A stretch of 64,000 bases of DNA from Candidatus Zixiibacteriota bacterium (lineage in GTDB: Bacteria > Zixibacteria > MSB-5A5 > GN15 > JACZUZ01), in assembly GCA_024280775.1 (NCBI GenBank), contig JAJRPM010000012.1:186001-250000 (forward strand). The letters are read 5' to 3'. Under the pieces are notes generated by a model. That model made no database searches and was not told the DNA's origin. It saw only the letters and a list, made by a program, of their open reading frames with translations. Shown here piece by piece: positions 1 through 64,000 of the stretch. Position 1 is the first letter of the stretch; every line of letters starts with the position of its first letter. The position numbers and the translations under genes are program-made.

Positions 1-947
1 GTCTCGATTATGTACGGCAGGAATTTCTCGGTGAACCGCTCATCGAAATAGCGCATGTCCTTGCCGCTATGTTCCATGTGACGTGACAAATCGAAATCAG
101 TGCGATTATGCACACCCTCAAGCTCCTGCCAGCCGAACGGAAACAAAAACTCGATGTCATACGCCGCCTTAGCATAATGCGCCAGGTCATCGGGACCATG
201 TTCATGCCAGCGAAGTTTATCTTTATCCAGCCCCAGCTCAAGGTAGTAATTCATCCGCTGTTCCATCCAATACTCGAACCACTTCTGGTCTTCATCGGGA
301 TGCACAAAGAACTGCATTTCCATTTGTTCAAATTCGCGGGTGCGGAAAATAAAATTACCCGGAGTGATTTCATTGCGGAAAGCCTTACCTATTTGCGCAA
401 TGCCAAACGGAATCTTCTGACGTGAACTGTTCTTAACATTCAGGAAATTAACATAAATCCCTTGCGCGGTTTCCGGACGCAAATGAATCACCGCGCTTTC
501 ATCCTCCAGCGGCCCCATGAAAGTCTTGAACATCAAATTAAAATTCCGCGCCTCGGTAAATTCACCGTCACATTGCAACGGAGTCTTCGACGGTTTCTTC
601 ATACAGCGCGCATGTTCCAATTGATCGGCGCGATAGCGGCCTTTGCAAACTTTGCAATCAATCATCGGGTCGGTGAAATTCTCAATATGCCCCGAGGCCT
701 CCCAGACTTTCGGGCTCATCAGAATCGAGGAGTCCAGCCCCTCGATGTCATCACGACGATTAGTCATCGTCTCCCACCAGAAAGTTTTGATATTACGTTT
801 AAGCTCGGCGCCCAGCGGACCATAGTCCCAACAGGAGTTTAGGCCTCCGTAGATTTCTGAAGAAGGATAGACGTAACCCCGGCGCTTGCAAAGGGAAACA
901 ATTTTCTCCATGCGATCATCTGTTTTTTTCTTAGCTGACTTGTTCAT
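1..947 (-). CDS. glyS: Glycyl-tRNA synthetase, single-chain class II type (3' end beyond window)
   Basis: This enzyme charges tRNA-Gly with glycine in the cytoplasm. The frame is open from an ATG at 947 to the left edge, giving about 315 N-terminal residues of a protein that is usually about 450-500 long. It begins with a short lysine-rich stretch and then [20 protein letters not shown] and [14 protein letters not shown], the family opening. A motif-2-like region reads [20 protein letters not shown], and a Cys pair CKVCKGRY marks the insertion found in the alpha2 (eukaryote, archaea and Gram-positive) form rather than the two-subunit bacterial GlyQ/GlyS form. The gene is truncated by the window edge, not by mutation. 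No other reading of this 0.95 kb is competitive. Confidence 0.96.
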
Positions 948-1010
948 CTGTGGAGTGACTCCTGATATAGTTTTTGCTGATACATATTCCCGGTAATTGC
1001 TCTACCATAG

Positions 1011-1114
1011 GTCGGGTTCCAGCGTTCATTCTTGCGAACAAAGAAACCCGACATGCTTTCGTAATTGAACCTGTCGGGTTCCGGAGTCCCATTTATGGGA
1101 CTCCGGAACCCGAC
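1011..1114. repeat. Palindromic intergenic repeat, family R4 (double copy)
   Basis: Two adjacent inverted repeats lie between glyS and recO. The first pairs GTCGGGTTCC (1011-1020) with GAAACCCGAC (1043-1052), imperfectly. The second is a perfect 20-bp inverted repeat, 1073-1092 against 1095-1114, with only two bases between the arms; the arm begins GTCGGGTTCCGGAGTCCCAT. A second, imperfect copy lies at 36954-36995 and a half copy near 61766. It could act as a transcript end between the convergent-free glyS and recO units, but it has no U-tract. Confidence 0.85.
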
Positions 1115-1151
1115 CTACGTATTCTGCCCAAGACCTCTTGATGGCCATAGC

Positions 1152-1931
1152 TTACAAATTCGCTTGCTTCAATTTTTCTAAAAACTCCAGCGAGTTAATA
1201 GTCCTCAAGTCCGCCTGGGTTTTCAGAAAAGCCAACAATAGCTCTATTAATCGTGATGACTGACTGAATCCTATTTGCTCGGTGGCCGCCTCGGCTAGTG
1301 AACCAGCTTGTAGGGTCACTGCGCAAATGAGATCCTCAGTCACCACGCCAATATAGCGTTCACCGGGAGCCTGACAAGTGGCGCAAATCAAACCGCCCCG
1401 TTCGGGAGCAAATGAGGCGCGGTCCGCATCCAGAGACTTAACCGAACGTCCGCAAACCACACAACCGGTCAAAACCGGACGATAGCCAAGCATCGAGCAA
1501 AGCCGAAAGAGATAGGCCAAAAACACCGAAGGTAAAGCGCCCCGCTCGGCGGAGTCCATGATCTCGAAATATCGCAGTGTATAGCTGAAAATATCCTGAT
1601 GAACCTCATTGTCCGGCAAAAGCTGATAAAGCAATTCGCAAGCCGCCGAAGAAAACGCCAGGCGCCCGAGAGAGCCGTCTTTGGAAAATGTCCAGTTAGA
1701 AAGTACCTGAGTTTCCGAGAGATGCCCGGCGGTGGGTTTATCAGAATCGTAATAAGTGATTTCCAAATGCGTAAGATTCAACGCTCGTCCACGCTTGGTT
1801 TTCATCGAACGTCCACCCCGGTCATTCAGCGCCAATTTTCCCCCATCACGGGTAAAAAAGCTAATAGTTCGCGAGGATTCCGACCAATTAAAGGTCCTCA
1901 ACACAAAGGCTTCTGTCTTCTTAACCGGCAT
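1152..1931 (-). CDS. recO: DNA repair protein RecO
   Basis: RecO loads RecA at gaps together with RecF and RecR in recombinational repair. The protein opens with MPVKKTEAFVLRTFNWSESS, the typical RecO OB-fold start, and carries a C-terminal zinc finger CVVCGRS...CATC as in many family members. At about 259 residues it has normal length. The frame stays open upstream to 1988, but that extension runs towards a dispersed repeat (1991-2018) and lacks family similarity, so I place the start at the ATG at 1931. A GGAG sits 12 bases upstream, which is a rather long spacing. recF is also in this window (9953-11107). Confidence 0.93.
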   Translation of the reverse strand: MPVKKTEAFVLRTFNWSESSRTISFFTRDGGKLALNDRGGRSMKTKRGRALNLTHLEITYYDSDKPTAGHLSETQVLSNWTFSKDGSLGRLAFSSAACELLYQLLPDNEVHQDIFSYTLRYFEIMDSAERGALPSVFLAYLFRLCSMLGYRPVLTGCVVCGRSVKSLDADRASFAPERGGLICATCQAPGERYIGVVTEDLICAVTLQAGSLAEAATEQIGFSQSSRLIELLLAFLKTQADLRTINSLEFLEKLKQANL

Positions 1932-1990
1932 ACGAAGAATATACTCCACAAAGCCCAAGAGTCCTACGCCCGTGAGTCGTGCGCCCATAG

Positions 1991-2018
1991 GTCATTGCGA
2001 GCGAAGCGCGGCAATCCC
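1991..2018. repeat. Dispersed repeat, family R1 (half element)
   Basis: GTCATTGCGAGCGAAGCGCG followed by GCAATCCC. The same 28 bases recur exactly at 7190-7217, and a full palindromic version lies at 55676-55765. It is placed between recO and the FtsB-like gene. Confidence 0.85.
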
Positions 2019-2053
2019 TAACGATTTTCAGGAAAACATTTACGTGGAAAAAT

Positions 2054-2416
2054 CTAACGCTGCAATTGAATCACAGTCTCACCCGGGCGGGCCAGCAAAT
2101 GGCGGGTACGCGCCACAAATTCAAGATAATGCGGGTCATCGGTCAAACGCTTGCGGGTCATATCCGCATCAACAATCCCAACCAGCAACAAACGATTCTC
2201 GGTGATCAGCTCTGCTTTTCTATCCTGCAGGCGAGAAATTCGAAATAGCCCATAGGGCCCCGCCAAGAACGAATAAACCACAAAAACCCCAACCAGAACC
2301 ACCGAGCATTTGACCGCCATCCGCCGAAAATGACTATCCCCCTGCGCCAACCGCGCCCCGACATTCTCAACAAGAGGTCGCAGCGGGTTTTTCTTTTTGT
2401 AGTAGTGTTTTTTCAT
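2054..2416 (-). CDS. FtsB/DivIC-family septum formation protein
   Basis: This is a small bitopic division protein of the FtsB/DivIC (septum formation initiator) family, expected to bridge FtsL and FtsQ-like partners at the division septum. The protein is about 120 residues. It has a basic cytoplasmic N-terminus (KKHYYKKKNPLR), one membrane segment around residues 33-52 (VKCSVVLVGVFVVYSFLAG), then a short periplasmic coiled coil (ISRLQDRKAELITENRLL) and a C-terminal block ending in ARPGETVIQL, all in the usual order. I chose the ATG at 2416 rather than a TTG two codons upstream. Family assignment is from architecture and the coiled-coil plus PGE motif. FtsB and DivIC cannot be separated from this alone. 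Confidence 0.82.
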   Translation of the reverse strand: MKKHYYKKKNPLRPLVENVGARLAQGDSHFRRMAVKCSVVLVGVFVVYSFLAGPYGLFRISRLQDRKAELITENRLLLVGIVDADMTRKRLTDDPHYLEFVARTRHLLARPGETVIQLQR

Positions 2417-2509
2417 GATCAAACATCCGCCAGCGGTGTCCTAAGAAACATCCAGCAGGGGAAGTAAGATGAAACAGTTTATAGGTAGGAGGCAAGAGGA
2501 AAGTCGATA

Positions 2510-3076
2510 CTAAATGACACCGGCGGCTATGGCCCTGGAAACTATTTTGTTACGAAATTGACCTATCGTAATCCGAGCCAACCCCTCAAGCGCTATACTA
2601 TTATTGCTAAAGTCATATTTGTCTCCGAAATTCTGGCCAGTCGAAGGAAGCTGAAAAGAAGCGGGATAGATTTGAATAGCAAGAGACACAATACCTATTT
2701 GAGGTCCAAGTTGGTTATTCATCAGATATTTTAATACTGGCCGACCTTTTCCGTAGATTTCCCCCTTTGAGTTTGCTGTATCATCTACATCCTTCACAAT
2801 TCTCTGCATCAGTGATGTAGTAGATTCACCGACATAAATCACCGTTGTACATGAGAAAATACAGTAGAGTCCTGCCTCCGTAGGCGTTACGTATTCCTGA
2901 CCCAAACTATTTTGTAGGGAAAAGCGATTGCCGTTGGAGCTTATTCCTAGTTTCGCCACATCGCATCCATCAACCATGCTTGACAAGTCTTTATGAAACC
3001 CTATCAAGAAATCAGACATGCTCAATCCTAGATTATTTGCAAGTGTCTCTAATTTGTAGGTCGCGTTAAACGACAT
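2510..3076 (-). CDS. GIY-YIG-like domain protein of unknown role
   Basis: A protein of about 188 residues. The middle part reads TEAGLYCIFSCTTVIYVGES followed by TSLMQRI, which matches the GIY-YIG nuclease core (GxY, about ten residues, YVGxS, then a basic R). The N-terminal 60 residues and the C-terminus (EGLARITIGQFRNKIVSRA) are not recognised. A strong ribosome-binding site (AAAGGAGGAGACA) precedes the ATG at 3076, so an in-frame ATG further upstream at 3115 is unlikely to be used. It stands alone between the FtsB-like gene and the reductoisomerase-like gene. Stand-alone GIY-YIG proteins include homing-type and restriction nucleases as well as UvrC-like proteins. No partner methylase is adjacent, so the target is unknown. 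Confidence 0.7.
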   Translation of the reverse strand: MSFNATYKLETLANNLGLSMSDFLIGFHKDLSSMVDGCDVAKLGISSNGNRFSLQNSLGQEYVTPTEAGLYCIFSCTTVIYVGESTTSLMQRIVKDVDDTANSKGEIYGKGRPVLKYLMNNQLGPQIGIVSLAIQIYPASFQLPSTGQNFGDKYDFSNNSIALEGLARITIGQFRNKIVSRAIAAGVI

Positions 3077-3134
3077 TGTCTCCTCCTTTGGTTGTGACCG
3101 TCGAACAGGCCTCAAATATACTCAAAAACCTACT

Positions 3135-4115
3135 CTAGCATGATTCCCTAAACTTCTTCGCCGCCTTCTCAAACTCCGGCGAAGTCATCTTCTTCAAATC
3201 TTTCTCCAGCTTTTTCAATTGCACCGGAGTCAGCGCTGAAAGTTCGCGGGCGAAGGCGCCGGATTGAATTTCCTTTAGGGCCGCTCGCATTCGCTTTTTT
3301 ACGCCTGCGTCTATTAGCTTGGGTCCGGTCTTCAGTGAACCATACTTCGCGGCTACCGAAATCCTCTGATACATTCCCTCAATTCCGAATCTCTTTATCA
3401 AACTCACTATCAAGTCCAATTGATAGCAAACTTCCAAATAGGCGTTGTCCGCTGAAATCCCCGCCTCAGTTAGGGTGGTGAAACCGGCGTGAATCAGCTC
3501 GGTGAGACCGCCGCATAGAACAGTCTGCTCGCCAAAGAGATCACCGACCGCCTCATCATCAAATGTCGTTTCAAAAAGCTTCCCTCGTCCGGAGATTCCG
3601 ATGGCCTTGGCGAAAGCCATCAGGCGCTTCTTGGCCTTGCCGCTGGTATCCTGATGTATCGCCCAAAACGCCGACATCTCAGCGTTACCCGCAACAAATT
3701 GCTCACGAACCGAAAGCCCCGGCCCATGCGGCGCCAGCATTACCACATCCACCTCCGCAGGTGGCGCCACCAATGAAAAACTCACACTGGCGCCATGCAG
3801 AAATACCAGTATCTGCTCAGGATGAAGCTGATCTACAATTTCTTTTGCAAAAGTATTCTGATGGCAATGATCCGGGAAGGCAAAAACTATTGTCTGCGCC
3901 GAGGCAACTGCCCGGCTAACATTAGCAACGGCAAACCCCGCCTGCCTGGCCTTGCGCCGTGACTTACTATCCGTCGGCAAACCAATAATAACTTCACAGC
4001 CCGAATCACGCAGGTTCAAGGCAATAGCGGCGCCCTGTCCTCCGAACCCCAAAACGGCGCATTTGCCAAGCGCTTTGGTTGTTGCTGGCCTCATTGATGT
4101 AGGTTTTGCTTTCAT
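3135..4115 (-). CDS. Ketol-acid reductoisomerase-like protein with altered catalytic residues
   Basis: The fold and most motifs match class I ketol-acid reductoisomerase (IlvC): VLGFGGQGAAIALNLRDSG for the dinucleotide site, HGASVSF with the conserved His, DLFGEQTVLCGG with two metal ligands, and the final YGSLKTGPKLI. Aligned by eye to class I enzymes, two key residues differ. The lysine of the APKGPG motif is His (MLAPHGPG), and the metal ligand Glu of the HEL motif is Gln (CYQLDLIVSL). The other metal-ligand Glu and Ser 251 are kept. No ilvB, ilvN or ilvD is nearby. It may have lost the isomeroreductase reaction or changed substrate. The start is uncertain: ATGs at 4115 and 4094 both lack a clear Shine-Dalgarno, and the open frame upstream crosses a dispersed repeat. 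Confidence 0.78.
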   Translation of the reverse strand: MKAKPTSMRPATTKALGKCAVLGFGGQGAAIALNLRDSGCEVIIGLPTDSKSRRKARQAGFAVANVSRAVASAQTIVFAFPDHCHQNTFAKEIVDQLHPEQILVFLHGASVSFSLVAPPAEVDVVMLAPHGPGLSVREQFVAGNAEMSAFWAIHQDTSGKAKKRLMAFAKAIGISGRGKLFETTFDDEAVGDLFGEQTVLCGGLTELIHAGFTTLTEAGISADNAYLEVCYQLDLIVSLIKRFGIEGMYQRISVAAKYGSLKTGPKLIDAGVKKRMRAALKEIQSGAFARELSALTPVQLKKLEKDLKKMTSPEFEKAAKKFRESC

Positions 4116-4175
4116 CAAAAGCAAAACTACGTCCTCAACTGGCCAAATGCAAGCAGGAGCGCCTACACGATCTCT

Positions 4176-4257
4176 GTCATGCTGAGCGAAGCGAAGTATC
4201 TTGTTAGGTACTAGCAGAGTGATACGAAGCGAGACTCTTCGCTTCGCGAAGAGTGAC
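4176..4257. repeat. Dispersed palindromic repeat, family R2
   Basis: An 82-bp element that begins GTCATGCTGAGCGAAGCGAA and ends CTTCGCGAAGAGTGAC, with GTCA/TGAC termini and internal inverted CGAAGCGA/TCGCTTCG segments. A second copy lies at 38369-38450. It sits just upstream of the reductoisomerase-like gene, so the promoter of that gene is inside or next to the repeat. Confidence 0.8.
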
Positions 4258-4285
4258 AATACTATGCTGTGATATACTTGAGTTA

Positions 4286-4903
4286 CTAGTGAGCAGGTGT
4301 GGTGTTTGGGAAAATCTGAGGCGCCTGCCCGCCGGTGAGCTTCTCTTTGAATGCGCTATAGCGCGACATAAGAATCAGCCCTTGAAACAAAGCAAGTATG
4401 CAGGCCAGCAGGACGCTGGTTCCAAGTTCAAGATACAGGCAAGCCGGAATAATCAACAGCAACCCCATCCCGAATGCCACCGCCAACAGAATCTCATCTG
4501 GAGCTACTTGCTTCTCCTGAAAGCGAGAAATTGTCATGTGCGGAATCATAAACAGTAAGGTAAATGCAAACGAAGCCACAAATGAAATGGCCAGAACCAA
4601 AAGTCCAGTCCCAAGCAAATCATTCTCCGCAGTCAAAGCTATAGTCAGAAGCCCCCAAAGAGTAACATACGACCCCAACCACAATTGCAGAATGCGCTTA
4701 CTCCAAAGCTTTCTCTGCGCCTGAATTGGTCCGTCAAAACCATCATCAGGATTGGGCGCCGGATTTTTTCGAGAATCAAGTATCATACTCCTGTATATCG
4801 GCGAAAGTCGCCTGATATCAAGAGCCCCTCGGGCATTGACTGGCGGGGAATATTCTCTATACTCAGGTAAGCGTCGAGGACCGTTATCAGAATTATGCGA
4901 CAA
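4286..4903 (-). CDS. Putative integral membrane protein, unknown
   Basis: About 205 residues, with a polar N-terminal 70 residues followed by four predicted membrane segments: near LWLGSYVTLWGLLTIAL, LLGTGLLVLAISFVASFAFT, EILLAVAFGMGLLLIIPACL and LGTSVLLACILALFQGLIL. I do not recognise a family. The longest frame starts at a TTG (4903), which would overlap the oppositely oriented nadC start by nine bases. The first internal ATG (4786) has AGGAG only one base upstream, too close to be a good ribosome site. The start is therefore unsettled and the first 39 residues may not be translated. The reading frame itself is convincing because of its hydrophobic periodicity. Confidence 0.62.
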   Translation of the reverse strand: MSHNSDNGPRRLPEYREYSPPVNARGALDIRRLSPIYRSMILDSRKNPAPNPDDGFDGPIQAQRKLWSKRILQLWLGSYVTLWGLLTIALTAENDLLGTGLLVLAISFVASFAFTLLFMIPHMTISRFQEKQVAPDEILLAVAFGMGLLLIIPACLYLELGTSVLLACILALFQGLILMSRYSAFKEKLTGGQAPQIFPNTTPAH

Positions 4904-5779
4904 TTACATTCCTACATTTCAATTGCCGACCTGCAAAGCAAGGTCGATTTCGCTCTATCCGAGGACATCGGAGAAGGGGACATCACCACCAACGGCGCGC
5001 TTGGCAAAGAACAAATACAAAAGGCTATCACAGCCAAACTAATAGCAAAGTCTGATGGAATCTTGTCTGGCCGCAAACTATTTGAACTGACTTTCAAATT
5101 TATTGATCCGTCAGTTGCTTGCGATTTCAAGATCGAGGATGGTAACCAGTACAATACAGGTGAGAGTCTGGCGAAAATCACCGGTCCCGCCGGAGCGATT
5201 CTGCAGGCTGAGCGCACCGCGCTAAACTTCATAGGCAAGCTGAGCGGCATTGCAACCTTGGCCGGACACTACGTCACAGCGGTCTCACACACAAGTTGCA
5301 AAATTCTCGACACCCGCAAAACCACACCCGGTTGGCGCGCGTTGGAAAAATATGCAGTGAACAGCGGCGGCGCGGTCAATCATCGCATTGGTCTTTTCGA
5401 TATGGTTCTCATCAAGGAAAATCACATCAGCGCCGCTGGCTCTATTGTTAAAGCCATTGCGAATGTGCGTGAATACTTGAGCGCCTCAAAGAAGACCAAT
5501 ATTGCAATTGAAGTTGAAATCCAAAACAAAGCCGAACTGGAAATGGCTTTAGAGGCGAAGGTAGACAGGATTTTGCTGGATAATCAAACTCCCGCTGAAT
5601 TAACGAAGTTAGTGACACATGCGCGTGAGAATTCTTCCGGCGTTGAATTGGAAGCCAGCGGAAACATCACACTCGCCAATGTCGCAGCCTATGCCGAAAC
5701 CGGAGTGGATTTTATTTCAATCGGGGCGCTGACACATTCAGCGCCAACTGCTGACTTATCTTTGCTAATATCGAATTGA
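4895..5779 (+). CDS. nadC: Nicotinate-nucleotide pyrophosphorylase (carboxylating)
   Basis: NadC converts quinolinate and phosphoribosyl pyrophosphate to nicotinate mononucleotide, the entry step of de novo NAD synthesis. At 294 residues it has the normal size. Motifs in order are ALSEDIGEGDITT near the N-terminus, ERTALNFIGKLSGIATL, LDTRKTTPGWRALEKYAV (catalytic Arg/Lys/His region), NHRIGLFDMVLIKENHI, and near the C-terminus LEASGNITL and GVDFISIGALTHS. A GAGGA precedes the ATG by about 12 bases. It is the first gene of a plus-strand run with birA, iscU and mutM. nadA and nadB are not in the window. Confidence 0.97.
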   Translation: MRQLHSYISIADLQSKVDFALSEDIGEGDITTNGALGKEQIQKAITAKLIAKSDGILSGRKLFELTFKFIDPSVACDFKIEDGNQYNTGESLAKITGPAGAILQAERTALNFIGKLSGIATLAGHYVTAVSHTSCKILDTRKTTPGWRALEKYAVNSGGAVNHRIGLFDMVLIKENHISAAGSIVKAIANVREYLSASKKTNIAIEVEIQNKAELEMALEAKVDRILLDNQTPAELTKLVTHARENSSGVELEASGNITLANVAAYAETGVDFISIGALTHSAPTADLSLLISN

Positions 5780-5789
5780 TAAGAGTGGT

Positions 5790-6800
5790 TTGTTTGTGGA
5801 TTCGTCAAAAACTGCAGAGAAACTAATAGCGCTGATTCGTCGCTCACCGTCGCGAAGATTCACTTTCCTGCGCCTAGCCGAGAAACTCGAATCAACCGAA
5901 CCAGAAATCGCCTCAGGAATTGAAACGGCTACCGCCTGGGGTTACAAATTTGGCGCTGGCGCCGGTTGGTGTCAGTTCCGTTCTGCGCCGGATGCGCTAA
6001 TTGACACGGAAATTGCCTATGGATTGAAAACCAAATCATTCGGCAAAGTTATCCATGCCTACCGCTCAGTAAAATCCACCATCACTATAGCAAACAAACT
6101 CGCCGACGATGGAGCGCCGGAAGGAACTTTGATTATCGCCGAGAAACAAACCCAGGGCCGCGGCAGACTCGGGCGAAGCTGGCACAGCCCCGAAGGTGTG
6201 GGGGCTTATCTTTCACTGATTGTCAGACCAGACCTGGAGCCGGTTGATGCGCCAGCGTTGTCGATAGTGACGGCTCTGGCGTATGTCGAGGCGCTCAAAA
6301 AGGAAACCGGGATTTCTGCGCAAGTCAAATGGCCCAACGATGTCACTATCCGGGGGCGTAAGGTTGCAGGAATCCTAACTGAGCTCACTACATTTCGCAA
6401 TGAAATCTCGCATATCGTTATTAGCGTGGGGATGAACCTCAATCACACACGTGAACATTTTCCAACTGAGCTAAGAACCAAAGCCTCGTCATTACGTATC
6501 GCACGCGGGAAAAAGGTCAATCGCATCGCAGTCATCCAGCGGTTCCTTGAATATTACGAGAGACGTTACCAACAATATCTCGACGAAGGGTTCAGTTCGC
6601 TACGCAGGAAAGTACTCAAATATTCCTCACTGATAGGCAATGACGTAATGATTCTTGGCGCGCGTGGTTATCAGCCGATTTACGGGCAGGTTCTTGACAT
6701 TGACGAGAGCGGACGTTTGGTTGTAGATACTATCGATGGACCGCAAGCCCTGCTATCCGGAGAAGTAACCTTGCAGGAGACATATAAGAATGCCAAGTGA
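5790..6800 (+). CDS. birA: Biotin-[acetyl-CoA carboxylase] ligase with N-terminal helix-turn-helix (BirA)
   Basis: BirA activates biotin with ATP and attaches it to the biotin carboxyl carrier protein; forms with a DNA-binding domain also repress biotin genes. The protein has about 336 residues. Residues 1-65 look like the winged helix (LIRRSPSRRFTFLRLAEKL). The ligase core carries KQTQGRGRLGRSWHSPEG (biotinyl-AMP loop), VKWPNDVTIRGRKVAGILTE (catalytic Lys and acceptor region) and HIVISVGMNLN, followed by a C-terminal SH3-like domain. Start choice lies between TTG at 5790 and GTG at 5796, and both are weak. It follows nadC by ten bases and its last codons overlap the start of iscU, so these genes are co-transcribed. 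Confidence 0.94.
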   Translation: MFVDSSKTAEKLIALIRRSPSRRFTFLRLAEKLESTEPEIASGIETATAWGYKFGAGAGWCQFRSAPDALIDTEIAYGLKTKSFGKVIHAYRSVKSTITIANKLADDGAPEGTLIIAEKQTQGRGRLGRSWHSPEGVGAYLSLIVRPDLEPVDAPALSIVTALAYVEALKKETGISAQVKWPNDVTIRGRKVAGILTELTTFRNEISHIVISVGMNLNHTREHFPTELRTKASSLRIARGKKVNRIAVIQRFLEYYERRYQQYLDEGFSSLRRKVLKYSSLIGNDVMILGARGYQPIYGQVLDIDESGRLVVDTIDGPQALLSGEVTLQETYKNAK

Positions 6801-7170
6801 AGATTTTGCTTATAACAAATTAGTGATGGATCATTTTCAGAATCCACGCAACGCAGGGGAAGTTGAAAACCCCGATGTCACCGCCGAGACTCGCAACCCG
6901 CATTGTGGTGATGCGATTCTACTGGGCCTGAAGATTGACAATGACACTATCACCGATGCAAAGTTCCTAACTTTCGGTTGCGGCGCAGCAATCGCCACTT
7001 CATCAATCGCCACCGAAATGTTCACCGGAAAGACACTCACCGAAGCCGCGCAAGTTACTCCCGAAAATATCATCGATGCTCTAGGCGGACTACCGGAACA
7101 CAAACATCCCTGCGCCAAGCTTGCGCCAGAGGCGCTACAAATAGCTCTAGAAAAATATCAAGCGAAATAA
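6790..7170 (+). CDS. iscU: IscU/NifU-type iron-sulfur cluster scaffold
   Basis: This is a scaffold on which [2Fe-2S] clusters are built with sulfur from a cysteine desulfurase. At 126 residues it matches the IscU-only length. The three conserved cysteine sites are present: NPHCGDAILL (with the conserved Asp after Cys-Gly), FGCGAAIATSS, and HPCAKLAPEAL. The N-terminus MDHFQNPRNAGEVENP is the family opening. It overlaps the end of birA by 11 bases, indicating translational coupling. No iscS or sufS is in the window, so the sulfur donor must lie elsewhere. Two BFD-type ferredoxins and an Mrp-type carrier elsewhere in the window could be part of the same metabolism, but this is inference. Confidence 0.92.
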   Translation: MPSEDFAYNKLVMDHFQNPRNAGEVENPDVTAETRNPHCGDAILLGLKIDNDTITDAKFLTFGCGAAIATSSIATEMFTGKTLTEAAQVTPENIIDALGGLPEHKHPCAKLAPEALQIALEKYQAK

Positions 7171-7189
7171 ACGCAACCATACACCAACA

Positions 7190-7217
7190 GTCATTGCGAG
7201 CGAAGCGCGGCAATCCC
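7190..7217. repeat. Dispersed repeat, family R1 (half element)
   Basis: An exact copy of the 28 bases at 1991-2018, placed in the 89-bp gap between iscU and mutM inside an otherwise tight operon. Confidence 0.85.
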
Positions 7218-7259
7218 AATCGATTCATAACCCAAACGCATAGCAGAAAAGAGGCGCCC

Positions 7260-7262
7260 CTG
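7260..7262 (+). promoter_or_regulatory. Non-canonical CTG start codon of mutM with its ribosome-binding site just upstream
   Basis: The Shine-Dalgarno-like AAAAGAGG at 7247-7254 is five bases upstream of CTG. The next codon is the catalytic proline, which must become the free N-terminus after Met removal. This fixes the start independently of codon identity. Confidence 0.75.
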
Positions 7263-8090
7263 CCTGAACTCCCCGAAGTAGAAACAGTAGCGCGAGGACT
7301 ACGTGAGCGAATCCTCGGCAAGAAGATTCGCAGCGCAAAGTTACGCAGTCCCAAACACAAAACAGAAAACCCTCGCAACTTCTCTAGCTTGCTCACAGGC
7401 AAAACTGTAACTGACATTGAGCGCCGGGGCAAACATCTGCTGGTCCATCTCTCAGAGAACAAAACACTTTGGTGTCACTTGGGAATGACCGGACGTTTCG
7501 TAGAAGCTGACAGTGCGTACAAACTAGATAAACATGATCATGCGCACTTTGTCTTTGCCAAAGGAAAGTCATACACCGCGCTGGCGTTTCGCGATGTGCG
7601 CAAGTTCGGCCATTTGCGATTAGTGCATACTGACGAATTATCAACTCTACCTGAAATCGCCTCACTCGGCCCTGAGCCTCTGACTATCAGTAGTCAGGAT
7701 TTCGTAGCTCTGTTTAGCGCTCGCAAGAGAGTCATCAAACCGGCATTGTTAGACCAGCACATCTTAGCGGGCATTGGAAATATATACGCCGACGAAACTC
7801 TACACGCCGCGGGGATCCATCCGCAAACTCGCTGTATGGATATAGACAAAACAACCCTGCAAGCGCTTCACAAGATTATCCAAAAGACATTGAAGAAAGC
7901 AATCTCCAGCATGGGAACCACAGTAGACAATTATTCCGGCGTAAACGGCGAACCCGGAAAATTTCAAAGCTACCTAAAAGTCTACGGCCGCGAAGGCCAA
8001 CCCTGCCACAAATGCGGCGCGCCAATCATCCGCGAAGTAATCGCCGGGCGCTCGGCGCATTATTGTGAGATTTGTCAAAGCATCAGGTAG
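7260..8090 (+). CDS. mutM: Formamidopyrimidine-DNA glycosylase, probable CTG start
   Basis: MutM (Fpg) excises 8-oxoguanine and other oxidised purines from DNA using its N-terminal proline. The protein reads PELPEVETVARGLRERILGK from residue 2, with Pro and Glu at the catalytic positions. It has the usual RRGKHLLVHL lysine hairpin, the helix-two-turn-helix region ALLDQHILAGIGNIYADE, and a C-terminal zinc finger CHKCG...CEIC with the conserved AGRSAHYC arginine. The conserved proline follows directly after CTG at 7260, and AAAAGAGG lies five bases upstream. No ATG, GTG or TTG exists at that place, and upstream in-frame starts would add residues read from the R1 repeat. I therefore place the start at CTG, giving 276 residues, the normal length. 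Confidence 0.93.
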   Translation: MPELPEVETVARGLRERILGKKIRSAKLRSPKHKTENPRNFSSLLTGKTVTDIERRGKHLLVHLSENKTLWCHLGMTGRFVEADSAYKLDKHDHAHFVFAKGKSYTALAFRDVRKFGHLRLVHTDELSTLPEIASLGPEPLTISSQDFVALFSARKRVIKPALLDQHILAGIGNIYADETLHAAGIHPQTRCMDIDKTTLQALHKIIQKTLKKAISSMGTTVDNYSGVNGEPGKFQSYLKVYGREGQPCHKCGAPIIREVIAGRSAHYCEICQSIR

Positions 8091-8110
8091 TAATAACTCT
8101 ATGAGTCTAT

Positions 8111-8787
8111 CTATTCGAATGGGTAACCAAAAAATGTTATCCCAAAGATAAACTCACTTGCCCGGTTCTTGTTTTCAAAACTCCAAAACATACTTCTACC
8201 AACGTGTAAATCCCAACCGTATCTTCCGTAGTTCCCTTCTCGCCTATAGATAGACACACCTATCTTAGGAGTAAATAGGATGCCCTTTGAACTCCCGCCG
8301 AACAAGTATTCTGTGTTAAATGATAGGGTTGGTCTGAGGCTGTTAGTGACGCGTACTCTAAAAGCGCTATTAGGCATTAGGAAAAGTAGATGAAACGGAG
8401 TCACTCTTTGACCGCGAGAATGCGGAAATCGAGTTGTGTCTTCATCAATGAAGATTTTACTAGCGAGATTCCCTATTGCCCACAGTCCCACAGTCCCACA
8501 GTTACCGGAAGGCCCGCTGAATAGATTGTCTGACCATCCATTTTGACAAATCGCAAAAAACTTATTGATGCGTTAAACTCTAATGTACCTCCATAAAAAT
8601 CAGCAATACCGCTTGCATCCATTCCAAATAGTTTTGTGTTCTCAGAGTAATCATAGTAAAAATTTGCAGAGACTCCGGGAAAAAAATAGCCGTCAGTCGT
8701 GTCAGACACCTGCGAGAATACGTGTGTAGGAAAAAAGCACATAGCAATAAATGCTATCGAAATTAATTCCCTTCTAAACACTCTCAC
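8111..8787 (-). pseudogene. Outer-membrane beta-barrel-like protein gene, frame broken at an octanucleotide repeat
   Basis: Two reading frames abut. The upstream part (GTG at 8787 to a stop at 8473) has a signal peptide (ISIAFIAMCFFPTHVFSQ) and ends at VTVGLWDCGQ. The downstream part (to 8111) continues with AIGNLASKIFIDEDTTRFPH and ends GITFFGYPFE, like a barrel C-terminus. The break lies in three tandem copies of an 8-bp unit (8479-8502). Removing one copy gives the continuous reading VTVGLWAIGNLASK, a protein of about 220 residues. The gene may be phase-variable, or the third copy may be an assembly or sequencing slip. Its start overlaps the stop of the ABC gene by GTGA. The family is unknown. 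Confidence 0.72.
8479..8502. repeat. Octanucleotide tandem repeat, three copies of CCCACAGT
   Basis: Exact copies lie at 8479-8486, 8487-8494 and 8495-8502; on the coding strand the unit is ACTGTGGG. The copy number sets the reading frame of the outer-membrane protein gene: two copies (or five) restore the frame, three break it. Confidence 0.9.
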
Positions 8788-9920
8788 AATCCCAACCTCC
8801 GCCCGGTCTCTACATCAAAGAAATGCAGATTATCTTTCTTAAGATTGAAATTGATATCCGCGCCGGGTTTGAATGACTTGGAGTCGGTGTAGAAAGTAAT
8901 CTCGGTGTCGGCGAAGAACATTGTCGCTACTCGTCTATCACCTAAAAACTCTACCTCTTTGATACGTCCTTTGAATTCTCCAAGCGGCCCGACAACTATC
9001 GCCTCGGGACGCACTCCCAAGACAAATGAGTCACCGGAGCTTAACACCACACCACGTCCTTTAGGATAGAGCGATTCAAAGGTGACACCCATCGGCGCAA
9101 CCGAACTTCGTCCCATTGAATCAGTTTTGTAATTGCATGTAATGAAATTAATCTTAGGCGCGCCGACAAATCCTGCAACAAAAGTATCCGCCGGAGAATT
9201 ATAGATTTCATCAGGGGTCCCAAGCTGACACATATGTCCATTCTTCAAAACCAAAATCTTATCGGCCATAGTCAGCGCCTCGGTTTGATCATGTGTCACA
9301 TAAATAGTCGGAGTGTGTAATGACTTTTGTAGGCTGACAATCTCCCGACGCATATGCGCGCGCAACTCTGTATCCAAATTCGAAAGCGGCTCATCCAACA
9401 GAAACAATTTAGGCTGACGAATAATCGCCCGCCCCAGCGCGACACGTTGCCTCTGTCCGCCAGATAGTTGCGCCGGACGTTTCGTTAGCTGATCCTCCAG
9501 GCGCAACATCTCAGCTATTTTGTTAACCTGAATCAAACGCTGGTCTTTGGAAACTTTTTTGACCTTCAATGGAAAAGCTAAATTCTGAGCAACAGTCATA
9601 TGCGGATAGAGCGCATAGTTTTGAAACACCAATGACAAATCTCTATCCTTGGGCGCAAGAGTGTCAATCCTTCGACTACCTAGCCAAATCTCCCCGTGCT
9701 CAGCGCTCTCAAGCCCCGCAATAATCCGCAACAGTGTCGACTTACCGCACCCCGAAGGCCCAAGCGCCACCAACAACTCTCCCGGCTGTAAATCAAAACC
9801 GACATTCACCAGCGCCTGATGTTCACCGAAGGATTTGCAGATTTCCCGAACAGAAAGCGTTTCAACCGAAGCTGAGCCCTGACCGTTTACCTGAGGATTT
9901 TCAATTTGGCTTTCTATCAC
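8784..9920 (-). CDS. ABC transporter ATP-binding protein, MalK/UgpC type
   Basis: This is the cytoplasmic ATPase of a carbohydrate-type (CUT1) importer. The protein has about 378 residues. It carries Walker A GPSGCGKST, the Q-loop VFQNYALYPHMTV, the ABC signature LSGGQRQRVALGRAI, Walker B LFLLDEPLSNLD and the switch His in VTHDQTEALTMAD, then the regulatory TOBE-like C-terminal domain. Length and the ALYPHMTV block are typical of MalK, UgpC and MsmX. No permease or binding protein is adjacent, so like MsmX it may serve transporters encoded elsewhere. The start is GTG at 9920, preceded by AAAGAGAG. It lies downstream of recF with 32 bases between them, probably in the same transcript. Confidence 0.92.
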   Translation of the reverse strand: MIESQIENPQVNGQGSASVETLSVREICKSFGEHQALVNVGFDLQPGELLVALGPSGCGKSTLLRIIAGLESAEHGEIWLGSRRIDTLAPKDRDLSLVFQNYALYPHMTVAQNLAFPLKVKKVSKDQRLIQVNKIAEMLRLEDQLTKRPAQLSGGQRQRVALGRAIIRQPKLFLLDEPLSNLDTELRAHMRREIVSLQKSLHTPTIYVTHDQTEALTMADKILVLKNGHMCQLGTPDEIYNSPADTFVAGFVGAPKINFITCNYKTDSMGRSSVAPMGVTFESLYPKGRGVVLSSGDSFVLGVRPEAIVVGPLGEFKGRIKEVEFLGDRRVATMFFADTEITFYTDSKSFKPGADINFNLKKDNLHFFDVETGRRLGL

Positions 9921-9952
9921 TTAGTCTCTCTTTATAGATTTTACAACTGTAA

Positions 9953-11107
9953 CTATTGAATAACTTGCGCCTGACCGCTGACAACCTCAAATATCCGCGC
10001 ATTCTCAGCAATCGACCCCGGAGCTTTGAGCGCGGTAGTGACAACCAATTGCCCAAGCTCCGCAAATGAGGCAATCAACGCATCCTGACGAGTAATATCC
10101 AACTCTGCGAAGATTTCGTCCAGCAAAAGAATCGGCGGCTCTTCTTTGCGCTCTTTCAGAAAATCATACACCGCCAACTTCAAAGACACCGCCGCGCTGC
10201 GCCATTGCCCCTGTGAGCCATGCGAGCGCGCCGGTAAATCACGGATTGTTATCTCTATATCATCACGATGCGGGCCAACCAATGTAGTCTGCCTGTGACG
10301 CTCCGCCTCACGGCGCAATTCCAAACGGGCTCTGAAACTCTCTGCGAGTTGTTCCGGCTCAGACTTGGCCTGCAAAATACTCTCTCGTTCGTTGATAGAA
10401 AGTTTCTTATCGGCGGAAGACAAAACAATCGAGGGCAAGTAATAACAACCGAGAGCTTCACCAGAAGAGATACGCCGGTAATACTCGCTGGCGCATGACT
10501 GCGCATAGCGAATAAACTCCAATCGAAAGCTGGTTATCTTAGTCCCGATAGTGATAAATTCCTCATCGAAGGGTGTACCGTCACTATCGAGTTGATACTG
10601 CCGCAAGTGACTGTTCCGTTGCGCCAGGATTCGCGCATAACGACTCAAGTCACTAAGATAATTTACGCTAGCTTGTGAAAGATGAAAATCCAGGAACTTG
10701 CGCCGCGCTGATGGTGACGCTGAAATAATATCCGAATCCTCCGGCGATAGTGACACCAAAGAAAATGTGCGAAACAGTTCCGAGGCGCGAGTTGGTTGGC
10801 CATCAAGGACTATCTTCTTCCCCCGAGTGGTGGAACTACTCTCGCATGCCACACTAAGCTCATAGGCGCGATGCTGACGTTGTAGTATTCCATGCAGACG
10901 AAAGAATTCTCTACCGGATTGTATTAGCGCGCTATCGGAAGAATTGAGGCGCTGTGAGCGTCCCAGGCACAGTGTCGCAATAGACTCAAGGATATTAGTC
11001 TTACCGGAGCCGTTGATGCCAGTGAAGATGTTAATACGAGGATTAAGAGACAGGGTTTGCTGCTGGATATTGCGAAAATTTTCCAGTGAGATAGTTTCTA
11101 CAAACAT
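9953..11107 (-). CDS. recF: DNA replication and repair protein RecF
   Basis: RecF is an SMC-like ATPase that directs RecOR and RecA to single-strand gap edges. The 384 residues include the opening FVETISLENFRNIQQQTLSL, Walker A INIFTGINGSGKTNILESIA, the signature GSQGQWRSAAVSLKLA and Walker B PPILLLDEIFAELD. It sits 57 bases downstream of dnaN, the widely conserved dnaA-dnaN-recF order. No clear Shine-Dalgarno is visible before the ATG at 11107. recO is also in this window, and recR is not seen. Confidence 0.96.
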   Translation of the reverse strand: MFVETISLENFRNIQQQTLSLNPRINIFTGINGSGKTNILESIATLCLGRSQRLNSSDSALIQSGREFFRLHGILQRQHRAYELSVACESSSTTRGKKIVLDGQPTRASELFRTFSLVSLSPEDSDIISASPSARRKFLDFHLSQASVNYLSDLSRYARILAQRNSHLRQYQLDSDGTPFDEEFITIGTKITSFRLEFIRYAQSCASEYYRRISSGEALGCYYLPSIVLSSADKKLSINERESILQAKSEPEQLAESFRARLELRREAERHRQTTLVGPHRDDIEITIRDLPARSHGSQGQWRSAAVSLKLAVYDFLKERKEEPPILLLDEIFAELDITRQDALIASFAELGQLVVTTALKAPGSIAENARIFEVVSGQAQVIQ

Positions 11108-11164
11108 ATTTGTCTATGAAAAAATGCTAAGAAACATTCTTGCAAACAAAACTGAAACGCTTGA

Positions 11165-12277
11165 CTACTCAGCAAGACGCAAAGGCATAATCAAACAAAT
11201 GTAGTCCTCTTTGTTCTTATCGGCTCCATAAATCACACCAGCGGAAATCGGACTATCCAATTCAAATAATGTCTCTTCTGAATCTACCTTGTTTAGAATA
11301 TCGCTTATGTAACTAGCCTTGTAGCCCAATTCAATCGGGTCTCCCTGAAAATCACAGGCCAGCGTTTCAGTAGCTTCACCACCGATATCTGCATTAGCGC
11401 TGGAGAGTTTCAACTTCGAACCGGAAATCGAAAAGCGCACCTGATGAGTCAAAGCGCTCGAGAGAATCGAAACCCGACGCACCGCGCTGGCAAGCTCCTC
11501 ACGATTCACCCGCATAGTCTTGGTGCTTTGCTTGGGAATCACCTGATCATAGTTCGGATACGGACCTTCAATCAAGCGAGTGGTCAAAGTTATATCACCC
11601 AAATTGAAGGCCAAATCATTCTCTCCGAAAATGATTCCGATTTCCTTAGAGGTGTCAGTCATCAGCTTGGTCAGCAAATTCAAAGCCTGCGGCGGAACAA
11701 TCACATCGTCGTGCAAACCCTTGAGCTTGGTATTGGCGACCGTGTAGCGCGAAAGGCGATGCCCGTCAGTAGCCACCATCACCATCCGGTCACTCTTGGT
11801 CTGCCAAAGCACCCCATTGAGCGCAGGACGTGTCTCATCGGTTGAACAAGCGAATGTCGTATGCGAAATCATATTCATCAACTCAGAACCAGCCAACTTG
11901 ATTTGCTTCTTGAGATTTATAGCCGGCAAAGTCGGATAATCATCAACTTCAACCGTAGCTATTTTGTAGGTTCCGTTAGGCGCCTTCATTTCCAGCTTAC
12001 TGCCGGATAGCTCGAATTTGATCTCTGATTCCGGCAGCTCACGAACGATGTCATAAAGAATCCTCGCCGGAGCCGCCACCACACCCTTCTTGGAAACTTC
12101 ACATTCAAAAGTTGCGGTGATTGATATATCAAGATCGGTGGCTGAAATTTTGACCTTTTGCTCGAGAGCCTCAATCATGATATTTGATAAGATTGGCAGA
12201 GCCGGCTTGGAAGGGGACACCTGCAAAACCGACTGTAAATAGCCGGCGAGAGTTGATCTGGAGACGCTAAACTTCAT
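11165..12277 (-). CDS. dnaN: DNA polymerase III sliding clamp, beta subunit
   Basis: The ring-shaped clamp tethers the replicative polymerase to DNA. At 370 residues it shows the standard three-domain clamp. The N-terminus is MKFSVSRSTLAGYLQSVLQV, domain 2 begins near KQIKLAGSELMNMISHTTFA with TRPALNGVLWQ and ATDGHRLSRY, and the C-terminus ends EDYICLIMPLRLAE with the usual P-x-R partner-site residues. AGGACAA lies about nine bases upstream of the ATG. It is separated from dnaA by a 444-bp gap that carries DnaA boxes and an AT-rich block. Confidence 0.97.
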   Translation of the reverse strand: MKFSVSRSTLAGYLQSVLQVSPSKPALPILSNIMIEALEQKVKISATDLDISITATFECEVSKKGVVAAPARILYDIVRELPESEIKFELSGSKLEMKAPNGTYKIATVEVDDYPTLPAINLKKQIKLAGSELMNMISHTTFACSTDETRPALNGVLWQTKSDRMVMVATDGHRLSRYTVANTKLKGLHDDVIVPPQALNLLTKLMTDTSKEIGIIFGENDLAFNLGDITLTTRLIEGPYPNYDQVIPKQSTKTMRVNREELASAVRRVSILSSALTHQVRFSISGSKLKLSSANADIGGEATETLACDFQGDPIELGYKASYISDILNKVDSEETLFELDSPISAGVIYGADKNKEDYICLIMPLRLAE

Positions 12278-12439
12278 GATTATTTGTCCTAATGTGCTTT
12301 ACGGTAACTTCGATGAACATCTTCTGAAAATCTCAATATTTCAAGTCTATTGAGATATTAAATAGGCGCTTGTGCATCTGTACTTTTTAAGCAATTCCTG
12401 TTTCTGGTGATGGCAGAGAAAAGTTGTCCGCCACATAGT

Positions 12440-12620
12440 ATATTATAAAACAATGTATATATATAAAATATAATAGTAATAAAGGCTGTGGATATGTGGA
12501 TAAGGTCTAATTCGCTGACTCAACCTGTTGTCCTGTATGATTATTTTCCTTCTTTTTCTTTCCACATCCGTCAATTTACAATGTTGGCAGGGCGCTGGTT
12601 ACTAGCCTATTATCCACATT
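12440..12620. other. Candidate replication origin (dnaA-dnaN gap): AT-rich block plus DnaA boxes
   Basis: The 444-bp gap 12278-12721 holds no convincing gene. A block at 12440-12482 is almost pure A/T (runs such as TATATATATAAAATATAATA). It is followed by TGTGGATAT (12487-12495), TGTGGATAA (12495-12503, a perfect inverted DnaA box) and TTATCCACA (12610-12618, a perfect box). An AT-rich unwinding element flanked by DnaA boxes next to dnaA is the usual oriC design. Two other gaps in the window also carry boxes, so which one is active is unknown. Confidence 0.6.
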
Positions 12621-12721
12621 TTGCAAGCTCTTCAAATACTCCACAATTCCCTCACAAACTTACCAACACAATTGTCAACACCCTAATCTTGCCCAACAAG
12701 GCTCAAAAACTCTCCAAAGGA

Positions 12722-14263
12722 CTAGCGAAGAGTCGCAAAAATTCCATCAACCTGGTCTTTGAACATTGAATCATCCTGCATTCTTGCGCTAACCAATGAG
12801 CAGGCGTGAATCACCGTGCTATGATCCCGACCGCCAAAATCATGCCCGATTTGTTGCAAACTACGCCCAGTTAAATCTCGTGTTACGTACATGGCCACCT
12901 GACGCGCCAGGGCTATATTAGCAGAGCGTTTCTTGGCTTTGAGCATTGCCACCGGCACCTCAAATGACTCAGAGACCACCTCCTGGATTATCCGCACCGA
13001 CACTTTAGTCTTTGAGTTTTGCAGAGTATCAGCCAAACTGCGGGTAACAAACTCTTCATCAATATCGGTAATCTTCTCGACCGACGCTCTGGCATATAGA
13101 TGAGTCAATGCGCCTTCCAATTCGCGTACATTGCTGGTGATACGCTCCGCGACAAAGTGCAATATGTTCTCTTCAATATCGAAATCATACTCGCTGAGCT
13201 TCTTCTTGAGAATAGCAACACGTGACTCAAAATCCGGCTTCTGGATGTCGGTAACCAGGCCGGAGCTAAAACGTGACAACAGCCTTGCTTCGAACCCCTT
13301 GATGTCCTGTGGTCGTCTGTCAGCGGTCAGGACAATCTGTTTACCGGCATTATAGAGCGCATTGAAAGTATGAAAGAACTGCTCCTGAGTTGATTCTTTG
13401 CCGCTGAAGAATTGTATATCATCAATCAGCAGAATATCTACTGAACGATAGGTGTCTATAAACGATCCAGTTGATGACTTACCCAAAGAGTTAATAAAAT
13501 CCATCGTGAATTTCTCACTGGTGGCATACATCACTCTGGTTCTCGGATTCTGTCGCATTGCGGTAAGGCCGATAGCCTGCGTGAGATGAGTTTTGCCTAG
13601 CCCCACGCCGCCGTAAATAACTAACGGATTATACTTAGTGCCGCCGGGGTTCTCAGCAACCGCCGCGCAGGCCGCATGCGCGAATTCATTAAATTTGCCT
13701 ACTACCAAATTGTCAAATCGATAGCGGTCGTGAAGTCCATGGTTAGTGTTGGCGCGACTTATTCCCGGAGCTTGAAAAGAGCGATTCGCAGAGTTATTAC
13801 CTTCTTCCGGATAAGCCTTATCAGTTTCACCGAAACCTATTTCGGTTTGCTCTGGAATACTTGATTGAGCGCGAATCTGAAAATGAAAAGGAATAGTCTT
13901 GCCGGTAGTCTCACTCAGCGCCTCCTCAATCAATCCCGAGTAATTCTCCTCAAGCCAGTCTGCTACAAATTGATTAGGCACTGTAATCTCCAAAGAGTTA
14001 ATCCCCTCCGGAGACTCAGCTACAACCCCAATAGTCGGCCGCAACCAGGTTGCATAAGACTGCTTTTTCAAACGCCGCGACATATATTCCAAAGCTCGTC
14101 GCCAGGTCACATCCGAAACTCGCGGTTTTTGTTTCTGGGAGACCTTAGCGGGATCCATTGAAGCGGGAGACAGTTGGCTTTCTGTTAACGCTACAGGCGC
14201 AGAGCCGGGTAGAATTTCCGGGAGACTATTCTCCGGGAATTGTGAGGCGCCAATATCAGACAT
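12722..14263 (-). CDS. dnaA: Chromosomal replication initiator DnaA
   Basis: DnaA binds origin boxes, melts the duplex and loads the helicase. The protein has 513 residues. An extra N-terminal stretch of about 45 residues precedes domain I (WRRALEYMSRRLKKQSYATW). A Pro/Asn-rich linker follows, then the AAA+ core YRFDNLVVGKFNEFAHAA, Walker A GGVGLGKTHL, Walker B ILLIDDIQFFSGK and sensor region LTADRRP. Domain IV carries the DNA-binding signature GGRDHSTVIHA. GAGGAAAAACT precedes the ATG at 14263, which supports the long N-terminus despite an internal Met at residue 36. It is followed by dnaN and recF, and preceded by a 1.16-kb non-coding gap. Confidence 0.97.
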   Translation of the reverse strand: MSDIGASQFPENSLPEILPGSAPVALTESQLSPASMDPAKVSQKQKPRVSDVTWRRALEYMSRRLKKQSYATWLRPTIGVVAESPEGINSLEITVPNQFVADWLEENYSGLIEEALSETTGKTIPFHFQIRAQSSIPEQTEIGFGETDKAYPEEGNNSANRSFQAPGISRANTNHGLHDRYRFDNLVVGKFNEFAHAACAAVAENPGGTKYNPLVIYGGVGLGKTHLTQAIGLTAMRQNPRTRVMYATSEKFTMDFINSLGKSSTGSFIDTYRSVDILLIDDIQFFSGKESTQEQFFHTFNALYNAGKQIVLTADRRPQDIKGFEARLLSRFSSGLVTDIQKPDFESRVAILKKKLSEYDFDIEENILHFVAERITSNVRELEGALTHLYARASVEKITDIDEEFVTRSLADTLQNSKTKVSVRIIQEVVSESFEVPVAMLKAKKRSANIALARQVAMYVTRDLTGRSLQQIGHDFGGRDHSTVIHACSLVSARMQDDSMFKDQVDGIFATLR

Positions 14264-15419
14264 AGTTTTTCCTCAAGTGGTTCAATTGGTTACATCCCGG
14301 ACACACAAAGTCACGGAAATGTTTCTGACGGACACTGATATCCGGGACAACGACCTTCGTGGCTGCGTCTTAGGTTTCACCACACCTGAATGGTGGGTAA
14401 TCCTGAGCCAGCCTGACGATAGACTAAATCTCCCGGCTATCAAACAGCTAGTGCACAAATGCCAGCTTTTGGGCCAACATCAACTAGCGAAAAAAATCGC
14501 GACTTCCCAACAACAAATCATTAGCGCAAATCACATTTGAAGTCGCAAAAAACACAAGAGAACTACATATAATAGCATTATCAGATTCCAGCAGGAAAAG
14601 GGGCGATAAACAAAGCGCACCCACAGTCAAAAAATCCACCCTCTGGCAAAATAACCCACTGCCAAATCAACCAATCCTTGAGGCATCATTGGCAATGAAC
14701 AGCCTGCTCGGCTACTTGAAGAATTTGCCCACCACGATTTATCAACCGCTTATCAACATCCCTGAATCCCAAGAGGCTCGGTGGAGCCTTGCCCAGGGGA
14801 GTTGATATGCAAAACCTCACAGGGTGTTGAATATCAATAGGTAATAAGTCCGTGGCGAAGAAACACTTTACTTAGCTAGGAACAAACTTGTTCCGAACAA
14901 ACAGTTATACTGTAGCTACTCCTCAGATTTATCAACAGCAATTCCGCCACGAAGTCCGCTAAATCAATGAGCTGATAGATATTGATGATTGAACTGCAGG
15001 GCTAGAGAATATCCAAAGAAGGAGAATTACCCACAGATTATGCACATCACTATTAACATCATCTGCAATCACAGCTAAGACAACACAGAGTCGACAAAAT
15101 TTCCTCTATTAAGCGGTAGTTGCTCTTAATAAATCTATATACAGCTAGGTACAACAATACTTAAACAATAAATCTGAACTGCAAATATCGAATATTGAGT
15201 TACGTGTTTCCCGCTCACTGGCGCTACACACAGTATCAACATTGTTGATAACGATGTAACACATCTATTACCTGTGGTCAACGTAACCGCTCAGTTTATT
15301 TTGGAAAAATGAAACCGCTTAGCTTACATGCAATTAAGCGCGCAATACAACACACTCACAAACCAGGCGCCGCATCTTTTATTAACAGTTTGTAAGAGCG
15401 CATTACGTAAGTGACGCAC
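14264..15419. other. 1.16-kb non-coding region upstream of dnaA with DnaA-box-like sites and inverted repeats
   Basis: I see no convincing gene here; an 87-codon plus-strand frame at 14277-14540 has no family likeness. The region must hold the dnaA promoter. It carries several near-DnaA boxes: TTATCAACC (14740-14748), TTATCAACA (14750-14758 and 14930-14938) and TTACCCACA (15028-15036). It also has a perfect inverted repeat GGAACAA-AC-TTGTTCC (14879-14894) and TATCAACA-T-TGTTGATA (15234-15250), the latter made of two converging box-like sequences. With the dnaA-dnaN gap it could form a bipartite origin like that of Bacillus, or serve dnaA autoregulation. Confidence 0.6.
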
Positions 15420-16889
15420 TTAAGCAGAGATAACGGCAACATCCTTCTGCGCTATCTTTTCTGCGATTTCAAAATAGGCTTTTGATAATTCAGTTTTTCC
15501 ATCAGCGGTGATGGGATTACCACTATCGGCGCGCTCACGAATCTCCTGATGCAGCGGCGCTTCACCGAGGAATGGAATCTGCAAACGCTCTGCAAGTTCT
15601 CTTCCGCCACCCTCACCAAAGATTCTGTGCTTTACTCCGTCGATTTCCAGGAACGACATATTCTCAACAACACCGAGAAGTTTCAGTTTCGTTCGTTCGG
15701 CGAGCTTTGCAACTCGGCCGGCGACATGCGTCGCGACCGGCTGGGGGGTGGTGACAATTAGCATTTCAGCCGAGGGCAACGCCTGGGCGATAGTAAGTGT
15801 GACATCACCGGTGCCCGGAGGAAGATCAATCAACAAATAATCCAATTCGCTCCAGTTTACATCGGCCAAAAACTGATTGATTGCTTTGTGTAGCAACGGC
15901 CCGCGCCAAATTACCGGAGAGTCCTCATCGATAAAATACCCCATCGACATAACCTGAACATTACCCTTGCTCAGCGGCTCTATTCTATCGTTTTCAACCT
16001 TAGGCTGGCCGTGAATACCAGTCATTCGTGGAATAGAGAAGCCATACACGTCCGCATCGAGAAGTCCAACTTGATGCCCGAGCGAAGCCAAGGCAAAAGC
16101 CAGGTTGGTGGTAGTCGTTGATTTTCCGACTCCACCCTTGCCAGAGCAGACAGTGATTATTCGCTTGGCGATATCTGTTAGTTTGATTTCATGTTTCCAC
16201 GCCGGTGGTTCCTGACCCTGCGCCTTTTGAATTATAGTCGCAACATTCTGCCTTTGCTCCTCACTCATAACCCCGAAAGCCACTCCAACAGAGTTCACCC
16301 ATTTGAGTTTATCTATCTCCTGGCCGATGTCATTGGTGATTTTGTCTTTTAGCGGGCAACCCGGGACAGTCAGAAGAATCTCGACTACTACATCACCACC
16401 ATCGATGCCGATGCTCTTAGCCATTCCCAGTGTCGTTAAGGGCAGATGAATCTCCGGATCTTCTACTTTCGAGAGCGCCTCGGCGATTTCGCGACGCTTA
16501 GTATCAGTCTCGGCAATTGAACCATCGTCATTTAGTGCGACCGGTTGCGCGTTTTTCATTGCCGGGCTGTTGGCTCCGGAATTCGCTGTTTCGCCTTCAG
16601 CCGGGCGGCCATGCAAGCTATTAGCCAAATCCATTCGCTCTGCATCGGACATTGTAGCTGTGCTAATTGTTACTTCAGTAATTCCATCGAGAGCCGTCAC
16701 TGTGTTCTTGATTGTCTCACACAATGAGGCCTCGCCAGGTGAGCCCGGCAATGGCATTTTCAAAGTCAGTGACACATTGCCGTTCGTTATAGAAATATCG
16801 CTGACCATTCCCAGGTCAACAATAGACTGCTTCAATTCCGGATCATTTACCGGCTTGAGCGCCGCTTGTACATCATTCGCTGAAATCAT
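15420..16889 (-). CDS. Mrp/NBP35-family P-loop iron-sulfur carrier with two N-terminal DUF59 (MIP18) domains
   Basis: ApbC/Mrp proteins are ATPases that carry [4Fe-4S] clusters to apo-proteins. The protein has about 489 residues, longer than the usual 360. Residues 1-80 and 130-215 are two DUF59-like domains. The second holds the LTVPGCPLKDKI cysteine motif; in the first the equivalent stretch reads PLPGSPGEASLC, so the cysteine is displaced. The deviant Walker A is CSGKGGVGKST (about residue 249). GLLDADVYGFSIPRM and LIDLPPGTGDVTLT follow. The C-terminal CxxC used for cluster bridging in many Mrp proteins is absent (VENMSFLEIDGVKHRIFGEG), as in actinobacterial Mrp. Its 3' end faces the dnaA upstream region. 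Confidence 0.92.
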   Translation of the reverse strand: MISANDVQAALKPVNDPELKQSIVDLGMVSDISITNGNVSLTLKMPLPGSPGEASLCETIKNTVTALDGITEVTISTATMSDAERMDLANSLHGRPAEGETANSGANSPAMKNAQPVALNDDGSIAETDTKRREIAEALSKVEDPEIHLPLTTLGMAKSIGIDGGDVVVEILLTVPGCPLKDKITNDIGQEIDKLKWVNSVGVAFGVMSEEQRQNVATIIQKAQGQEPPAWKHEIKLTDIAKRIITVCSGKGGVGKSTTTTNLAFALASLGHQVGLLDADVYGFSIPRMTGIHGQPKVENDRIEPLSKGNVQVMSMGYFIDEDSPVIWRGPLLHKAINQFLADVNWSELDYLLIDLPPGTGDVTLTIAQALPSAEMLIVTTPQPVATHVAGRVAKLAERTKLKLLGVVENMSFLEIDGVKHRIFGEGGGRELAERLQIPFLGEAPLHQEIRERADSGNPITADGKTELSKAYFEIAEKIAQKDVAVISA

Positions 16890-17025
16890 TATCTAATTCT
16901 ATCCTTAAGGATTGTTATTACACTTGGAAACTATTGCAACTAGAGGATTTATTCAATCCTCCAAACATAGACAGATTTACTCCGTATTGGCCGATTGTCA
17001 AGAGAATCGACCAGCTTTCTTTTGG

Positions 17026-17721
17026 TTATACTTCTTTCTGATGAATTTGACCAGCCTCATCTGCCGGACTTTCGGAGTTACCTTCGGTAGAGTTACTTAA
17101 TTGGTTGCGCTCGGGACGTAGAGACACCCACAACATAAAGACCAAAGCAACGCTAATCGCCGAATCGGCGATATTGAATGTCCACCAACGCTCCAAGTGG
17201 AAGTCGAATAGTGAAATATCAAAGAAGTTCACATCAATCCAATCAACTACCTTTCCATGATTGAACCGGTCAATCAAATTTCCAATCGCCCCTCCGGCAA
17301 TCAAGGACAACGGAATCGCCAGCTTACCGACATGGCGATATTGCCACAAGTAATACCCCAGCGCGACAAGAATCACAATCCCTATCACCGTGTACAAGGA
17401 AGAGCTACCGAGATTGGTTCCCATAGCCCCGCCTTCATTGTATACCAAAGTCCAGCGCAAAAAATCTCCGAATACTGAAATGCTCCTGCCGGGGATATCG
17501 CTCAACGCATCCAGCGCCCAACGTTTGGTGAGCTGATCTGAGATAGTCACCAGGGCGATTATCGAGAATATCCATGTTGTCCATGTCTTCCCGCTTGGGC
17601 TAGTTGGGCTAGAAGTCATGTCCGCCGAATCCGAAGGTTCAGAGATTATAGAATCAGGAGTGTCGATGGTGGCGTTTGTTGGTGTCGGTTCGGGTTCAGG
17701 AGTTGGTTGATCGGAATTCAT
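17026..17721 (-). CDS. lspA: Lipoprotein signal peptidase (signal peptidase II)
   Basis: LspA is an inner-membrane aspartyl peptidase that removes signal peptides from diacylated prolipoproteins. Catalytic regions are present: GNLIDRFNHGKVVDWIDV with the first Asp, and FNIADSAISVALVFML with the second. Four membrane segments surround them. The N-terminus carries an unusual acidic, Pro/Thr/Ser-rich extension of about 45 residues before the first membrane segment, and the C-terminus has a polar tail, so the protein is about 231 residues against the usual 160-170. The start is the ATG at 17721, where a TTG immediately precedes it. sodC in this window has a lipobox and would be a substrate. Confidence 0.95.
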   Translation of the reverse strand: MNSDQPTPEPEPTPTNATIDTPDSIISEPSDSADMTSSPTSPSGKTWTTWIFSIIALVTISDQLTKRWALDALSDIPGRSISVFGDFLRWTLVYNEGGAMGTNLGSSSLYTVIGIVILVALGYYLWQYRHVGKLAIPLSLIAGGAIGNLIDRFNHGKVVDWIDVNFFDISLFDFHLERWWTFNIADSAISVALVFMLWVSLRPERNQLSNSTEGNSESPADEAGQIHQKEV

Positions 17722-17770
17722 CAAGGGTTCCGGATTGAATTAAGAGCGTGGATATTTCATCTATTTGCAA

Positions 17771-18154
17771 TTACTTGTTTTGCTTGGCCTTTTCTTCGGC
17801 AGATTTGCATTTGATGCAATAGCGCGCATGAGGCACCGCGACTAGTCTTTCAAAACTTATTTTTTTTCCGCAGGTATGGCAAAACCCATAGCGCTCTTCT
17901 TTCATACGCCTGAGAGCTTCATCTATATTGTAAATAAAGCGACTTTGCTGGCTGGCAAACAGGAAAGCCTTCTCGCGCTCCTGCATATCAGTGCCCAAAT
18001 CGGCCATATGATCGGAATGGCTAGATACCGCTCCGGTGGCCTCTTTGAATGAGGTGTCAAGATTACCCTTGCGCAGGAGCTCAACCTGGTTGACCAACTC
18101 CTCGCGCCTTTTCAGTAAGGCTTTTTCTAGTCTTTCAAGTTCTCGTTTTCTCAT
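17771..18154 (-). CDS. DksA/TraR-family zinc-finger protein
   Basis: Members of this family bind RNA polymerase or have related zinc-finger roles. The protein of about 127 residues has a long N-terminal coiled coil (KRELERLEKALLKRREELVN) and the C-terminal zinc finger GFCHTCGKKISFERL...ARYCIKC with four cysteines. The acidic tip of the coiled coil typical of true DksA (DxxDxA) is represented by SDHMADLGTDMQEREKAF, so the class may be the YbiI/YocK-like group rather than a strict ppGpp co-regulator. I take the ATG at 18154; a TTG four codons upstream is the alternative. It lies between ileS and lspA, in the same direction, the common ileS-dksA-lspA order. Confidence 0.87.
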   Translation of the reverse strand: MRKRELERLEKALLKRREELVNQVELLRKGNLDTSFKEATGAVSSHSDHMADLGTDMQEREKAFLFASQQSRFIYNIDEALRRMKEERYGFCHTCGKKISFERLVAVPHARYCIKCKSAEEKAKQNK

Positions 18155-18255
18155 ACACAGACTCAAATCTGTCTCTAATCTGTGAACTAATTCCTGCTTG
18201 CGCTACTTTAATCGAATGCTTTAGGCTTCCACACAGCGATTATCTCGATAAATCG

Positions 18256-21200
18256 CTAAACCTTCTGCAATGAGATAGTAGCTTTCTCACCGTTGATATC
18301 GCACTCTTGCGAAATATCACCCGGCTTCTCGCTATTATCGGTGTCACAAACCTGTAGTCTTTCGGCAAGTGTTTCCTGACGCAATAACTCTTCATGCTTC
18401 TGCAAAGCGCCCATCAATGTCGCTGTAGTTACAATATCGATTTCAATCCTGTCAGTGACTTCAAAATTCGCCTGTTTACGCAGATTCTGAATTCTATTAA
18501 CTGTCTCACGAGCAAAGCCTTCGGTGATTAACTCCGGCGTGAGTTTGGTCGAAAGCGCAACAGTAACTCCCCCATAGGATTCAACGGCAAAACCGTCTTT
18601 TTCGTTGCGGGTAATCAACGCATCCTCAGAGTCCAGCTCAATATTCCCGTCTTCAAAATCAAGCCTTGTCTTTCCGCTTTCCTCAAGCCTGCGAACAGCA
18701 TCCGAGTCAAGACCCGCCACCAGCGGAGCAATCTGTTTGACCTTCCCGCCGAATTTCTTTCCTGCAGTGGCAAAATTCAGCTTGGCTGAATAAGTAACAA
18801 AATCAGCGGCTCCCTCAAGAGCTGAAATGCTCTTGAGATTCAACTCACCTCTTATCTCCGCGAGATCACCAGCCAACGACTCAAAGGCCGAACCTTCCGG
18901 CAGGGCCACTGACATCTCAGCGAGTGGCTGACGGATTTTCAAATTGTGACGAGTGCGCGCCGAGCGGCCAAGTGTCACTATCCGTTGCACCAGTCCCATA
19001 GTTTTCTCAAGTTCGGCATCGATCAATGAATTATCCGCAGTCGGATAGGCAACCATATGCACCGAAGGAGTCTTTTCAAGAGTCTTGCTATCGGTCAACT
19101 CACGATATAACAGTTCAGAAATCAAGGGAGTGATAGGCGCGGTGAGTTTACTTACACCCAGCAGGATCTGATAGAGCGTCAAGTAGGCGCGCATTTTTCC
19201 TGCGTCATCACCGGCGCTCCAGAACCGCTTACGATTACGCCTGACATACCAATTCGATAAATCATCAATGACAAAATCACTAAGTTTTCTCAAAGGACGT
19301 GTCAACTCATAATCATCCAGCTCTTTGATAGTATTGGCCACTATCGAATTGTACTTACTGATAATCCAATCATCAATACGCTCCGGCTCTCCGGCGCGCG
19401 AGCTCAGGTAATCAATAACCGTGACACCCTCAGCCTCGGCTTTGTCCTTGATGCCGTCGATATTGGCATACAAAGCCAGGAAACTGTAGCAATTCTTAAG
19501 CGTATCAAAATACTTACGTAGTGACTCTTTGAGTCCGTCCTCGTCGAACTTGGTCGGTGTCCAGGGACTGGAAGTGGTAAGCAAATACCAACGCAGTGGG
19601 TCTGAGCCATAGCGATCAACCATCTCAAACGGGTCAACCACATTGCCCTTATGTTTGGACATTTTCTTGCCGTGCTTATCCAGAATGAATTCCATCACCA
19701 GCACATTCTTGAAAGACTGTCCGGTTTTGAGAGGACCCAATTCAGGATGTCCGGCTTTCAGCATGGTTCCGATAGCCAGCAATGAATAGAACCAGCCACG
19801 TGTTTGATCAATCGCCTCGGCGATAAAATCCGCCGGATAAGTCACCTGCTCTACCAGCTCTTTGTTCTCAAAAGGATAATGCCATTGCGCAAACGGCATT
19901 GCTCCGGAATCAAACCAAACATCACAAAGCTCCGGAATCCTGCGCATTGAGCCGCCGCAGTCGCATTTCAGCAGAACTTCATCCATTTGCGGTTTATGCA
20001 AATCTAGCTTGTCAGCATCAGGAGGATTAGTCGCCTCTGATAGCAGTTGTTCAACTGAACCCACAGCGCGCATCTTATCGCAACCATCAGCCTCGCATTT
20101 CCAAAATGGCAAAGGTGTCCCCCAAAAACGCTCGCGAGAAATAGCCCAGTCGATATTATTCTCCAGCCAGTTGTTCATCCGGCCCGAGCCGGTCTCCGGC
20201 GGTTTCCAATTCACCGCCTTTGAATTGGCGAGAAGCTCATCACGGAATTGTGTTGTGCGAATATACCAACTCGGACGAGCGATATAAATTAGCGGCGAGT
20301 GACAGCGCCAGCAGAATGGATAACTGTGAACATACTTTTCTTTTTTGAATAGTCTGCCGGCGATTTTCAAATCTTTGATAATCTCCAGGTCAGCGTCTTT
20401 GATCCACATCCCGGCATATTTTCCAGCCAGGTCTTTGAAATGACCATTGGTCTCAATTGCCTGCGCAACCGGCAAACCCTCACGTTGACCAACCTCAAAG
20501 TCATCAGCGCCAAACCCCGGGGCGATATGTACAATCCCGGAGCCGTCATCAAGTGTGACAAAATCGGCAGCGACTACTGTGTATGCAGGAGATTCATATT
20601 CAGGATAAAAATCGAATAACGGCTCATAGCTGTTTCCAACCAAGTCAGAGCCGTTGACTGTCTCCAGAACTTCCGGATCCGGAGCGGTCTTGTCATCGCG
20701 TTTGAGCATGGCGAAGACTTTCTCGACCAGCTCCTGAGCCAGCACAATCTTCTCCTCACCAAATTGCACAATCGCATACTTAGCGTCACCCTTAACCGCC
20801 AGCGCGACATTTGAAGGCAAAGTCCAGGGAGTAGTTGTCCAAACCAGAAATGAATAGTCTTTGTCACGCGCTTTGATCTTCACATAAACCGAAGGGTCCG
20901 AAACTTCTTCGTAGCCTTGCGCGACTTCATGCGAAGAAAGCCCGGTGCCACAACGCGGACAAAACGGAACAGTCTTGTGACCGCGATACACCAGCCCCCG
21001 GTCAAAAAAGTCTTTTAGAATCCACCACACCGATTCGATGTAATTGTTCTCAAGTGTCACATAGGGATTTTCAAGGTCCAGCCAAAACGCGGTGCGGCGT
21101 GTTAGTCGATTCCAGTCTTCAAGATAGGTAAACACCGAATCCCGGCATTGCTGATTGAACTCCGCCACGCCGTATTTCAATACATCTTTCTTATTCTTAA

Positions 21201-21507
21201 GCCCCAGACGTTTCTCAACTTCGATTTCCACCGGCAAACCATGCGTGTCCCAGCCGCCCTTGCGATCCACCCGATAGCCGCTCATCGCCTTATAGCGACA
21301 GACCATATCCTTGATTGTCCGCGAAATAAGATGATGAATCCCCGGACGTCCATTGGCCGTCGGCGGACCTTCATAGAACACAAATTGCTCACGGTCTTTG
21401 GCGGCCTCCGAGGCGCGCTCAAATATCCGTTCGGCTTCCCAAAATTCGAGAATTTTCTCCTCAGCCTTGGGCCAGGAGAAATCTTTATCTAATTGTGAAA
21501 ATGGCAT
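18256..21507 (-). CDS. ileS: Isoleucyl-tRNA synthetase (long, type 2-like)
   Basis: A class Ia synthetase that charges tRNA-Ile and edits valine. With 1083 residues it is longer than typical bacterial type 1 enzymes (about 930) and fits the type 2 (eukaryote-like) form. It begins FSQLDKDFSWPKAEEKILEF, typical of type 2. The HIGH motif appears as GRPGIHH, the editing domain contains the VWTTTPWTLPSN block, and the KMSKS loop is KMSKHKGNVVDP. C-terminal cysteine-rich zinc motifs of the type 1 form are absent. Some type 2 enzymes are insensitive to mupirocin, but this cannot be claimed from sequence alone. Confidence 0.97.
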   Translation of the reverse strand: MPFSQLDKDFSWPKAEEKILEFWEAERIFERASEAAKDREQFVFYEGPPTANGRPGIHHLISRTIKDMVCRYKAMSGYRVDRKGGWDTHGLPVEIEVEKRLGLKNKKDVLKYGVAEFNQQCRDSVFTYLEDWNRLTRRTAFWLDLENPYVTLENNYIESVWWILKDFFDRGLVYRGHKTVPFCPRCGTGLSSHEVAQGYEEVSDPSVYVKIKARDKDYSFLVWTTTPWTLPSNVALAVKGDAKYAIVQFGEEKIVLAQELVEKVFAMLKRDDKTAPDPEVLETVNGSDLVGNSYEPLFDFYPEYESPAYTVVAADFVTLDDGSGIVHIAPGFGADDFEVGQREGLPVAQAIETNGHFKDLAGKYAGMWIKDADLEIIKDLKIAGRLFKKEKYVHSYPFCWRCHSPLIYIARPSWYIRTTQFRDELLANSKAVNWKPPETGSGRMNNWLENNIDWAISRERFWGTPLPFWKCEADGCDKMRAVGSVEQLLSEATNPPDADKLDLHKPQMDEVLLKCDCGGSMRRIPELCDVWFDSGAMPFAQWHYPFENKELVEQVTYPADFIAEAIDQTRGWFYSLLAIGTMLKAGHPELGPLKTGQSFKNVLVMEFILDKHGKKMSKHKGNVVDPFEMVDRYGSDPLRWYLLTTSSPWTPTKFDEDGLKESLRKYFDTLKNCYSFLALYANIDGIKDKAEAEGVTVIDYLSSRAGEPERIDDWIISKYNSIVANTIKELDDYELTRPLRKLSDFVIDDLSNWYVRRNRKRFWSAGDDAGKMRAYLTLYQILLGVSKLTAPITPLISELLYRELTDSKTLEKTPSVHMVAYPTADNSLIDAELEKTMGLVQRIVTLGRSARTRHNLKIRQPLAEMSVALPEGSAFESLAGDLAEIRGELNLKSISALEGAADFVTYSAKLNFATAGKKFGGKVKQIAPLVAGLDSDAVRRLEESGKTRLDFEDGNIELDSEDALITRNEKDGFAVESYGGVTVALSTKLTPELITEGFARETVNRIQNLRKQANFEVTDRIEIDIVTTATLMGALQKHEELLRQETLAERLQVCDTDNSEKPGDISQECDINGEKATISLQKV

Positions 21508-21700
21508 CGTTACTGAATCTCTAAGTTTGTCTAATCAAGAATCCGTTGTAGGAGAATCGTCGTGACCTCAAAAGTCACAACTTTGCCCTGTGTTCAGCGC
21601 TTGTAGAACAGCGCTACTTCGGTGACGAATGTAGCCGTTTTGGGGAGGCTTGTAAAGCAGGTTCTTGGGGCGGGAAATTGAGCAATCAGCGACCAAATCC

Positions 21701-21970
21701 TCAAAGCTCATCCTCATCGCCATAGCAGGAATCAGAAACTTCGACTTCCGGATTTGGCACATCCTCGAATTCATCGGCTTCAAGCACTTTGAACTCGGTT
21801 TGACCAGTCTTGAGCATTTCCATCACAAATGGTACACAGCGTCTGCAATTATCTCCAAATTGAACTCTGCGCTGTAATTCAGAAACCGACGTGATTCCCT
21901 CCTTCAAAGCCAAAGCCTTCATCCGTGAGAACATCACTCCATGACAGCGGCATTTGATAAACTCATACAT
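21701..21970 (-). CDS. BFD-like [2Fe-2S] protein, copy 2 (acidic tail)
   Basis: An 89-residue protein of the bacterioferritin-associated ferredoxin (BFD-like) domain family. The cluster ligands are visible as C7-x-C9 (KCRCHGVMF) and C42-x2-C45 (DNCRRCVPFV), with the helical spacer between them that is normal for this fold. After residue 60 there is an acidic tail ending YGDEDEL. It overlaps the 3' end of another BFD-like gene by eight bases, so the two are translated together. BFD proteins donate electrons to release iron from bacterioferritin, but the domain also occurs in assimilatory enzymes. No bacterioferritin gene is in the window, so the partner is unknown. Confidence 0.82.
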   Translation of the reverse strand: MYEFIKCRCHGVMFSRMKALALKEGITSVSELQRRVQFGDNCRRCVPFVMEMLKTGQTEFKVLEADEFEDVPNPEVEVSDSCYGDEDEL

Positions 21971-22166
21971 CGTCAGTTATGATCTCGTTGAAAGTAATCT
22001 CGCCGGTGGCCAGTGTACGTTTGATATACGGAAGGCAGGTACAGCAATTCAAACTGAAATCCAACTCCTTTTGTAATTCGACAATATCTGTTGTGTTGAG
22101 TTCCTTAGATAACTCCTTGATACTTTGGAATGAAACATCGTGGCATACACAGTGAGAGATCTTCAT
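21963..22166 (-). CDS. BFD-like [2Fe-2S] protein, copy 1
   Basis: A 67-residue stand-alone BFD-like domain with ligands C6-x-C8 (SHCVCHDVSF) and C41-x2-C44 (LNCCTCLPYI); the extra Cys at position 42 is not part of the standard pattern. AGGTGA stands six bases upstream of the ATG at 22166, which is preferred over an ATG three codons earlier. It is nine bases downstream of the ompA-family gene and overlaps the second BFD-like gene. The two copies share the CxC...NCxxC frame but little else, so the duplication is old or they were recruited separately. Confidence 0.82.
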   Translation of the reverse strand: MKISHCVCHDVSFQSIKELSKELNTTDIVELQKELDFSLNCCTCLPYIKRTLATGEITFNEIITDDV

Positions 22167-22175
22167 AGCTATCAC

Positions 22176-23549
22176 CTATTTGACAATTACAATATCGATA
22201 CGACGATTCTCTTTTCTGCCGTGTTCGGTTTGATTGTTAGCCACTGGCTTTTCTGCGCCATAGCCAATAGCCTCAAAATCTTCTGAGGCCCTTCCGGTGG
22301 ATTCAATCAAGTATTGCATCACCGCCTTGGCGCGTTTTTCCGATAGACGCACATTCAATGTAGCCCCGCCGGTATTGTCAGTATGTCCCTCGACTATCAC
22401 ATGCGCCGAGGGAGAGAGCGCCAAAGCATTTGTCACTTTTGCCAGCAGGGAATCATGTCGCTCCGATAATTGCGCGACACCGCTGGGAAATGTAAGGCCG
22501 CGCAAGCGAATGACTATATCATGTGAGCCATTGTAAAGTATGATCGCTTCATCGGAATTGAAAAGCGCTTTTGTCTGGGCGAACCGTTGCTCCTCGGCTT
22601 CCTTCGAAGAAAGAATAGTCTCAGCAATTTCCTTTTCCTGCCTCAATTGACTTACATTCTCCCTATACCGACGTAACTCTCGTTTGCTTTCGTCGAGCTC
22701 ACGAACCAATTGTTGAAATTCATCACTAAGCGCTTCCACCAATGATTCAGCGCCTCCTTGTGACGGCCTATTTATACCAATCTCGGCAAAAAGTTTTCCC
22801 AGCGCATCGTCAAGTTCTCTTGACTCGTCAAGCGCCCCTTGCCTCTCTATTTTCAACCTGGCAATCGCCAGCGCTATCTCTGTTGTTGCTGTGTCACTAC
22901 CGCTTTCAAAACGAGGTGTGATATCGAGAGTCTCTCCGATACGTTTCAGCAAACTCTCTGAGCGAAGGATTGTCTTCTCACACCTGTTCTTCAGGTTTGC
23001 AATAGGGATAATCTGTTTGGTGATAGTCAATGCATGGCGCGCCTCATATTCAGCTCGTGAACGTTCCAGCGAGGCGTTCCTAAGATCGTTTCGGTTTGCC
23101 GCAATAGCCGCGGCGCTCTTAGCGCGATACATCTCGGCGCGAGAGAGGGTCTCGGGCGAGTAGCGCTTTGCTCCAGCGCTCTTGGCTGCTTTTAGGGCGT
23201 TATCAACTTCAATCAGATAATGAGCGGTAAACGCCAAGGGTTCAATCTCTGCGAATTCTATTGCACAGAGTTGTGACTTTCCTCTGAATGAAGAGCCTGT
23301 TGAGTCACGCTGATACTCTGCGAGTGTCTTTTCGTAATGTTTGTTCCATGATGCATAGAGCTTTGGAGTAAGCGTTGGCGCTTGTAATGTCTGCAATGAA
23401 TCATGCCACTTAGTGATAGTCACCATTGGAACTGCTTTTTGCGAGTTCACTGTTTGCGCTAGAGTATTTCCAACCAATGATGTAAACAACAGGAGTGTCA
23501 CTACACACAGTTGCAAGGCGACACAAGACTTCTTGAGCGGAACTCTCAT
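22176..23549 (-). CDS. OmpA-family peptidoglycan-associated envelope protein
   Basis: A secreted envelope protein of about 457 residues. A signal peptide (KKSCVALQLCVVTLLLFTSL, cleaved after TLAQ) is followed by a helical region with the alanine-rich KSAGAKRYSPETLSRAEMYR segment typical of DUF4398. A long coiled coil comes next (SDEFQQLVRELDESKRELRR), then the C-terminal OmpA domain VIVEGHTDNTGGATLNVRLS, RAKAVMQYLI and ENRRIDIVIVK, which binds diaminopimelate in peptidoglycan. The start at 23549 shares a base with the stop of punA (TAATG), so translation is coupled. It likely tethers the outer envelope to the wall. No outer-membrane barrel is present in this protein. Confidence 0.88.
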   Translation of the reverse strand: MRVPLKKSCVALQLCVVTLLLFTSLVGNTLAQTVNSQKAVPMVTITKWHDSLQTLQAPTLTPKLYASWNKHYEKTLAEYQRDSTGSSFRGKSQLCAIEFAEIEPLAFTAHYLIEVDNALKAAKSAGAKRYSPETLSRAEMYRAKSAAAIAANRNDLRNASLERSRAEYEARHALTITKQIIPIANLKNRCEKTILRSESLLKRIGETLDITPRFESGSDTATTEIALAIARLKIERQGALDESRELDDALGKLFAEIGINRPSQGGAESLVEALSDEFQQLVRELDESKRELRRYRENVSQLRQEKEIAETILSSKEAEEQRFAQTKALFNSDEAIILYNGSHDIVIRLRGLTFPSGVAQLSERHDSLLAKVTNALALSPSAHVIVEGHTDNTGGATLNVRLSEKRAKAVMQYLIESTGRASEDFEAIGYGAEKPVANNQTEHGRKENRRIDIVIVK

Positions 23550-24370
23550 TACATGCGCTCCACACAACCAGCTATCAATTTACGCAATTGGGGTTCGGCA
23601 GTTGAGGCAATAGCTATCACCTTCTCCACTGAACAAGGCTGCAAATTATCCGGCAACCCCATATCAGTAACAATCGAAAACGCCAACACCTTGCTTCCCT
23701 GATGACGCGCTACAATAACTTCTGGAATCGTACTCATACCCACAGTGTCACCCCCGATTATCCGCAAATAGCGATACTCAGCCGCAGTCTCCAAACAAGG
23801 CCCGGTCAATGCGGCATACACACCTTCCTGCAGGCGTAACTGCTGTTCCAGCGCCACCTTATGAGCCAGCGCACGATACTTCTCATGATAAATATCATAC
23901 ATATCAGGAAAACGCGGGCCGAGTGAATCATCATTGCTTCCAATAAGCGGATTGGTAGGAAACAAGTTGATATGGTCCTTAATCAACATGATATCACCTT
24001 CGCTATAAACCGGATTCAATCCGCCGGAAGCATTCGAAACAATCAAAGTCTTCATTCCCAGGGCCTTCATCACCCGCACCGGAAAAGTGACCTGTTTCAT
24101 GCTATAGCCTTCATAATAATGAAAGCGCCCGCGCATACAGATCACCGGCTTGCCCGAAAGCTTACCAAAAAGCAATTCACCATGATGCGATTCAACCGTA
24201 GATACCGGCATATGCGGAATCTCATCATACGGAATCGAAACCTCAAGCTCCATCCCCTCCACCAAAGACCCGAGTCCAGTGCCAAGGATAATTCCGATTG
24301 AAGGTGTCGAGTTGGTTTTGGCGCGAATATAATTGACGGCTGATTCTATTTGGCTTTTCAGATCTTTCAT
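23549..24370 (-). CDS. punA: Purine nucleoside phosphorylase (class II, trimeric type)
   Basis: This enzyme cleaves purine nucleosides with phosphate for salvage. At 273 residues it matches the trimeric PunA/PNP family. Motifs are PSIGIILGTGLGSLVEGME near the N-terminus, MRGRFHYYEGY (phosphate and substrate site), LIVSNASGGLNP, GVYAALTGPCLETAAEYRYL, and GADTVGMST-like GGDTVGMSTIPEVIVARH with the Glu and Met substrate contacts. The substrate Asn/Asp switch region reads FSIVTDMG, where guanine/hypoxanthine-specific enzymes usually have VTN; this may broaden the specificity. Its stop overlaps the start of the ompA-family gene. Confidence 0.95.
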   Translation of the reverse strand: MKDLKSQIESAVNYIRAKTNSTPSIGIILGTGLGSLVEGMELEVSIPYDEIPHMPVSTVESHHGELLFGKLSGKPVICMRGRFHYYEGYSMKQVTFPVRVMKALGMKTLIVSNASGGLNPVYSEGDIMLIKDHINLFPTNPLIGSNDDSLGPRFPDMYDIYHEKYRALAHKVALEQQLRLQEGVYAALTGPCLETAAEYRYLRIIGGDTVGMSTIPEVIVARHQGSKVLAFSIVTDMGLPDNLQPCSVEKVIAIASTAEPQLRKLIAGCVERM

Positions 24371-24522
24371 TTGTCCTGGCTTCTCAAAATGTATTCTATG
24401 TGAAATCCTTCAATGTATCATGCCCGTCCCGGCAATTTCATCGCTGGCATACTGTTATACTAGCCCTCAAAAAGCAAGCCTGAATATCGAGCCGTTTGAA
24501 TCAGAAATGTATACAAGAAGAA

Positions 24523-24544
24523 CGTCGCAGGATTCTCTGCGACG
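24523..24544 (-). terminator. Rho-independent terminator after the first decapeptide-repeat family gene
   Basis: CGTCGCAG and CTGCGACG form a perfect 8-bp stem with a six-base loop. On the minus strand it is followed by TTCTTCTTG. It lies between the 3' end of the gene at 24600 and punA. Confidence 0.7.
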
Positions 24545-24599
24545 CTCTCTAATTTCCGGCTTCCAGTTGATTAAATGTAGCTACCAGCTTGAGACCCAA

Positions 24600-25517
24600 C
24601 TACGGAGAAACAGTAGCAACTGCGCCATAGGAGCTTGGGATATATATTGCTGTGAGTACAGGGTCTTGTGCAGTCGCGCTCGAAAGCGTACTTGCCCTCA
24701 ATTGTTTTCCTTCCAATCGAAACGTATAGGAGCCGGCGGTTTTGAAATATGTACGCTGGGATGTGCAATTGAAATTGTGCCATCCTGAACTGGCATATGT
24801 ATCGAAGCCCACTATCGAATAGATTCCCTGAACTTCGCTACCTCCAGAAGTTTCGTCAATTTGGATTTTGGCCGCATTCATCGATGTGGCTCCATTAAAT
24901 AACACTGATGTTCTGCCTTGAAGGAATATGTAACCGTCTTGTGGAATAGTTATTGTGACAGTAGTCAGATCAACCATTCCGGTAGTGTTGAGCGCTATTG
25001 AGGTGGCTTCGCGCCCCTGCGCGATTCCTGATTCATTGCTCAGTTTTACAGAGCCGATCGAGTTGTCCACTATTTTGGAGGCAGTTATGCTATTATCAAC
25101 CACTGTGGTAGCGATTGCCGCAGTTTCTGAATTCAGAGACTCAATAGCAAATGCCTGAGATGTAATCCTGGTTCGAGGAGCTATTTCCGGATCTGTGCCA
25201 ACCGTGATTCCCAGCCACCGACCTGTATCAGCAAATAGATTGCCCGGCAAGACAGAGTTAGAACCCAAATCGTATGCGAATAATCCATCGACAATATTCA
25301 CCGTTTGGAAATTTGAATTCCACAAAGCAGTCCCGCCGCTTGACGCATCATAGATAATGAACTTAGCCAGGTATGGACCATCTGCTACCGTCACTCCAGT
25401 GTTGTCAGTCAAGCGACCTTGATAGGCGATAGTTCGAGGAGCGCCTGCATAAGCGCTTGAGTGGATACATACTGCAGCGCTAAACGCAAGCGCTATCGAA
25501 AGTTTGGAAAGGTTCAT
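24600..25517 (-). CDS. Secreted 'YQGRLTD' family surface protein, 2 decapeptide repeats
   Basis: The shortest of five paralogues. A signal peptide (SIALAFSAAVCIHSSAYA) is followed by the shared N-terminal domain beginning RTIAYQGRLTDNTG, with AKFIIYDASSGGTALWNS, LFADTGRWLGITVGTD and PRTRITSQAFA. Then come two ten-residue repeats (DNSITASKIV, DNSIGSVKLS), the marker NESGIAQ, and a C-terminal beta-rich domain: VTITIPQDGYIFLQGRTSV and TYFKTAGSYTFRLEG. It ends without the helical tail seen in three paralogues. AAGGAG is eight bases upstream of the ATG at 25517. Function is unknown. The layout resembles fibre-like or adhesin proteins, but that is inference. Confidence 0.8.
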   Translation of the reverse strand: MNLSKLSIALAFSAAVCIHSSAYAGAPRTIAYQGRLTDNTGVTVADGPYLAKFIIYDASSGGTALWNSNFQTVNIVDGLFAYDLGSNSVLPGNLFADTGRWLGITVGTDPEIAPRTRITSQAFAIESLNSETAAIATTVVDNSITASKIVDNSIGSVKLSNESGIAQGREATSIALNTTGMVDLTTVTITIPQDGYIFLQGRTSVLFNGATSMNAAKIQIDETSGGSEVQGIYSIVGFDTYASSGWHNFNCTSQRTYFKTAGSYTFRLEGKQLRASTLSSATAQDPVLTAIYIPSSYGAVATVSP

Positions 25518-25674
25518 CTTTACTTCTCCTTGCTGTGTAATCGTCAATTCAATTTGGTTTACTACATATATAATAGAAGAGTATTATATCAAATAATCTA
25601 CTATGTGTCAGCAAAATGTCAAGATGATTCTTGAGAGTGTTGCGCCGTGGGGGATAGTAGCTACAGTGGAGAGC

Positions 25675-25705
25675 AAAAAAGCGGCGCTGAAATTCAGCGC
25701 CGCTT
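25675..25705 (-). terminator. Rho-independent terminator of the dockerin-protein gene
   Basis: A 13-bp perfect stem AAGCGGCGCTGAA with TTCAGCGCCGCTT, one base in the loop in this simple pairing, and a run of six T on the minus strand directly after it. It ends the transcript from 26430. Confidence 0.9.
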
Positions 25706-25737
25706 GGTAAGACTAGCTTATGTAATCAAGAAATCTA

Positions 25738-26430
25738 TCAAGTACCGGTGGTACCGCAAATCGGGGCCGGACCACCGGAGAAAATGCGCGCGATACCAAA
25801 GGTAACATCAGCGATATTGAATGTATTATCGCCATTTGCGTCAGCTTGGTCTTGGCAGATAGGAGCCGGGCCGCCAGAGAAAATACGTGCGATACCGGAG
25901 GTTACGTCAGCAATATTGAATGTAGCGTCATTATTGAAATCACCAGGAGTAGCGCAACATCCCGCAGACGCAAAACTCTGCAGAAATCCATGGCTAAGAT
26001 TGAAATTAGTCGATGAGCCGCTTCCAACCGCCGTTTGGCCGATAACACTTATTAGGCCAAAATTAGTAGAAGAACCCGAACCACCACCACCTGAGATTAC
26101 TTGCCAATTGATTTGCTCACCCGTGGCTGGCGCCGAAGGGCTTGAACTCGCGCTACCTTGACGAATTTGCGCTTGAATCTCAGCCTGAGAGGTCCCGATT
26201 CTCTTTAGAAGAATATCGGTTTCATCGGAAACGCTGGCAGTTATCGTCTTGGTCTTGGGTGCGGTTTTCGTTTTGGCAGTTGAAGTAGCCTTGGTCGGGC
26301 TTGTGGCTTTTGTAGTTGTTTGCGCCACCTTCTTCTTGGTTCCCTTGGCAAAGCTATCGCCTGAGAAACTTCCGGTAATCAAGAATGCGCCTAGCACAAA
26401 TGATAGCGCGATTGTTAATGACTTTTTCAT
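25738..26430 (-). CDS. Secreted dockerin-type calcium-binding repeat protein
   Basis: About 230 residues. The ATG at 26430 has AAGGAA six bases upstream and starts a signal peptide (KKSLTIALSFVLGAFLITGS). A Lys/Thr-rich region (TTKATSPTKATSTAKTKTAP) follows, then a coiled stretch and a Gly/Ser-rich segment with an internal repeat, SSTNFGLISVIGQTAVGSGS and SSTNFNLSHGFLQSF. The C-terminus has two dockerin type I-like repeats, DFNNDATFNIADVTSGIARI and DANGDNTFNIADVTFGIARI, each with EF-hand spacing and followed by FSGGPAP. Dockerins bind cohesins, and none is visible here. Such proteins are common in non-cellulosomal Zixibacteria-like genomes. It splits the paralogue array between the first and second member. 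Confidence 0.82.
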   Translation of the reverse strand: MKKSLTIALSFVLGAFLITGSFSGDSFAKGTKKKVAQTTTKATSPTKATSTAKTKTAPKTKTITASVSDETDILLKRIGTSQAEIQAQIRQGSASSSPSAPATGEQINWQVISGGGGSGSSTNFGLISVIGQTAVGSGSSTNFNLSHGFLQSFASAGCCATPGDFNNDATFNIADVTSGIARIFSGGPAPICQDQADANGDNTFNIADVTFGIARIFSGGPAPICGTTGT

Positions 26431-26554
26431 ATGATTTCCTTTGAAGTAAGGTGAGTATAACCCTAATAGATTTGCTCTCTGCAATATACTTATTTCCAAC
26501 GATCAGTCAAGAGAAATCCTCATAGAGGGATTTCCCTGATCTCGTCTAGTGTTG

Positions 26555-28129
26555 TTACTCGCTTTGTTGATTGCGAGCTTCTTCTAGTTCCAGTTTTGCT
26601 TTCAAAGCCGCTTCTTCAGCTTTTCTAGCCTTGATTTCCAACGCCCTCAAATCAACCTCGTACATGGTCTCGGTGACCGTCGGATCCTCGTCGACGATAA
26701 CCTGTATCGCACGCGACCCCGGAGGAGCATCAGTGATAGAACTGACCGTAGTAGTGGTTGGACCGTAACTCGTAGGGTAGAACACTGCAGAGACCAAAGC
26801 ATTGAAGGCTGACACCGAATGGGTGCCAAAGGTTTTTAATCCCTCCAATCGGAATGTGTATGTGCCAGCGCCCTTGAAGTACGTTCGCGTAGCGGCTGCA
26901 TTGTAATAAAAATTACCAGCGCTTGGAAAAAGAGCCATACCGCATTTAGTGGAGTGAGGGGTTATTAGCGTTCCTCCGGCTATTTCATCAATTTGAGTTT
27001 GTATATAGTTCTGTGTTGTAGCTCCGCTAATACGCAAATAGCACCTTCCGGTAACCACAATATATCCCGAAGTAGGAATTGTGATTTGTACAGTCTCAAT
27101 GTCTGTCATTGTTGTTGTGAAAACAGTACCAGGATTAGTTTGTTGAGATGCAATTCCAGGTTCATCTAGAATATCCGTATCCAAGACTGAATTGTCCGCG
27201 ATTTCACTGGATCCAACACCTCCTGCAGCAATGTCGGCGGCAGTTATGGTATTGCTTGCAATATCTATACCTGTGATAGTACCAGTTGCGATATCTGAGC
27301 CTAAGATAGTACCGTTAGCGATTTTGCTAGATATAACTGCGTTGTCAGCGATTTCACTTGTCCCAACCGCACCAGTTGCAATCTCACTTGCTCCTACCGA
27401 ATTCGCCGCCAGGTCATTGGCCGTCAATGAATTGTCAGCAACTTCACTTGTGCCCACTGAGCTAGCCGCCAAGTCGTTTGCCGTAAGAGAATTGTCGAAA
27501 ATGTCAGCGGAGCCAATGGAGTTGTTCAGGATATCCAGTGAGTTTATTGTACCGTCTGCTATATCAAGTCCCGTGAGTGATCCATCTGCGATATGAGAGC
27601 CACTAATGGAACCGAACCCATAGTTATTGGCTCCGATCCCTTGATTGGCTATATCTGTTGAGTCGATTGTCCCATCGACAATTTTAACTCCGGTTATGCT
27701 ATTATCAAATACCGTTGCGGCAATTCCAGCGGTGTCTGAAATAATTGATTGTTTGGCATAGGCGCTTGACGTGATTCTTGTGCGGGGCGCCAATTCCGCA
27801 TCTACACCAATAGTGATTCCCAGCCAGCGGACGGTATCAGCAAACAAGTTACTCGGGAATGCCACATTTGATCCAAGCTCATAGCTAAATAGCCCGTTTA
27901 CCGTGGTAATATTCTGAAACCCGGCGTCCCAGAGAATCGTACCGGCTACTGGAGCATCATACATGACAAACTTTACCAGTACAGGGCCATCGGGAACCGG
28001 ATCTCCTGCTCCGTCAGTCATACGGCCCTGATAATTGATTGAGTTCGGGGACGCGGCGAAGACGCTACCAACCGCGACCGCCAGTAGCAATCCGATAGTG
28101 ATCGCGAGGTTTTTGTAGAATCTTTTCAT
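26555..28129 (-). CDS. Secreted 'YQGRLTD' family surface protein, 18 decapeptide repeats
   Basis: The paralogue with the longest repeat array, about 524 residues. The ATG at 28129 (AGGA seven to eight bases upstream) starts a signal peptide (RFYKNLAITIGLLLAVAVGS). The N-terminal domain reads NSINYQGRMTDGAGDPVPDG and TRITSSAYAKQ. Residues encoded at 27167-27706 form eighteen consecutive ten-residue repeats of pattern x-N-S/T-I/V/L-x-x-x-D/E-I/L-A, with no insertions. DEPGIASQ ends the array. The beta-rich domain (VQITIPTSGYIVVTGRCYL, TYFKGAGTYTFRLEG) follows, then a C-terminal helical tail YEVDLRALEIKARKAEEAAL. No enzymatic motif is seen. Exposed fibre or adhesin is the best guess. Confidence 0.82.
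   Translation of the reverse strand: MKRFYKNLAITIGLLLAVAVGSVFAASPNSINYQGRMTDGAGDPVPDGPVLVKFVMYDAPVAGTILWDAGFQNITTVNGLFSYELGSNVAFPSNLFADTVRWLGITIGVDAELAPRTRITSSAYAKQSIISDTAGIAATVFDNSITGVKIVDGTIDSTDIANQGIGANNYGFGSISGSHIADGSLTGLDIADGTINSLDILNNSIGSADIFDNSLTANDLAASSVGTSEVADNSLTANDLAANSVGASEIATGAVGTSEIADNAVISSKIANGTILGSDIATGTITGIDIASNTITAADIAAGGVGSSEIADNSVLDTDILDEPGIASQQTNPGTVFTTTMTDIETVQITIPTSGYIVVTGRCYLRISGATTQNYIQTQIDEIAGGTLITPHSTKCGMALFPSAGNFYYNAAATRTYFKGAGTYTFRLEGLKTFGTHSVSAFNALVSAVFYPTSYGPTTTTVSSITDAPPGSRAIQVIVDEDPTVTETMYEVDLRALEIKARKAEEAALKAKLELEEARNQQSE
27167..27706 (-). repeat. Tandem array of 18 thirty-base coding repeats (decapeptides)
   Basis: Exactly 540 bases encode 18 ten-residue units. 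Examples are DGTINSLDIL, DNSLTANDLA (present twice), ANSVGASEIA and SNTITAADIA. The two DNSLTANDLA copies differ at several synonymous positions, so the protein pattern, not the DNA, is conserved. A plus-strand open frame over the array is a by-product of its composition. Confidence 0.9.
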
Positions 28130-28538
28130 TAGAGAATCCTGCCAAAGATATAGGTGAAAGAAGAACAATTACTTTTGATATAGGGCCAACCACCATTCAC
28201 CTAGAGCAAATTCACATACGAAAAGGAAGTTCAAAAGGCGACCTATTGAGATTTGCTCAAGACGAGACCTTTGACTCGTATGTGAAAGATTCAGGGCAAC
28301 TCTTGATGTAGTAAGTTGGCTATTGCCGCTACTAATATAGTCCCTGCCTATCGGGTGTCAAGAGCTTTTTCATACCCGCCTCTTACCACACTTTCTTCTG
28401 TATCATGTAGTTGAGACTCCTTTGAAACAATTACCGGATAGTTTGCAACCCGATACATAGAACACGAACACATCAACTATTATCAAGAGCCACATCAAGT
28501 TATTCAGACCGCTCGGCAATCGCGCCTTTCTACTGTTA
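28130..28538. other. Intergenic region without a recognised gene
   Basis: 409 bases between two paralogous surface-protein genes. It must hold the promoter of the gene starting at 28129. I see no ORF with family likeness. Bases 28205-28290 carry a loose inverted repeat of TTCACATACGA and TCGTATGTGAA-like sequence (28210-28220 against 28266-28280), which may mark an operator or terminator but is not assigned. Confidence 0.5.
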
Positions 28539-29672
28539 TCACTTAACTCCAGTCCTGGCTCTTGCTCTTCGCAAATCCAATTCAGCGCGTAGCGCTTCCT
28601 CTTGAGCCTTCTTTGCCTGCATTTCATAATAGCGCAAATCAACTTCCCAGCCCTTGCCAGTTACACTACCGGACTCATCAATTATTGCCGTCTCTATTGC
28701 CTCCGGATTGTTACCGGGATTAGAAGTTACAGTTTGAACTGTTCCGTAGCTTGTTGAAAAGAAAATGGCGGTTAATGTTGGAGAAATCACATCGGCAGTC
28801 CCGTTTGAAGTTTCTTTGAAGCCTTTGAGCCGAAATGTATAGGTGCCTGCGCCTTTGAAATAGACTCGTTGAACCGTAACAGGCCAAGTCGCCATCACGG
28901 TACTCTTGTATGCGTCATTACCAACGCGTACAGACTGAGGAGTCAATCCCGTTCCAGAGGCTGATTCCTCGATTCTAAGGACAGCGGTGTTTGCAAGTGT
29001 AGCGCCTCCTAGTGACAAAGAAGCTTTGGCAACTAGGAATATGTAACCAGAAGTCGGTATGGTAATTGTGGTAGTTATGATATCAGTTGATGACCCAAGA
29101 ACTAGCGGTACGCTGATAGCCGAGTTGCTAGATGTAATCCCCGGTTCTTCCAGCAGATCTTGCGCTTTAAGAGAATTGTCCTGAGTGATTATCGATTCCA
29201 CTGCCGCGTCAGCTATATCGCTATTGGCGATAGTGAAATCAGCAATGTGCGACGACGTTATTCCATCTGCTGTAACCGCTGACGCTACCCGTGAATAGGG
29301 AAGCGCTCCGAGCTTAAGTCGTGGCATATTCTCCGGATTGCTTCCATAAGATACTCCCAAATAGCGGCCCGTGTCTTCGAAAAGAGTAGCTGGAAATGGG
29401 AATATTGAGCTAGTTCCCAAAGCAATTGAAAACCATCCATCTTTGGTGAGTATGCTCGAAATTCCTGAATCCCAAAGGATATTTCCGCCTGTGGGCGCAT
29501 CGTAGATTCGGAAATCTGCCAGCAGAAAAGTATCAGCAATCGGCGCTCCAGAAGCTAATGTTAATCTTCCTTGATATTGGATTGAATTAGGAGTCGCTGC
29601 ACTCAGATTGCCGGATGTAATGGTTATACCTAGTACGACAGCGACAATTAAGTATGCTTGAAATCTGCGCAT
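28539..29672 (-). CDS. Secreted 'YQGRLTD' family surface protein, 4 decapeptide repeats, helical tail
   Basis: A 377-residue paralogue. A signal peptide (RRFQAYLIVAVVLGITITSG, cut near LSAA) leads into the domain NSIQYQGRLTLASGAPIADT, YDAPTGGNILWDSG and RLKLGALPYSR. Four ten-residue repeats follow: ADGITSSHIA, DFTIANSDIA, DAAVESIITQ and DNSLKAQDLL, with the end marker EEPGITSS. The C-terminal domain has ITIPTSGYIFLVAKASLSLG and VYFKGAGTYTFRLKGF. The tail is WEVDLRYYEMQAKKAQEEAL then RARARTGVK, a basic amphipathic helix. AAGGAGC precedes the ATG at 29672 at a usable distance. It and the next gene (29706) are 33 bases apart, probably one transcript. Confidence 0.8.
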   Translation of the reverse strand: MRRFQAYLIVAVVLGITITSGNLSAATPNSIQYQGRLTLASGAPIADTFLLADFRIYDAPTGGNILWDSGISSILTKDGWFSIALGTSSIFPFPATLFEDTGRYLGVSYGSNPENMPRLKLGALPYSRVASAVTADGITSSHIADFTIANSDIADAAVESIITQDNSLKAQDLLEEPGITSSNSAISVPLVLGSSTDIITTTITIPTSGYIFLVAKASLSLGGATLANTAVLRIEESASGTGLTPQSVRVGNDAYKSTVMATWPVTVQRVYFKGAGTYTFRLKGFKETSNGTADVISPTLTAIFFSTSYGTVQTVTSNPGNNPEAIETAIIDESGSVTGKGWEVDLRYYEMQAKKAQEEALRAELDLRRARARTGVK

Positions 29673-29705
29673 CTTGCTTTTGCTCCTTTCTTCCTTAATT
29701 GTCTG

Positions 29706-30854
29706 CTATTGATGTTTACTTAGTTGTTGGCTACGCGCTCTTCGAAGTTGTTTCTCAGCTTCTAGCGCCTTGATGCTCGCTTCTCTGGCTCGCATCTCAT
29801 AATAGCGCAAGTCAACATCCCAGGCCTCACCGGGAACAATCCCTGATTCATCATTTACTATCACTGCCTTGGCGTCTGGATTATCACCTGGATTACTTGT
29901 AACTGTTTGGACAGTTCCATAGCTAGTTGGAATATAAATCGCCGTGAGAGTAGGGAAAATCACGGTCGCTGTTCCGTTGGCCGGCCCCCTACCTGCCTTA
30001 AGTCGAAAAGTGTGCGCACCGGCGCTCTTAAAATATACGCGATGAACAGCGGCCGGCCACCGATGTGACGCAGTGCTAAAATAGGCTTCATTACCAATGC
30101 GAACCGAGTGAGAAGTTAGTCCCGATCCCCCGGCTGTTTCACTAATCCTCATGTCTACATAATTCGTCAGTTTCGTGCCGGTAAGTACTACATAGGCCTT
30201 TGCCTGAAGGTAGATATATCCCGGAGCGGGGGTAGTAATTGTGACAGTGGCGATGTCAACCATTGAAGTTGAGGTTAGCCCTACACTCCCGGAGGAGTTG
30301 TTGGAAGCGATACCGGGTTCGTCAAAAAGGTCAATTGCTTTGATAGAGTTATCTTGCACCACAAACGACTCCACTGCATTGTCTGCGATGTCATTATTGA
30401 CAATTGTAAACGGAGCTATCATGGGTGAAGTTATGGAATTCAGCGCTACTGTTTCTGTTGTTCGCGTATAGGGCGTTGATCCCAGCTTTACACGAGGAGA
30501 AATCTCTGCATCGCCCCCAACCGTTATTCCCAAATAGCGACCTGTATCTGAGAATACCGAGGCAGGAAGCGGGAATGTGACGTTCGTTCCAAAAGTAGCT
30601 GAAAACAACCCGTCTTTAGTGATAATACTCTCTAATCCCGAATCCCATAAGATACTTCCGCCTGTGGGCGAATCATAGATTCGGTAGGTAACAAAAAGAA
30701 AAGTATCTGGAACCGGAGCTCCAGAAGGATCAGTCAGTCGACCCTGATAATTAATAGTCTTTGGCGAGGCGGCATTCGCCTGTGATGAACTGAGTGTGAT
30801 AATAGCTAGAGAGAACACAGCTACCGCTAAAGCGTGAAGGTGAGATAAACGCAT
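29706..30854 (-). CDS. Secreted 'YQGRLTD' family surface protein, 4 decapeptide repeats, helical tail
   Basis: A 382-residue paralogue and the closest relative of the 28539 gene. Signal peptide HALAVAVFSLAIITLSSSQA; N-terminal domain KTINYQGRLTDPSGAPVPDT, SPTGGSILWDSG and VKLGSTPYTRTTE. The repeats are LNSITSPMIA, PFTIVNNDIA, DNAVESFVVQ and DNSIKAIDLF, then DEPGIASN. The beta-rich domain has VTITTPAPGYIYLQAKAYVV and VYFKSAGAHTFRLKAG, and the tail WDVDLRYYEMRAREASIKAL. Similarity along the full length to the gene at 28539 points to tandem duplication. Function is unknown. Confidence 0.8.
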   Translation of the reverse strand: MRLSHLHALAVAVFSLAIITLSSSQANAASPKTINYQGRLTDPSGAPVPDTFLFVTYRIYDSPTGGSILWDSGLESIITKDGLFSATFGTNVTFPLPASVFSDTGRYLGITVGGDAEISPRVKLGSTPYTRTTETVALNSITSPMIAPFTIVNNDIADNAVESFVVQDNSIKAIDLFDEPGIASNNSSGSVGLTSTSMVDIATVTITTPAPGYIYLQAKAYVVLTGTKLTNYVDMRISETAGGSGLTSHSVRIGNEAYFSTASHRWPAAVHRVYFKSAGAHTFRLKAGRGPANGTATVIFPTLTAIYIPTSYGTVQTVTSNPGDNPDAKAVIVNDESGIVPGEAWDVDLRYYEMRAREASIKALEAEKQLRRARSQQLSKHQ

Positions 30855-31261
30855 AATGCAATCCTTTGTATGACTGGTATATAGAATGTTTTGTTTTCAA
30901 TGAATGTATTAACTACGACCAGTGAAAACTCTGGCGCTGAGTATCCTGACGGCGGAGAAAGCATATTAGTTATTGAAAGTAACAATAAGCTTTCACCAAA
31001 CAAAATACGATACTTGAACTCTTTGTCAAGAATTGTTTCACCATAATTCTACAACATGAAGAAACTTCGTACTGTATAGTGCAATAACATGCGACATATT
31101 TCCTGCGTTGTGATTCTAATTGTCTTAGTTGATAATGGCTATCAATTGTAGCATACATGCTCAATAAAGACCACACTCAAAGCTAAGACAGCAAAAAACA
31201 TACCTCGCGGATATGTAAAACAATTATTGTGTCAAAAGGAATCTGCGGAGAAGCAAAGCCA
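30855..31261. other. Intergenic region without a recognised gene
   Basis: 407 bases between two paralogous surface-protein genes, AT-rich. It must contain the promoter of the gene starting at 30854. I see no ORF with family likeness, no RNA gene and no strong hairpin followed by a T-run. Confidence 0.5.
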
Positions 31262-32761
31262 TTACTTAGAGGACGGAGGCAGAGGAATATCCGGCTGAAC
31301 AGTCGAAACTGTGCCGTAGGTGGTAGAATAATACACCAAAGAAAATGTTACATCAAACGTGGACCAAATTGGGCTGGCGGCGGTGGTCTTTCGACCTAGG
31401 AGATAGAACGTGTTCACTCCAGCGCTCACCGAAAAAATCCTCTGCAAAGACACTATTGAGGTAAACATACCTGTGTTAGCGCTACTTGGAATATCCATGT
31501 TCTTGTTTTGATCACCTGGAAGTGAGGCGCTCGTATTGGAGAGACCGACAATAGCCTGTGAGGCGGTTCCGAAAACGTGATCGACTTTCATCTCAAAACT
31601 CGCCATTACCATAACGTAGCCGTTTGCCGGAGCCGTTATTGGCAACGAAGCTATTGTGGTGAGCGATGGCACAGTCAAAAATGAAGCGCCGGTGATTTGC
31701 GCAACACCGGGTTCATCAAGCATTCCTGTCGAGGAAAAACTGCCGTTCTGCAAATGTGAAGCGCCAATGCTATTGGGGGCAATCTGTGCGCCGGTGATAG
31801 AGCTATCGGAGATTTTTGTGGAGTCAATAGCTCCGGCAATAAGCTCACTAGCTCCAATTGAATTGGGAGCCATATCAATGTTAGTGACAGAGTTGTCTAC
31901 TATCTCTGAGGAAGCAACCGAGTTTGCCGCCAGATCTACTGTAGTGAGTGAGTTGTTTTGCACTTCGGAGCTTCCCACCGAACTGGCCGCGATTTTTGCG
32001 GCGGTAATCGCATTATCGGCTATCAATTGCTCTGTGACACCCGATGCGACTATAGAAAACTCTCCTCCGACTAATTGCAATCCCGCTCCGGCTGAAAATG
32101 CCGCCCCGTCATCAACCCCATCGGCAAAACCGGCGGGCATGTTATTGATACTATTCCAGTCTAAATAAAAGCCCGGAGCCATTCCAGCCAATGTGTTTGC
32201 ATTGACTGCAGTTCTCGCCGAATCTGCTAGAGTTGCCGAATCGGCAAATGCCGCGCTATTTGCACTAAGCGCCAGCGCCGCAAGCTGGGAGAAACCCGCC
32301 GAATCCGACTGTTGCGCTGTAAGTGACGAATGAGCAAATGACGCTACTTCGCTGGAGTCTGCATGTGATGCTTCCAATGCATAGGGAGAGCTACGAAATG
32401 GAATACGAGGCGCTAACTCACTGTCACTACCAATTGTGATACCCAGGAATCTGTTTGCTCCGGAGAAGAGTGAGACCGGTAACGAAACGTTTGAACCAAG
32501 AACATAAGTAAACAGACCATCCCTAACTAATACCGCCTGCTCACCTGCATCCCAAAGAACACTACCGGCAGTTTGCGCATCATATATCGCCAAGCGAATC
32601 ACATATGCGCCATCATCCAAAGCTGTTCCGGCAGGGTCGGTTAGGCGCCCTTGAAAGGTGATTGTCTGAGGTGGCGTCGCGCCGGGAATTGTGAATAGTA
32701 GCAATGCAAAGAATAGGACAATAGTAGAGAGCTTCAAATATGCGGAACGGAGAGAGGGCAT
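31262..32761 (-). CDS. Secreted 'YQGRLTD' family surface protein, 10 decapeptide repeats
   Basis: A 499-residue paralogue, the most divergent. The signal peptide STIVLFFALLLFTIPGATPP is followed by QTITFQGRLTDPAGTALDDG and RIPFRSSPYALEASHA. An alanine/serine-rich segment (ADSATLADSARTAVNANTLA) is unique to this member. The ten repeats at 31718-32017 run from DNAITAAKIA to NGSFSSTGML, followed by DEPGVAQ. The C-terminal domain has LPITAPANGYVMVMASFEMK and FSVSAGVNTFYLLGR, without the helical tail. It is the most upstream gene of the array on this strand. The AD-rich segment resembles short helical repeats found in other fibre proteins, but I assign no function. Confidence 0.8.
   Translation of the reverse strand: MPSLRSAYLKLSTIVLFFALLLFTIPGATPPQTITFQGRLTDPAGTALDDGAYVIRLAIYDAQTAGSVLWDAGEQAVLVRDGLFTYVLGSNVSLPVSLFSGANRFLGITIGSDSELAPRIPFRSSPYALEASHADSSEVASFAHSSLTAQQSDSAGFSQLAALALSANSAAFADSATLADSARTAVNANTLAGMAPGFYLDWNSINNMPAGFADGVDDGAAFSAGAGLQLVGGEFSIVASGVTEQLIADNAITAAKIAASSVGSSEVQNNSLTTVDLAANSVASSEIVDNSVTNIDMAPNSIGASELIAGAIDSTKISDSSITGAQIAPNSIGASHLQNGSFSSTGMLDEPGVAQITGASFLTVPSLTTIASLPITAPANGYVMVMASFEMKVDHVFGTASQAIVGLSNTSASLPGDQNKNMDIPSSANTGMFTSIVSLQRIFSVSAGVNTFYLLGRKTTAASPIWSTFDVTFSLVYYSTTYGTVSTVQPDIPLPPSSK
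31718..32017 (-). repeat. Tandem array of 10 thirty-base coding repeats (decapeptides)
   Basis: Ten units such as ASSVGSSEVQ, NNSLTTVDLA, ANSVASSEIV and PNSIGASELI with the same pattern as the array at 27167-27706, ending directly before the DEPG marker. Confidence 0.9.
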
Positions 32762-32955
32762 AGTTCAATTACAACAAGAATGATGTTGAGACAAATTGTG
32801 CAACAATTTGCAAAGTAATTACAAAGAGAAACTGAAAGGGACACTCAAAAGAACATCGCAAGAAACGCTGAAAGGAGCGCCCTCATTAACATCCTCACTA
32901 ACATATAGTAGATATGGGATGTGTCAAGAGCTTTCTTAGACGCACAATAAGAGGA

Positions 32956-34110
32956 TTACTTGTTGTCAATCTCGCGCAATTCCTCGGCAAATTTGTCGAC
33001 CACCGAATCAAGTTCGCTAAGTATACGAGCGTTTTCCTCAACTGCTTTTTCACGATCTTCTTTGCGCCCGAAAACCACAATTCCGTCGGCGCCGCTTAGC
33101 ATTGGCGCCTTAGATTTCTTGGGTTCATCAGCTTTCTTACTTGGCTCCTCGGCGATGTCGGCCGACTCATTGGAATCTGAGGCTAGCTTTTTGTATAGAG
33201 TGTCATCACCTGCTTCACTACTCTCACTGTCTTCTTCCTGCGAAGATTTTCTATTCTCAACAGCGCTTGCGATAGCCTCAGTTGCCGAAGGCTCATCTTC
33301 AACCGGCTCATCGTCGGACAGTGAAGTCATGCCTGAATGTAGTGATTCTTTGGATTGCACGTTTTGTCTTGTGTCAGTGTCGGCCGTTGGTTCTGTCTCG
33401 GCTGGCGCTTCGTTATCGTTAGAAGCTGTGTCATCAGTCGAAGTCATGTCAGTGGAGGCGATATCATTTGACTGCGCGGCTTTTTCAGTGTCAGTGAGAG
33501 TAGGCTCAAATAGTGACACTTCTTCGATTTCAGTTGACTTTACTTCCTTTGGTTCAAGGTCAGAAACATCAACCTCTTCGGGTATTTCTGGTAACACGAC
33601 ACTAAAGGAAATGTCTTCTATGATTTTCAAATGCGACGATATTGTGGATTGAATCTTCTCCTGGTAGTCCAAGCGAATCTTATCCAGCTCGTCAACTTTC
33701 TCTTGCAACTGAGCAATCTTCTCGCGCGCCTGCTCCTCAATTAGCGCCTGCTTACCACGAGCTCTTTCCAAAGCCAGCCTTACGTCGCTTTCAGCATGAG
33801 CGCGAATGGTATCGGCGGTTTTTTGCGCCTCTAATAGTGTAGACTTGAGCGCATCTTCCATACTTGCGAGTCTGTCAAACTTTACTTGCAGGCGCTCATG
33901 TTCTTCACGCAATTCCATCGTCTCGGTAAGAGCGCTCTCAAGCGCCGAAGCGGCATTCTGTAAGAACTCATCAACCTCTTCACGATTGAATCCGCGCATC
34001 GCTGAGTTAAACTCGGCGTTCCGTATTTCATTGGGGGTAACGTTAACTGTGACGCTCATATCGGTATCCTGCAATTCCAGTTCCAATGCTGATTCTTGTT
34101 CTTCGCTCAC
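32956..34110 (-). CDS. DivIVA-domain protein with acidic C-terminal region
   Basis: DivIVA proteins assemble at poles or septa and guide growth and division. The N-terminal domain is clear: VTPNEIRNAEFNSAMRGFNR and EEVDEFLQNAASALESAL, followed by a coiled coil (REEHERLQVKFDRLASMEDA) to about residue 165. The remaining 200 residues are acidic and Ser/Thr/Glu-rich (for example SSEAGDDTLYKK), and a short basic patch KKADEPKKSKAP precedes a final helix. Length is about 384 residues. An internal Met at residue 18, just before the conserved domain, is an alternative start. It lies upstream of nothing obvious on its strand; yggS, a frequent neighbour of divIVA, is next to it. Confidence 0.88.
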   Translation of the reverse strand: MSEEQESALELELQDTDMSVTVNVTPNEIRNAEFNSAMRGFNREEVDEFLQNAASALESALTETMELREEHERLQVKFDRLASMEDALKSTLLEAQKTADTIRAHAESDVRLALERARGKQALIEEQAREKIAQLQEKVDELDKIRLDYQEKIQSTISSHLKIIEDISFSVVLPEIPEEVDVSDLEPKEVKSTEIEEVSLFEPTLTDTEKAAQSNDIASTDMTSTDDTASNDNEAPAETEPTADTDTRQNVQSKESLHSGMTSLSDDEPVEDEPSATEAIASAVENRKSSQEEDSESSEAGDDTLYKKLASDSNESADIAEEPSKKADEPKKSKAPMLSGADGIVVFGRKEDREKAVEENARILSELDSVVDKFAEELREIDNK

Positions 34111-34393
34111 TGAATTTGTCCGATCTTTGATGTCTGTTTCGAGGATGTCAGCCCCGGCGCCTACAAAATAATATCTCTTGCAGTTATCTTGCCGAAAGAA
34201 GCGTTCTTCGAGTTGTTATACCACACATCAATGATCTCCGGCACATTTCTATGCCGTACTTTTGTAGTATCGACCGTCTGATATGTAATATTCAGCAATT
34301 GTTTCAATTTGTATCACTTTTGTGAGAATAATCAGGATGCTACCAGTTTCAACGTACAGCTATACTAATGGTAGTCAACGCGTTAACAGTGTC

Positions 34394-35122
34394 CTACTTA
34401 TACTCACGCGGGCCAAAAATTGTGGTCCCGATTCTGATTTCCGAAGTCCCCTCGGCTATTGCCAGTTCAAAATCCGAAGACATACCCATAGATAATTGTC
34501 CCTTGGTTCCTGTTACTTCTGAGTCTCCAAAAAACGGGGCCAGAGAATCAAAGACCTCTCTGGTTTTTGCAAAAGCCCTGCGAATTATCGCTTCGTTATC
34601 AGTGTGTGGACCAATTGTCATCAGTCCGGTTAATCTAATACTATCCAATCCTGCTATTTGTTCGGCGAGTTGTGTCACTTCCTCAAAACTCACTCCATAC
34701 TTCTGCGCTTCGCCAGAGCTGTTGACTTCTATTAGAACCTCTAAGACTCTATTACTCTGTTTGACCTGCTCATTCAACTTACTGGCAACTTTGAATGAGT
34801 CAACTGACTGCACCTGATCAAATATCTCAGCAGCTTTACCGACCTTGTTACTTTGCAGATGTCCAATCAGAATCCATTTTGCATCAGGAATCCTCTGACG
34901 TAGACTTTCAATCTTCTCCTGGCATTCTTGAATCCGACTCTCGCCAAAAAAACGCTGACCGTATTGATATGCCGCAACGATTTTCTCAGCAGTTGCGAAC
35001 TTACTTACGGCAATCAGATTTATCTCATTGGCAGAACGTCCAGCGCTTTCAGCGGCGCGTTGTATTCTCTCTTTTAGCGCGTCTAGATTATCAGCGATTG
35101 ATTTAGAATTCTCTGCGCGCAT
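34394..35122 (-). CDS. YggS-family pyridoxal phosphate homeostasis protein
   Basis: A fold-type III PLP-binding barrel of the YggS/PROSC family, which has no known catalysis and buffers pyridoxal phosphate. At 242 residues it has standard length. The PLP lysine lies in NEINLIAVSKFATAEKIVAA, followed by FFGESRIQE, WILIGHLQSNKVGKA (typical HFIGxLQxNK), VLIEVNSSGEAQKYGV, GLMTIGPHTDN and LSMGMSSDFELAIAEGTSEI-type C-terminal signature with IRIGTTIFGPR. It neighbours the DivIVA-domain gene, the same pairing seen in many bacteria where yggS sits in a division-gene cluster. Confidence 0.95.
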   Translation of the reverse strand: MRAENSKSIADNLDALKERIQRAAESAGRSANEINLIAVSKFATAEKIVAAYQYGQRFFGESRIQECQEKIESLRQRIPDAKWILIGHLQSNKVGKAAEIFDQVQSVDSFKVASKLNEQVKQSNRVLEVLIEVNSSGEAQKYGVSFEEVTQLAEQIAGLDSIRLTGLMTIGPHTDNEAIIRRAFAKTREVFDSLAPFFGDSEVTGTKGQLSMGMSSDFELAIAEGTSEIRIGTTIFGPREYK

Positions 35123-35254
35123 GGTTTGTAGTAATTACTGGTAGCGTCAAAAAGCAAAACCGCGCGGACGAATACAGCTCGCCCGCATAGTTAGTAAACA
35201 ATGCTTAGGGTGTTGAATCAAGCGCCATGTTGTCCAAAACGCCGAAATAGCCAC

Positions 35255-35292
35255 AAAAAGGGCAGTCCATGGTGGAATACCCATGAACTGCC
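35255..35292 (-). terminator. Terminator after the 35322 gene
   Basis: GGCAGTTCATGG pairs with CCATGGACTGCC (one mismatch) around a short loop, followed on the minus strand by CTTTTTG. It closes the transcript from 36731. Confidence 0.75.
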
Positions 35293-35321
35293 TGATTCAA
35301 TTTAGCAAAAGCTAATGATTG

Positions 35322-36731
35322 CTAGGAATTCTTCTCAGCCTTCGAAGAGCGCTCATGTCGCTCTTTCTTTTCCTTGGCTTCTTTCGCCTCTGATGAGTGT
35401 TTTGCCTCGGATGTCGCTACTGGTACGGCGTTGTTGTCGTCATGGTTATGCTTATGGCCGCGGACTTTCTTGTCGCCATCGTGATCGTCATTTTCATTGA
35501 CTTTTTCATTGTCATTGTCGTTGTCATCGGCGCGAAGCGCTGAAATCAAATTATCCAACATTGATTGACCATCATTCTGTGGCCCCTGCGCCAATTCGGA
35601 CAATTGTGATCCGTCAACCGATGCCGGCATTTGAGCTATAGCCCCGGAAGTATCACCTGAAACCGGCTGTTTGAAGGATGATTCCAGTCCGTTAAGGTTG
35701 CTTTCGACCGAGTCAAAGAAGCTTTCAATTCTATTAGTTACTGAGGCCTTTGCCGTTTCAACCGCGTCAGCCGATAGCCCCAAAGATTCAGCGGCTACAT
35801 CAAAAAACCGCTGAGCATTCTCTATTAGCGCATCCTCTTTGTTTTGCAGGTATCCATCTACTGTATCAAAGAACTGCCCAATCACCTCGTTTGGCGCGCT
35901 TTGCGCCAGAGCGCCTACCTGAGAGGTATAAGGCTCAACCGACTCGGGGCGTTCACCATTGAGTTGCTCCACGTGGGACTGAAAACGCGAAAAATTACTG
36001 AAAGAAAACTGAGCGTCGGTCTTGTATCTGAGTGATACCCGATTCACCGCCACCCGATAGCTTTGACGAGATTCGGCTGGTAAATTCTGTCCGGTCTCTT
36101 CGGCCTGTCTTTGCATCTCGCGGCTCTGCAATATGCTCTCATTTTGGCGATAGCTTTCAGTTGCGCGTCCGGAATCGGTAACTGTGGCATTGACTGAAAC
36201 TCCCGATAGCTTCATATCTGCGCTAAAACCGAAGCCGCCTGAGAAAAGTTGCTCGAATGATTCATCAATAGTCGTTTTATCAGCCGTCTGAGTTGAGCTA
36301 AGTTGATAAACAGTTTTCTGAATAGCCTGCATATCGAACTTCAACTTAAGTCCATAACGCAAACTGCTAAACGAGCCAGAATAAGTAGCTGGATCGGTCG
36401 CCCTATCGGCAACCGCTGGCGAATTAGGTAAAGAGGCGCCGGTTGTTGTCTTCGGTGTATTCTTTGTATCAAATATATCCTGCTTAGCGCGCGCCAAATC
36501 AGTCGCCGGAGATTCGAGTCTCGGGGCTTTCGCCAGCGAAACTGCATCGCGTCGTGGCGCTGTTAGCGCTGTTTGTGTGGCCGATTCGCCGGCCGAACTG
36601 GCCGCAGGTGTTGATATAGCTGGAGAAGAAGATGAAGCCGGAGTAGGCGCTCCGAATCGCTCGGCGATACTATTGTACTTACCTACATACTGGCTAACTA
36701 AACTGCTGAAAAACTGTGATGTATTCAACAT
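35322..36731 (-). CDS. Unknown low-complexity protein with acidic/His-rich tail
   Basis: About 469 residues with no family that I recognise with confidence. The first 110 residues are Ala/Ser/Pro/Thr-rich (ASSSSPAISTPAASSAGESA). Residues 110-260 look like a folded part (SFSSLRYGLKLKFDMQAIQK, GFGFSADMKLSGVSVNATV). A helical region follows with NAQRFFDVAAESLGLSADAV, somewhat like DUF5610-type proteins. The tail is Asp/Asn-rich (DDNDNDNEKVNENDDHDGDK), then His/Lys-rich (RGHKHNHDDNNA), and ends in Lys/Glu helices. No signal peptide is visible. The ATG at 36731 has AGGT seven to eight bases upstream; an earlier in-frame start at 36779 lacks support. The layout recalls flagellar hook-length-type proteins, but no flagellar gene is nearby. 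Confidence 0.6.
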   Translation of the reverse strand: MLNTSQFFSSLVSQYVGKYNSIAERFGAPTPASSSSPAISTPAASSAGESATQTALTAPRRDAVSLAKAPRLESPATDLARAKQDIFDTKNTPKTTTGASLPNSPAVADRATDPATYSGSFSSLRYGLKLKFDMQAIQKTVYQLSSTQTADKTTIDESFEQLFSGGFGFSADMKLSGVSVNATVTDSGRATESYRQNESILQSREMQRQAEETGQNLPAESRQSYRVAVNRVSLRYKTDAQFSFSNFSRFQSHVEQLNGERPESVEPYTSQVGALAQSAPNEVIGQFFDTVDGYLQNKEDALIENAQRFFDVAAESLGLSADAVETAKASVTNRIESFFDSVESNLNGLESSFKQPVSGDTSGAIAQMPASVDGSQLSELAQGPQNDGQSMLDNLISALRADDNDNDNEKVNENDDHDGDKKVRGHKHNHDDNNAVPVATSEAKHSSEAKEAKEKKERHERSSKAEKNS

Positions 36732-36953
36732 GGTCGATACCTGATTTACGGGTGAAAGGCGCCGCTGTGTTGATTCCATTCAACCCGAAAAAGCGGTAGC
36801 GTCCCATCTGAGTCGCTATATCTATCGTACTGTTTAGCTGATGTGTCTTTCCCACACCCTAAGATTATCGGACGAAGCGCCACAAATGTTGACACAAATG
36901 TGAACCGAAATCTATAGTTTTCCGACCTTGCAGTCTCCGCGGGCTCTTCGTAG

Positions 36954-36995
36954 GTCGGGTTCCGTAGTCCCATTCATGGGACGCAGAAACCCGAC
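36954..36995. repeat. Palindromic intergenic repeat, family R4 (imperfect copy)
   Basis: GTCGGGTTCCGTAGTCCCAT and ATGGGACGCAGAAACCCGAC flank two bases. It is an imperfect version of the perfect palindrome at 1073-1114, placed between the unknown protein gene and alr. Confidence 0.85.
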
Positions 36996-37070
36996 AATTC
37001 GTACCACTTAGAAACAACACAATCCCCACCGACACTTGCCCTTTGATTCATAACTCAACACATTGTCTTT

Positions 37071-38255
37071 ATGCCCTCGCTAATGAAATCTCCGCTCTCA
37101 TGGATTGAACTGGATTCCGCGGCCCTGGCGCAGAATATCAATTTCCTGCGTGACCTCTCTAACATGAATCCCGATGAATCTGAGAAAACTCCGCTTCTAT
37201 GTGTTCCTGTCAAAGCCAACGCCTATGGTCACGGACTCAAAGAAATCACCCGCTTGCTGAAAAAAAATCAGGTAGACTATCTCGCCGCGCATTCAATCGA
37301 GGATATTCGCGCAATACGCAAAGCCGGTTGGGAGGGGCGCCTGCTTGCCGTTGGCTATATTCAACATAGCGACACCGAAGAAGCGCTCTCTTTGGCAGTC
37401 GAACCGACTCTCTACAATATCGAAAACCTCCTGCAATGGTCAGAAACAGCAAAGCGCCTCAGAACTTCAGTTGATATTCACTTGAAAGTAGAAACCGGAG
37501 CCAATCGGCAGGGAGTAGCGCACAAAGACCTCACTGCCCTCATCAAACTTTTCAAAGCCAACAAGCAAATCTCTCTGCATGGTCTCTCAACTCACTTCGC
37601 CAATATCGAAGACACTACCGACCATAGTTTTGCTGACTTGCAATTGAGCCGCTACAGTCGCTCGCTGGAGTTTCTGCGACAGAATGGATTGACCCCCAAA
37701 CTGTGTCACACCGCATCCTCTGCGGCGCATTTAGTAGCGCCACAAACACGCTTCGATATGATACGCACCGGAATTTCGCTCTATGGCTACTGGCCGTCAC
37801 GAGAAACGATTCTTTCCTTCCGCCACCTTCACCCCGAACTGGATCAACCATCTCTACTGAAACCTGTTGCGTCACTACACTCGCGAATCGCTCAAATCAA
37901 ACGCGTCAAAAAGGGTGAATCAATCGGCTATGGCCTAACCTTCCGAGCTGAACGCTCATTGAAGATTGCCGTGATTCCTCTAGGCTACTACGACGGTCTC
38001 GACAGGCGCATGTCAAATTCCGGCTACGCGCTTATTCACGGCAAACGCGCCTCAATACTCGGACGAGTCTGCATGAACAATGTGATGCTGGATATAAGTG
38101 ACATCCCCGAAGCAAAACTCGAAGACCAGGTAACCTTCCTGGGCCAAAGCGGCAACGAAACAATCACCGCCGACAACTGGGCCAATTGGTGCAACACCAT
38201 CAACTACGACATCCTAACCAACCTGGGCGCCCACCTAAAACGCATCGTCCGCTAA
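37071..38255 (+). CDS. alr: Alanine racemase
   Basis: A PLP enzyme that makes D-alanine for peptidoglycan. The protein has 394 residues. The PLP lysine is in VPVKANAYGHGLKEI; ETGANRQGV stands where many family members have DTGMxRLG. THFANIEDT and HTASSAAHLVAPQTRFDMIR with GISLYGYWPS follow. The catalytic Tyr lies in SIGYGLTFRAERSLKIAVIP and the C-terminal domain has GRVCMNNVMLDISDIP. The first ATG is at 37071 and a second at 37083 just before the conserved core; neither has a clear Shine-Dalgarno. It is a single gene here, with repeats on both sides. Confidence 0.95.
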   Translation: MPSLMKSPLSWIELDSAALAQNINFLRDLSNMNPDESEKTPLLCVPVKANAYGHGLKEITRLLKKNQVDYLAAHSIEDIRAIRKAGWEGRLLAVGYIQHSDTEEALSLAVEPTLYNIENLLQWSETAKRLRTSVDIHLKVETGANRQGVAHKDLTALIKLFKANKQISLHGLSTHFANIEDTTDHSFADLQLSRYSRSLEFLRQNGLTPKLCHTASSAAHLVAPQTRFDMIRTGISLYGYWPSRETILSFRHLHPELDQPSLLKPVASLHSRIAQIKRVKKGESIGYGLTFRAERSLKIAVIPLGYYDGLDRRMSNSGYALIHGKRASILGRVCMNNVMLDISDIPEAKLEDQVTFLGQSGNETITADNWANWCNTINYDILTNLGAHLKRIVR

Positions 38256-38274
38256 CCTATCACCAACAACCTCC

Positions 38275-38350
38275 GTAGGGGCGCCGTTTCGGCGCCCTCT
38301 TCTGCGTGCCTAACCTGTAATAAGACAAGGCGGGGAAACCCCGCCCCTAC
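38275..38350. repeat. Dispersed palindromic element, family R3
   Basis: It begins GTAGGGGCGCCGTTTCGGCG and ends GGGGAAACCCCGCCCCTAC. Each end is itself a strong hairpin (GGGCGCCG/CGGCGCCC type and GGCGGGG/CCCCGCC), and the two ends are inverted copies of each other. The first hairpin could also end the alr transcript. A second copy in opposite orientation is at 49019-49098. Confidence 0.85.
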
Positions 38351-38368
38351 GGATACATACCCACCCCT

Positions 38369-38450
38369 GTCATACTGAACGAAGCGAAGTATCTTGTTGG
38401 ATGTTAGTAGCATGAATAGAGAATGGATTCTTCTCTAGGCTCAGAATGAC
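38369..38450. repeat. Dispersed palindromic repeat, family R2
   Basis: GTCATACTGAACGAAGCGAA at the start and GGCTCAGAATGAC at the end, with the same AGTATCTTGTT core as the copy at 4176-4257. It directly follows an R3 element. Confidence 0.85.
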
Positions 38451-38476
38451 ATTTACCAACCCAACCTCGCTTTACC

Positions 38477-38503
38477 TTGACACCCGCCAGACTTCACTAT
38501 AGC
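38477..38503 (+). promoter_or_regulatory. Probable rex promoter
   Basis: TTGACA (38477-38482) and TATAGC (38498-38503) are 15 bases apart, a short but usable spacing. The Rex-like operator starts 18 bases further downstream. Confidence 0.45.
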
Positions 38504-38520
38504 TTTTCGATGTGAGCGTT

Positions 38521-38542
38521 CTATGTGAAAGAGTTCACATAG
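38521..38542 (+). promoter_or_regulatory. Rex operator (redox box) in front of rex
   Basis: A perfect inverted repeat CTATGTGAA-AGAG-TTCACATAG. Its core TGTGAA-N4-TTCACA is the known ROP-type Rex site. It lies about 110 bases upstream of the rex start and just after a likely promoter, so Rex should repress its own gene when NADH is low. Confidence 0.85.
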
Positions 38543-38650
38543 CACTTGTAATGCAAGCGGTTCTAGTTTTCACTAAACATTGGAACCACAACAGGTTATT
38601 GACGTATCACCAATGTCGACCTATCTCTCAATCGATAATTGAATATCACT

Positions 38651-39379
38651 ATGTCCGATATTAGCGAAACAAATAGCGAAGAAAATATCGCAGATATTCC
38701 CTCAAAGCCAGCAAAATCCAGCCGGCCTAAACGCATCTCCGATTCGACAATTCATCGCCTCTCAAGATACCTGCGCCTCTTAGGTCGTCTAGAAGCTGAT
38801 GGCGTTAAAACCATATCATCCAAAGAATTAGCAAGCATCAAACGCCTAACTCCGGCCCAAGTTCGTAAAGATCTCAGCTTTTTCGGCTCTTTCGGAACTC
38901 GCGGCCTCGGCTATCCAGTCAGCGAGCTAAAAGTCAAAATCTCCGGTATCCTCGGCCTTGATCATCGCTGGAGACTCGCGATAGTAGGTGTCGGAAATAT
39001 CGGCTCGGCTTTGGTCGGCCACAAAGAATTCCCCGAGCGCGGTTTTGACATTCGCCTGGTTTTTGACAATGACCAACGCAAAATCGGCAGCAAACACAAG
39101 GGCCTGATAGTTTCGGATATCAAGAATCTCAAAGAGGGACTGATAGCCGAAAAAATCGACATAGTCGCTCTAGCGGTTCCGGCCTCGGTGGCTCAGGAAA
39201 TCACAGATGTAATAGTCGAAGCCGGAGTGCGCGGAATTCTGACTTTCGCCCCGATTCATCTCGATACCCCCGAGCGAGTCTTTGTGCGTCGCGAGGACAT
39301 GACAATGGAGCTGGAATATCTGACCTATGCGCTCTCATCCGAAGACATCAAGTCCATCAACGACATAGATTTAAGCTAA
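38651..39379 (+). CDS. rex: Redox-sensing transcriptional repressor Rex
   Basis: Rex senses the NADH/NAD+ ratio and represses fermentation and respiration genes. About 242 residues. After a polar 28-residue leader comes the winged helix TIHRLSRYLRLLGRLEADGV and LASIKRLTPAQVRKDLSFFG, with the recognition helix followed by SFGTRGLGYPVSEL. The Rossmann domain has RLAIVGVGNIGSALVGHKEF and VRREDMTMELEYLTYAL at the domain-swapped end. The first in-frame start (38639) is TTG; I use the ATG at 38651. The operator palindrome at 38521-38542 predicts autoregulation. The gene appears to be monocistronic. Confidence 0.96.
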   Translation: MSDISETNSEENIADIPSKPAKSSRPKRISDSTIHRLSRYLRLLGRLEADGVKTISSKELASIKRLTPAQVRKDLSFFGSFGTRGLGYPVSELKVKISGILGLDHRWRLAIVGVGNIGSALVGHKEFPERGFDIRLVFDNDQRKIGSKHKGLIVSDIKNLKEGLIAEKIDIVALAVPASVAQEITDVIVEAGVRGILTFAPIHLDTPERVFVRREDMTMELEYLTYALSSEDIKSINDIDLS

Positions 39380-39813
39380 CAAATCCAATCGCGGCCATCC
39401 AATTCACAAAAAACGGTGGAATACTCGCTCTCCGGGCGCTATATTCTAGACGCGCTTACATTGGCGTGTTTTACTACAACACGAGAACGGCTCTGGCTGT
39501 TTTCTGTGTTGCTTCTTCTTGAGCGTTTTCTCCTTGACCCGCAAAGCGGATTCATCTGGGAGTTGAGATAGGGAAGAGGGGGAAACAAAAATTGGGATGG
39601 GACTTTCTTGAGGAATAGGATATTCCGTAGAGTCAATGGATTGAACCCCATTCCGCGTTTTTCTAAGAAAGCCCGCTCCGCATTCCGGGGTGGGCTTTCC
39701 TATTTTAGGGCAACTTGATAGATAGACGCACTTGAGGGTTATTGCGTATAACCGATAATGTAAACTAGGGCAGAAAATCCATACCGGTAATCATAGAAAG
39801 AAGTAACAGATTC
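39380..39813. other. 434-bp gap after rex with a strong terminator; possible small RNA
   Basis: The gap between rex and the TPR gene has no convincing protein gene. A strong hairpin terminator (39667-39699) lies 290 bases after the rex stop, further than expected for rex alone. The intervening sequence includes inverted segments such as AATGG-ATTGAACC-CCATT (around 39636-39654) and a TATTCTAGA-like box near 39440. A small RNA of roughly 200 bases ending at the terminator is possible, but I recognise no RNA family. 6S, RNase P and tmRNA signatures are absent. Confidence 0.45.
39667..39699 (+). terminator. Strong hairpin terminator
   Basis: GAAAGCCC pairs with GGGCTTTC, and inside it CTCCG pairs with CGGGG around the loop CATTC, giving a stem of about 13-14 pairs, followed by CTATTTTAGG. 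Confidence 0.8.
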
Positions 39814-40875
39814 ATGTCAATTGCACATTCAAACTCACCTGGAAAGTCTAGCTTCACGGCGCTACCATTTTTCCTACTAGCAGTTTTCGGAGTAATGACA
39901 TTCTTGCAAAGCCCTGCGCTTGCGCAGGAGAAACCACAAGCGCTCTCCAACATACTTCGTGATGCAGGTGACTTACTCAAGGCAGGAAAACTAAACCAGG
40001 CCAAAGGTAAATATCTACTAGCGTTGAGCGAAGACAGCCTGAATCAGCATGCGCTAAAAAACATCGGTTACATTTTGTCACTTCAAAAAGACTACAAGAA
40101 TTCGCTTACGTACTTGCTGAAAGCTGAAAAACTTGGTCATGCCGACGCCGACATATACAATTTGCTGGGCATAGCGCAAGGAGTGGTAGGTGACACAGTT
40201 GGTTCATTAACCAGCTATAGCAAAGCGGTAAACCTGGCCTCTGATAATGTTTCTTATGTCAAAAACTACGGCGCAGCGCTCGTCACTGCCGGTAGATTCA
40301 GCGATGCAATTCCCGTCTTAGATAGCGCCAGCGCCTTAGACCCCGCCGATGGAGAGCTCAAATTCCTGCTGGGAAACAGCTATGCGGGGCTAAGCAAACC
40401 CAAAGAGTCAATCAAGAATTTTCGCTCTGCGATGGATCTCGGTTTCGACACTGGTGACTTGCGTTATCATCTCGGCATGGTCTCTGAAGCAATCGGAGAC
40501 TTTTGGAGCGCTGAAGAGCATTATGGATTCGGTATCTCTAAAGATCCGAAGAATCTAGAGCTGAGGCAAAGACTCGCAGTTCTCTATTTACGCACTGGTG
40601 TCTATGATCAAGCCCGTCGCCTGCTCAAAGACAATCTAAGTCGTGATCCGAAATACATAAACTCGCGTGTAGCGCTCGGCGCTTGCTATGCAAGTATGGG
40701 TTTTCCTGACTCCGCTAAAATCGAGTTGCAGAATGTTCGACGGGTGGACAAAAAGAAATACGAAGTCATGAAAAACCTAGTCTCAGGCGCAACCAAACAA
40801 TATAACGATTCAAAGAACAACAGCGCCAAAGGCCGAAACGAAAAAAGAAAAGCCGATAGCGCTTCGGTTCGCTGA
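39814..40875 (+). CDS. Secreted tetratricopeptide-repeat protein
   Basis: A protein of 353 residues with an N-terminal signal sequence (ALPFFLLAVFGVMTFLQSPA, cleaved near LAQE). Seven or so TPR-like helical pairs follow, for example DAGDLLKAGKLNQAKGKYLL, NIGYILSLQKDYKNSLTYLL, LLGIAQGVVGDTVGSLTSYS and YGAALVTAGRFSDAIPVLDS. The last 35 residues are Lys/Asn/Ser-rich. TPR proteins of this kind work as scaffolds in the periplasm or envelope, and the partner is not evident from neighbours. AGAAAGAAG lies upstream of the ATG. The following LOR/SDH gene starts 29 bases later, so they may be co-transcribed. Confidence 0.85.
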   Translation: MSIAHSNSPGKSSFTALPFFLLAVFGVMTFLQSPALAQEKPQALSNILRDAGDLLKAGKLNQAKGKYLLALSEDSLNQHALKNIGYILSLQKDYKNSLTYLLKAEKLGHADADIYNLLGIAQGVVGDTVGSLTSYSKAVNLASDNVSYVKNYGAALVTAGRFSDAIPVLDSASALDPADGELKFLLGNSYAGLSKPKESIKNFRSAMDLGFDTGDLRYHLGMVSEAIGDFWSAEEHYGFGISKDPKNLELRQRLAVLYLRTGVYDQARRLLKDNLSRDPKYINSRVALGACYASMGFPDSAKIELQNVRRVDKKKYEVMKNLVSGATKQYNDSKNNSAKGRNEKRKADSASVR

Positions 40876-40903
40876 TTTACTCTTTCCTGGAAACTGACTC
40901 CTC

Positions 40904-42166
40904 ATGCCCAAGAAAACACAGCCAACATCAGCGCCGCAAAGCCAATCCAGTCAGAGTTTGCAAAAATCATTTCGCGCAGTAGGGCACTTGGTAGACTCAG
41001 GAATCATGAAAGAGATTCTTGATACCATCATACGTGATGGAGGGGAGTTTTCAATTTCACGTTTCGATATTGGCAAAACCAATGATGATGAATCAATTCT
41101 CGAAGCAACCTACACCGCCGAAAACGTCACAGTACAAGAAGGCATCGCCAGGCGACTAATCGATCTTGGCGCGGAAATCGATGTAGAACATTCCGTCAAA
41201 GTTGAGCTATCACCCGCCGATGGCGTAGCGCCTAGAGATTTCTACACCACTACTAATCATCAAACCAAAATCACCTACAACGGCAAAGCAATCACTGTCA
41301 ACAACGTGCGCATGGATGGCGCTATTGTTATATCAGGCGCCGATGACTCACTAAGCGCCGCTTGCGTAAAGCAACGTGATCTCAAGAAGGGCGATAGAAT
41401 TGTAGTCGGCGCCGAGGGAATCAGAGTCGAGCCGGAATTCATCGAGCGCGACAGATCTGAATTCGGATTCATGACCGGCGATGTTTCCTCCGAGCGTGTT
41501 GTGCGCATCGTAGTAGATTCAGTAGCGGAAATCATGTCCGACCGCACAAAAAAAATTGTAGTAGTCGCCGGACCAGTGCTAGTGCACACCGGTGGCTCAG
41601 GTTCTTTCGGGCGGTTAGTTGAAAACGGTTATGTGCACGGACTTCTCTCAGGAAACGCGCTGGCCGTGCATGATATAGAAAACCAACTCTATGGCACTTC
41701 ATTGGGTATAGACACCAAAACTGGTGAGGCAGTGGATGGAGGCAACAGTCACCATCTGCGAGCGATCAACGAAGTCCGTCGCGCCGGTTCGATAAAGAAT
41801 CTTGTCGACGAAGGAGCGCTTACTCGCGGAGTGATGAGCTCAATAGTAAAAGCAAATGTCCCCTATGCATTAGCTGGCTCAATCCGCGATGACGGCCCAC
41901 TCCCAGAAACAATCACCGACATGAACGAGGCGCAAAGCGCCTACGGAAAAATCCTCGAAGGCGCCGATGTCTGCCTGATGCTCGCCTCAATGCTACACTC
42001 AATAGCAGTAGGCAACATGATCCCCGCCCGAGTCCTAACCGTCTGCGTAGACATCAACCCCCCAGTAGTAACCAAACTAAAAGACCGAGGCTCCCACCAA
42101 GCAATAGGAGTAGTAACCGACGTAGGCCTGTTCCTACACCTACTAGCTAATAGACTTTGCACTTGA
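40904..42166 (+). CDS. LOR/SDH-family protein (TIGR00300), likely ornithine cyclodeaminase-type
   Basis: A protein of 420 residues of the conserved 'LOR/SDH bifunctional enzyme domain' family. The C-terminal half of this domain in cyanobacterial ArgZ/AgrE, and archaeal stand-alone relatives, is reported to convert ornithine to proline and ammonia. Family blocks here are SFRAVGHLVDSGIMKEILDT, VNNVRMDGAIVISGADDSLS, KKIVVVAGPVLVHTGG and SGNALAVHDIENQLYGTSLG. EAVDGGNSHHLRAINEVRRA and VPYALAGSIRDDGPLPETIT follow. The region VLVHTGGSGSF resembles a dinucleotide-binding loop. A Ser/Gln-rich leader of about 22 residues precedes the conserved part. Function is by family, with no arginine or proline gene nearby. 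Confidence 0.85.
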   Translation: MPKKTQPTSAPQSQSSQSLQKSFRAVGHLVDSGIMKEILDTIIRDGGEFSISRFDIGKTNDDESILEATYTAENVTVQEGIARRLIDLGAEIDVEHSVKVELSPADGVAPRDFYTTTNHQTKITYNGKAITVNNVRMDGAIVISGADDSLSAACVKQRDLKKGDRIVVGAEGIRVEPEFIERDRSEFGFMTGDVSSERVVRIVVDSVAEIMSDRTKKIVVVAGPVLVHTGGSGSFGRLVENGYVHGLLSGNALAVHDIENQLYGTSLGIDTKTGEAVDGGNSHHLRAINEVRRAGSIKNLVDEGALTRGVMSSIVKANVPYALAGSIRDDGPLPETITDMNEAQSAYGKILEGADVCLMLASMLHSIAVGNMIPARVLTVCVDINPPVVTKLKDRGSHQAIGVVTDVGLFLHLLANRLCT

Positions 42167-42283
42167 TTCCATACAACCGCATCACTTTGTTCGGTTTACA
42201 AAACATATATCAATCATCAAACTTGCTTTAGAGTAACGAAGCGTCGTATCATAATGACATGCTAGTATGATGGACTACATATC

Positions 42284-43054
42284 ATGAAATTACTTTTGGA
42301 TAAATCACTTGCTCAGAATTACACAAGCAAAGCGCAACAAGCTCGCGTAATGACTGAAGGGTGGCTAGGCAAGAACGCCTTTTGTCCCAATTGCGGAAAT
42401 TCAACACTAACTAGATATGTAAACAATAAACCTGTCGCTGATTTCTTCTGCAAAAATTGCCAAGAAGATTATGAGCTAAAAAGTAAGAAGAACACCCTTG
42501 GCAAGAAAATCGTTGACGGCGCCTACAAGACGATGATCGCGCGTTTGCAGAGCCCCGATAATCCAAATCTATTTCTGTTGACCTACAAACCAATTTCTTA
42601 TGAGGTGTCAAATTTATTGGTAATTCCAAAGCGCTTTTTTGTATCAGAGATTATAGAGAAGCGCAAACCTCTTGCCGATTCAGCAAGGCGAGCTGGATGG
42701 ACAGGTTGCAACATCTTACTTCGGAGTATTCCATCTTCGGGAAAGATATTTCTAGTTAAGAACAAGCAGGTTGAACCCACCGCGAGCGTTATGAAAAAAT
42801 GGAAGAGAACTCTGTTCCTCGGAGAAGAGCGAGAACAATCAGCAAAGGGATGGCTCTTGGATGTGATGAGGTTTGTGGAAGAAATAGGAAAAAGAGAATT
42901 TTCGTTGAGTGACATTTATTCATTTGAAGATAATCTCAGCCTGCTACACCCCGGCAATAAACACATCAGAGACAAAATCAGGCAACAACTACAAGTTTTG
43001 CGAGACAAAGGCTATCTGGAATTCGTCTCGCGCGGTAACTATCGAATAACATGA
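42284..43054 (+). CDS. DpnI-family type IIM restriction endonuclease
   Basis: A close relative of DpnI, which cuts GATC only when the adenine is methylated. The protein has 256 residues. Catalytic residues fall at the same numbers as in DpnI: Asp53 (NNKPVADFFC), Glu64 and Lys66 (DYELKSKK). The zinc site uses CPNCG and CKNC. Further matches are QQARVMTEGWLG, ARRAGWTGCNILL, RSIPSSGKIFLVKNKQ and the C-terminal winged helix HIRDKIRQQLQVLRDKGYLE. Resemblance runs along the full length. No Dam-type methylase is adjacent, as expected for an enzyme that attacks methylated DNA; the host must lack GATC adenine methylation. It likely defends against phage or plasmids modified by dam-type methylases. Confidence 0.95.
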   Translation: MKLLLDKSLAQNYTSKAQQARVMTEGWLGKNAFCPNCGNSTLTRYVNNKPVADFFCKNCQEDYELKSKKNTLGKKIVDGAYKTMIARLQSPDNPNLFLLTYKPISYEVSNLLVIPKRFFVSEIIEKRKPLADSARRAGWTGCNILLRSIPSSGKIFLVKNKQVEPTASVMKKWKRTLFLGEEREQSAKGWLLDVMRFVEEIGKREFSLSDIYSFEDNLSLLHPGNKHIRDKIRQQLQVLRDKGYLEFVSRGNYRIT

Positions 43055-43060
43055 GCAACT

Positions 43061-43225
43061 ATGAATTACAAAGAGCTTCAAATAATAGATGATAAGATTC
43101 GTTCTTACTTCAAGACAACCTGCGAGCCATTTGACTATTTGGAATGGGATGGTCAGGTCTTGCAAGTATGGCTGAACAATGAAATCATAGAGACGTACTT
43201 CAGGGAGGATTTGGGATTGCACTGA
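43061..43225 (+). CDS. Small ORF downstream of the DpnI homologue
   Basis: A 54-residue frame beginning six bases after the DpnI stop: MNYKELQIIDDKIRSYFKTT then PFDYLEWDGQVLQVWLNN, ending YFREDLGLH. The codon use looks protein-like and the composition is not low-complexity. In Streptococcus the DpnI gene is followed by a different, longer gene (dpnD), so the position is suggestive but no homology is claimed. There is no clear Shine-Dalgarno; reinitiation after the DpnI stop is possible. It could be an accessory or control protein, or a chance ORF. Confidence 0.5.
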   Translation: MNYKELQIIDDKIRSYFKTTCEPFDYLEWDGQVLQVWLNNEIIETYFREDLGLH

Positions 43226-43255
43226 TTTCCTGATTTCAGAGTGAGTCTTCACCTT

Positions 43256-43297
43256 CCTGAATTGACTTACATGCCCTCAAGATTGATTCAGGTTTTT
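43256..43297 (+). terminator. Probable terminator of the DpnI unit
   Basis: CCTGAAT (43256-43262) pairs with ATTCAGG (43286-43292) around a 23-base loop, followed by TTTTTG. Confidence 0.5.
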
Positions 43298-43298
43298 G

Positions 43299-44040
43299 TC
43301 ATTCAATCAAGAAACTCATATGTACTGTTGAAACTATTTCCTTTTCTATCGATGTGGCGTCACTGATACCGCGTGCGGAAACTGACTGCGAATGCAGTGG
43401 GCGGATTTGAAAAACACCGACTCTAGCAGAAACAGGCGCTCCGACAGTCTTGCCGGTAGATTCAGCGATTTGTTTTGCGCGTAGTGTCGCATTTTCAGTA
43501 GCCTTGCGAATCATTTTCAGATTTAGAGAGTCAAGTTTCGTGAACAGATACCTTGGGTTAGATGAATTCAATACCCAGTTCAATTAGCTTGCCTGCATCA
43601 TTCGCAAGAGACGCTATACGTGTCACATCATCCACCGACACTGTTACACTTTGAGTCAATACGTATTTTCCCGTTTGTGCATTGCGCTTCTCAATATGAC
43701 GAATACGCACAACGCCAGTCTTAAGCAAGCTATCTGGATAACCTGATTCATTGAGAAAGTCCTTAGTCGTTTGCATATCTCTAGAAACAAGCGCATACGC
43801 TCCAGATAAAGTAGGCCCGGTCACAGAAATCGTACCTGACCATATCCCATAGTTAGAAGTAATTCTGTGGAAGGCCGCGCCGGTGACAGAGATGCTCTGT
43901 CCGAGCGATTTTACTTTCATCGCAGTATTGGAAACGACCACGGCGCAGATAATTAGCGCTATCCCTATAATTGCGCTTGAAATGACGTAGTAAATCTTTT
44001 CACCAAACTGTCTTTTGCTATGTGTGCCATTTGCAGTCAT
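43299..44040 (-). pseudogene. SIMPL-domain (DUF541) protein gene with a frameshift
   Basis: The first frame (start 44040, GAGGGA seven bases upstream) gives a membrane anchor (YYVISSAIIGIALIICAVVV) and the SIMPL N-terminal part (SLGQSISVTGAAFHRITSNY, VSVDDVTRIASLANDAGKLI), then stops after LGIEFI at about 43559. The second frame resumes immediately with SNPRYLFTKLDSLNLKMIRK and ATENATLRAKQIAESTGKTV, exactly the expected continuation of the domain, and ends MSFLIE at 43299. A one-base deletion or two-base insertion near 43560 would restore one protein of about 245 residues. Either the gene is a recent pseudogene or the sequence has an error there. SIMPL proteins are envelope-located with unclear roles. 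Confidence 0.8.
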
Positions 44041-44185
44041 ACGTATATCCCTCGATTGGTTGTTCTCAATTAGCATGCAACTCTCGAAAAAGCTCAGCTA
44101 ACAGCATAAAACGCCGGACTTGTACTGTTTATACACAAGCCCTGCTGGTTTTGTTCGATTGAATCTCAATAGCCACCGCTTGAAC

Positions 44186-47100
44186 CTACTTCAACAAAAC
44201 CATCTTCTTCGACAACTTCGTAGCCCCGGCGCTTAGCTTGTAGAAATACATCCCCGAAGCAAACTCGCTGGCATCCCATGTCACTACATGAGCGCCTGCC
44301 TCTTTAACCTCATCAACCAATGTCTCCACCTTCTGCCCAAGAATATTGTAAACTCTCAATGTCACTTGTGCGCGACTAGGAACAGAATAACTAATCTTGG
44401 TAGTAGGATTAAACGGATTTGGATAATTTTGCGCAAGAGCAAACGTCTTAGGCAAGGTCTGCTCTTCATCATCACTTGTCACATCAGTCTGAAAATCACC
44501 AAGTATCTCAGCGAAGAAATCCTGCGCCTGCTGAGGCTCCCATTCCCACGGATTGGAAATCAAGACATAGGCGGTATGAGTCTCAGGAGTATACTTCACA
44601 CCAATCGGCAATCCTTCAAAATCCGAAGCAGTGTCACGTCCACTTACCCAAGTGTAAAGGACTTCTGTATTGTCACCTCGGGGAAACATAACGCCCTTAT
44701 TGGGAATTGGTCCTTCAGTCAATTCTATTGGAGAAGTGTAAAACCCGCTGTGATGATATGACAAATCCGGGAATCCGTTGTCGGAAGCCGCCGAAGCCCC
44801 GACTGGTTGATAAAAACCGTTAACCGAGTCGAGTTCCACTTGACCTGTTGCGGCAGGAACCATTAGTACCGAGTCGAGTCCAAATATCTCTCCGCCCAAG
44901 TCGTACTTACTTGAATTAGCTTCTAGAAACACTGTGCGCACAAGATTGTTCGGTGTCTCAAAACTTCTATTTGGAGCAAAGCCTATTCCAAGGTCTACCA
45001 GGCTCCCGCCGGAGCGAGCGTATTCCATTACCCAATATACCCTGTCGCGATCTAACTGCGTACGACCGCTAATCATATTCCCTCCCGAACCATCGACAAT
45101 GACTGTCTCATAGTTTGCGGTAAGACGGTAATGAGGTGGCCACTGCGATAACTCGCCACGAGGCGCTCTCCGAAAAGTAAAATCAACATCATAGTTTACC
45201 AATAGATCTCGATAGAAATGAAAAATGCTCTTAGTCATTGGAACTGTTATTCCGTTGGTTCGTAACGAGTCCGAAAGAATAACCAAAACCGATTTACGCT
45301 CCTCCGGAACAGTGTATCCAATAACTGGCGCAGACAACTCAGATTCATTTCCAGCAAAGTCAACGGCAGTCACTCCGTAAATAAATTTCTCCGGAGCGCC
45401 AGGAGATTCAACAAATGACAGCTCTTCCCCGGGAACTTGCGCATGCTCAATCTTGGAAGTAAGACACACAATAGTTGAATCAAATCGCCAAACCGCTCCC
45501 GAATCCTGAGTGACTTCCATGAAAGAATCTACCACAAAATCACTGCATATCACTTCGAGTTCGGCTCTCCAAAGTAGATTACATTCTCCGATTCCCACTA
45601 CATTTAGCGAGCTGTAACTAGCTATTGTATCAGAGAGCCGGTACACGTTGAAATGATCAATGTCCGGATCATCAGTTTTCCAAAGCAGTGTTATCTCTTC
45701 ACTGCCGCTTATATAGCCGTTTTCCAATTGGTCTTTGTTGCGAAACATAGCGCTGTCCCATCTTGGCGCTTTGGGAATACCGTACTGAAAAACAACTGGC
45801 TCGGAAATCGGTGTTACTGAATCAGGCGCCGGATGTACTGCAACCGCCGCCGCATACCACTTTCCGTCTTGTAGATCAGTTAGCCTGAAAGTATCTGTAG
45901 CAACATTCGCTATGATATTCTCTGGTACAAATTGCGGGGTATCGACCAGAATATACTGACAGGCCACAGCGCTATCCGGCGCCATCGCCAAATACACATC
46001 GTAACTTTCCACCGATGGACTCCCGCTGAACAACCAACTCATCAGTGGCTCTGACGATAACTTGTCATCAAGTACCGGTTGTGGCGGAGGGGAAATTATT
46101 CTGACATCGTAGCCCGACACATATAGTGATTCAGCTGCGGCTATATTTCTTTGCAAGTCAGTTAGATCCAGTTTTGAATAATAAGTTTCTGGCTGAAGCG
46201 GATTAAAGAAATCAGCGAAATCGGTTGGGCCTACATGGTAATTATCACCTATAGCAATCGCCACCACAAATACCAACGAATCACCCGGCGCCAGTGAAAC
46301 GCCTCCTTGTGAAATCAGAAACCTGGTATCGAATCCATCAGCGAAGTTTGGATCCCCTGGAGGTAGCCAAAGAGGTGTATGGTCAACACTTGCAAAAAGC
46401 TGATCATAGTCCACTTCTGGATGGGAGAGGATATAGTATTTGTTTTTCGCGCCTTCCGGTGTGCCAAGAAAACCACCGAAATCTCTGAATGGATCTTCAT
46501 CTGTCCCTGACATTCGTGGGCCGAAATCCAAAGCCGCCGTTCCATTGCTTATCCACCAATTGAACGACGGCGGTTTCAAAGTTGTCGTGTCAGAATGTCT
46601 GATATCAAGAATCTTAACTCCCAAAACTGCACGTGTCGATTGTTCTGTCCAATCAAGGCCGAGATCGTTTACCGGGTGCCCGTCATTGTCTGCTAGATAG
46701 GCAATTCCCTCCAAATATCCGGTAATATCATCGGTGAATCCGTCCGAGTTTGATTTTAACATAATGTCTCCATCCATATACAGGCCGACATATACATCTT
46801 GGAGTGTGTCTGGATTGAATGAATTTGTGATTTGATATTCAATCACCGCAAAATCGTTGTTGGGCTCTCGATTCCAAGCCATGCTCAACTGCTTAACAGT
46901 GATGCCCAATGCGCCCGGTGTATTGGGTACATTCCAAATCGGCGGTAAGGAGTCATGGTAAATTGCCTCAAAATTTTCATCAGCAACTCCCGAGACAATC
47001 CTCACCCCGGGATTCTCAGGGTCAGGAAGCATAGTCTCAGAGCTCGCCCAGCCATCTGCGCCCACCGAAACTAGTGTGTCTCTGCCGACAATAGCCCCAA

Positions 47101-47446
47101 CCCACAACGATCCACCGAAGAGGTAGTCAAGGAAGGAATTTTTTGGAAACTCAAACCCCGGCAACTGGTCATGAGTTCCCGGCTCGAAAGTTGCGGTGGT
47201 AAAACCGTTTCCGATTGTGCCATTATGTGGAATAGTTAACTCGAAAGAGCCACTGCGATGTACACGAACCACTGGCGCTATAGAGCTGGCGGATGGTGAG
47301 GCCTGGCGATTTGTTTCGCCTTTCGGTCGGAAGAGATTGCGAGCTCCTAGATTCGTAGTCAGCCCCAATGAAATGACTAATGCCCCAAGCGCTAGCTCAA
47401 CGAATAGCAATGTTCGGGGTTGATAGTGCAACTTTGTCTTAAACAT
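44186..47446 (-). CDS. Large secreted protein with type IX secretion sorting domain
   Basis: About 1086 residues. The N-terminal signal anchor is TLLFVELALGALVISLGLTT. The body is beta-rich, with segments typical of Zixibacteria/FCB secreted proteins (NPDTLQDVYVGLYMDGDIML, SFDTRFLISQGGVSLAPGDS-like, fibronectin type III-like stretches around DIDHFNVYRLSDTIASY and FIYGVTAVDFAGNES). The last 85 residues are the sorting domain: LPKTFALAQNYPNPFNPTTK, then VTLRVYNILGQKVETLVDEV, ASGMYFYKLSAGATKLSKKM and the terminal VLLK. Cargo of the Por system is moved across the outer membrane and anchored or released. No catalytic domain is recognised. It is a single gene between a SIMPL gene and a secreted peptidase. 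Confidence 0.85.
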   Translation of the reverse strand: MFKTKLHYQPRTLLFVELALGALVISLGLTTNLGARNLFRPKGETNRQASPSASSIAPVVRVHRSGSFELTIPHNGTIGNGFTTATFEPGTHDQLPGFEFPKNSFLDYLFGGSLWVGAIVGRDTLVSVGADGWASSETMLPDPENPGVRIVSGVADENFEAIYHDSLPPIWNVPNTPGALGITVKQLSMAWNREPNNDFAVIEYQITNSFNPDTLQDVYVGLYMDGDIMLKSNSDGFTDDITGYLEGIAYLADNDGHPVNDLGLDWTEQSTRAVLGVKILDIRHSDTTTLKPPSFNWWISNGTAALDFGPRMSGTDEDPFRDFGGFLGTPEGAKNKYYILSHPEVDYDQLFASVDHTPLWLPPGDPNFADGFDTRFLISQGGVSLAPGDSLVFVVAIAIGDNYHVGPTDFADFFNPLQPETYYSKLDLTDLQRNIAAAESLYVSGYDVRIISPPPQPVLDDKLSSEPLMSWLFSGSPSVESYDVYLAMAPDSAVACQYILVDTPQFVPENIIANVATDTFRLTDLQDGKWYAAAVAVHPAPDSVTPISEPVVFQYGIPKAPRWDSAMFRNKDQLENGYISGSEEITLLWKTDDPDIDHFNVYRLSDTIASYSSLNVVGIGECNLLWRAELEVICSDFVVDSFMEVTQDSGAVWRFDSTIVCLTSKIEHAQVPGEELSFVESPGAPEKFIYGVTAVDFAGNESELSAPVIGYTVPEERKSVLVILSDSLRTNGITVPMTKSIFHFYRDLLVNYDVDFTFRRAPRGELSQWPPHYRLTANYETVIVDGSGGNMISGRTQLDRDRVYWVMEYARSGGSLVDLGIGFAPNRSFETPNNLVRTVFLEANSSKYDLGGEIFGLDSVLMVPAATGQVELDSVNGFYQPVGASAASDNGFPDLSYHHSGFYTSPIELTEGPIPNKGVMFPRGDNTEVLYTWVSGRDTASDFEGLPIGVKYTPETHTAYVLISNPWEWEPQQAQDFFAEILGDFQTDVTSDDEEQTLPKTFALAQNYPNPFNPTTKISYSVPSRAQVTLRVYNILGQKVETLVDEVKEAGAHVVTWDASEFASGMYFYKLSAGATKLSKKMVLLK

Positions 47447-47690
47447 GCAGAAATCCCTTTCGAGTTTGTGGTCTCATTAAGGGAGAGAGAGTCTACTACA
47501 CTCAAGATACAGGTCTAGCACGTTTTGTCAAGGGCTGATGTTCTGCGATGTTAGGTGGATCGTAGGGGTCATGTTACTAAGTCCATGCAAGAGACCGAAA
47601 TACTACAACTTCCAGCTCCTTGACAAACTACCTATTCTTGCTTCAATTACCGCTTGAATGAAAACTATCTCATTCAAGGAAGCAAAAACC

Positions 47691-48992
47691 ATGCGAAAAA
47701 CACTCTCATACCTGACCCTAATAATCGGACTTATCATGACTACATTAGCCCCATCACAACCAGCCTCCGCCGCTACCACTCTCAATCAAGCCGGAGTGGA
47801 AAGAACCCAACGTGTCCTAACTGAACTAGGAATCGACGGATGGCTTCTCTACGATTTCCACGGACACAACTCCGTCGCCGTCGAATTTCTCGGACTTTCC
47901 GGTGTAGTGACACGTCGTTCATTCTATTTCATCCCGGCGCAAGGCGAGCCAATTGGATTCGTACACAAAATCGAAGAAGACAAATTTGTAGATCTCCCCG
48001 GCAAGAAAATCACCTACTCCAACTATCGAATACTAGAAAGCGCATTAAACGCCGAACTAAAGTCGGCAATCGGCGCCACATCAAAAAGGCTCGCGATGGA
48101 ATACTCGCCGATGGGTCGCCTGCCATACATCGGCATAGTCGATGCCGGCACAGTAGAGCTAATCCGCTCCTTCGGATTTGATATCGTCACCTCAGCTGAC
48201 ATTGTTGCAAAACTTGAAGCGGCGCTATCTCCGGAACGTCAAGACCTGCACCGCGAGGCGTGCAAGAAGAACATAGCCATCAAAGATGAAGCCTTCGACT
48301 ACATCAAGGGCAAACTGGAAAGCCAGACTCGTGTCGATGAATATGAAGTTGCGCAGTTCATAATGACGCGCTACGCCGAAGAAGGAATGGTCGCCGACCA
48401 CTATCCGATTGTTGCAGTAAACGCCTATGCCGGAAATCCTCACTACGAGCCAATGCCCGAAGGCTCCAACGAAATCAAGAACGGTGATTTGATTCTAATT
48501 GACATGTGGGCCAAGCTCGACACACCCGATGGTGTCTATTCAGACTTATGCTGGATGGGTTATGCCAACGGACCCGGTCATGAGAAAGCGCCAGCGCTCT
48601 ATGTTGAATTGTTCAACTATGTTCTGCAAGCGCAACAAGCGGCATTCGATTATATCAAAGACAATTTCGGCAAAGGCCCAGTGTATGGCGCAGATGCAGA
48701 TGACGCATCACGCAAAGTTATCACAGATGCCGGTTACGGAGAATTCTTCACCCATCGCACCGGCCATTCAATCACCGGTGATGTACACGGAAGTGGTCCA
48801 AACATCGACAATCTCGAAACCGAAGACAAACGAGCGCTATTGCCAGGACACGCATTTTCACTAGAGCCAGGAATATACAATTTCGACAAAAACTACGGCT
48901 TCCGCTCAGAAATCGATGTGCTAATAACCAAAGACGGACCAGTAGTGACAACCACACCACAACAAACCGAGTTACTGTTACTATTCAAATAG
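47691..48992 (+). CDS. Secreted M24-family metallopeptidase (Xaa-Pro aminopeptidase-like)
   Basis: About 433 residues. The ATG at 47691 (AAGGAAG eight bases upstream) starts a signal peptide (LSYLTLIIGLIMTTLAPSQP, cut near ASA). The N-terminal creatinase-like domain includes LGIDGWLLYDFHGHNSVAVE. The C-terminal pita-bread fold keeps the metal ligands: Asp in GDLILIDMWAKLD, Asp in YSDLCWMG, His in HRTGHSITGDVHGSGP, Glu in FSLEPGIY and Glu in GFRSEIDVLI. It should cleave N-terminal X-Pro bonds outside the cytoplasm, probably in the periplasm or exported, which is unusual for M24 enzymes. An earlier ATG at 47658 is not preferred. Confidence 0.9.
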   Translation: MRKTLSYLTLIIGLIMTTLAPSQPASAATTLNQAGVERTQRVLTELGIDGWLLYDFHGHNSVAVEFLGLSGVVTRRSFYFIPAQGEPIGFVHKIEEDKFVDLPGKKITYSNYRILESALNAELKSAIGATSKRLAMEYSPMGRLPYIGIVDAGTVELIRSFGFDIVTSADIVAKLEAALSPERQDLHREACKKNIAIKDEAFDYIKGKLESQTRVDEYEVAQFIMTRYAEEGMVADHYPIVAVNAYAGNPHYEPMPEGSNEIKNGDLILIDMWAKLDTPDGVYSDLCWMGYANGPGHEKAPALYVELFNYVLQAQQAAFDYIKDNFGKGPVYGADADDASRKVITDAGYGEFFTHRTGHSITGDVHGSGPNIDNLETEDKRALLPGHAFSLEPGIYNFDKNYGFRSEIDVLITKDGPVVTTTPQQTELLLLFK

Positions 48993-49018
48993 AAAGCGTC
49001 GTTTAGGTAGCATATTCT

Positions 49019-49098
49019 GTAGGGGCGGGGTTTCCCCGCCCTTCTTCAATCCATATTGATAGCCACCCCACACACGGGCGCCGAAACGACGCCCCTAC
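49019..49098. repeat. Dispersed palindromic element, family R3 (inverted copy)
   Basis: GTAGGGGCGGGGTTTCCCCG at one end and CCGAAACGACGCCCCTAC at the other. It is the element at 38275-38350 in opposite orientation, sitting between the M24 peptidase and the Nudix gene. Confidence 0.85.
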
Positions 49099-49119
49099 TC
49101 TAAAACCTTTGCGCCGACC

Positions 49120-49674
49120 ATGTTCGTAACCAAAAACCTAATCACCAAAGCCGAATCCCTCTACGGAACACCGGTAGAGAAATACATCATAGCCCCACTA
49201 AAAGAACCCGAACTGGACTTTATCAAAAAGACCCAAAAGCGCGGCAGGGAACATGATGTCACATTCCTAATTTTCAACGAGGCCGGAGAGATAGCAGTGA
49301 TGAACAAACATGGCTATCCTGAAAATCTCTACCGCCCACCGTCAGGCGGGCTAGATCCTGATGAGTCATTCACCGATGGAATCAAACGCGAAGCCTATGA
49401 AGAAACCGGATTAGAAATTGAACTTGAGAGGTATTTACTACGAGTAACAGTAGATTTCAAATCAGAAACACGAACACTTCGCTGGTACACTCACGTATTC
49501 GTCTGCAAGGCGCTAACTCAAGAAATCACCCCGCATGACACCAAAGAAATCCGCGAGGCCAAATGGGCCCCAATGACAATCTTCGATGAATTTCGCGAAC
49601 GTGTCAAAGCCTATGACAAAGGCGGCATACAATACCGCCGAATGTTACATGATGAAATATTGAATTTGTTGTAA
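49120..49674 (+). CDS. Nudix hydrolase
   Basis: The protein has 184 residues. The Nudix box is present as GGLDPDESFTDGIKREAYEE followed by TGLEI, with the Gly, Glu and REAxEETGL metal-binding pattern intact. The preceding strand HDVTFLIFNEAGEIAVMNKH and the following strand RVTVDFKSETRTLRWYTHVF belong to the fold. The N-terminal 45 residues (NLITKAESLYGTPVEKYIIA) and the C-terminal helix are less conserved. The substrate is unknown; such enzymes hydrolyse nucleoside diphosphates linked to other groups. It stands after an R3 repeat and converges on the epimerase gene. Confidence 0.9.
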   Translation: MFVTKNLITKAESLYGTPVEKYIIAPLKEPELDFIKKTQKRGREHDVTFLIFNEAGEIAVMNKHGYPENLYRPPSGGLDPDESFTDGIKREAYEETGLEIELERYLLRVTVDFKSETRTLRWYTHVFVCKALTQEITPHDTKEIREAKWAPMTIFDEFRERVKAYDKGGIQYRRMLHDEILNLL

Positions 49675-49700
49675 TGCGAGTTTTCAAAAAGACGCTGCAG

Positions 49701-50759
49701 TTACAGCCACTTCTTAAACAAAGCCAAAATCCCCTGATCCCAGCCAACCCTATGTGTCACTCCCGGCTTGGCTGTCTCAAGTTCATCTTTGTGTTCAAGA
49801 TACCACTTATGTGATCCTATCAGCGCATCTTTGTTGGAGTGTTTCGCTTTCCAGCCCAGCTTAGATTCAATCTTGTCAGTAGAAACATAACTGTCTTTGT
49901 CAGCTGTTCCATAAACCCACTTATACAAAGGCGAAACACCGATCATCTCAAAGAACGCTAAAGCGGGTTTAACAATTTTCGCCGGAGTAGGCATAATCCG
50001 TGAACCATTACCTGCAAAATCACACAAAGCGCCAACATCCTGCCGAACCTGTTCATACTGTGTAGCGCCAACGTTGAACACATCATTAGTCGCCGACGGA
50101 TCAAGTGTACCTGCTAACCTAATCGCCTCAATCAAATCTGTAACTTCCAGCAATTGATACTTGTTGTAGCCTTTTCCGATAATCGGAATTCGTTTACCCG
50201 AATCAACCCAATCATATAGTATCTGGAACACGCCCAAACGCGCAGTGCCGATAAATGTGTTCGGACGAATGATAGTGATACACAAACCTCTATCACGAAA
50301 CTCACGGCAAATCTCTTCGCCTAGAATCTTAGTCTCACCATAAGCGCCAACACCAATCACCGGATCATCCTCAACCAAAGGATGTTTCTCCGGAACTCCA
50401 TAAACCGCAGTTGAGCTGATAAATATAAAACGCTCAACTCCGCAATCCTGTGCAACTTCCAGCGTGGTGCGCAATCCGTTGACATTGGTCGAGTAAATAT
50501 CTTCTCGCTTACAAAGCGGAAGAGCCGCGGCGGTATGGATAATAACCTCGATGTTATTGTCCTTTATCAATTTGGTCATCGCATCCTTATCGCGAACATC
50601 GACATTGACCAAAAGCGCGCCCTCAGGATATTCCTCCTTGAAAAAAGGAGCTATATCATTGAACGCCATAAATGCAACGCCAAAACCCGGCAACTGCTGG
50701 GCTACGTGATATCCCAAAAATCCAGCCCCGCCGGTTACTAATACTCGCTTATTCTTCAT
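49701..50759 (-). CDS. NAD-dependent epimerase/dehydratase
   Basis: An extended short-chain dehydrogenase of 352 residues. The N-terminal glycine motif is VLVTGGAGFLGYHVAQQL. The catalytic Tyr-x3-Lys reads GAYGETKILGEEICREF, preceded by FISSTAVYGVPEKHPLVEDD with the catalytic Thr/Ser. Family blocks NVNGLRTTLEVAQDCGVERF, ITIIRPNTFIGTARLG and QLLEVTDLIEAIRLA are clear. The substrate is likely a nucleotide sugar or a related compound, but no LPS or polysaccharide cluster is adjacent, so the substrate is unassigned. It converges with the Nudix gene. Confidence 0.93.
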   Translation of the reverse strand: MKNKRVLVTGGAGFLGYHVAQQLPGFGVAFMAFNDIAPFFKEEYPEGALLVNVDVRDKDAMTKLIKDNNIEVIIHTAAALPLCKREDIYSTNVNGLRTTLEVAQDCGVERFIFISSTAVYGVPEKHPLVEDDPVIGVGAYGETKILGEEICREFRDRGLCITIIRPNTFIGTARLGVFQILYDWVDSGKRIPIIGKGYNKYQLLEVTDLIEAIRLAGTLDPSATNDVFNVGATQYEQVRQDVGALCDFAGNGSRIMPTPAKIVKPALAFFEMIGVSPLYKWVYGTADKDSYVSTDKIESKLGWKAKHSNKDALIGSHKWYLEHKDELETAKPGVTHRVGWDQGILALFKKWL

Positions 50760-50999
50760 AAATCGCTCTATTACAGGGACTTGCCAATCCCAGAGTTATC
50801 CTGTTAACTTGAGAGAATCAGCTCTCTCGCTCAGTGAGCAGTATACGGAAAATTCCGCCGGAGCGCCAAAGCGCAAAAATGTGACCAATAAGCCCTTGCC
50901 ATAGAATACCAGCCCGGCTTATCTTATCGCAGAGAAATTATTCACGTTAATCGTCGGTAGATGCGACACCCCAGGAAGCTCAAAAAGGGAGAGCAGAAA

Positions 51000-51593
51000 A
51001 TGTTTCAAGGAATGACTCGTAAAATTGCAGGCGCATGTTGCGCGGTATTGTTAATCGCCGCTGGCGCACCCGCGCAGGATTCAACCCACTCAAGAGACGG
51101 CGCAATGGGCGGCGGAGGCGGAATGCCGCCGATGGGACCTCCGCCGGAAATGAAAGAGCTGGCAGGTATGCTCGGTTCATGGAAATCCGATTTCCAAATG
51201 CGCATGGATGAAAAGGCACCTTGGATGACATCACCGGCTACCTTGGTGGTTAAATCTATCCTCGGTGGAGCCGCAAACGAAGGCGCTTTCACTACCTCGA
51301 TGATGGGCATGGAATTCAAGGGTATTTCCCGGATTTCCTACAATCGCAACTCCAAAAAATGGCAGAACTGCTGGATTGACAATATGGGAGCCTATCAAAC
51401 TCTTAGCGAAGGTGATTTCAAAGATGGCAAATTGGTTCTCATCGGTAAGGACACCTGGATGGGAAAAGAGTTTCTGATGCGCGAAACTACAACCCTGAAA
51501 AGCGCCACCGAAATTGATTGGTTAATGGAAGTGTCCTACGACGATGGCAAAACCTGGTTCGACAATATGAAGGGTACTTACACCAAGCAATAG
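51000..51593 (+). CDS. Secreted DUF1579 family protein
   Basis: About 197 residues from the ATG at 51000, with AGGGAGAG upstream. The N-terminus is a signal peptide (RKIAGACCAVLLIAAGAPAQ) followed by a Gly/Met/Pro-rich linker (GAMGGGGGMPPMGPPPEMKE). The rest is the DUF1579 beta-barrel fold: LAGMLGSWKSDFQMRMDEKA, FKGISRISYNRNSKKWQNCW and FKDGKLVLIGKDTWMGKE. Function of this family is unknown; members are exported. An ATG at 50961 in frame lacks a ribosome site. A strong terminator follows at 51622-51659. Confidence 0.82.
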   Translation: MFQGMTRKIAGACCAVLLIAAGAPAQDSTHSRDGAMGGGGGMPPMGPPPEMKELAGMLGSWKSDFQMRMDEKAPWMTSPATLVVKSILGGAANEGAFTTSMMGMEFKGISRISYNRNSKKWQNCWIDNMGAYQTLSEGDFKDGKLVLIGKDTWMGKEFLMRETTTLKSATEIDWLMEVSYDDGKTWFDNMKGTYTKQ

Positions 51594-51621
51594 CCCCTTC
51601 CTCCATATTTGAAAGTTTCAC

Positions 51622-51659
51622 AAACAGCCGGAGTCAATATGATTCCGGCTGTTTCTTTT
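51622..51659 (+). terminator. Strong rho-independent terminator after the DUF1579 gene
   Basis: AAACAGCCGGA pairs with TCCGGCTGTTT, extended inward by GTC/GAT-type pairs, followed by CTTTT. It lies inside the upstream extension of the next gene's frame, which supports the later start at 51750. Confidence 0.85.
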
Positions 51660-51749
51660 GGGTCTGTTTTCAAAACCAATTATTCATTTGACAGAATCCA
51701 TATATGTATTATCGTTATTATACCTGACCGCCAACAGGGGAGAGGTTCT

Positions 51750-53342
51750 ATGAATTCCACCGATAGTTCTGCCAAAGCTTTTTTCGCGCAAGCGCTTGTT
51801 TTCATCATGACTTTCTGCTGTGTATCGCTCTCCGTCATGAATGCGCAAGCTAACATCAAACTTGCAAAACTCCCGAATTGGAATGCAATCTCACTAACAC
51901 CCCGAGCGGGAATATTCATTCGACCCGCAGACTCAACCCATAACACCTTGGTTGCCTCATGGAATGGATACAAAGTGATAGTCAGCGAAGCCGGAAATCC
52001 AACTCCGGTGTTTATCCGAGTCTTTGACAACGAAATTGATAGCTTACATTCGGTGGTAGTAGGTGATTTCGATTCTGACGGTGTGGTAGAGGTTGCCATG
52101 TTGGTGTTTGACTTTCGCACTTTTGGACGATTAAGTCCTTGGGAATCCTTTACTGATGACACTTTGGAATTGCACTTGATTTCAAATGAAATCGGCGCCA
52201 TCCCGAGTTGTGACACTGTTACATACATTGTTGAACGCCCCTGGAGCTTTATCGATTTGACTTACTTTCCGCTTCCCATAACTCTTTCGGCTGAAGACTT
52301 GAATAGTGACGGTAACGAAAATATTGTTTTTAGTGTAGGATGGTTATATCAAACCCCGGTTGCTTTCTTTGTCAGAAACGAGAGCGCCGGAGCTACCACA
52401 ATCTGGGATTCCTTTCCGAATCGTATTGATACAGTCTTGTCCTACCCAGTGTCTCGCATAGATAGAGCAGATGGCAGGTACTCATTCATGAAGCGTTATC
52501 ATTATAGGTTCGATGAAATACTTAGCCCCGATCTAGAAATCAGAACTGCATTTCTAAGTATTCTAGATGCATCCTATGATCTTCACGGATTTCCTACGGA
52601 GAATACTTGGTGTCAGACTGATTATCAAAACTATTCTCTCGGCTCACAGTCACTTCTTGTCTCTGGATACACATTGTTGGACACTGCATCGAGAGGCGCT
52701 CTAATCAGACAGTCCGGCCAGACAGATGATTGTTTCAACGTTAGCTATTCTGAAATGTTCGAGCTTGATGATACTTTGGGTGTTACATCAATATGGAAGA
52801 AAGATGAATTCAAATACAGTACGTATGTATTCAACAAGCAAAAACCGGGACGATTCATGGCGATCGGAAACAAAACTCTATTCGAATTCGCCAGCGCCAC
52901 TGGAGAAAAAATCGACTCAACTCTCGAACCACTGCCCGCAGGGATACTTGGCTGGCATGACCTCTTCGGCGATGGAGACAAATACCTGGTGACACTCAAC
53001 GACACACTCCTCGAAGCCTATGGTTTTGATTTTGTCACTGATGTTGCTGATGAAGATAATGTTACTTTGTTACCTGAATCATTTGAACTGTCACAACCCT
53101 ATCCAAACCCCTTCAACCCCTCAGTGTCATTCTCAATCACTAGCAAACGCAAGACTGATGTGACAGTGGACATCTACAACGTACTAGGTCAACGTGTCGC
53201 AGAAATCTTCTCAGGTGAACTACACACCGGCAAGACTACTTTCACCTGGAACGCCACCGACAATTCATCGGGAATTTATTTCATCCGCGCCAAAACAAAA
53301 GACGGCCCCACGGAAACCCGCAAAGCCGTCTTATTGAAATAA
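51750..53342 (+). CDS. Secreted protein with FG-GAP-like region and type IX sorting domain
   Basis: About 530 residues. The ATG at 51750 has GGGGAGAGG four bases upstream, and a longer in-frame start would run through the terminator. The signal peptide is AFFAQALVFIMTFCCVSLSV. The middle holds FG-GAP-like integrin repeats, DFDSDGVVEVAMLVFD and EDLNSDGNENIVFSVGWL. The C-terminal 85 residues are the sorting domain: LPESFELSQPYPNPFNPSVS, VTVDIYNVLGQRVAEIFSGE, SSGIYFIRAKTKDGPTETRK and AVLLK. It should be exported through the Por system to the cell surface. No enzymatic motif is seen. The 3' end converges with sodC. Confidence 0.85.
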   Translation: MNSTDSSAKAFFAQALVFIMTFCCVSLSVMNAQANIKLAKLPNWNAISLTPRAGIFIRPADSTHNTLVASWNGYKVIVSEAGNPTPVFIRVFDNEIDSLHSVVVGDFDSDGVVEVAMLVFDFRTFGRLSPWESFTDDTLELHLISNEIGAIPSCDTVTYIVERPWSFIDLTYFPLPITLSAEDLNSDGNENIVFSVGWLYQTPVAFFVRNESAGATTIWDSFPNRIDTVLSYPVSRIDRADGRYSFMKRYHYRFDEILSPDLEIRTAFLSILDASYDLHGFPTENTWCQTDYQNYSLGSQSLLVSGYTLLDTASRGALIRQSGQTDDCFNVSYSEMFELDDTLGVTSIWKKDEFKYSTYVFNKQKPGRFMAIGNKTLFEFASATGEKIDSTLEPLPAGILGWHDLFGDGDKYLVTLNDTLLEAYGFDFVTDVADEDNVTLLPESFELSQPYPNPFNPSVSFSITSKRKTDVTVDIYNVLGQRVAEIFSGELHTGKTTFTWNATDNSSGIYFIRAKTKDGPTETRKAVLLK

Positions 53343-53365
53343 TCTATTGCTGTTTGTTTCTACTG

Positions 53366-53920
53366 TTACTTAGCAATTCCAATCACACCGCAAGCCACTC
53401 GCGCGCCAGCGGCGCCTGTTGGTTGCGAAGTCAAATCATCCTCACCGGCGTGAATCACTATCCCGCGACCAATAATCGAATGCTTTCCACTGAAAGAAAG
53501 CAGCTTGTCAACCGCATCCAAATGCGCCACTCCGTTTTCATCGGCTACCAAGTTTCCCATATCACCTACGTGTCTAACTGACGCAGTAGGTCCGCCATGA
53601 TTGACGCCCTCAGGATTGAAATGTCCACCGGCAGACTTTCCGTCAAGTTTACTGCAATCACCAAACTGATGAATATGAAAACCATGTTTCCCCGGAGTCA
53701 AACCTGTCACATCAGCAACCACACGCACTCCGCCTTCAACCGCCGTGAAATTGATTATGCCATGCACATCATTACCCTCAGTCGGCGCAAGCACAATAAT
53801 AGCATGTTTCGGCGCATCAACTGCCAGCATCGCGCTGGCAGTGTCCTTGTCACACTTACCGCAACCTGTAACGACACTGGCCAAAATCCCCAGCGCAATA
53901 ATTCCTTTGAATGATTTCAT
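53366..53920 (-). CDS. sodC: Cu/Zn superoxide dismutase, lipoprotein form
   Basis: It converts superoxide to hydrogen peroxide and oxygen in the periplasm. The ATG at 53920 has GGAGG six bases upstream. A lipobox ends the signal region ([10 protein letters not shown]), so the mature protein is probably lipid-anchored. Copper and zinc ligands are visible in [37 protein letters not shown] and [12 protein letters not shown]; the disulphide Cys pair is in GDC and VACGVIG. At 184 residues it has usual size. LspA in this window would process it. Confidence 0.94.
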
Positions 53921-54054
53921 CAACAACCTCCATGGTTATACTTTGATAGAGTTATATGCAACAGTCAATCGCGTAAATACTAGATTTCGAAATGTTCGGA
54001 TGAGTTTAGAGCCCTCCGTCATGCTCTCAACCATAACTGGTTCAGCGTTGAAAC

Positions 54055-54699
54055 TCAATATACAAATCCGAATTCTAATCGAATTCCATAGGAGCCAACT
54101 TGAATAGTGTTGTCAATTCTATCAACTGTTACTATCTCGGATCGCGGGAAGGCGCCGATTGACACGGTTGTAGCCTCAATTCTTGCCCAAGTCTTAGCGG
54201 CAGGTCTGAATTGAAAGCCCACTCCCGCCTGAAAGGTCTCCATGGGAACTGTGCCAGCGTGGCTTACTCCCAAACCAAGAGAAAGGAAAGGAGAATATGA
54301 CGCTCCAGAGGCCGGTGTGATTCTATATGTCATTAAAAAAGAATTAACTACGAAATTGGACCGCGAACTGTTGGATTCTACAAAATAGTACCTGTCATAA
54401 CGAAGTCCCACAGCAAAAAATGAAATTAGATAATATTCTGTTGATATGCCAAAACTTGTTCCTTCAAAGAAGTTGCTGGCCCCTCTGCCGGATTCTTTGA
54501 GAGCGTCAAAAGATACACCGACGAGACCTCGATGAGTAAGTCTGTACGGTGACACATAGTTTGGAAAATCTTCCTCGTTGAATTCATTACTACTCTGCGC
54601 AAGTAGAGTAGTACCCGCGAAACTGACAAGCAGCAACGAAAGCGTTAGAGTAATGATGCGTGAGGGTGGTACGAGATTGTAACGTGATAGCAAGAACAC
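54055..54699 (-). CDS. Predicted outer-membrane beta-barrel protein
   Basis: A protein of 214 residues. A signal peptide (IITLTLSLLLVSFAGTTLLA) is followed by amphipathic strands of alternating hydrophobic residues (STEYYLISFFAVGLRYDRYY, VVNSFLMTYRI, PFLSLGLGVSHAG, FQAGVGFQFRPAAKTWARIE) and an aromatic C-terminus GIRLEFGFVY as required for insertion by the Bam complex. An eight-stranded OmpW/OmpX-like barrel is the likely fold; the ligand is unknown. Other in-frame starts are possible near 54629. Confidence 0.7.
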   Translation of the reverse strand: MFLLSRYNLVPPSRIITLTLSLLLVSFAGTTLLAQSSNEFNEEDFPNYVSPYRLTHRGLVGVSFDALKESGRGASNFFEGTSFGISTEYYLISFFAVGLRYDRYYFVESNSSRSNFVVNSFLMTYRITPASGASYSPFLSLGLGVSHAGTVPMETFQAGVGFQFRPAAKTWARIEATTVSIGAFPRSEIVTVDRIDNTIQVGSYGIRLEFGFVY

Positions 54700-54752
54700 A
54701 GAAAAGCCTCCTCAATTGATTCGAAGCGGCGGCGGTCGTCTCTGTTGTGAAG

Positions 54753-55649
54753 CTAATACAATCGAGCGCGTTTGCCAAGGAATGAATACAGCGCCGAATC
54801 AAACGGGGTGGAGGTGTCGATTTGATGATAGTCGATCCGACTTTGACGACATTGCAGAGCCAGTGTATCGGTGAATTCTTTGAAAGCTCCCGCATAGGTT
54901 TTTTTGATTTGCCAGGGGAGAGTAGTAATCTCTTCACCGGTTTCCATGTCTTTGAAAATTGCCTCATCACGAAAACCAAAATCTTTTTCACGAGGGTCAA
55001 CGATATGAAATACAATCACCTCATGACGATTATGACGAAAGTGTCTCAAGCCACTGATGATATTCTCCGGCTCATCCAACATATCAGAGATAACCACCAC
55101 CAGCCCCCGGCGCTTAATCCGCTCCGCCATCAAATGCAAAGCAGAACCGACATTGGTTGTACCAGCCGGTTCTTGGTCCTGAATCTCCGCAAGAATCTGA
55201 TTAAGCTGTCCGGCGCGTGATGCGGGAGGTATAAAACTGCGTATCTGCGAATCGAATGTCACTAAGCCTACAGCGTCACGTTGCTTCAGATTCAAATAGG
55301 CCAACGCCGCCGCTAGAGAGCCCGCATAGTCACGCTTAGTGATTAGCTCCGAGGTGTAACCCATCGATGCTGACAGATCCAAAAGTATATAACTCTTGAG
55401 ATTAGTTTCTTCTTCGTATTGCTTGATATAATATCTATCAGACTTAGCGTAATGTTTCCAATCCACAAGTTTGATAGGGTCACCAGGCATATACTGACGG
55501 CGCTCAGCAAACTCAACTGAGAACCCATGAAACGGTGACTTGTGCAATCCGGAAATAAATCCCTCAACCACCATTTTCGCGCGTAGCTCAAGCGTCTCCA
55601 GTCGAGAAACTGTTTGCGGGTCAAGAAATTTGTAAGATTGTTTTGCCAT
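54753..55649 (-). CDS. DUF58 domain protein (von Willebrand A-like)
   Basis: A protein of 298 residues. The DUF58 core is AERRQYMPGDPIKLVDWKHY followed by DLSASMGYTSELITKRD, where the DxSxS metal motif of the vWA fold is kept (LDLSASMG). LVVVISDMLDEPENIISGLR and IFKDMETGEEITTLPWQIKK complete it. DUF58 proteins pair with MoxR ATPases in cluster-encoded chaperone-like systems. Here the MoxR gene lies just upstream on the same strand, with a repeat element (R1) between them that may split or weaken the transcript. The other usual partners (vWA membrane proteins) are not in the window. Confidence 0.92.
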   Translation of the reverse strand: MAKQSYKFLDPQTVSRLETLELRAKMVVEGFISGLHKSPFHGFSVEFAERRQYMPGDPIKLVDWKHYAKSDRYYIKQYEEETNLKSYILLDLSASMGYTSELITKRDYAGSLAAALAYLNLKQRDAVGLVTFDSQIRSFIPPASRAGQLNQILAEIQDQEPAGTTNVGSALHLMAERIKRRGLVVVISDMLDEPENIISGLRHFRHNRHEVIVFHIVDPREKDFGFRDEAIFKDMETGEEITTLPWQIKKTYAGAFKEFTDTLALQCRQSRIDYHQIDTSTPFDSALYSFLGKRARLY

Positions 55650-55675
55650 TTGTTTTGAACAGTTTAGAAGAATCA

Positions 55676-55765
55676 GTCATTGCGAGCGAAGCGCGGGAAT
55701 CTCGTTGATTCATAGAGCGCGTTAATCCAATGGGATTGCCGCGTCGCTCCACTCCTCGCAATGAC
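55676..55765. repeat. Dispersed repeat, family R1 (full palindromic element)
   Basis: A 90-bp element that begins GTCATTGCGAGCGAAGCGCG and ends CTCCTCGCAATGAC; the ends are inverted repeats of GTCATTGCGAG. It sits between the DUF58 gene and moxR. Half copies are at 1991-2018 and 7190-7217. Confidence 0.85.
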
Positions 55766-55783
55766 AGATAGTAATCACTGTTT

Positions 55784-56821
55784 CTATTGCGGTTTAATCG
55801 TCTCAAGCAAACGACGAATTATCTCGTCAACATCAATACCCTCAGCCTCGGCGGCAAAGCTTGTCACTATACGATGACGCAAAGTAGGGTAGGCCGCGAA
55901 TTGAACATCCTCAACTCCCGGCGTCGGACGACCATCCAGCGCCGCATGGGTCTTCGCCGCTAGAATCAAATACTGTGACGCACGAGGTCCTGCGCCCCAG
56001 CTGACCCAGTCTTTCAAAAAGTCCGCCATATCAGATTCAGCCGGGCGGGTGGCGCGTGTCAGGTCAACTGCATACTGCACCAGATGATCCGAAACCGGCA
56101 GACGACGCACTAATTGTTGCAAGTCCGAAATTTCAGCGCCGCTCAGAGCCTGGTCAATTTTGTAATCGGGAATAGCTGTAGTGCTCTTAACTATTTGGCG
56201 TTCTTCAGCCGCTGACGGATAGCCAACTTTGATATTGAACATAAACCTATCTAACTGCGCCTCGGGAAGCGGATAAGTGCCTTCTTGCTCAATTGGATTC
56301 TGAGTTGCCAACACAAAAAACGGCTCCTCAAGTTTGAATGTTTCACCACCGGAGGTGACTTCATGCTCCTGCATAGCCTGCAAAAGCGCCGCTTGAGTCT
56401 TGGGAGGGGTGCGGTTTATCTCATCAGCAAGCACGATATTGGCAAACACCGGGCCTTTAACAAAACGAAAACTACGTTTGCCGGAGCCATGCTCTTCTTC
56501 AAGAATTTCCGAACCTGTAATATCACTAGGCATCAAATCCGGCGTAAACTGTATCCGTGAAAACTTCAACCCCAAAGTCTGCGCCACTGTCGAAATCAAT
56601 AATGTTTTGGCCAATCCCGGCACACCGACCAGCAATGCATGACCGCCAGCTAGCAACGCCACCAACAATTGCTCAATGACATCCTCTTGACCGACAATAA
56701 CTTTTCCAACTTCACGCTTTATCTGGGTGGCCGCCGCGCGAAGTCTATCAAGCGACTGAGCGTCGCTCGGAGCCTGAGTGGGCTTATTTGAAATAGAATC
56801 TGATGAAATAGGGTCTGACAT
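55784..56821 (-). CDS. MoxR-family AAA+ ATPase
   Basis: A protein of 345 residues of the MoxR subgroup. It has the family N-terminus KREVGKVIVGQEDVIEQLLV, Walker A LLVGVPGLAKTLLISTVA, Walker B NIVLADEINRTPPKTQAALL, sensor 1 VLATQNPIEQEGTYPLPEAQ and sensor 2/lid LDGRPTPGVEDVQFAAYPTL. A Ser/Asp/Gln-rich 20-residue leader precedes the conserved part. MoxR ATPases work with DUF58 and vWA proteins; the DUF58 gene is the next gene on this strand. Upstream lies a 445-bp gap with DnaA boxes. Confidence 0.94.
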   Translation of the reverse strand: MSDPISSDSISNKPTQAPSDAQSLDRLRAAATQIKREVGKVIVGQEDVIEQLLVALLAGGHALLVGVPGLAKTLLISTVAQTLGLKFSRIQFTPDLMPSDITGSEILEEEHGSGKRSFRFVKGPVFANIVLADEINRTPPKTQAALLQAMQEHEVTSGGETFKLEEPFFVLATQNPIEQEGTYPLPEAQLDRFMFNIKVGYPSAAEERQIVKSTTAIPDYKIDQALSGAEISDLQQLVRRLPVSDHLVQYAVDLTRATRPAESDMADFLKDWVSWGAGPRASQYLILAAKTHAALDGRPTPGVEDVQFAAYPTLRHRIVTSFAAEAEGIDVDEIIRRLLETIKPQ

Positions 56822-57266
56822 GGGAATCTTCCGTCTCTTGAATATCGAAATTTCTGACTATCAACAATTAGCTGTCGCAAACCGACCGCCATCTAATAGC
56901 ATTATCGGCTGAAACAATAAGAATACGAATAAGTTGCAGAGTTTTCCAGTCCGGCGAGAATCAGAAGGAACTCCTGCTCCCTTATACTCAGGAAACGGAG
57001 TTATGTTGATCGGGGAAAAGGACAATTTGCAGAATCAGAGCGATTTAGCTCTATAGATACTATATAGATAGTATCTATAATCAGAGAATAAGCGTACTCA
57101 GTGACTGTTTACTGTGGAACTGCTGTGGAAAACAACTGACTTTATGAATAATAGATTGTGAATAAGGCGCTATTTGTCTCTAAGAAACATGGGTTAATCT
57201 GTTGCTATCAGGACTATTAGCGAATTATCCACAAGTTGCGCATTTATCCACATTTAGTCTCTTTTG
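56822..57266. other. moxR-bactofilin gap with DnaA boxes and an AT-rich dyad (origin-like)
   Basis: No protein gene is visible. The gap carries two perfect DnaA boxes, TTATCCACA at 57225-57233 and 57244-57252, plus two one-mismatch boxes in opposite orientation, TGTGGAAAA (57124-57132) and TGTGAATAA (57157-57165). A perfect 28-bp dyad lies at 57052-57079. The dyad arms are TATAGATACTA and TAGTATCTATA with a six-base A/T-rich spacer. Such a cluster next to a parAB-bactofilin locus may be an origin, a DnaA-titration site, or promoter control. Confidence 0.6.
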
Positions 57267-57854
57267 CTAGACCTTGACCTTGTCCTTGGACTTACCTGAG
57301 AATGGCAACCCAAATGAGCTAACCGCTTCTTTGGTCTTCTCATCGTCTGAGTCTTCGTCCATCTCGATTGCCATCGGACGTTTTGAACTTGAGGATGACG
57401 ACTGAGAAGAGCCGGCCCGATGGCCTTCTTTCATTTGACAGCCACCACAGAAAACCGCGCCCTGCTCAATTACCAATGATTTTGAGCGCAAATCACCTTC
57501 AACATCAGAATTCGCCTGTAATTCAATCCGCTCACTGGCGACGATATTACCCAGCAATTTGCCAGCGACCACCACCGAGTTAGCCTCAATCTCCGCCTCG
57601 ACCATACCCGTCGAGCCGATTGTAACTTCATCCGAGGAAATAATTTTGCCCTTGACCACACCGTCGATGCGCAGTCCGCCTTTGACCTCAACTGTACCAG
57701 TGAATGTCGTGTCTTTTCCTAGAATCGTATTCATTTGATCACCTGTTTGCTTTGAACCACTATTGAGCATCGAATTTCTCCTATCCGCCTGCGCTGAATT
57801 ACTCGCGCCATTCTTTCTAGTCTCGTCCTTGTTGCGCCTCGAAGAAAATATCAT
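57267..57854 (-). CDS. Bactofilin (polymer-forming cytoskeletal protein)
   Basis: Bactofilins form filaments at the membrane that help set cell shape and localise other proteins. The protein has 195 residues. A central DUF583 beta-helix starts TILGKDTTFTGTVEVKGGLR and continues IDGVVKGKIISSDEVTIGST and VVVAGKLLGNIVASERIELQ. Polar N- and C-terminal tails flank it: the C-terminus is Ser-rich (SSQSSSSSSKRPMAIEMDED) and basic (KSKDKVKV), which could contact the membrane. It is encoded 43 bases downstream of an M23 endopeptidase, a pair known in cell-shape determination (for example Helicobacter CcmA with Csd proteins). Confidence 0.93.
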   Translation of the reverse strand: MIFSSRRNKDETRKNGASNSAQADRRNSMLNSGSKQTGDQMNTILGKDTTFTGTVEVKGGLRIDGVVKGKIISSDEVTIGSTGMVEAEIEANSVVVAGKLLGNIVASERIELQANSDVEGDLRSKSLVIEQGAVFCGGCQMKEGHRAGSSQSSSSSSKRPMAIEMDEDSDDEKTKEAVSSFGLPFSGKSKDKVKV

Positions 57855-57897
57855 AATTGTCCACCATCGTTACGCATTCACTAATCTACAGCGCCAC

Positions 57898-58689
57898 TTA
57901 TTCAACGTCACCTAAAAACCGCGCCGGATTCACCGCTTTGCCATTGACCAAAATTCCGTAATGCAAATGCGGCGCGCTGGATTCGCCCGTATTTCCCGAA
58001 AGCGCCAGCCGTCCACCGGCAATCACCGGCATCCCCTCGGTAACCAGCAATTTGCTATTGTGACCATATAAAGTAGAGAGCGTATCATTATGCTTAACAA
58101 CAACCGTGAGTCCGTAAATCGGATCATTCCCCGCCGAGCTCACCACTCCATCAGCAGTCGCCAAAACCGGAGTCCCAACCCCAACTGCGACATCTATACC
58201 CGGATGATATTTACTACCAGCTCCGCTGTCGCTATATAATTGTGTCGTAAATCCCTGCAAGGGAAGACCGTAGGGCGTTGTCAAATCTCTCGGAAACGCT
58301 CCGGCCGCCGACGAACCAGCCAGCGGGTCGGCGGACTCACCGCTATCAGTTGCGCTGGTGAATGGAGTAAAATCATATTCAACCCCCGCCATCTCAGCCA
58401 CCTGCGCTACCATATTCTGAGCCCGGATTAGATTCGCCTCAAGTTTCATAACCTGAGTGCGATAAGACTGCAAGCGATGCTCCTGCGCATTCAGTTGCTT
58501 TTGATAATCCGAAATCCGCCCCAAAGTCATCAAATACAGCGCAACTCCCACAAACAAAAACACCCCCGCCAAGACCAAAGTAACCCGCCCCGGCGGCCAA
58601 ATCCCAAATTGCTTACCGCCAATAGAGACACTAGTCTCATCCCCGGTAACAACCCGCAAAGATATAGGAGGTTTTTTCACATCGGTCAT
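57898..58689 (-). CDS. M23-family membrane-anchored peptidoglycan endopeptidase
   Basis: A protein of 263 residues. A cytoplasmic leader (TDVKKPPISLRVVTGDETSV) is followed by one membrane segment (RVTLVLAGVFLFVGVALYLM) and a coiled coil (QLNAQEHRLQSYRTQVMKLE). The LytM-type domain starts at PYGLPLQGFTTQ. Zinc ligands are intact: HPGIDVAVGVGTPVLATADG and the final HLHYGILVNG. It should cut peptide crosslinks of peptidoglycan in the periplasm. It is directly upstream of the bactofilin gene; its start lies only three bases after the stop of the restriction-modification gene, so its translation may depend on that gene. Confidence 0.93.
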   Translation of the reverse strand: MTDVKKPPISLRVVTGDETSVSIGGKQFGIWPPGRVTLVLAGVFLFVGVALYLMTLGRISDYQKQLNAQEHRLQSYRTQVMKLEANLIRAQNMVAQVAEMAGVEYDFTPFTSATDSGESADPLAGSSAAGAFPRDLTTPYGLPLQGFTTQLYSDSGAGSKYHPGIDVAVGVGTPVLATADGVVSSAGNDPIYGLTVVVKHNDTLSTLYGHNSKLLVTEGMPVIAGGRLALSGNTGESSAPHLHYGILVNGKAVNPARFLGDVE

Positions 58690-58692
58690 AGT

Positions 58693-61659
58693 CTATTTCA
58701 AATTCCGTTGGGTATTCATACCTGATTCGACAATCTCTATCTCCTCATCAGTCAGGTCATATAGATCATAGACAAGTCGGTCAATTTTGCTGTCGAGCGC
58801 AGAGCATTTGTTTTCGTAATAGGTCTTGTCCTTGTCGGTCTTGGCGGCGGCTAGTTGTTGCTTGGCGCTTAGCATTGCTTCCACGTATGCCACCATTTTG
58901 TCGTGACGTGTCTTGTCTAATGCATCTGAGAAGCTAATACAACAAAAAGGTAGGGACTTAAGTTCGTTGGTACCAACGTTGTTGTTGGTGCTTGTGATTT
59001 TGAATCGCCATTGCGTGAAACGTGAATTGAGTATCCCAAGAAGATACTCAATTCTATATGACGAGCTATCGGAGATCGTTATCGAGTTTGTAGAGTCTGC
59101 GAAGTAAGCTGGGGGAGGCATTAATGTTGCAACAACTCGCAATCGTTCATCGACACCCGTAATTCTTTGTGTAGCAATTCTTCGCAGTTTGACTCTCTGT
59201 TTTGCAGTCCCACGTACAAGGAAGCCTCTTTCATCAAACCACTCTCGACGACCCTGCTGTAACTGCTTATGAAGTTCATACTGTCCAATCTCCACACCTT
59301 TGATGAGTCGCGCCATATTCGTATCAGCCGTTATGAACTTCCTATATATTGTTTGGTTGATCTCACCGCGTGTGACTTCGAAGTCATCAGTCTCTCCCAG
59401 TCTCTTGACCGCGCTCAAAGAGTGGATCTTGCGGCAAAGTTCCCAAGCATTCGCGTCAACCAGCGGTATGGGAGTATTTACAGGGTCAATTAGTTTGGTG
59501 TCGATAAGGCGGACATGGCACTCGCGGTATGGATCGTCAAAACTATTCCATGGATAGACGCGGACATGAATCTTGGCCGAATCAAATGTTCCTGAAGTCA
59601 CTTTCGACCCGGTTAGAACGACTGTAGAGAGTTTGGCAGTCGAGAATATTCTGCGCTTTGGATTGTCTTTCTGCGGAAAACAAGCAGCCAGCAAATCATC
59701 CGTCGACAGAATCAAGTGAAGGCGAGTGCGATTACAGCTAATATCGGCTAGAAGGGCAAGTGGCACGATTATTCCTATCGATCCTCTATTTCGCAGAACC
59801 TTGAGGGATCGCACTATGAAGAATCGAAACATGTTCAATTTACCACCAAGTGCGGACTCGTAGCTTGGTGTATCTCTAATATGTTCTCTAAGAGTTTTGT
59901 GCGGCCATGAACTCTCACCCCTTTCTTTTTCAATAACTTCATACGGTGGATTACCCACTATAGCGTCAAAACCACCCTTTTTCATAATTTCTGGAAAGGC
60001 ATCCTCGAAATCCATCGGGTTGAGTTTGCGCTCTTCTTCGGTGGCGAAAAGTTGACCATCGAGAATATCTCTTCCAATGAGCGAATTGCCACAGATAATG
60101 TTCTTGCTCAAGTCAGGTAGAAGTTTTTTCATTTTTGCCACGTGCTCAAAGTCCAGCAGATACTGATGTGCGCTACCCTCAGTTTCTTCTTGTAGCAGTT
60201 TTAGGTAGAGCGAAAGCTGACAGACTTCAACCGCCTGTGAATCGATGTCCACTCCATAGATATTGTTAAGCAGGATTTCGCGCTTCTTGTGCAAAGAAAG
60301 ATAGAGCTTACCGTCACGCTTAATGCAGTCGCCCTTCTTTGCATTGCCTGGATTCTCATTGTAGTATTGTCCGTGGTATTTGAGCAAAACATCATAGGCC
60401 CCAAGCAAAAATGAACCACTCCCACAGGAAATATCACCAAAACTCATTTTGGCTATCTGAGCGGGAGTCTTGCCAGTTATTAATCTGCCGATGGTATTCT
60501 CCACAATATAGCGGACAATGTATTCTGGCGTATAGTAAACACCTCCGGCCTTACGAACTTCTGGTTTCTCCTCAACCTTGGCTCGTTTGGCAGTAGCGAC
60601 GATTACTTTACCGAGGAACCTTTCGTAGATTGAACCGAGAATATGGATTGGTATAGCGTTGAAATCATACGGTGAATTGATATGCGCAAGACGTTCACAT
60701 ATACCTGAGAATACACTGTCGTCAACCTGCAACTCGGCACTATCAAGGATATCGTGGCGCTTGTAAACAATCCCATTGTAAATGCTATCAAGTCGACGGC
60801 AGGCGACAATAAAGTCTTCCCAGGCAGCGCCTCTTTCACCAAAACGCTCTACTATTCTCTGCGCTTCGATACCTTTGTCTTCAAGAAACCTGAGAAAGAC
60901 CAGCCGGTCTAATGTGCGTTGTGACAGCTCAGTCAATATCTCACTGTCGAAATCCGGATTTTTGTTCTTGAATGTGCGAGCCAGGGCTGTGCGATACTCG
61001 TCTAGCTCGGCCAGAAAAGACTTGTCTATACTTTGGTATCCGCCTGGGAAAAGGCCCCGTTGGACAGCTTTTCCGCGTGGTTTGGGAAGTTCCTTGGCTC
61101 GTTTTTCTATCGACCCATTGGAGACGGCCTCTCGTGAGAATAGCCAATAGATTTCGGCGAATTTCTCGCGGTTCGTATAGTCAGTATAATGGAGTTTGAT
61201 GATGGCTCTACTGAGGGCGGTCTCAACATCCGGGCGGTAACGACAATCAAGGACGTGCAACTGTTCAAAGTCAGTCAAAACTGCGAGAGGTGTCTCGCTA
61301 TTCCAGCCATAGCGGATTAACTGGAAATAATTTTCCTTTGATCCGATTTCAATAAAGGGTTTTTTCGCTTCGACGTAGAACCGAACATCATGAAAATTCG
61401 GCGTCAGATGGAATGCATAGTCGGCTCGTCTCTGCGTCCCACCCGCTACCACACCTTTTTCAACTTTAACTTCCTGTTCGTAGGGGTTGGTTTGCTTCTC
61501 ATGGTTTACATCCCAACCAAGAGCAATCCAAAATTTGTCAATAAAGTCAATTCTCGCCTGCGCTTCCGAATACTTTGAGTCCTTGTAGTGACTTTCATTA
61601 CGCCTGAAGTCCTCAACAAGACTCTTAACTTTTTCAAAGGCAGTATCTAGTTCAGGCAT
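58693..61659 (-). CDS. Type IIG restriction-modification enzyme (fused endonuclease and N6-adenine methylase)
   Basis: One polypeptide of 988 residues. Residues 30-100 look like a PD-(D/E)xK nuclease: RADYAFHL with Asp80 and FYVEAKKP with Glu97 and Lys99. The methylase begins at AGGVYYTPEYIVRYIVENTI (motif X, about residue 371), then DISCGSGSFLLG (motif I, about 409) and VGNPPYEV (motif IV, about 570). The rest is the target recognition domain, ending with the coil NKCSALDSKIDRLVYDLYDL typical of Eco57I/MmeI-type enzymes. Such enzymes methylate one strand and cut at a distance. It sits between parB and the M23-bactofilin pair and looks like an insertion into that locus, yet it joins M23 by only three bases. 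Confidence 0.92.
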   Translation of the reverse strand: MPELDTAFEKVKSLVEDFRRNESHYKDSKYSEAQARIDFIDKFWIALGWDVNHEKQTNPYEQEVKVEKGVVAGGTQRRADYAFHLTPNFHDVRFYVEAKKPFIEIGSKENYFQLIRYGWNSETPLAVLTDFEQLHVLDCRYRPDVETALSRAIIKLHYTDYTNREKFAEIYWLFSREAVSNGSIEKRAKELPKPRGKAVQRGLFPGGYQSIDKSFLAELDEYRTALARTFKNKNPDFDSEILTELSQRTLDRLVFLRFLEDKGIEAQRIVERFGERGAAWEDFIVACRRLDSIYNGIVYKRHDILDSAELQVDDSVFSGICERLAHINSPYDFNAIPIHILGSIYERFLGKVIVATAKRAKVEEKPEVRKAGGVYYTPEYIVRYIVENTIGRLITGKTPAQIAKMSFGDISCGSGSFLLGAYDVLLKYHGQYYNENPGNAKKGDCIKRDGKLYLSLHKKREILLNNIYGVDIDSQAVEVCQLSLYLKLLQEETEGSAHQYLLDFEHVAKMKKLLPDLSKNIICGNSLIGRDILDGQLFATEEERKLNPMDFEDAFPEIMKKGGFDAIVGNPPYEVIEKERGESSWPHKTLREHIRDTPSYESALGGKLNMFRFFIVRSLKVLRNRGSIGIIVPLALLADISCNRTRLHLILSTDDLLAACFPQKDNPKRRIFSTAKLSTVVLTGSKVTSGTFDSAKIHVRVYPWNSFDDPYRECHVRLIDTKLIDPVNTPIPLVDANAWELCRKIHSLSAVKRLGETDDFEVTRGEINQTIYRKFITADTNMARLIKGVEIGQYELHKQLQQGRREWFDERGFLVRGTAKQRVKLRRIATQRITGVDERLRVVATLMPPPAYFADSTNSITISDSSSYRIEYLLGILNSRFTQWRFKITSTNNNVGTNELKSLPFCCISFSDALDKTRHDKMVAYVEAMLSAKQQLAAAKTDKDKTYYENKCSALDSKIDRLVYDLYDLTDEEIEIVESGMNTQRNLK

Positions 61660-61797
61660 GAATGTAAATCCCCATAATGTTCAATGTTGTGTCAGGCTGT
61701 CAGGTCTGACACTCACCCTACAGCGCCCGAGAAATGTCGAGTTTCTATGATCACTAAAGCCCTCGCCGGAACCCGACCTACATATACAAGAGGCTAC
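61660..61797. other. parB downstream gap with a half R4 repeat
   Basis: 138 bases between parB and the restriction-modification gene. It holds GCCGGAACCCGACCTA (61766-61781), a half copy of the R4 palindrome, and an inverted GTCAGGCTGTCAGGTCTGAC-like segment near 61690-61710. No gene is seen. The repeat could mark the boundary at which the restriction-modification gene entered. Confidence 0.55.
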
Positions 61798-62778
61798 TCA
61801 CATCAACCGCACCGTCTGCAACAACTCCAACAATCGATTCAAGTCATCAACCCCACCATACTCAATCTCAATCTTACCGCGCTTCAACCCCGGCTTTATG
61901 CGCACCGGCGCTCCCAGTCGACGTTTGAGATCTGTCTCGGCGGCCATCAAATCGATATCGCGATGTTTCGGAATCAGTCGACGGCCCTTGCGGCGCTTGG
62001 TCTCACGTTCCACATGACGCACCGATAATGAATCATTAATCACTTGATCGGCAACTGTCAATTGCTCTTCTGCGTTACTAAGGTTCAGCAACGCACGCGC
62101 ATGACCCTCAGAGAGTTTACCGTCACGTAAGTAATCCTGAATCTTCTGCGGCAAATTCAATAAGCGAATAGAATTAGCAATCGCCGAACGTGACTTGCCA
62201 ATCTTCTCGGCCATCTCAGTCTGACTCATGCCATACTGTTGCATCAATTGCTTATACCCCAGCGCTGTTTCAACCGGATTGAGATCCTCACGTTGAATAT
62301 TCTCAATCAACGCCAGTTGCAATAATGTTGCATCATCCATCGGCGGCAATACCCGCGCCGGCGCTTTGCTCATCCCAGCCAGTCGAGCCGCACGCAACCT
62401 GCGCTCACCAGCAATAAGCATGTAACCGTCACGTTCCTTGACTACCAATAGCGGTTGCAGCATTCCGTCACGTTTCAATGAGCCGGATAGCTCCTTCAAG
62501 CTCTCGTCATTAAATGTCCGGCGCGGTTGCAAACGATTCGGAAAAATCACATCCAGTGAAATCTCAAAGGAACTTTCAAAGGCCCCGTTGTCGACTTTGC
62601 TAGCCTGAGAGGATACCTGTGCAACCGATGCTTCAGAATCAATCCCCATATTTTGTCTAATCGGCTTCTCGCCATCTGAGTCGCTTGAGTCCTTTGGTCT
62701 GGCGCTGGCCTGGGTAGATTGGGTCACCACCTGGCGCATCAGCGCATCCAGCCCGCGTCCTAATACCGGTTTGCTCAT
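61798..62778 (-). CDS. parB: Chromosome partitioning protein ParB
   Basis: ParB binds parS and spreads as a CTP-dependent clamp. The 326 residues comprise a Ser/Asp-rich leader, the N-terminal ParB domain ISLDVIFPNRLQPRRTFNDE with the CTPase motif GERRLRAARLAGM, the ENIQREDLNPVETALGYKQL box and the DNA-binding HTH (EMAEKIGKSRSAIANSIRLL). A dimerisation C-terminus ends the protein. It starts one base after the parA stop (AGGAG upstream), so the two are coupled. The parS site lies near parA. Confidence 0.96.
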   Translation of the reverse strand: MSKPVLGRGLDALMRQVVTQSTQASARPKDSSDSDGEKPIRQNMGIDSEASVAQVSSQASKVDNGAFESSFEISLDVIFPNRLQPRRTFNDESLKELSGSLKRDGMLQPLLVVKERDGYMLIAGERRLRAARLAGMSKAPARVLPPMDDATLLQLALIENIQREDLNPVETALGYKQLMQQYGMSQTEMAEKIGKSRSAIANSIRLLNLPQKIQDYLRDGKLSEGHARALLNLSNAEEQLTVADQVINDSLSVRHVERETKRRKGRRLIPKHRDIDLMAAETDLKRRLGAPVRIKPGLKRGKIEIEYGGVDDLNRLLELLQTVRLM

Positions 62779-62779
62779 C

Positions 62780-63541
62780 TTAGTTTGCTCCTATTAGTTC
62801 ACTGGTGAATGCCATGTAATTTTCGGCCCCCGAAGAGAGAATATCATATTGGACAATCGGCTTACCAAAAGACGGCGCCTCCGATAGTCGTACATTGCGA
62901 TTGATAACAGTCTCATAAACCTTGTCTTTGAAGAACTTACGGATTTCGTCCGCCACCTGCCTTGATAGCTTAAGTCTGGAATCAAACATAGTCAACAGCG
63001 CGCCTTCGATAGCAAGCTCAGGATTCAATTGAGAACGCACCAAATCAATAGTGTTCAATAGCTGGCTAAGTCCCTCAAGCGCATAGTATTCACATTGAAT
63101 CGGAATCAATATCGAATCTGCCGCAGTCAAGGTGTTGATAGTCAATAGTCCCAAAGACGGCGGACAATCCACTATAATATAGTCATACTGGTCCTTAATC
63201 GGCTCCAGAGCCTGCTTCAATCGAGACTCCCGCGAGAGCATACTCACCAATTCCACCTCGGCCCCAACCAGTGAAATCGTTGCTGGAACAAGACTAAGCG
63301 TCGGTAGATCAGTGGCTAAAGTTGCCTCCGCAATCGACTTGTGGCCAATTAGGACTTCATAGATCGAGGCGTCAACTGTGGACTTATCTATCCCCACACC
63401 CGAGGAGCTATTCCCCTGAGGATCGACATCGATGAGCAGCGTCTTTTTTTCCGCCAGAGCCAGGCAGGAGCAAAGATTGATAGCCGTGGTAGTCTTACCG
63501 ACCCCACCCTTCTGATTACAAATGGCGATTGTTTTTCCCAC
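62780..63541 (-). CDS. parA: Chromosome partitioning ATPase ParA (Soj)
   Basis: ParA is a deviant Walker ATPase that moves parS-ParB complexes. The 253 residues start with a GTG (GGGAGGA six bases upstream), then GKTIAICNQKGGVGKTTTAI, LIDVDPQGNSSSGVG, DYIIVDCPPSLGLLTINTLT and TVINRNVRLSEAPSFGKPIV. It directly precedes parB and follows rsmG, the common rsmG-parA-parB order found close to replication origins. Confidence 0.97.
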   Translation of the reverse strand: MGKTIAICNQKGGVGKTTTAINLCSCLALAEKKTLLIDVDPQGNSSSGVGIDKSTVDASIYEVLIGHKSIAEATLATDLPTLSLVPATISLVGAEVELVSMLSRESRLKQALEPIKDQYDYIIVDCPPSLGLLTINTLTAADSILIPIQCEYYALEGLSQLLNTIDLVRSQLNPELAIEGALLTMFDSRLKLSRQVADEIRKFFKDKVYETVINRNVRLSEAPSFGKPIVQYDILSSGAENYMAFTSELIGAN

Positions 63542-63744
63542 GGAAAATCCTCCCGCGCCAGTGGAGCTATGAAATTCTCAGCATAGCTGTAAGAGTATTG
63601 TTTATTGTCTCGAATACTAAAAGCGGTATCAACTGTAGTAGTCAATCCGAATCAGTCAAGAATGACATTTGACGGGACAATACACAATATAAAAAACAAG
63701 CAAAGACCGTAATTAGCGCTCAGATAACGGATAATTGCTAACTC

Positions 63745-63774
63745 TGTGGACTGTTTCACGTGAAACAGTCCACA
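63745..63774. other. parS partition site (centromere) in a 30-bp perfect palindrome
   Basis: The core TGTTTCACGTGAAACA (63752-63767) is the universal parS sequence. It is extended by seven bases on each side (TGTGGAC and GTCCACA) into a perfect 30-bp palindrome. It lies 204 bases upstream of parA, between parA and the rsmG end. Confidence 0.97.
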
Positions 63775-63864
63775 ATACGCCGCCAGAGCGGTCAGTATAT
63801 GTATATATAGTAGAATTGTTTAGAGAAAGTCCATTGCGGCAATGGAGGGGCTGTGGCGGCAAGA

Positions 63865-64000
63865 TTATTGCTTATGCTTGAATACTGAGATTGTTCTCTC
63901 CAGCGAAGAACTTTCTTGAGCAGTTGCGTCTTTGGGGGCTTCTTCTGATTCGAGGCGATAAGTATAGAAAGAATGTGCGAGCGTATTGCTCACAATATCC
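63865..64000 (-). CDS. rsmG: Probable C-terminus of 16S rRNA (guanine-527) methyltransferase RsmG
   Basis: About 45 residues are visible on the right edge, ending in a TAA at 63865. The last part reads AHSFYTYRLESEEAPKDATA followed by SLERTISVFKHKQ. RsmG proteins end in a short RxLVVFRK-like strand, to which ERTISVFKHKQ is similar, and rsmG stands before parA in many genomes. The call rests on position plus a weak C-terminal likeness. Confidence 0.6.
   Translation of the reverse strand, partial: DIVSNTLAHSFYTYRLESEEAPKDATAQESSSLERTISVFKHKQ

Follow-up and report, generated by a model that had tools for sequence, protein, structure and literature searches.

The five paralogous proteins described here (A to E) are MAT-like: a homologous base, a mosaic plan and a predicted tip fold connect them with the MAT fibres that Bdellovibrio bacteriovorus uses for gripping prey (Caulton et al. 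2024, PMC10769870). The island that encodes them probably specifies five chimeric surface fibres, each with a surface base, a shaft of variable reach and a trimerising, ligand-binding TNF-like tip, diversified by tip exchange and by repeat number. An earlier note on this DNA had named no known system of this layout, yet the layout is that of the Bdellovibrio fibres (PMC10769870).

Five secreted proteins of one architecture

The window, a stretch of 64,000 nucleotides, corresponds to positions 186001-250000 of contig C15 in a genome of 3.17 Mb (17 contigs, 97% complete). All five genes that the earlier note had placed on the minus strand within 24600-32761 were found, and they do share the architecture it described: a signal peptide (recognised by eye) is followed by an N-terminal domain, whose motif is YQGR(L/M)T in A-D and FQGRLT in E; then come the decapeptide array, the marker [DEN]E[PS]G[IV] and a C-terminal domain. 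A sixth gene of the island, which encodes a dockerin-like protein, is not a fibre paralogue; in the sister genome a counterpart with 69% identity lies at the corresponding position. The features are as follows.

24600..25547, minus strand: protein A, 315 aa as listed, Met probably at residue 11; has a signal peptide, a MAT-type N-terminal domain, 2 decapeptides and a predicted TNF-like tip
25038..25097, minus strand: decapeptide array of A, 2 copies, then NESGIA; score reached by 0 of 1000 shuffles
25738..26499, minus strand: secreted dockerin-like protein encoded within the island; Pfam Dockerin_1 at E 3e-4, score just below the cut-off
26555..28168, minus strand: protein B, 537 aa as listed, Met probably at residue 14; has a MAT-type N-terminal domain, 18 decapeptides, a predicted TNF-like tip and a C-terminal helix
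26558..26740, minus strand: C-terminal tail of B with a VDLRxLExxAxxA helix (model residues 494-523, pLDDT about 90)
26741..27166, minus strand: predicted TNF-like tip domain of B; BC2L-C N-terminal lectin at E 3e-6, PLTL lectin at TM 0.78
27167..27706, minus strand: decapeptide shaft of B; its 18 copies keep register as far as DEPGIA
27746..28060, minus strand: base of B (N-terminal domain, roughly residues 37-141), a relative of NCBIfam Bdello_MAT_N (E 2.2e-5); pLDDT mostly above 90
28539..29672, minus strand: protein C, with the common architecture; 4 decapeptides, predicted TNF-like tip, C-terminal helix motif
29151..29270, minus strand: decapeptide array of C, 4 copies, then EEPGIT
29706..30854, minus strand: protein D, with the common architecture; 4 decapeptides, predicted TNF-like tip, C-terminal helix motif
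30324..30443, minus strand: decapeptide array of D, 4 copies, then DEPGIA
31262..32761, minus strand: protein E; has an N-terminal domain, an additional segment containing PAGFADGVDDG, 10 (or 11) decapeptides and a predicted TNF-like tip
31718..32017, minus strand: decapeptide array of E, 10 copies, then DEPGVA

The best matches of A-E in named genomes all belong to Candidatus Zixiibacteriota, so the host is probably a member of this phylum. The source genome itself holds at least eight members with a MAT-type base, one of which carries an S74 domain above the Pfam cut-off; the S74 chaperone domain is absent from A-E in the Pfam search.

Elsewhere in the window, genes for a RecF/SMC-like ATPase, the DNA polymerase III beta subunit and DnaA stand in a row (9953-14263), so that a replication origin may be near, and a restriction-modification methylase of the Eco57I type is encoded at 58693-61659. 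Two proteins with Por_Secre_tail sorting domains (44186-47446 and 51609-53342) suggest a type IX secretion system. That domain is absent from A-E, and apart from the signal peptide neither an export route nor an outer-membrane anchor was recognised for them.

A base related to that of MAT fibres

The earlier note had proposed searching profile libraries with the terminal domains. Pfam gave no family above threshold for any of A-E, and in NCBIfam a single family matched all five bases, NF053851 Bdello_MAT_N, 'mosaic adhesive trimer family chimeric fiber protein'. The homology is significant (E 2e-7 to 3e-5, 24-31 bits), lies in the domain directly after the signal peptide and covers mainly the first half of the family profile. 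None of the five reaches the curated cut-off of 60 bits, and we therefore do not place them in that subfamily; the cut-off is exceeded in one of 132 genomes of the phylum. Matches below or above it occur in 113 of these 132 genomes and not in any of the 14 control genomes; of 94 diverse proteins gathered with our own N-terminal profile, 81 match the family as well (best 1.8e-13), so the similarity is no chance match in one genome. Some of the matches in the phylum span positions 3-136 of 162.

Contigs assigned by binning to ANME-1/Methanophagales and Methanosarcinales archaea (L040, L043, L046, L051, L057, L063) also encode MAT-type N-terminal domains; the four that were tested match Bdello_MAT_N weakly (E 8e-5 to 3e-3). 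Most of these archaeal-binned proteins have a C-terminal end like GTILGKALEPLDSGTG, and such an end is also present in Chloroflexi (L033, L045).

The decapeptide shaft

Each array runs into its marker in register, and the repeat counts given earlier for A to E (2, 18, 4, 4 and 10) were correct, with ASGVTEQLIA before the E array as an arguable 11th copy. Scored with a repeat profile built from other members, each protein surpassed all 1000 of its own shuffles; the rule 'aliphatic at 4 and 9' by itself lacked significance for A and C. The consensus of B is D/N/A, N/G, S/T, I/V/L, T/G, G/S/A, S/N, D/E, I, A, and the proposed division into two five-residue halves is real there, position 4 being aliphatic in 18 of 18 copies and position 9 in 17 of 18. 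The repeats had been called exact, which is true of their length and register and not of their sequence: the B copies have a mean identity of 45% at the DNA level, and Tandem Repeats Finder reported no array in the B DNA. From this divergence we infer that selection at the protein level, not recent slippage, has kept the period. The repeat also has a weak similarity to DotG/IcmE repeats (E 0.1).

In L173, from a relative, the array (6585-6914) repeats almost exactly every 20 residues (AGSVGTSEVADNSLTANDLA), whereas in B the divergence is between decapeptides. A 20-residue super-unit, clear in L173 and also present when the sequences were pooled (2 of 500 shuffles), was dropped because it is absent from B.

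What structure the shaft adopts is a separate question from whether the proteins are fibres. In the AlphaFold2 monomer of full-length B (62 sequences) the repeats have pLDDT values of 43-67, and a shaft-only model, built from a repeat-only alignment, has a mean pLDDT of 64, zero strands and zero fold matches in the PDB. Such low values would be expected if the repeats were flexible or disordered spacers with no defined fold, but this is unlikely, since a strict ten-residue register and the aliphatic positions are kept over 18 copies despite 45% DNA identity, which implies selection on periodicity, and in the shaft-only model residues 71-140 rise to pLDDT 70-77 and show a three-residue turn that recurs regularly with the ten-residue period. 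The earlier note had suggested that the repeats could form a beta-solenoid stalk; as a monomer, each chain would form a solenoid with two five-residue faces per decapeptide. An aliphatic residue at every fifth position speaks for this monomeric solenoid, as does a designed beta-solenoid in the PDB that the repeat matches weakly in register (E 2.9); we nonetheless consider it quite improbable, given the low-confidence repeats of full-length B, the strandless shaft-only model and the lack of a fold match. As the shaft fold may need three chains, which is beyond monomer prediction, we reject the monomeric beta-solenoid as a confident claim and do not reject other ordered shafts; a trimeric shaft is the likelier structure.

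The shaft has matches in tail-fibre families of phages (phrog_892, E 5e-20) and in 71 phage records, as would be expected if A-E were phage tail fibres or a prophage remnant, that is, virion parts encoded by a viral island. This reading is largely refuted, and we regard it as very improbable: all five proteins carry signal peptides, the flanking genes for DivIVA and purine nucleoside phosphorylase are kept in the sister genome, and the GC content of the island equals that of its surroundings. It is possible, and we propose it tentatively, that the decapeptide array represents an undescribed trimeric shaft fold common to the tail fibres of phages and the MAT-like fibres of bacteria; the gain or loss of whole repeats would then tune reach independently of the tip. 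A literature search on decapeptide tail-fibre repeats or such Zixibacteria proteins found nothing direct.

A predicted TNF-like tip

The base, variable stalk and tip of the earlier note proved to be the right layout, and AlphaFold2 models the N- and C-terminal domains of B (62 sequences) with pLDDT mostly above 90. The predicted tip is a TNF-like jelly roll. In a Foldseek search of the B model against the PDB, the top matches were two TNF-like lectins, the BC2L-C N-terminal lectin and PLTL (E 3e-6 to 4e-5; TM 0.62-0.78 by target length, identity only 10-14%), with other TNF-like trimers, ExsF, BxpB and Pgp3 ranked below them. At the sequence level nothing significant was found in the PDB, whether single sequences (two) or profiles (three) served as queries. 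The tip is thus assigned by fold for B and, for A, C, D and E, by sequence similarity to B; at such identities the class of ligand is a guess from the fold.

TNF-like trimers also form coats. A-E might be surface-coat proteins that form or anchor an external layer and bind no foreign ligand, as ExsF/BxpB do on Bacillus spores; both are among the fold matches, and the presence of the family in 40 of 40 close relatives fits a structural role. We find this distinctly unlikely, because the fold search ranks lectins over coat proteins, and high paralogue diversity and tip exchange better fit the recognition of varied targets, as the MAT-like reading has it.

In the collected set, 16 ORFs (a few of them overlapping copies) have the helix motif VDLRxLExxAxxA behind a TNF-like tip, among them B, C and D, and zero tip-less proteins of that set have it.

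Mosaic combinations and tip exchange

Mosaics are phylum-wide, and one base goes with many tips. Among the 94 proteins with a MAT-type base, 15 have an S74 chaperone domain at the end or within the protein according to Pfam (a regular expression for S74, too strict a pattern, found none), two have collagen repeats, and single members have BclA_C, H_lectin, Gp53-like_C, UspA1 repeats or kelch propellers. When bases were at least 60% identical, the C-termini had no detectable similarity in 72 of 146 pairs, and when C-termini were at least 60% identical, the bases fell below 45% identity in 49 of 109 pairs; these counts cover only ORFs complete at the 3' end and are pairs, not independent events.

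A congeneric genome (locus L117) keeps the order YggS, DivIVA, fibre cluster, dockerin-like gene and purine nucleoside phosphorylase. The comparison of repeat numbers in orthologous loci that the earlier note had called for gave this result: E is 71% identical to its counterpart with an equal number of repeats (by eye), and B, with 79% identity in the base and 66% in the shaft, has 18 repeats vs 14, a difference that aligns as two 20-residue gaps of uncertain placement. The C-terminal domain of B and that of its counterpart share 25% aligned identity, and this similarity is not significant; the tip has been replaced at a syntenic locus between congeneric species. Our tip profile still detects a tip in the counterpart, so the swap was probably for a distantly related tip that shares the broad fold.

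Proposed function

Surface display, fibre formation and glycan binding have been reported for Bdellovibrio MAT proteins (PMC10769870). By analogy, trimerisation, surface location and an adhesive role are probable for A-E. A cleavable signal peptide would export each chain, the conserved beta-rich N-terminal domain would be placed at the cell surface, and the copy number of the decapeptide shaft would set the reach. The distal TNF-like domain would trimerise and attach to other cells, to particles or to polymers, with glycans as its most likely ligands there. Several fibres in one genome would then differ in reach and tip, and the lineage may diversify them through tip exchange and changes in repeat number.

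MAT fibres were first described in a bacterial predator, and a related base and mosaic plan are present in most sampled genomes of an uncultured phylum; this analysis gave no evidence of a predatory host. The related base, the mosaic plan and the tip swap at a conserved locus suggest a general bacterial adhesion system of exchangeable parts, not a special tool for predation.

Comparison with known systems

Pentapeptide repeat proteins resemble the arrays in having an aliphatic residue at every fifth position, but A-E have no match to their Pfam family and reach two NCBIfam pentapeptide families only at E 0.01, and the monomer model of the array has neither strands nor a solenoid. Those phage tail fibres that contain decapeptide repeats (phrog_892 and others) share the ten-residue unit with aliphatic positions 4 and 9, but they are virion parts, and the MAT-type base was found in no named phage. 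The TNF-like lectins, the BC2L-C N-terminal domain (2WQ4) and PLTL (9IB7), share the predicted tip fold, but at low identity, and are themselves not fibre tips on a MAT base.

The MAT fibres of Bdellovibrio are the closest comparison. A-E differ from them in an N-terminal domain that scores under the curated cut-off (the comparison being made via profile NF053851), in length (about 300-540 aa vs typically about 1,000 aa), in having decapeptide arrays as shafts, and in the C-terminal helix behind the tip in B, C and D. Common to both are a signal peptide, a beta-rich N-terminal domain of about 130 aa, a variable shaft, many paralogues per genome, and exchangeable tips in S74 and non-S74 groups, with tips exchanged between proteins of near-identical bases. 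The likeness extends to the predicted TNF-like tip: the Bdellovibrio MAT tips Bd2439 and Bd2734 are TNF-like, and the best match of Bd2734 is 2WQ4 (PMC10769870), that is BC2L-C, which is also the best PDB match of the B tip.
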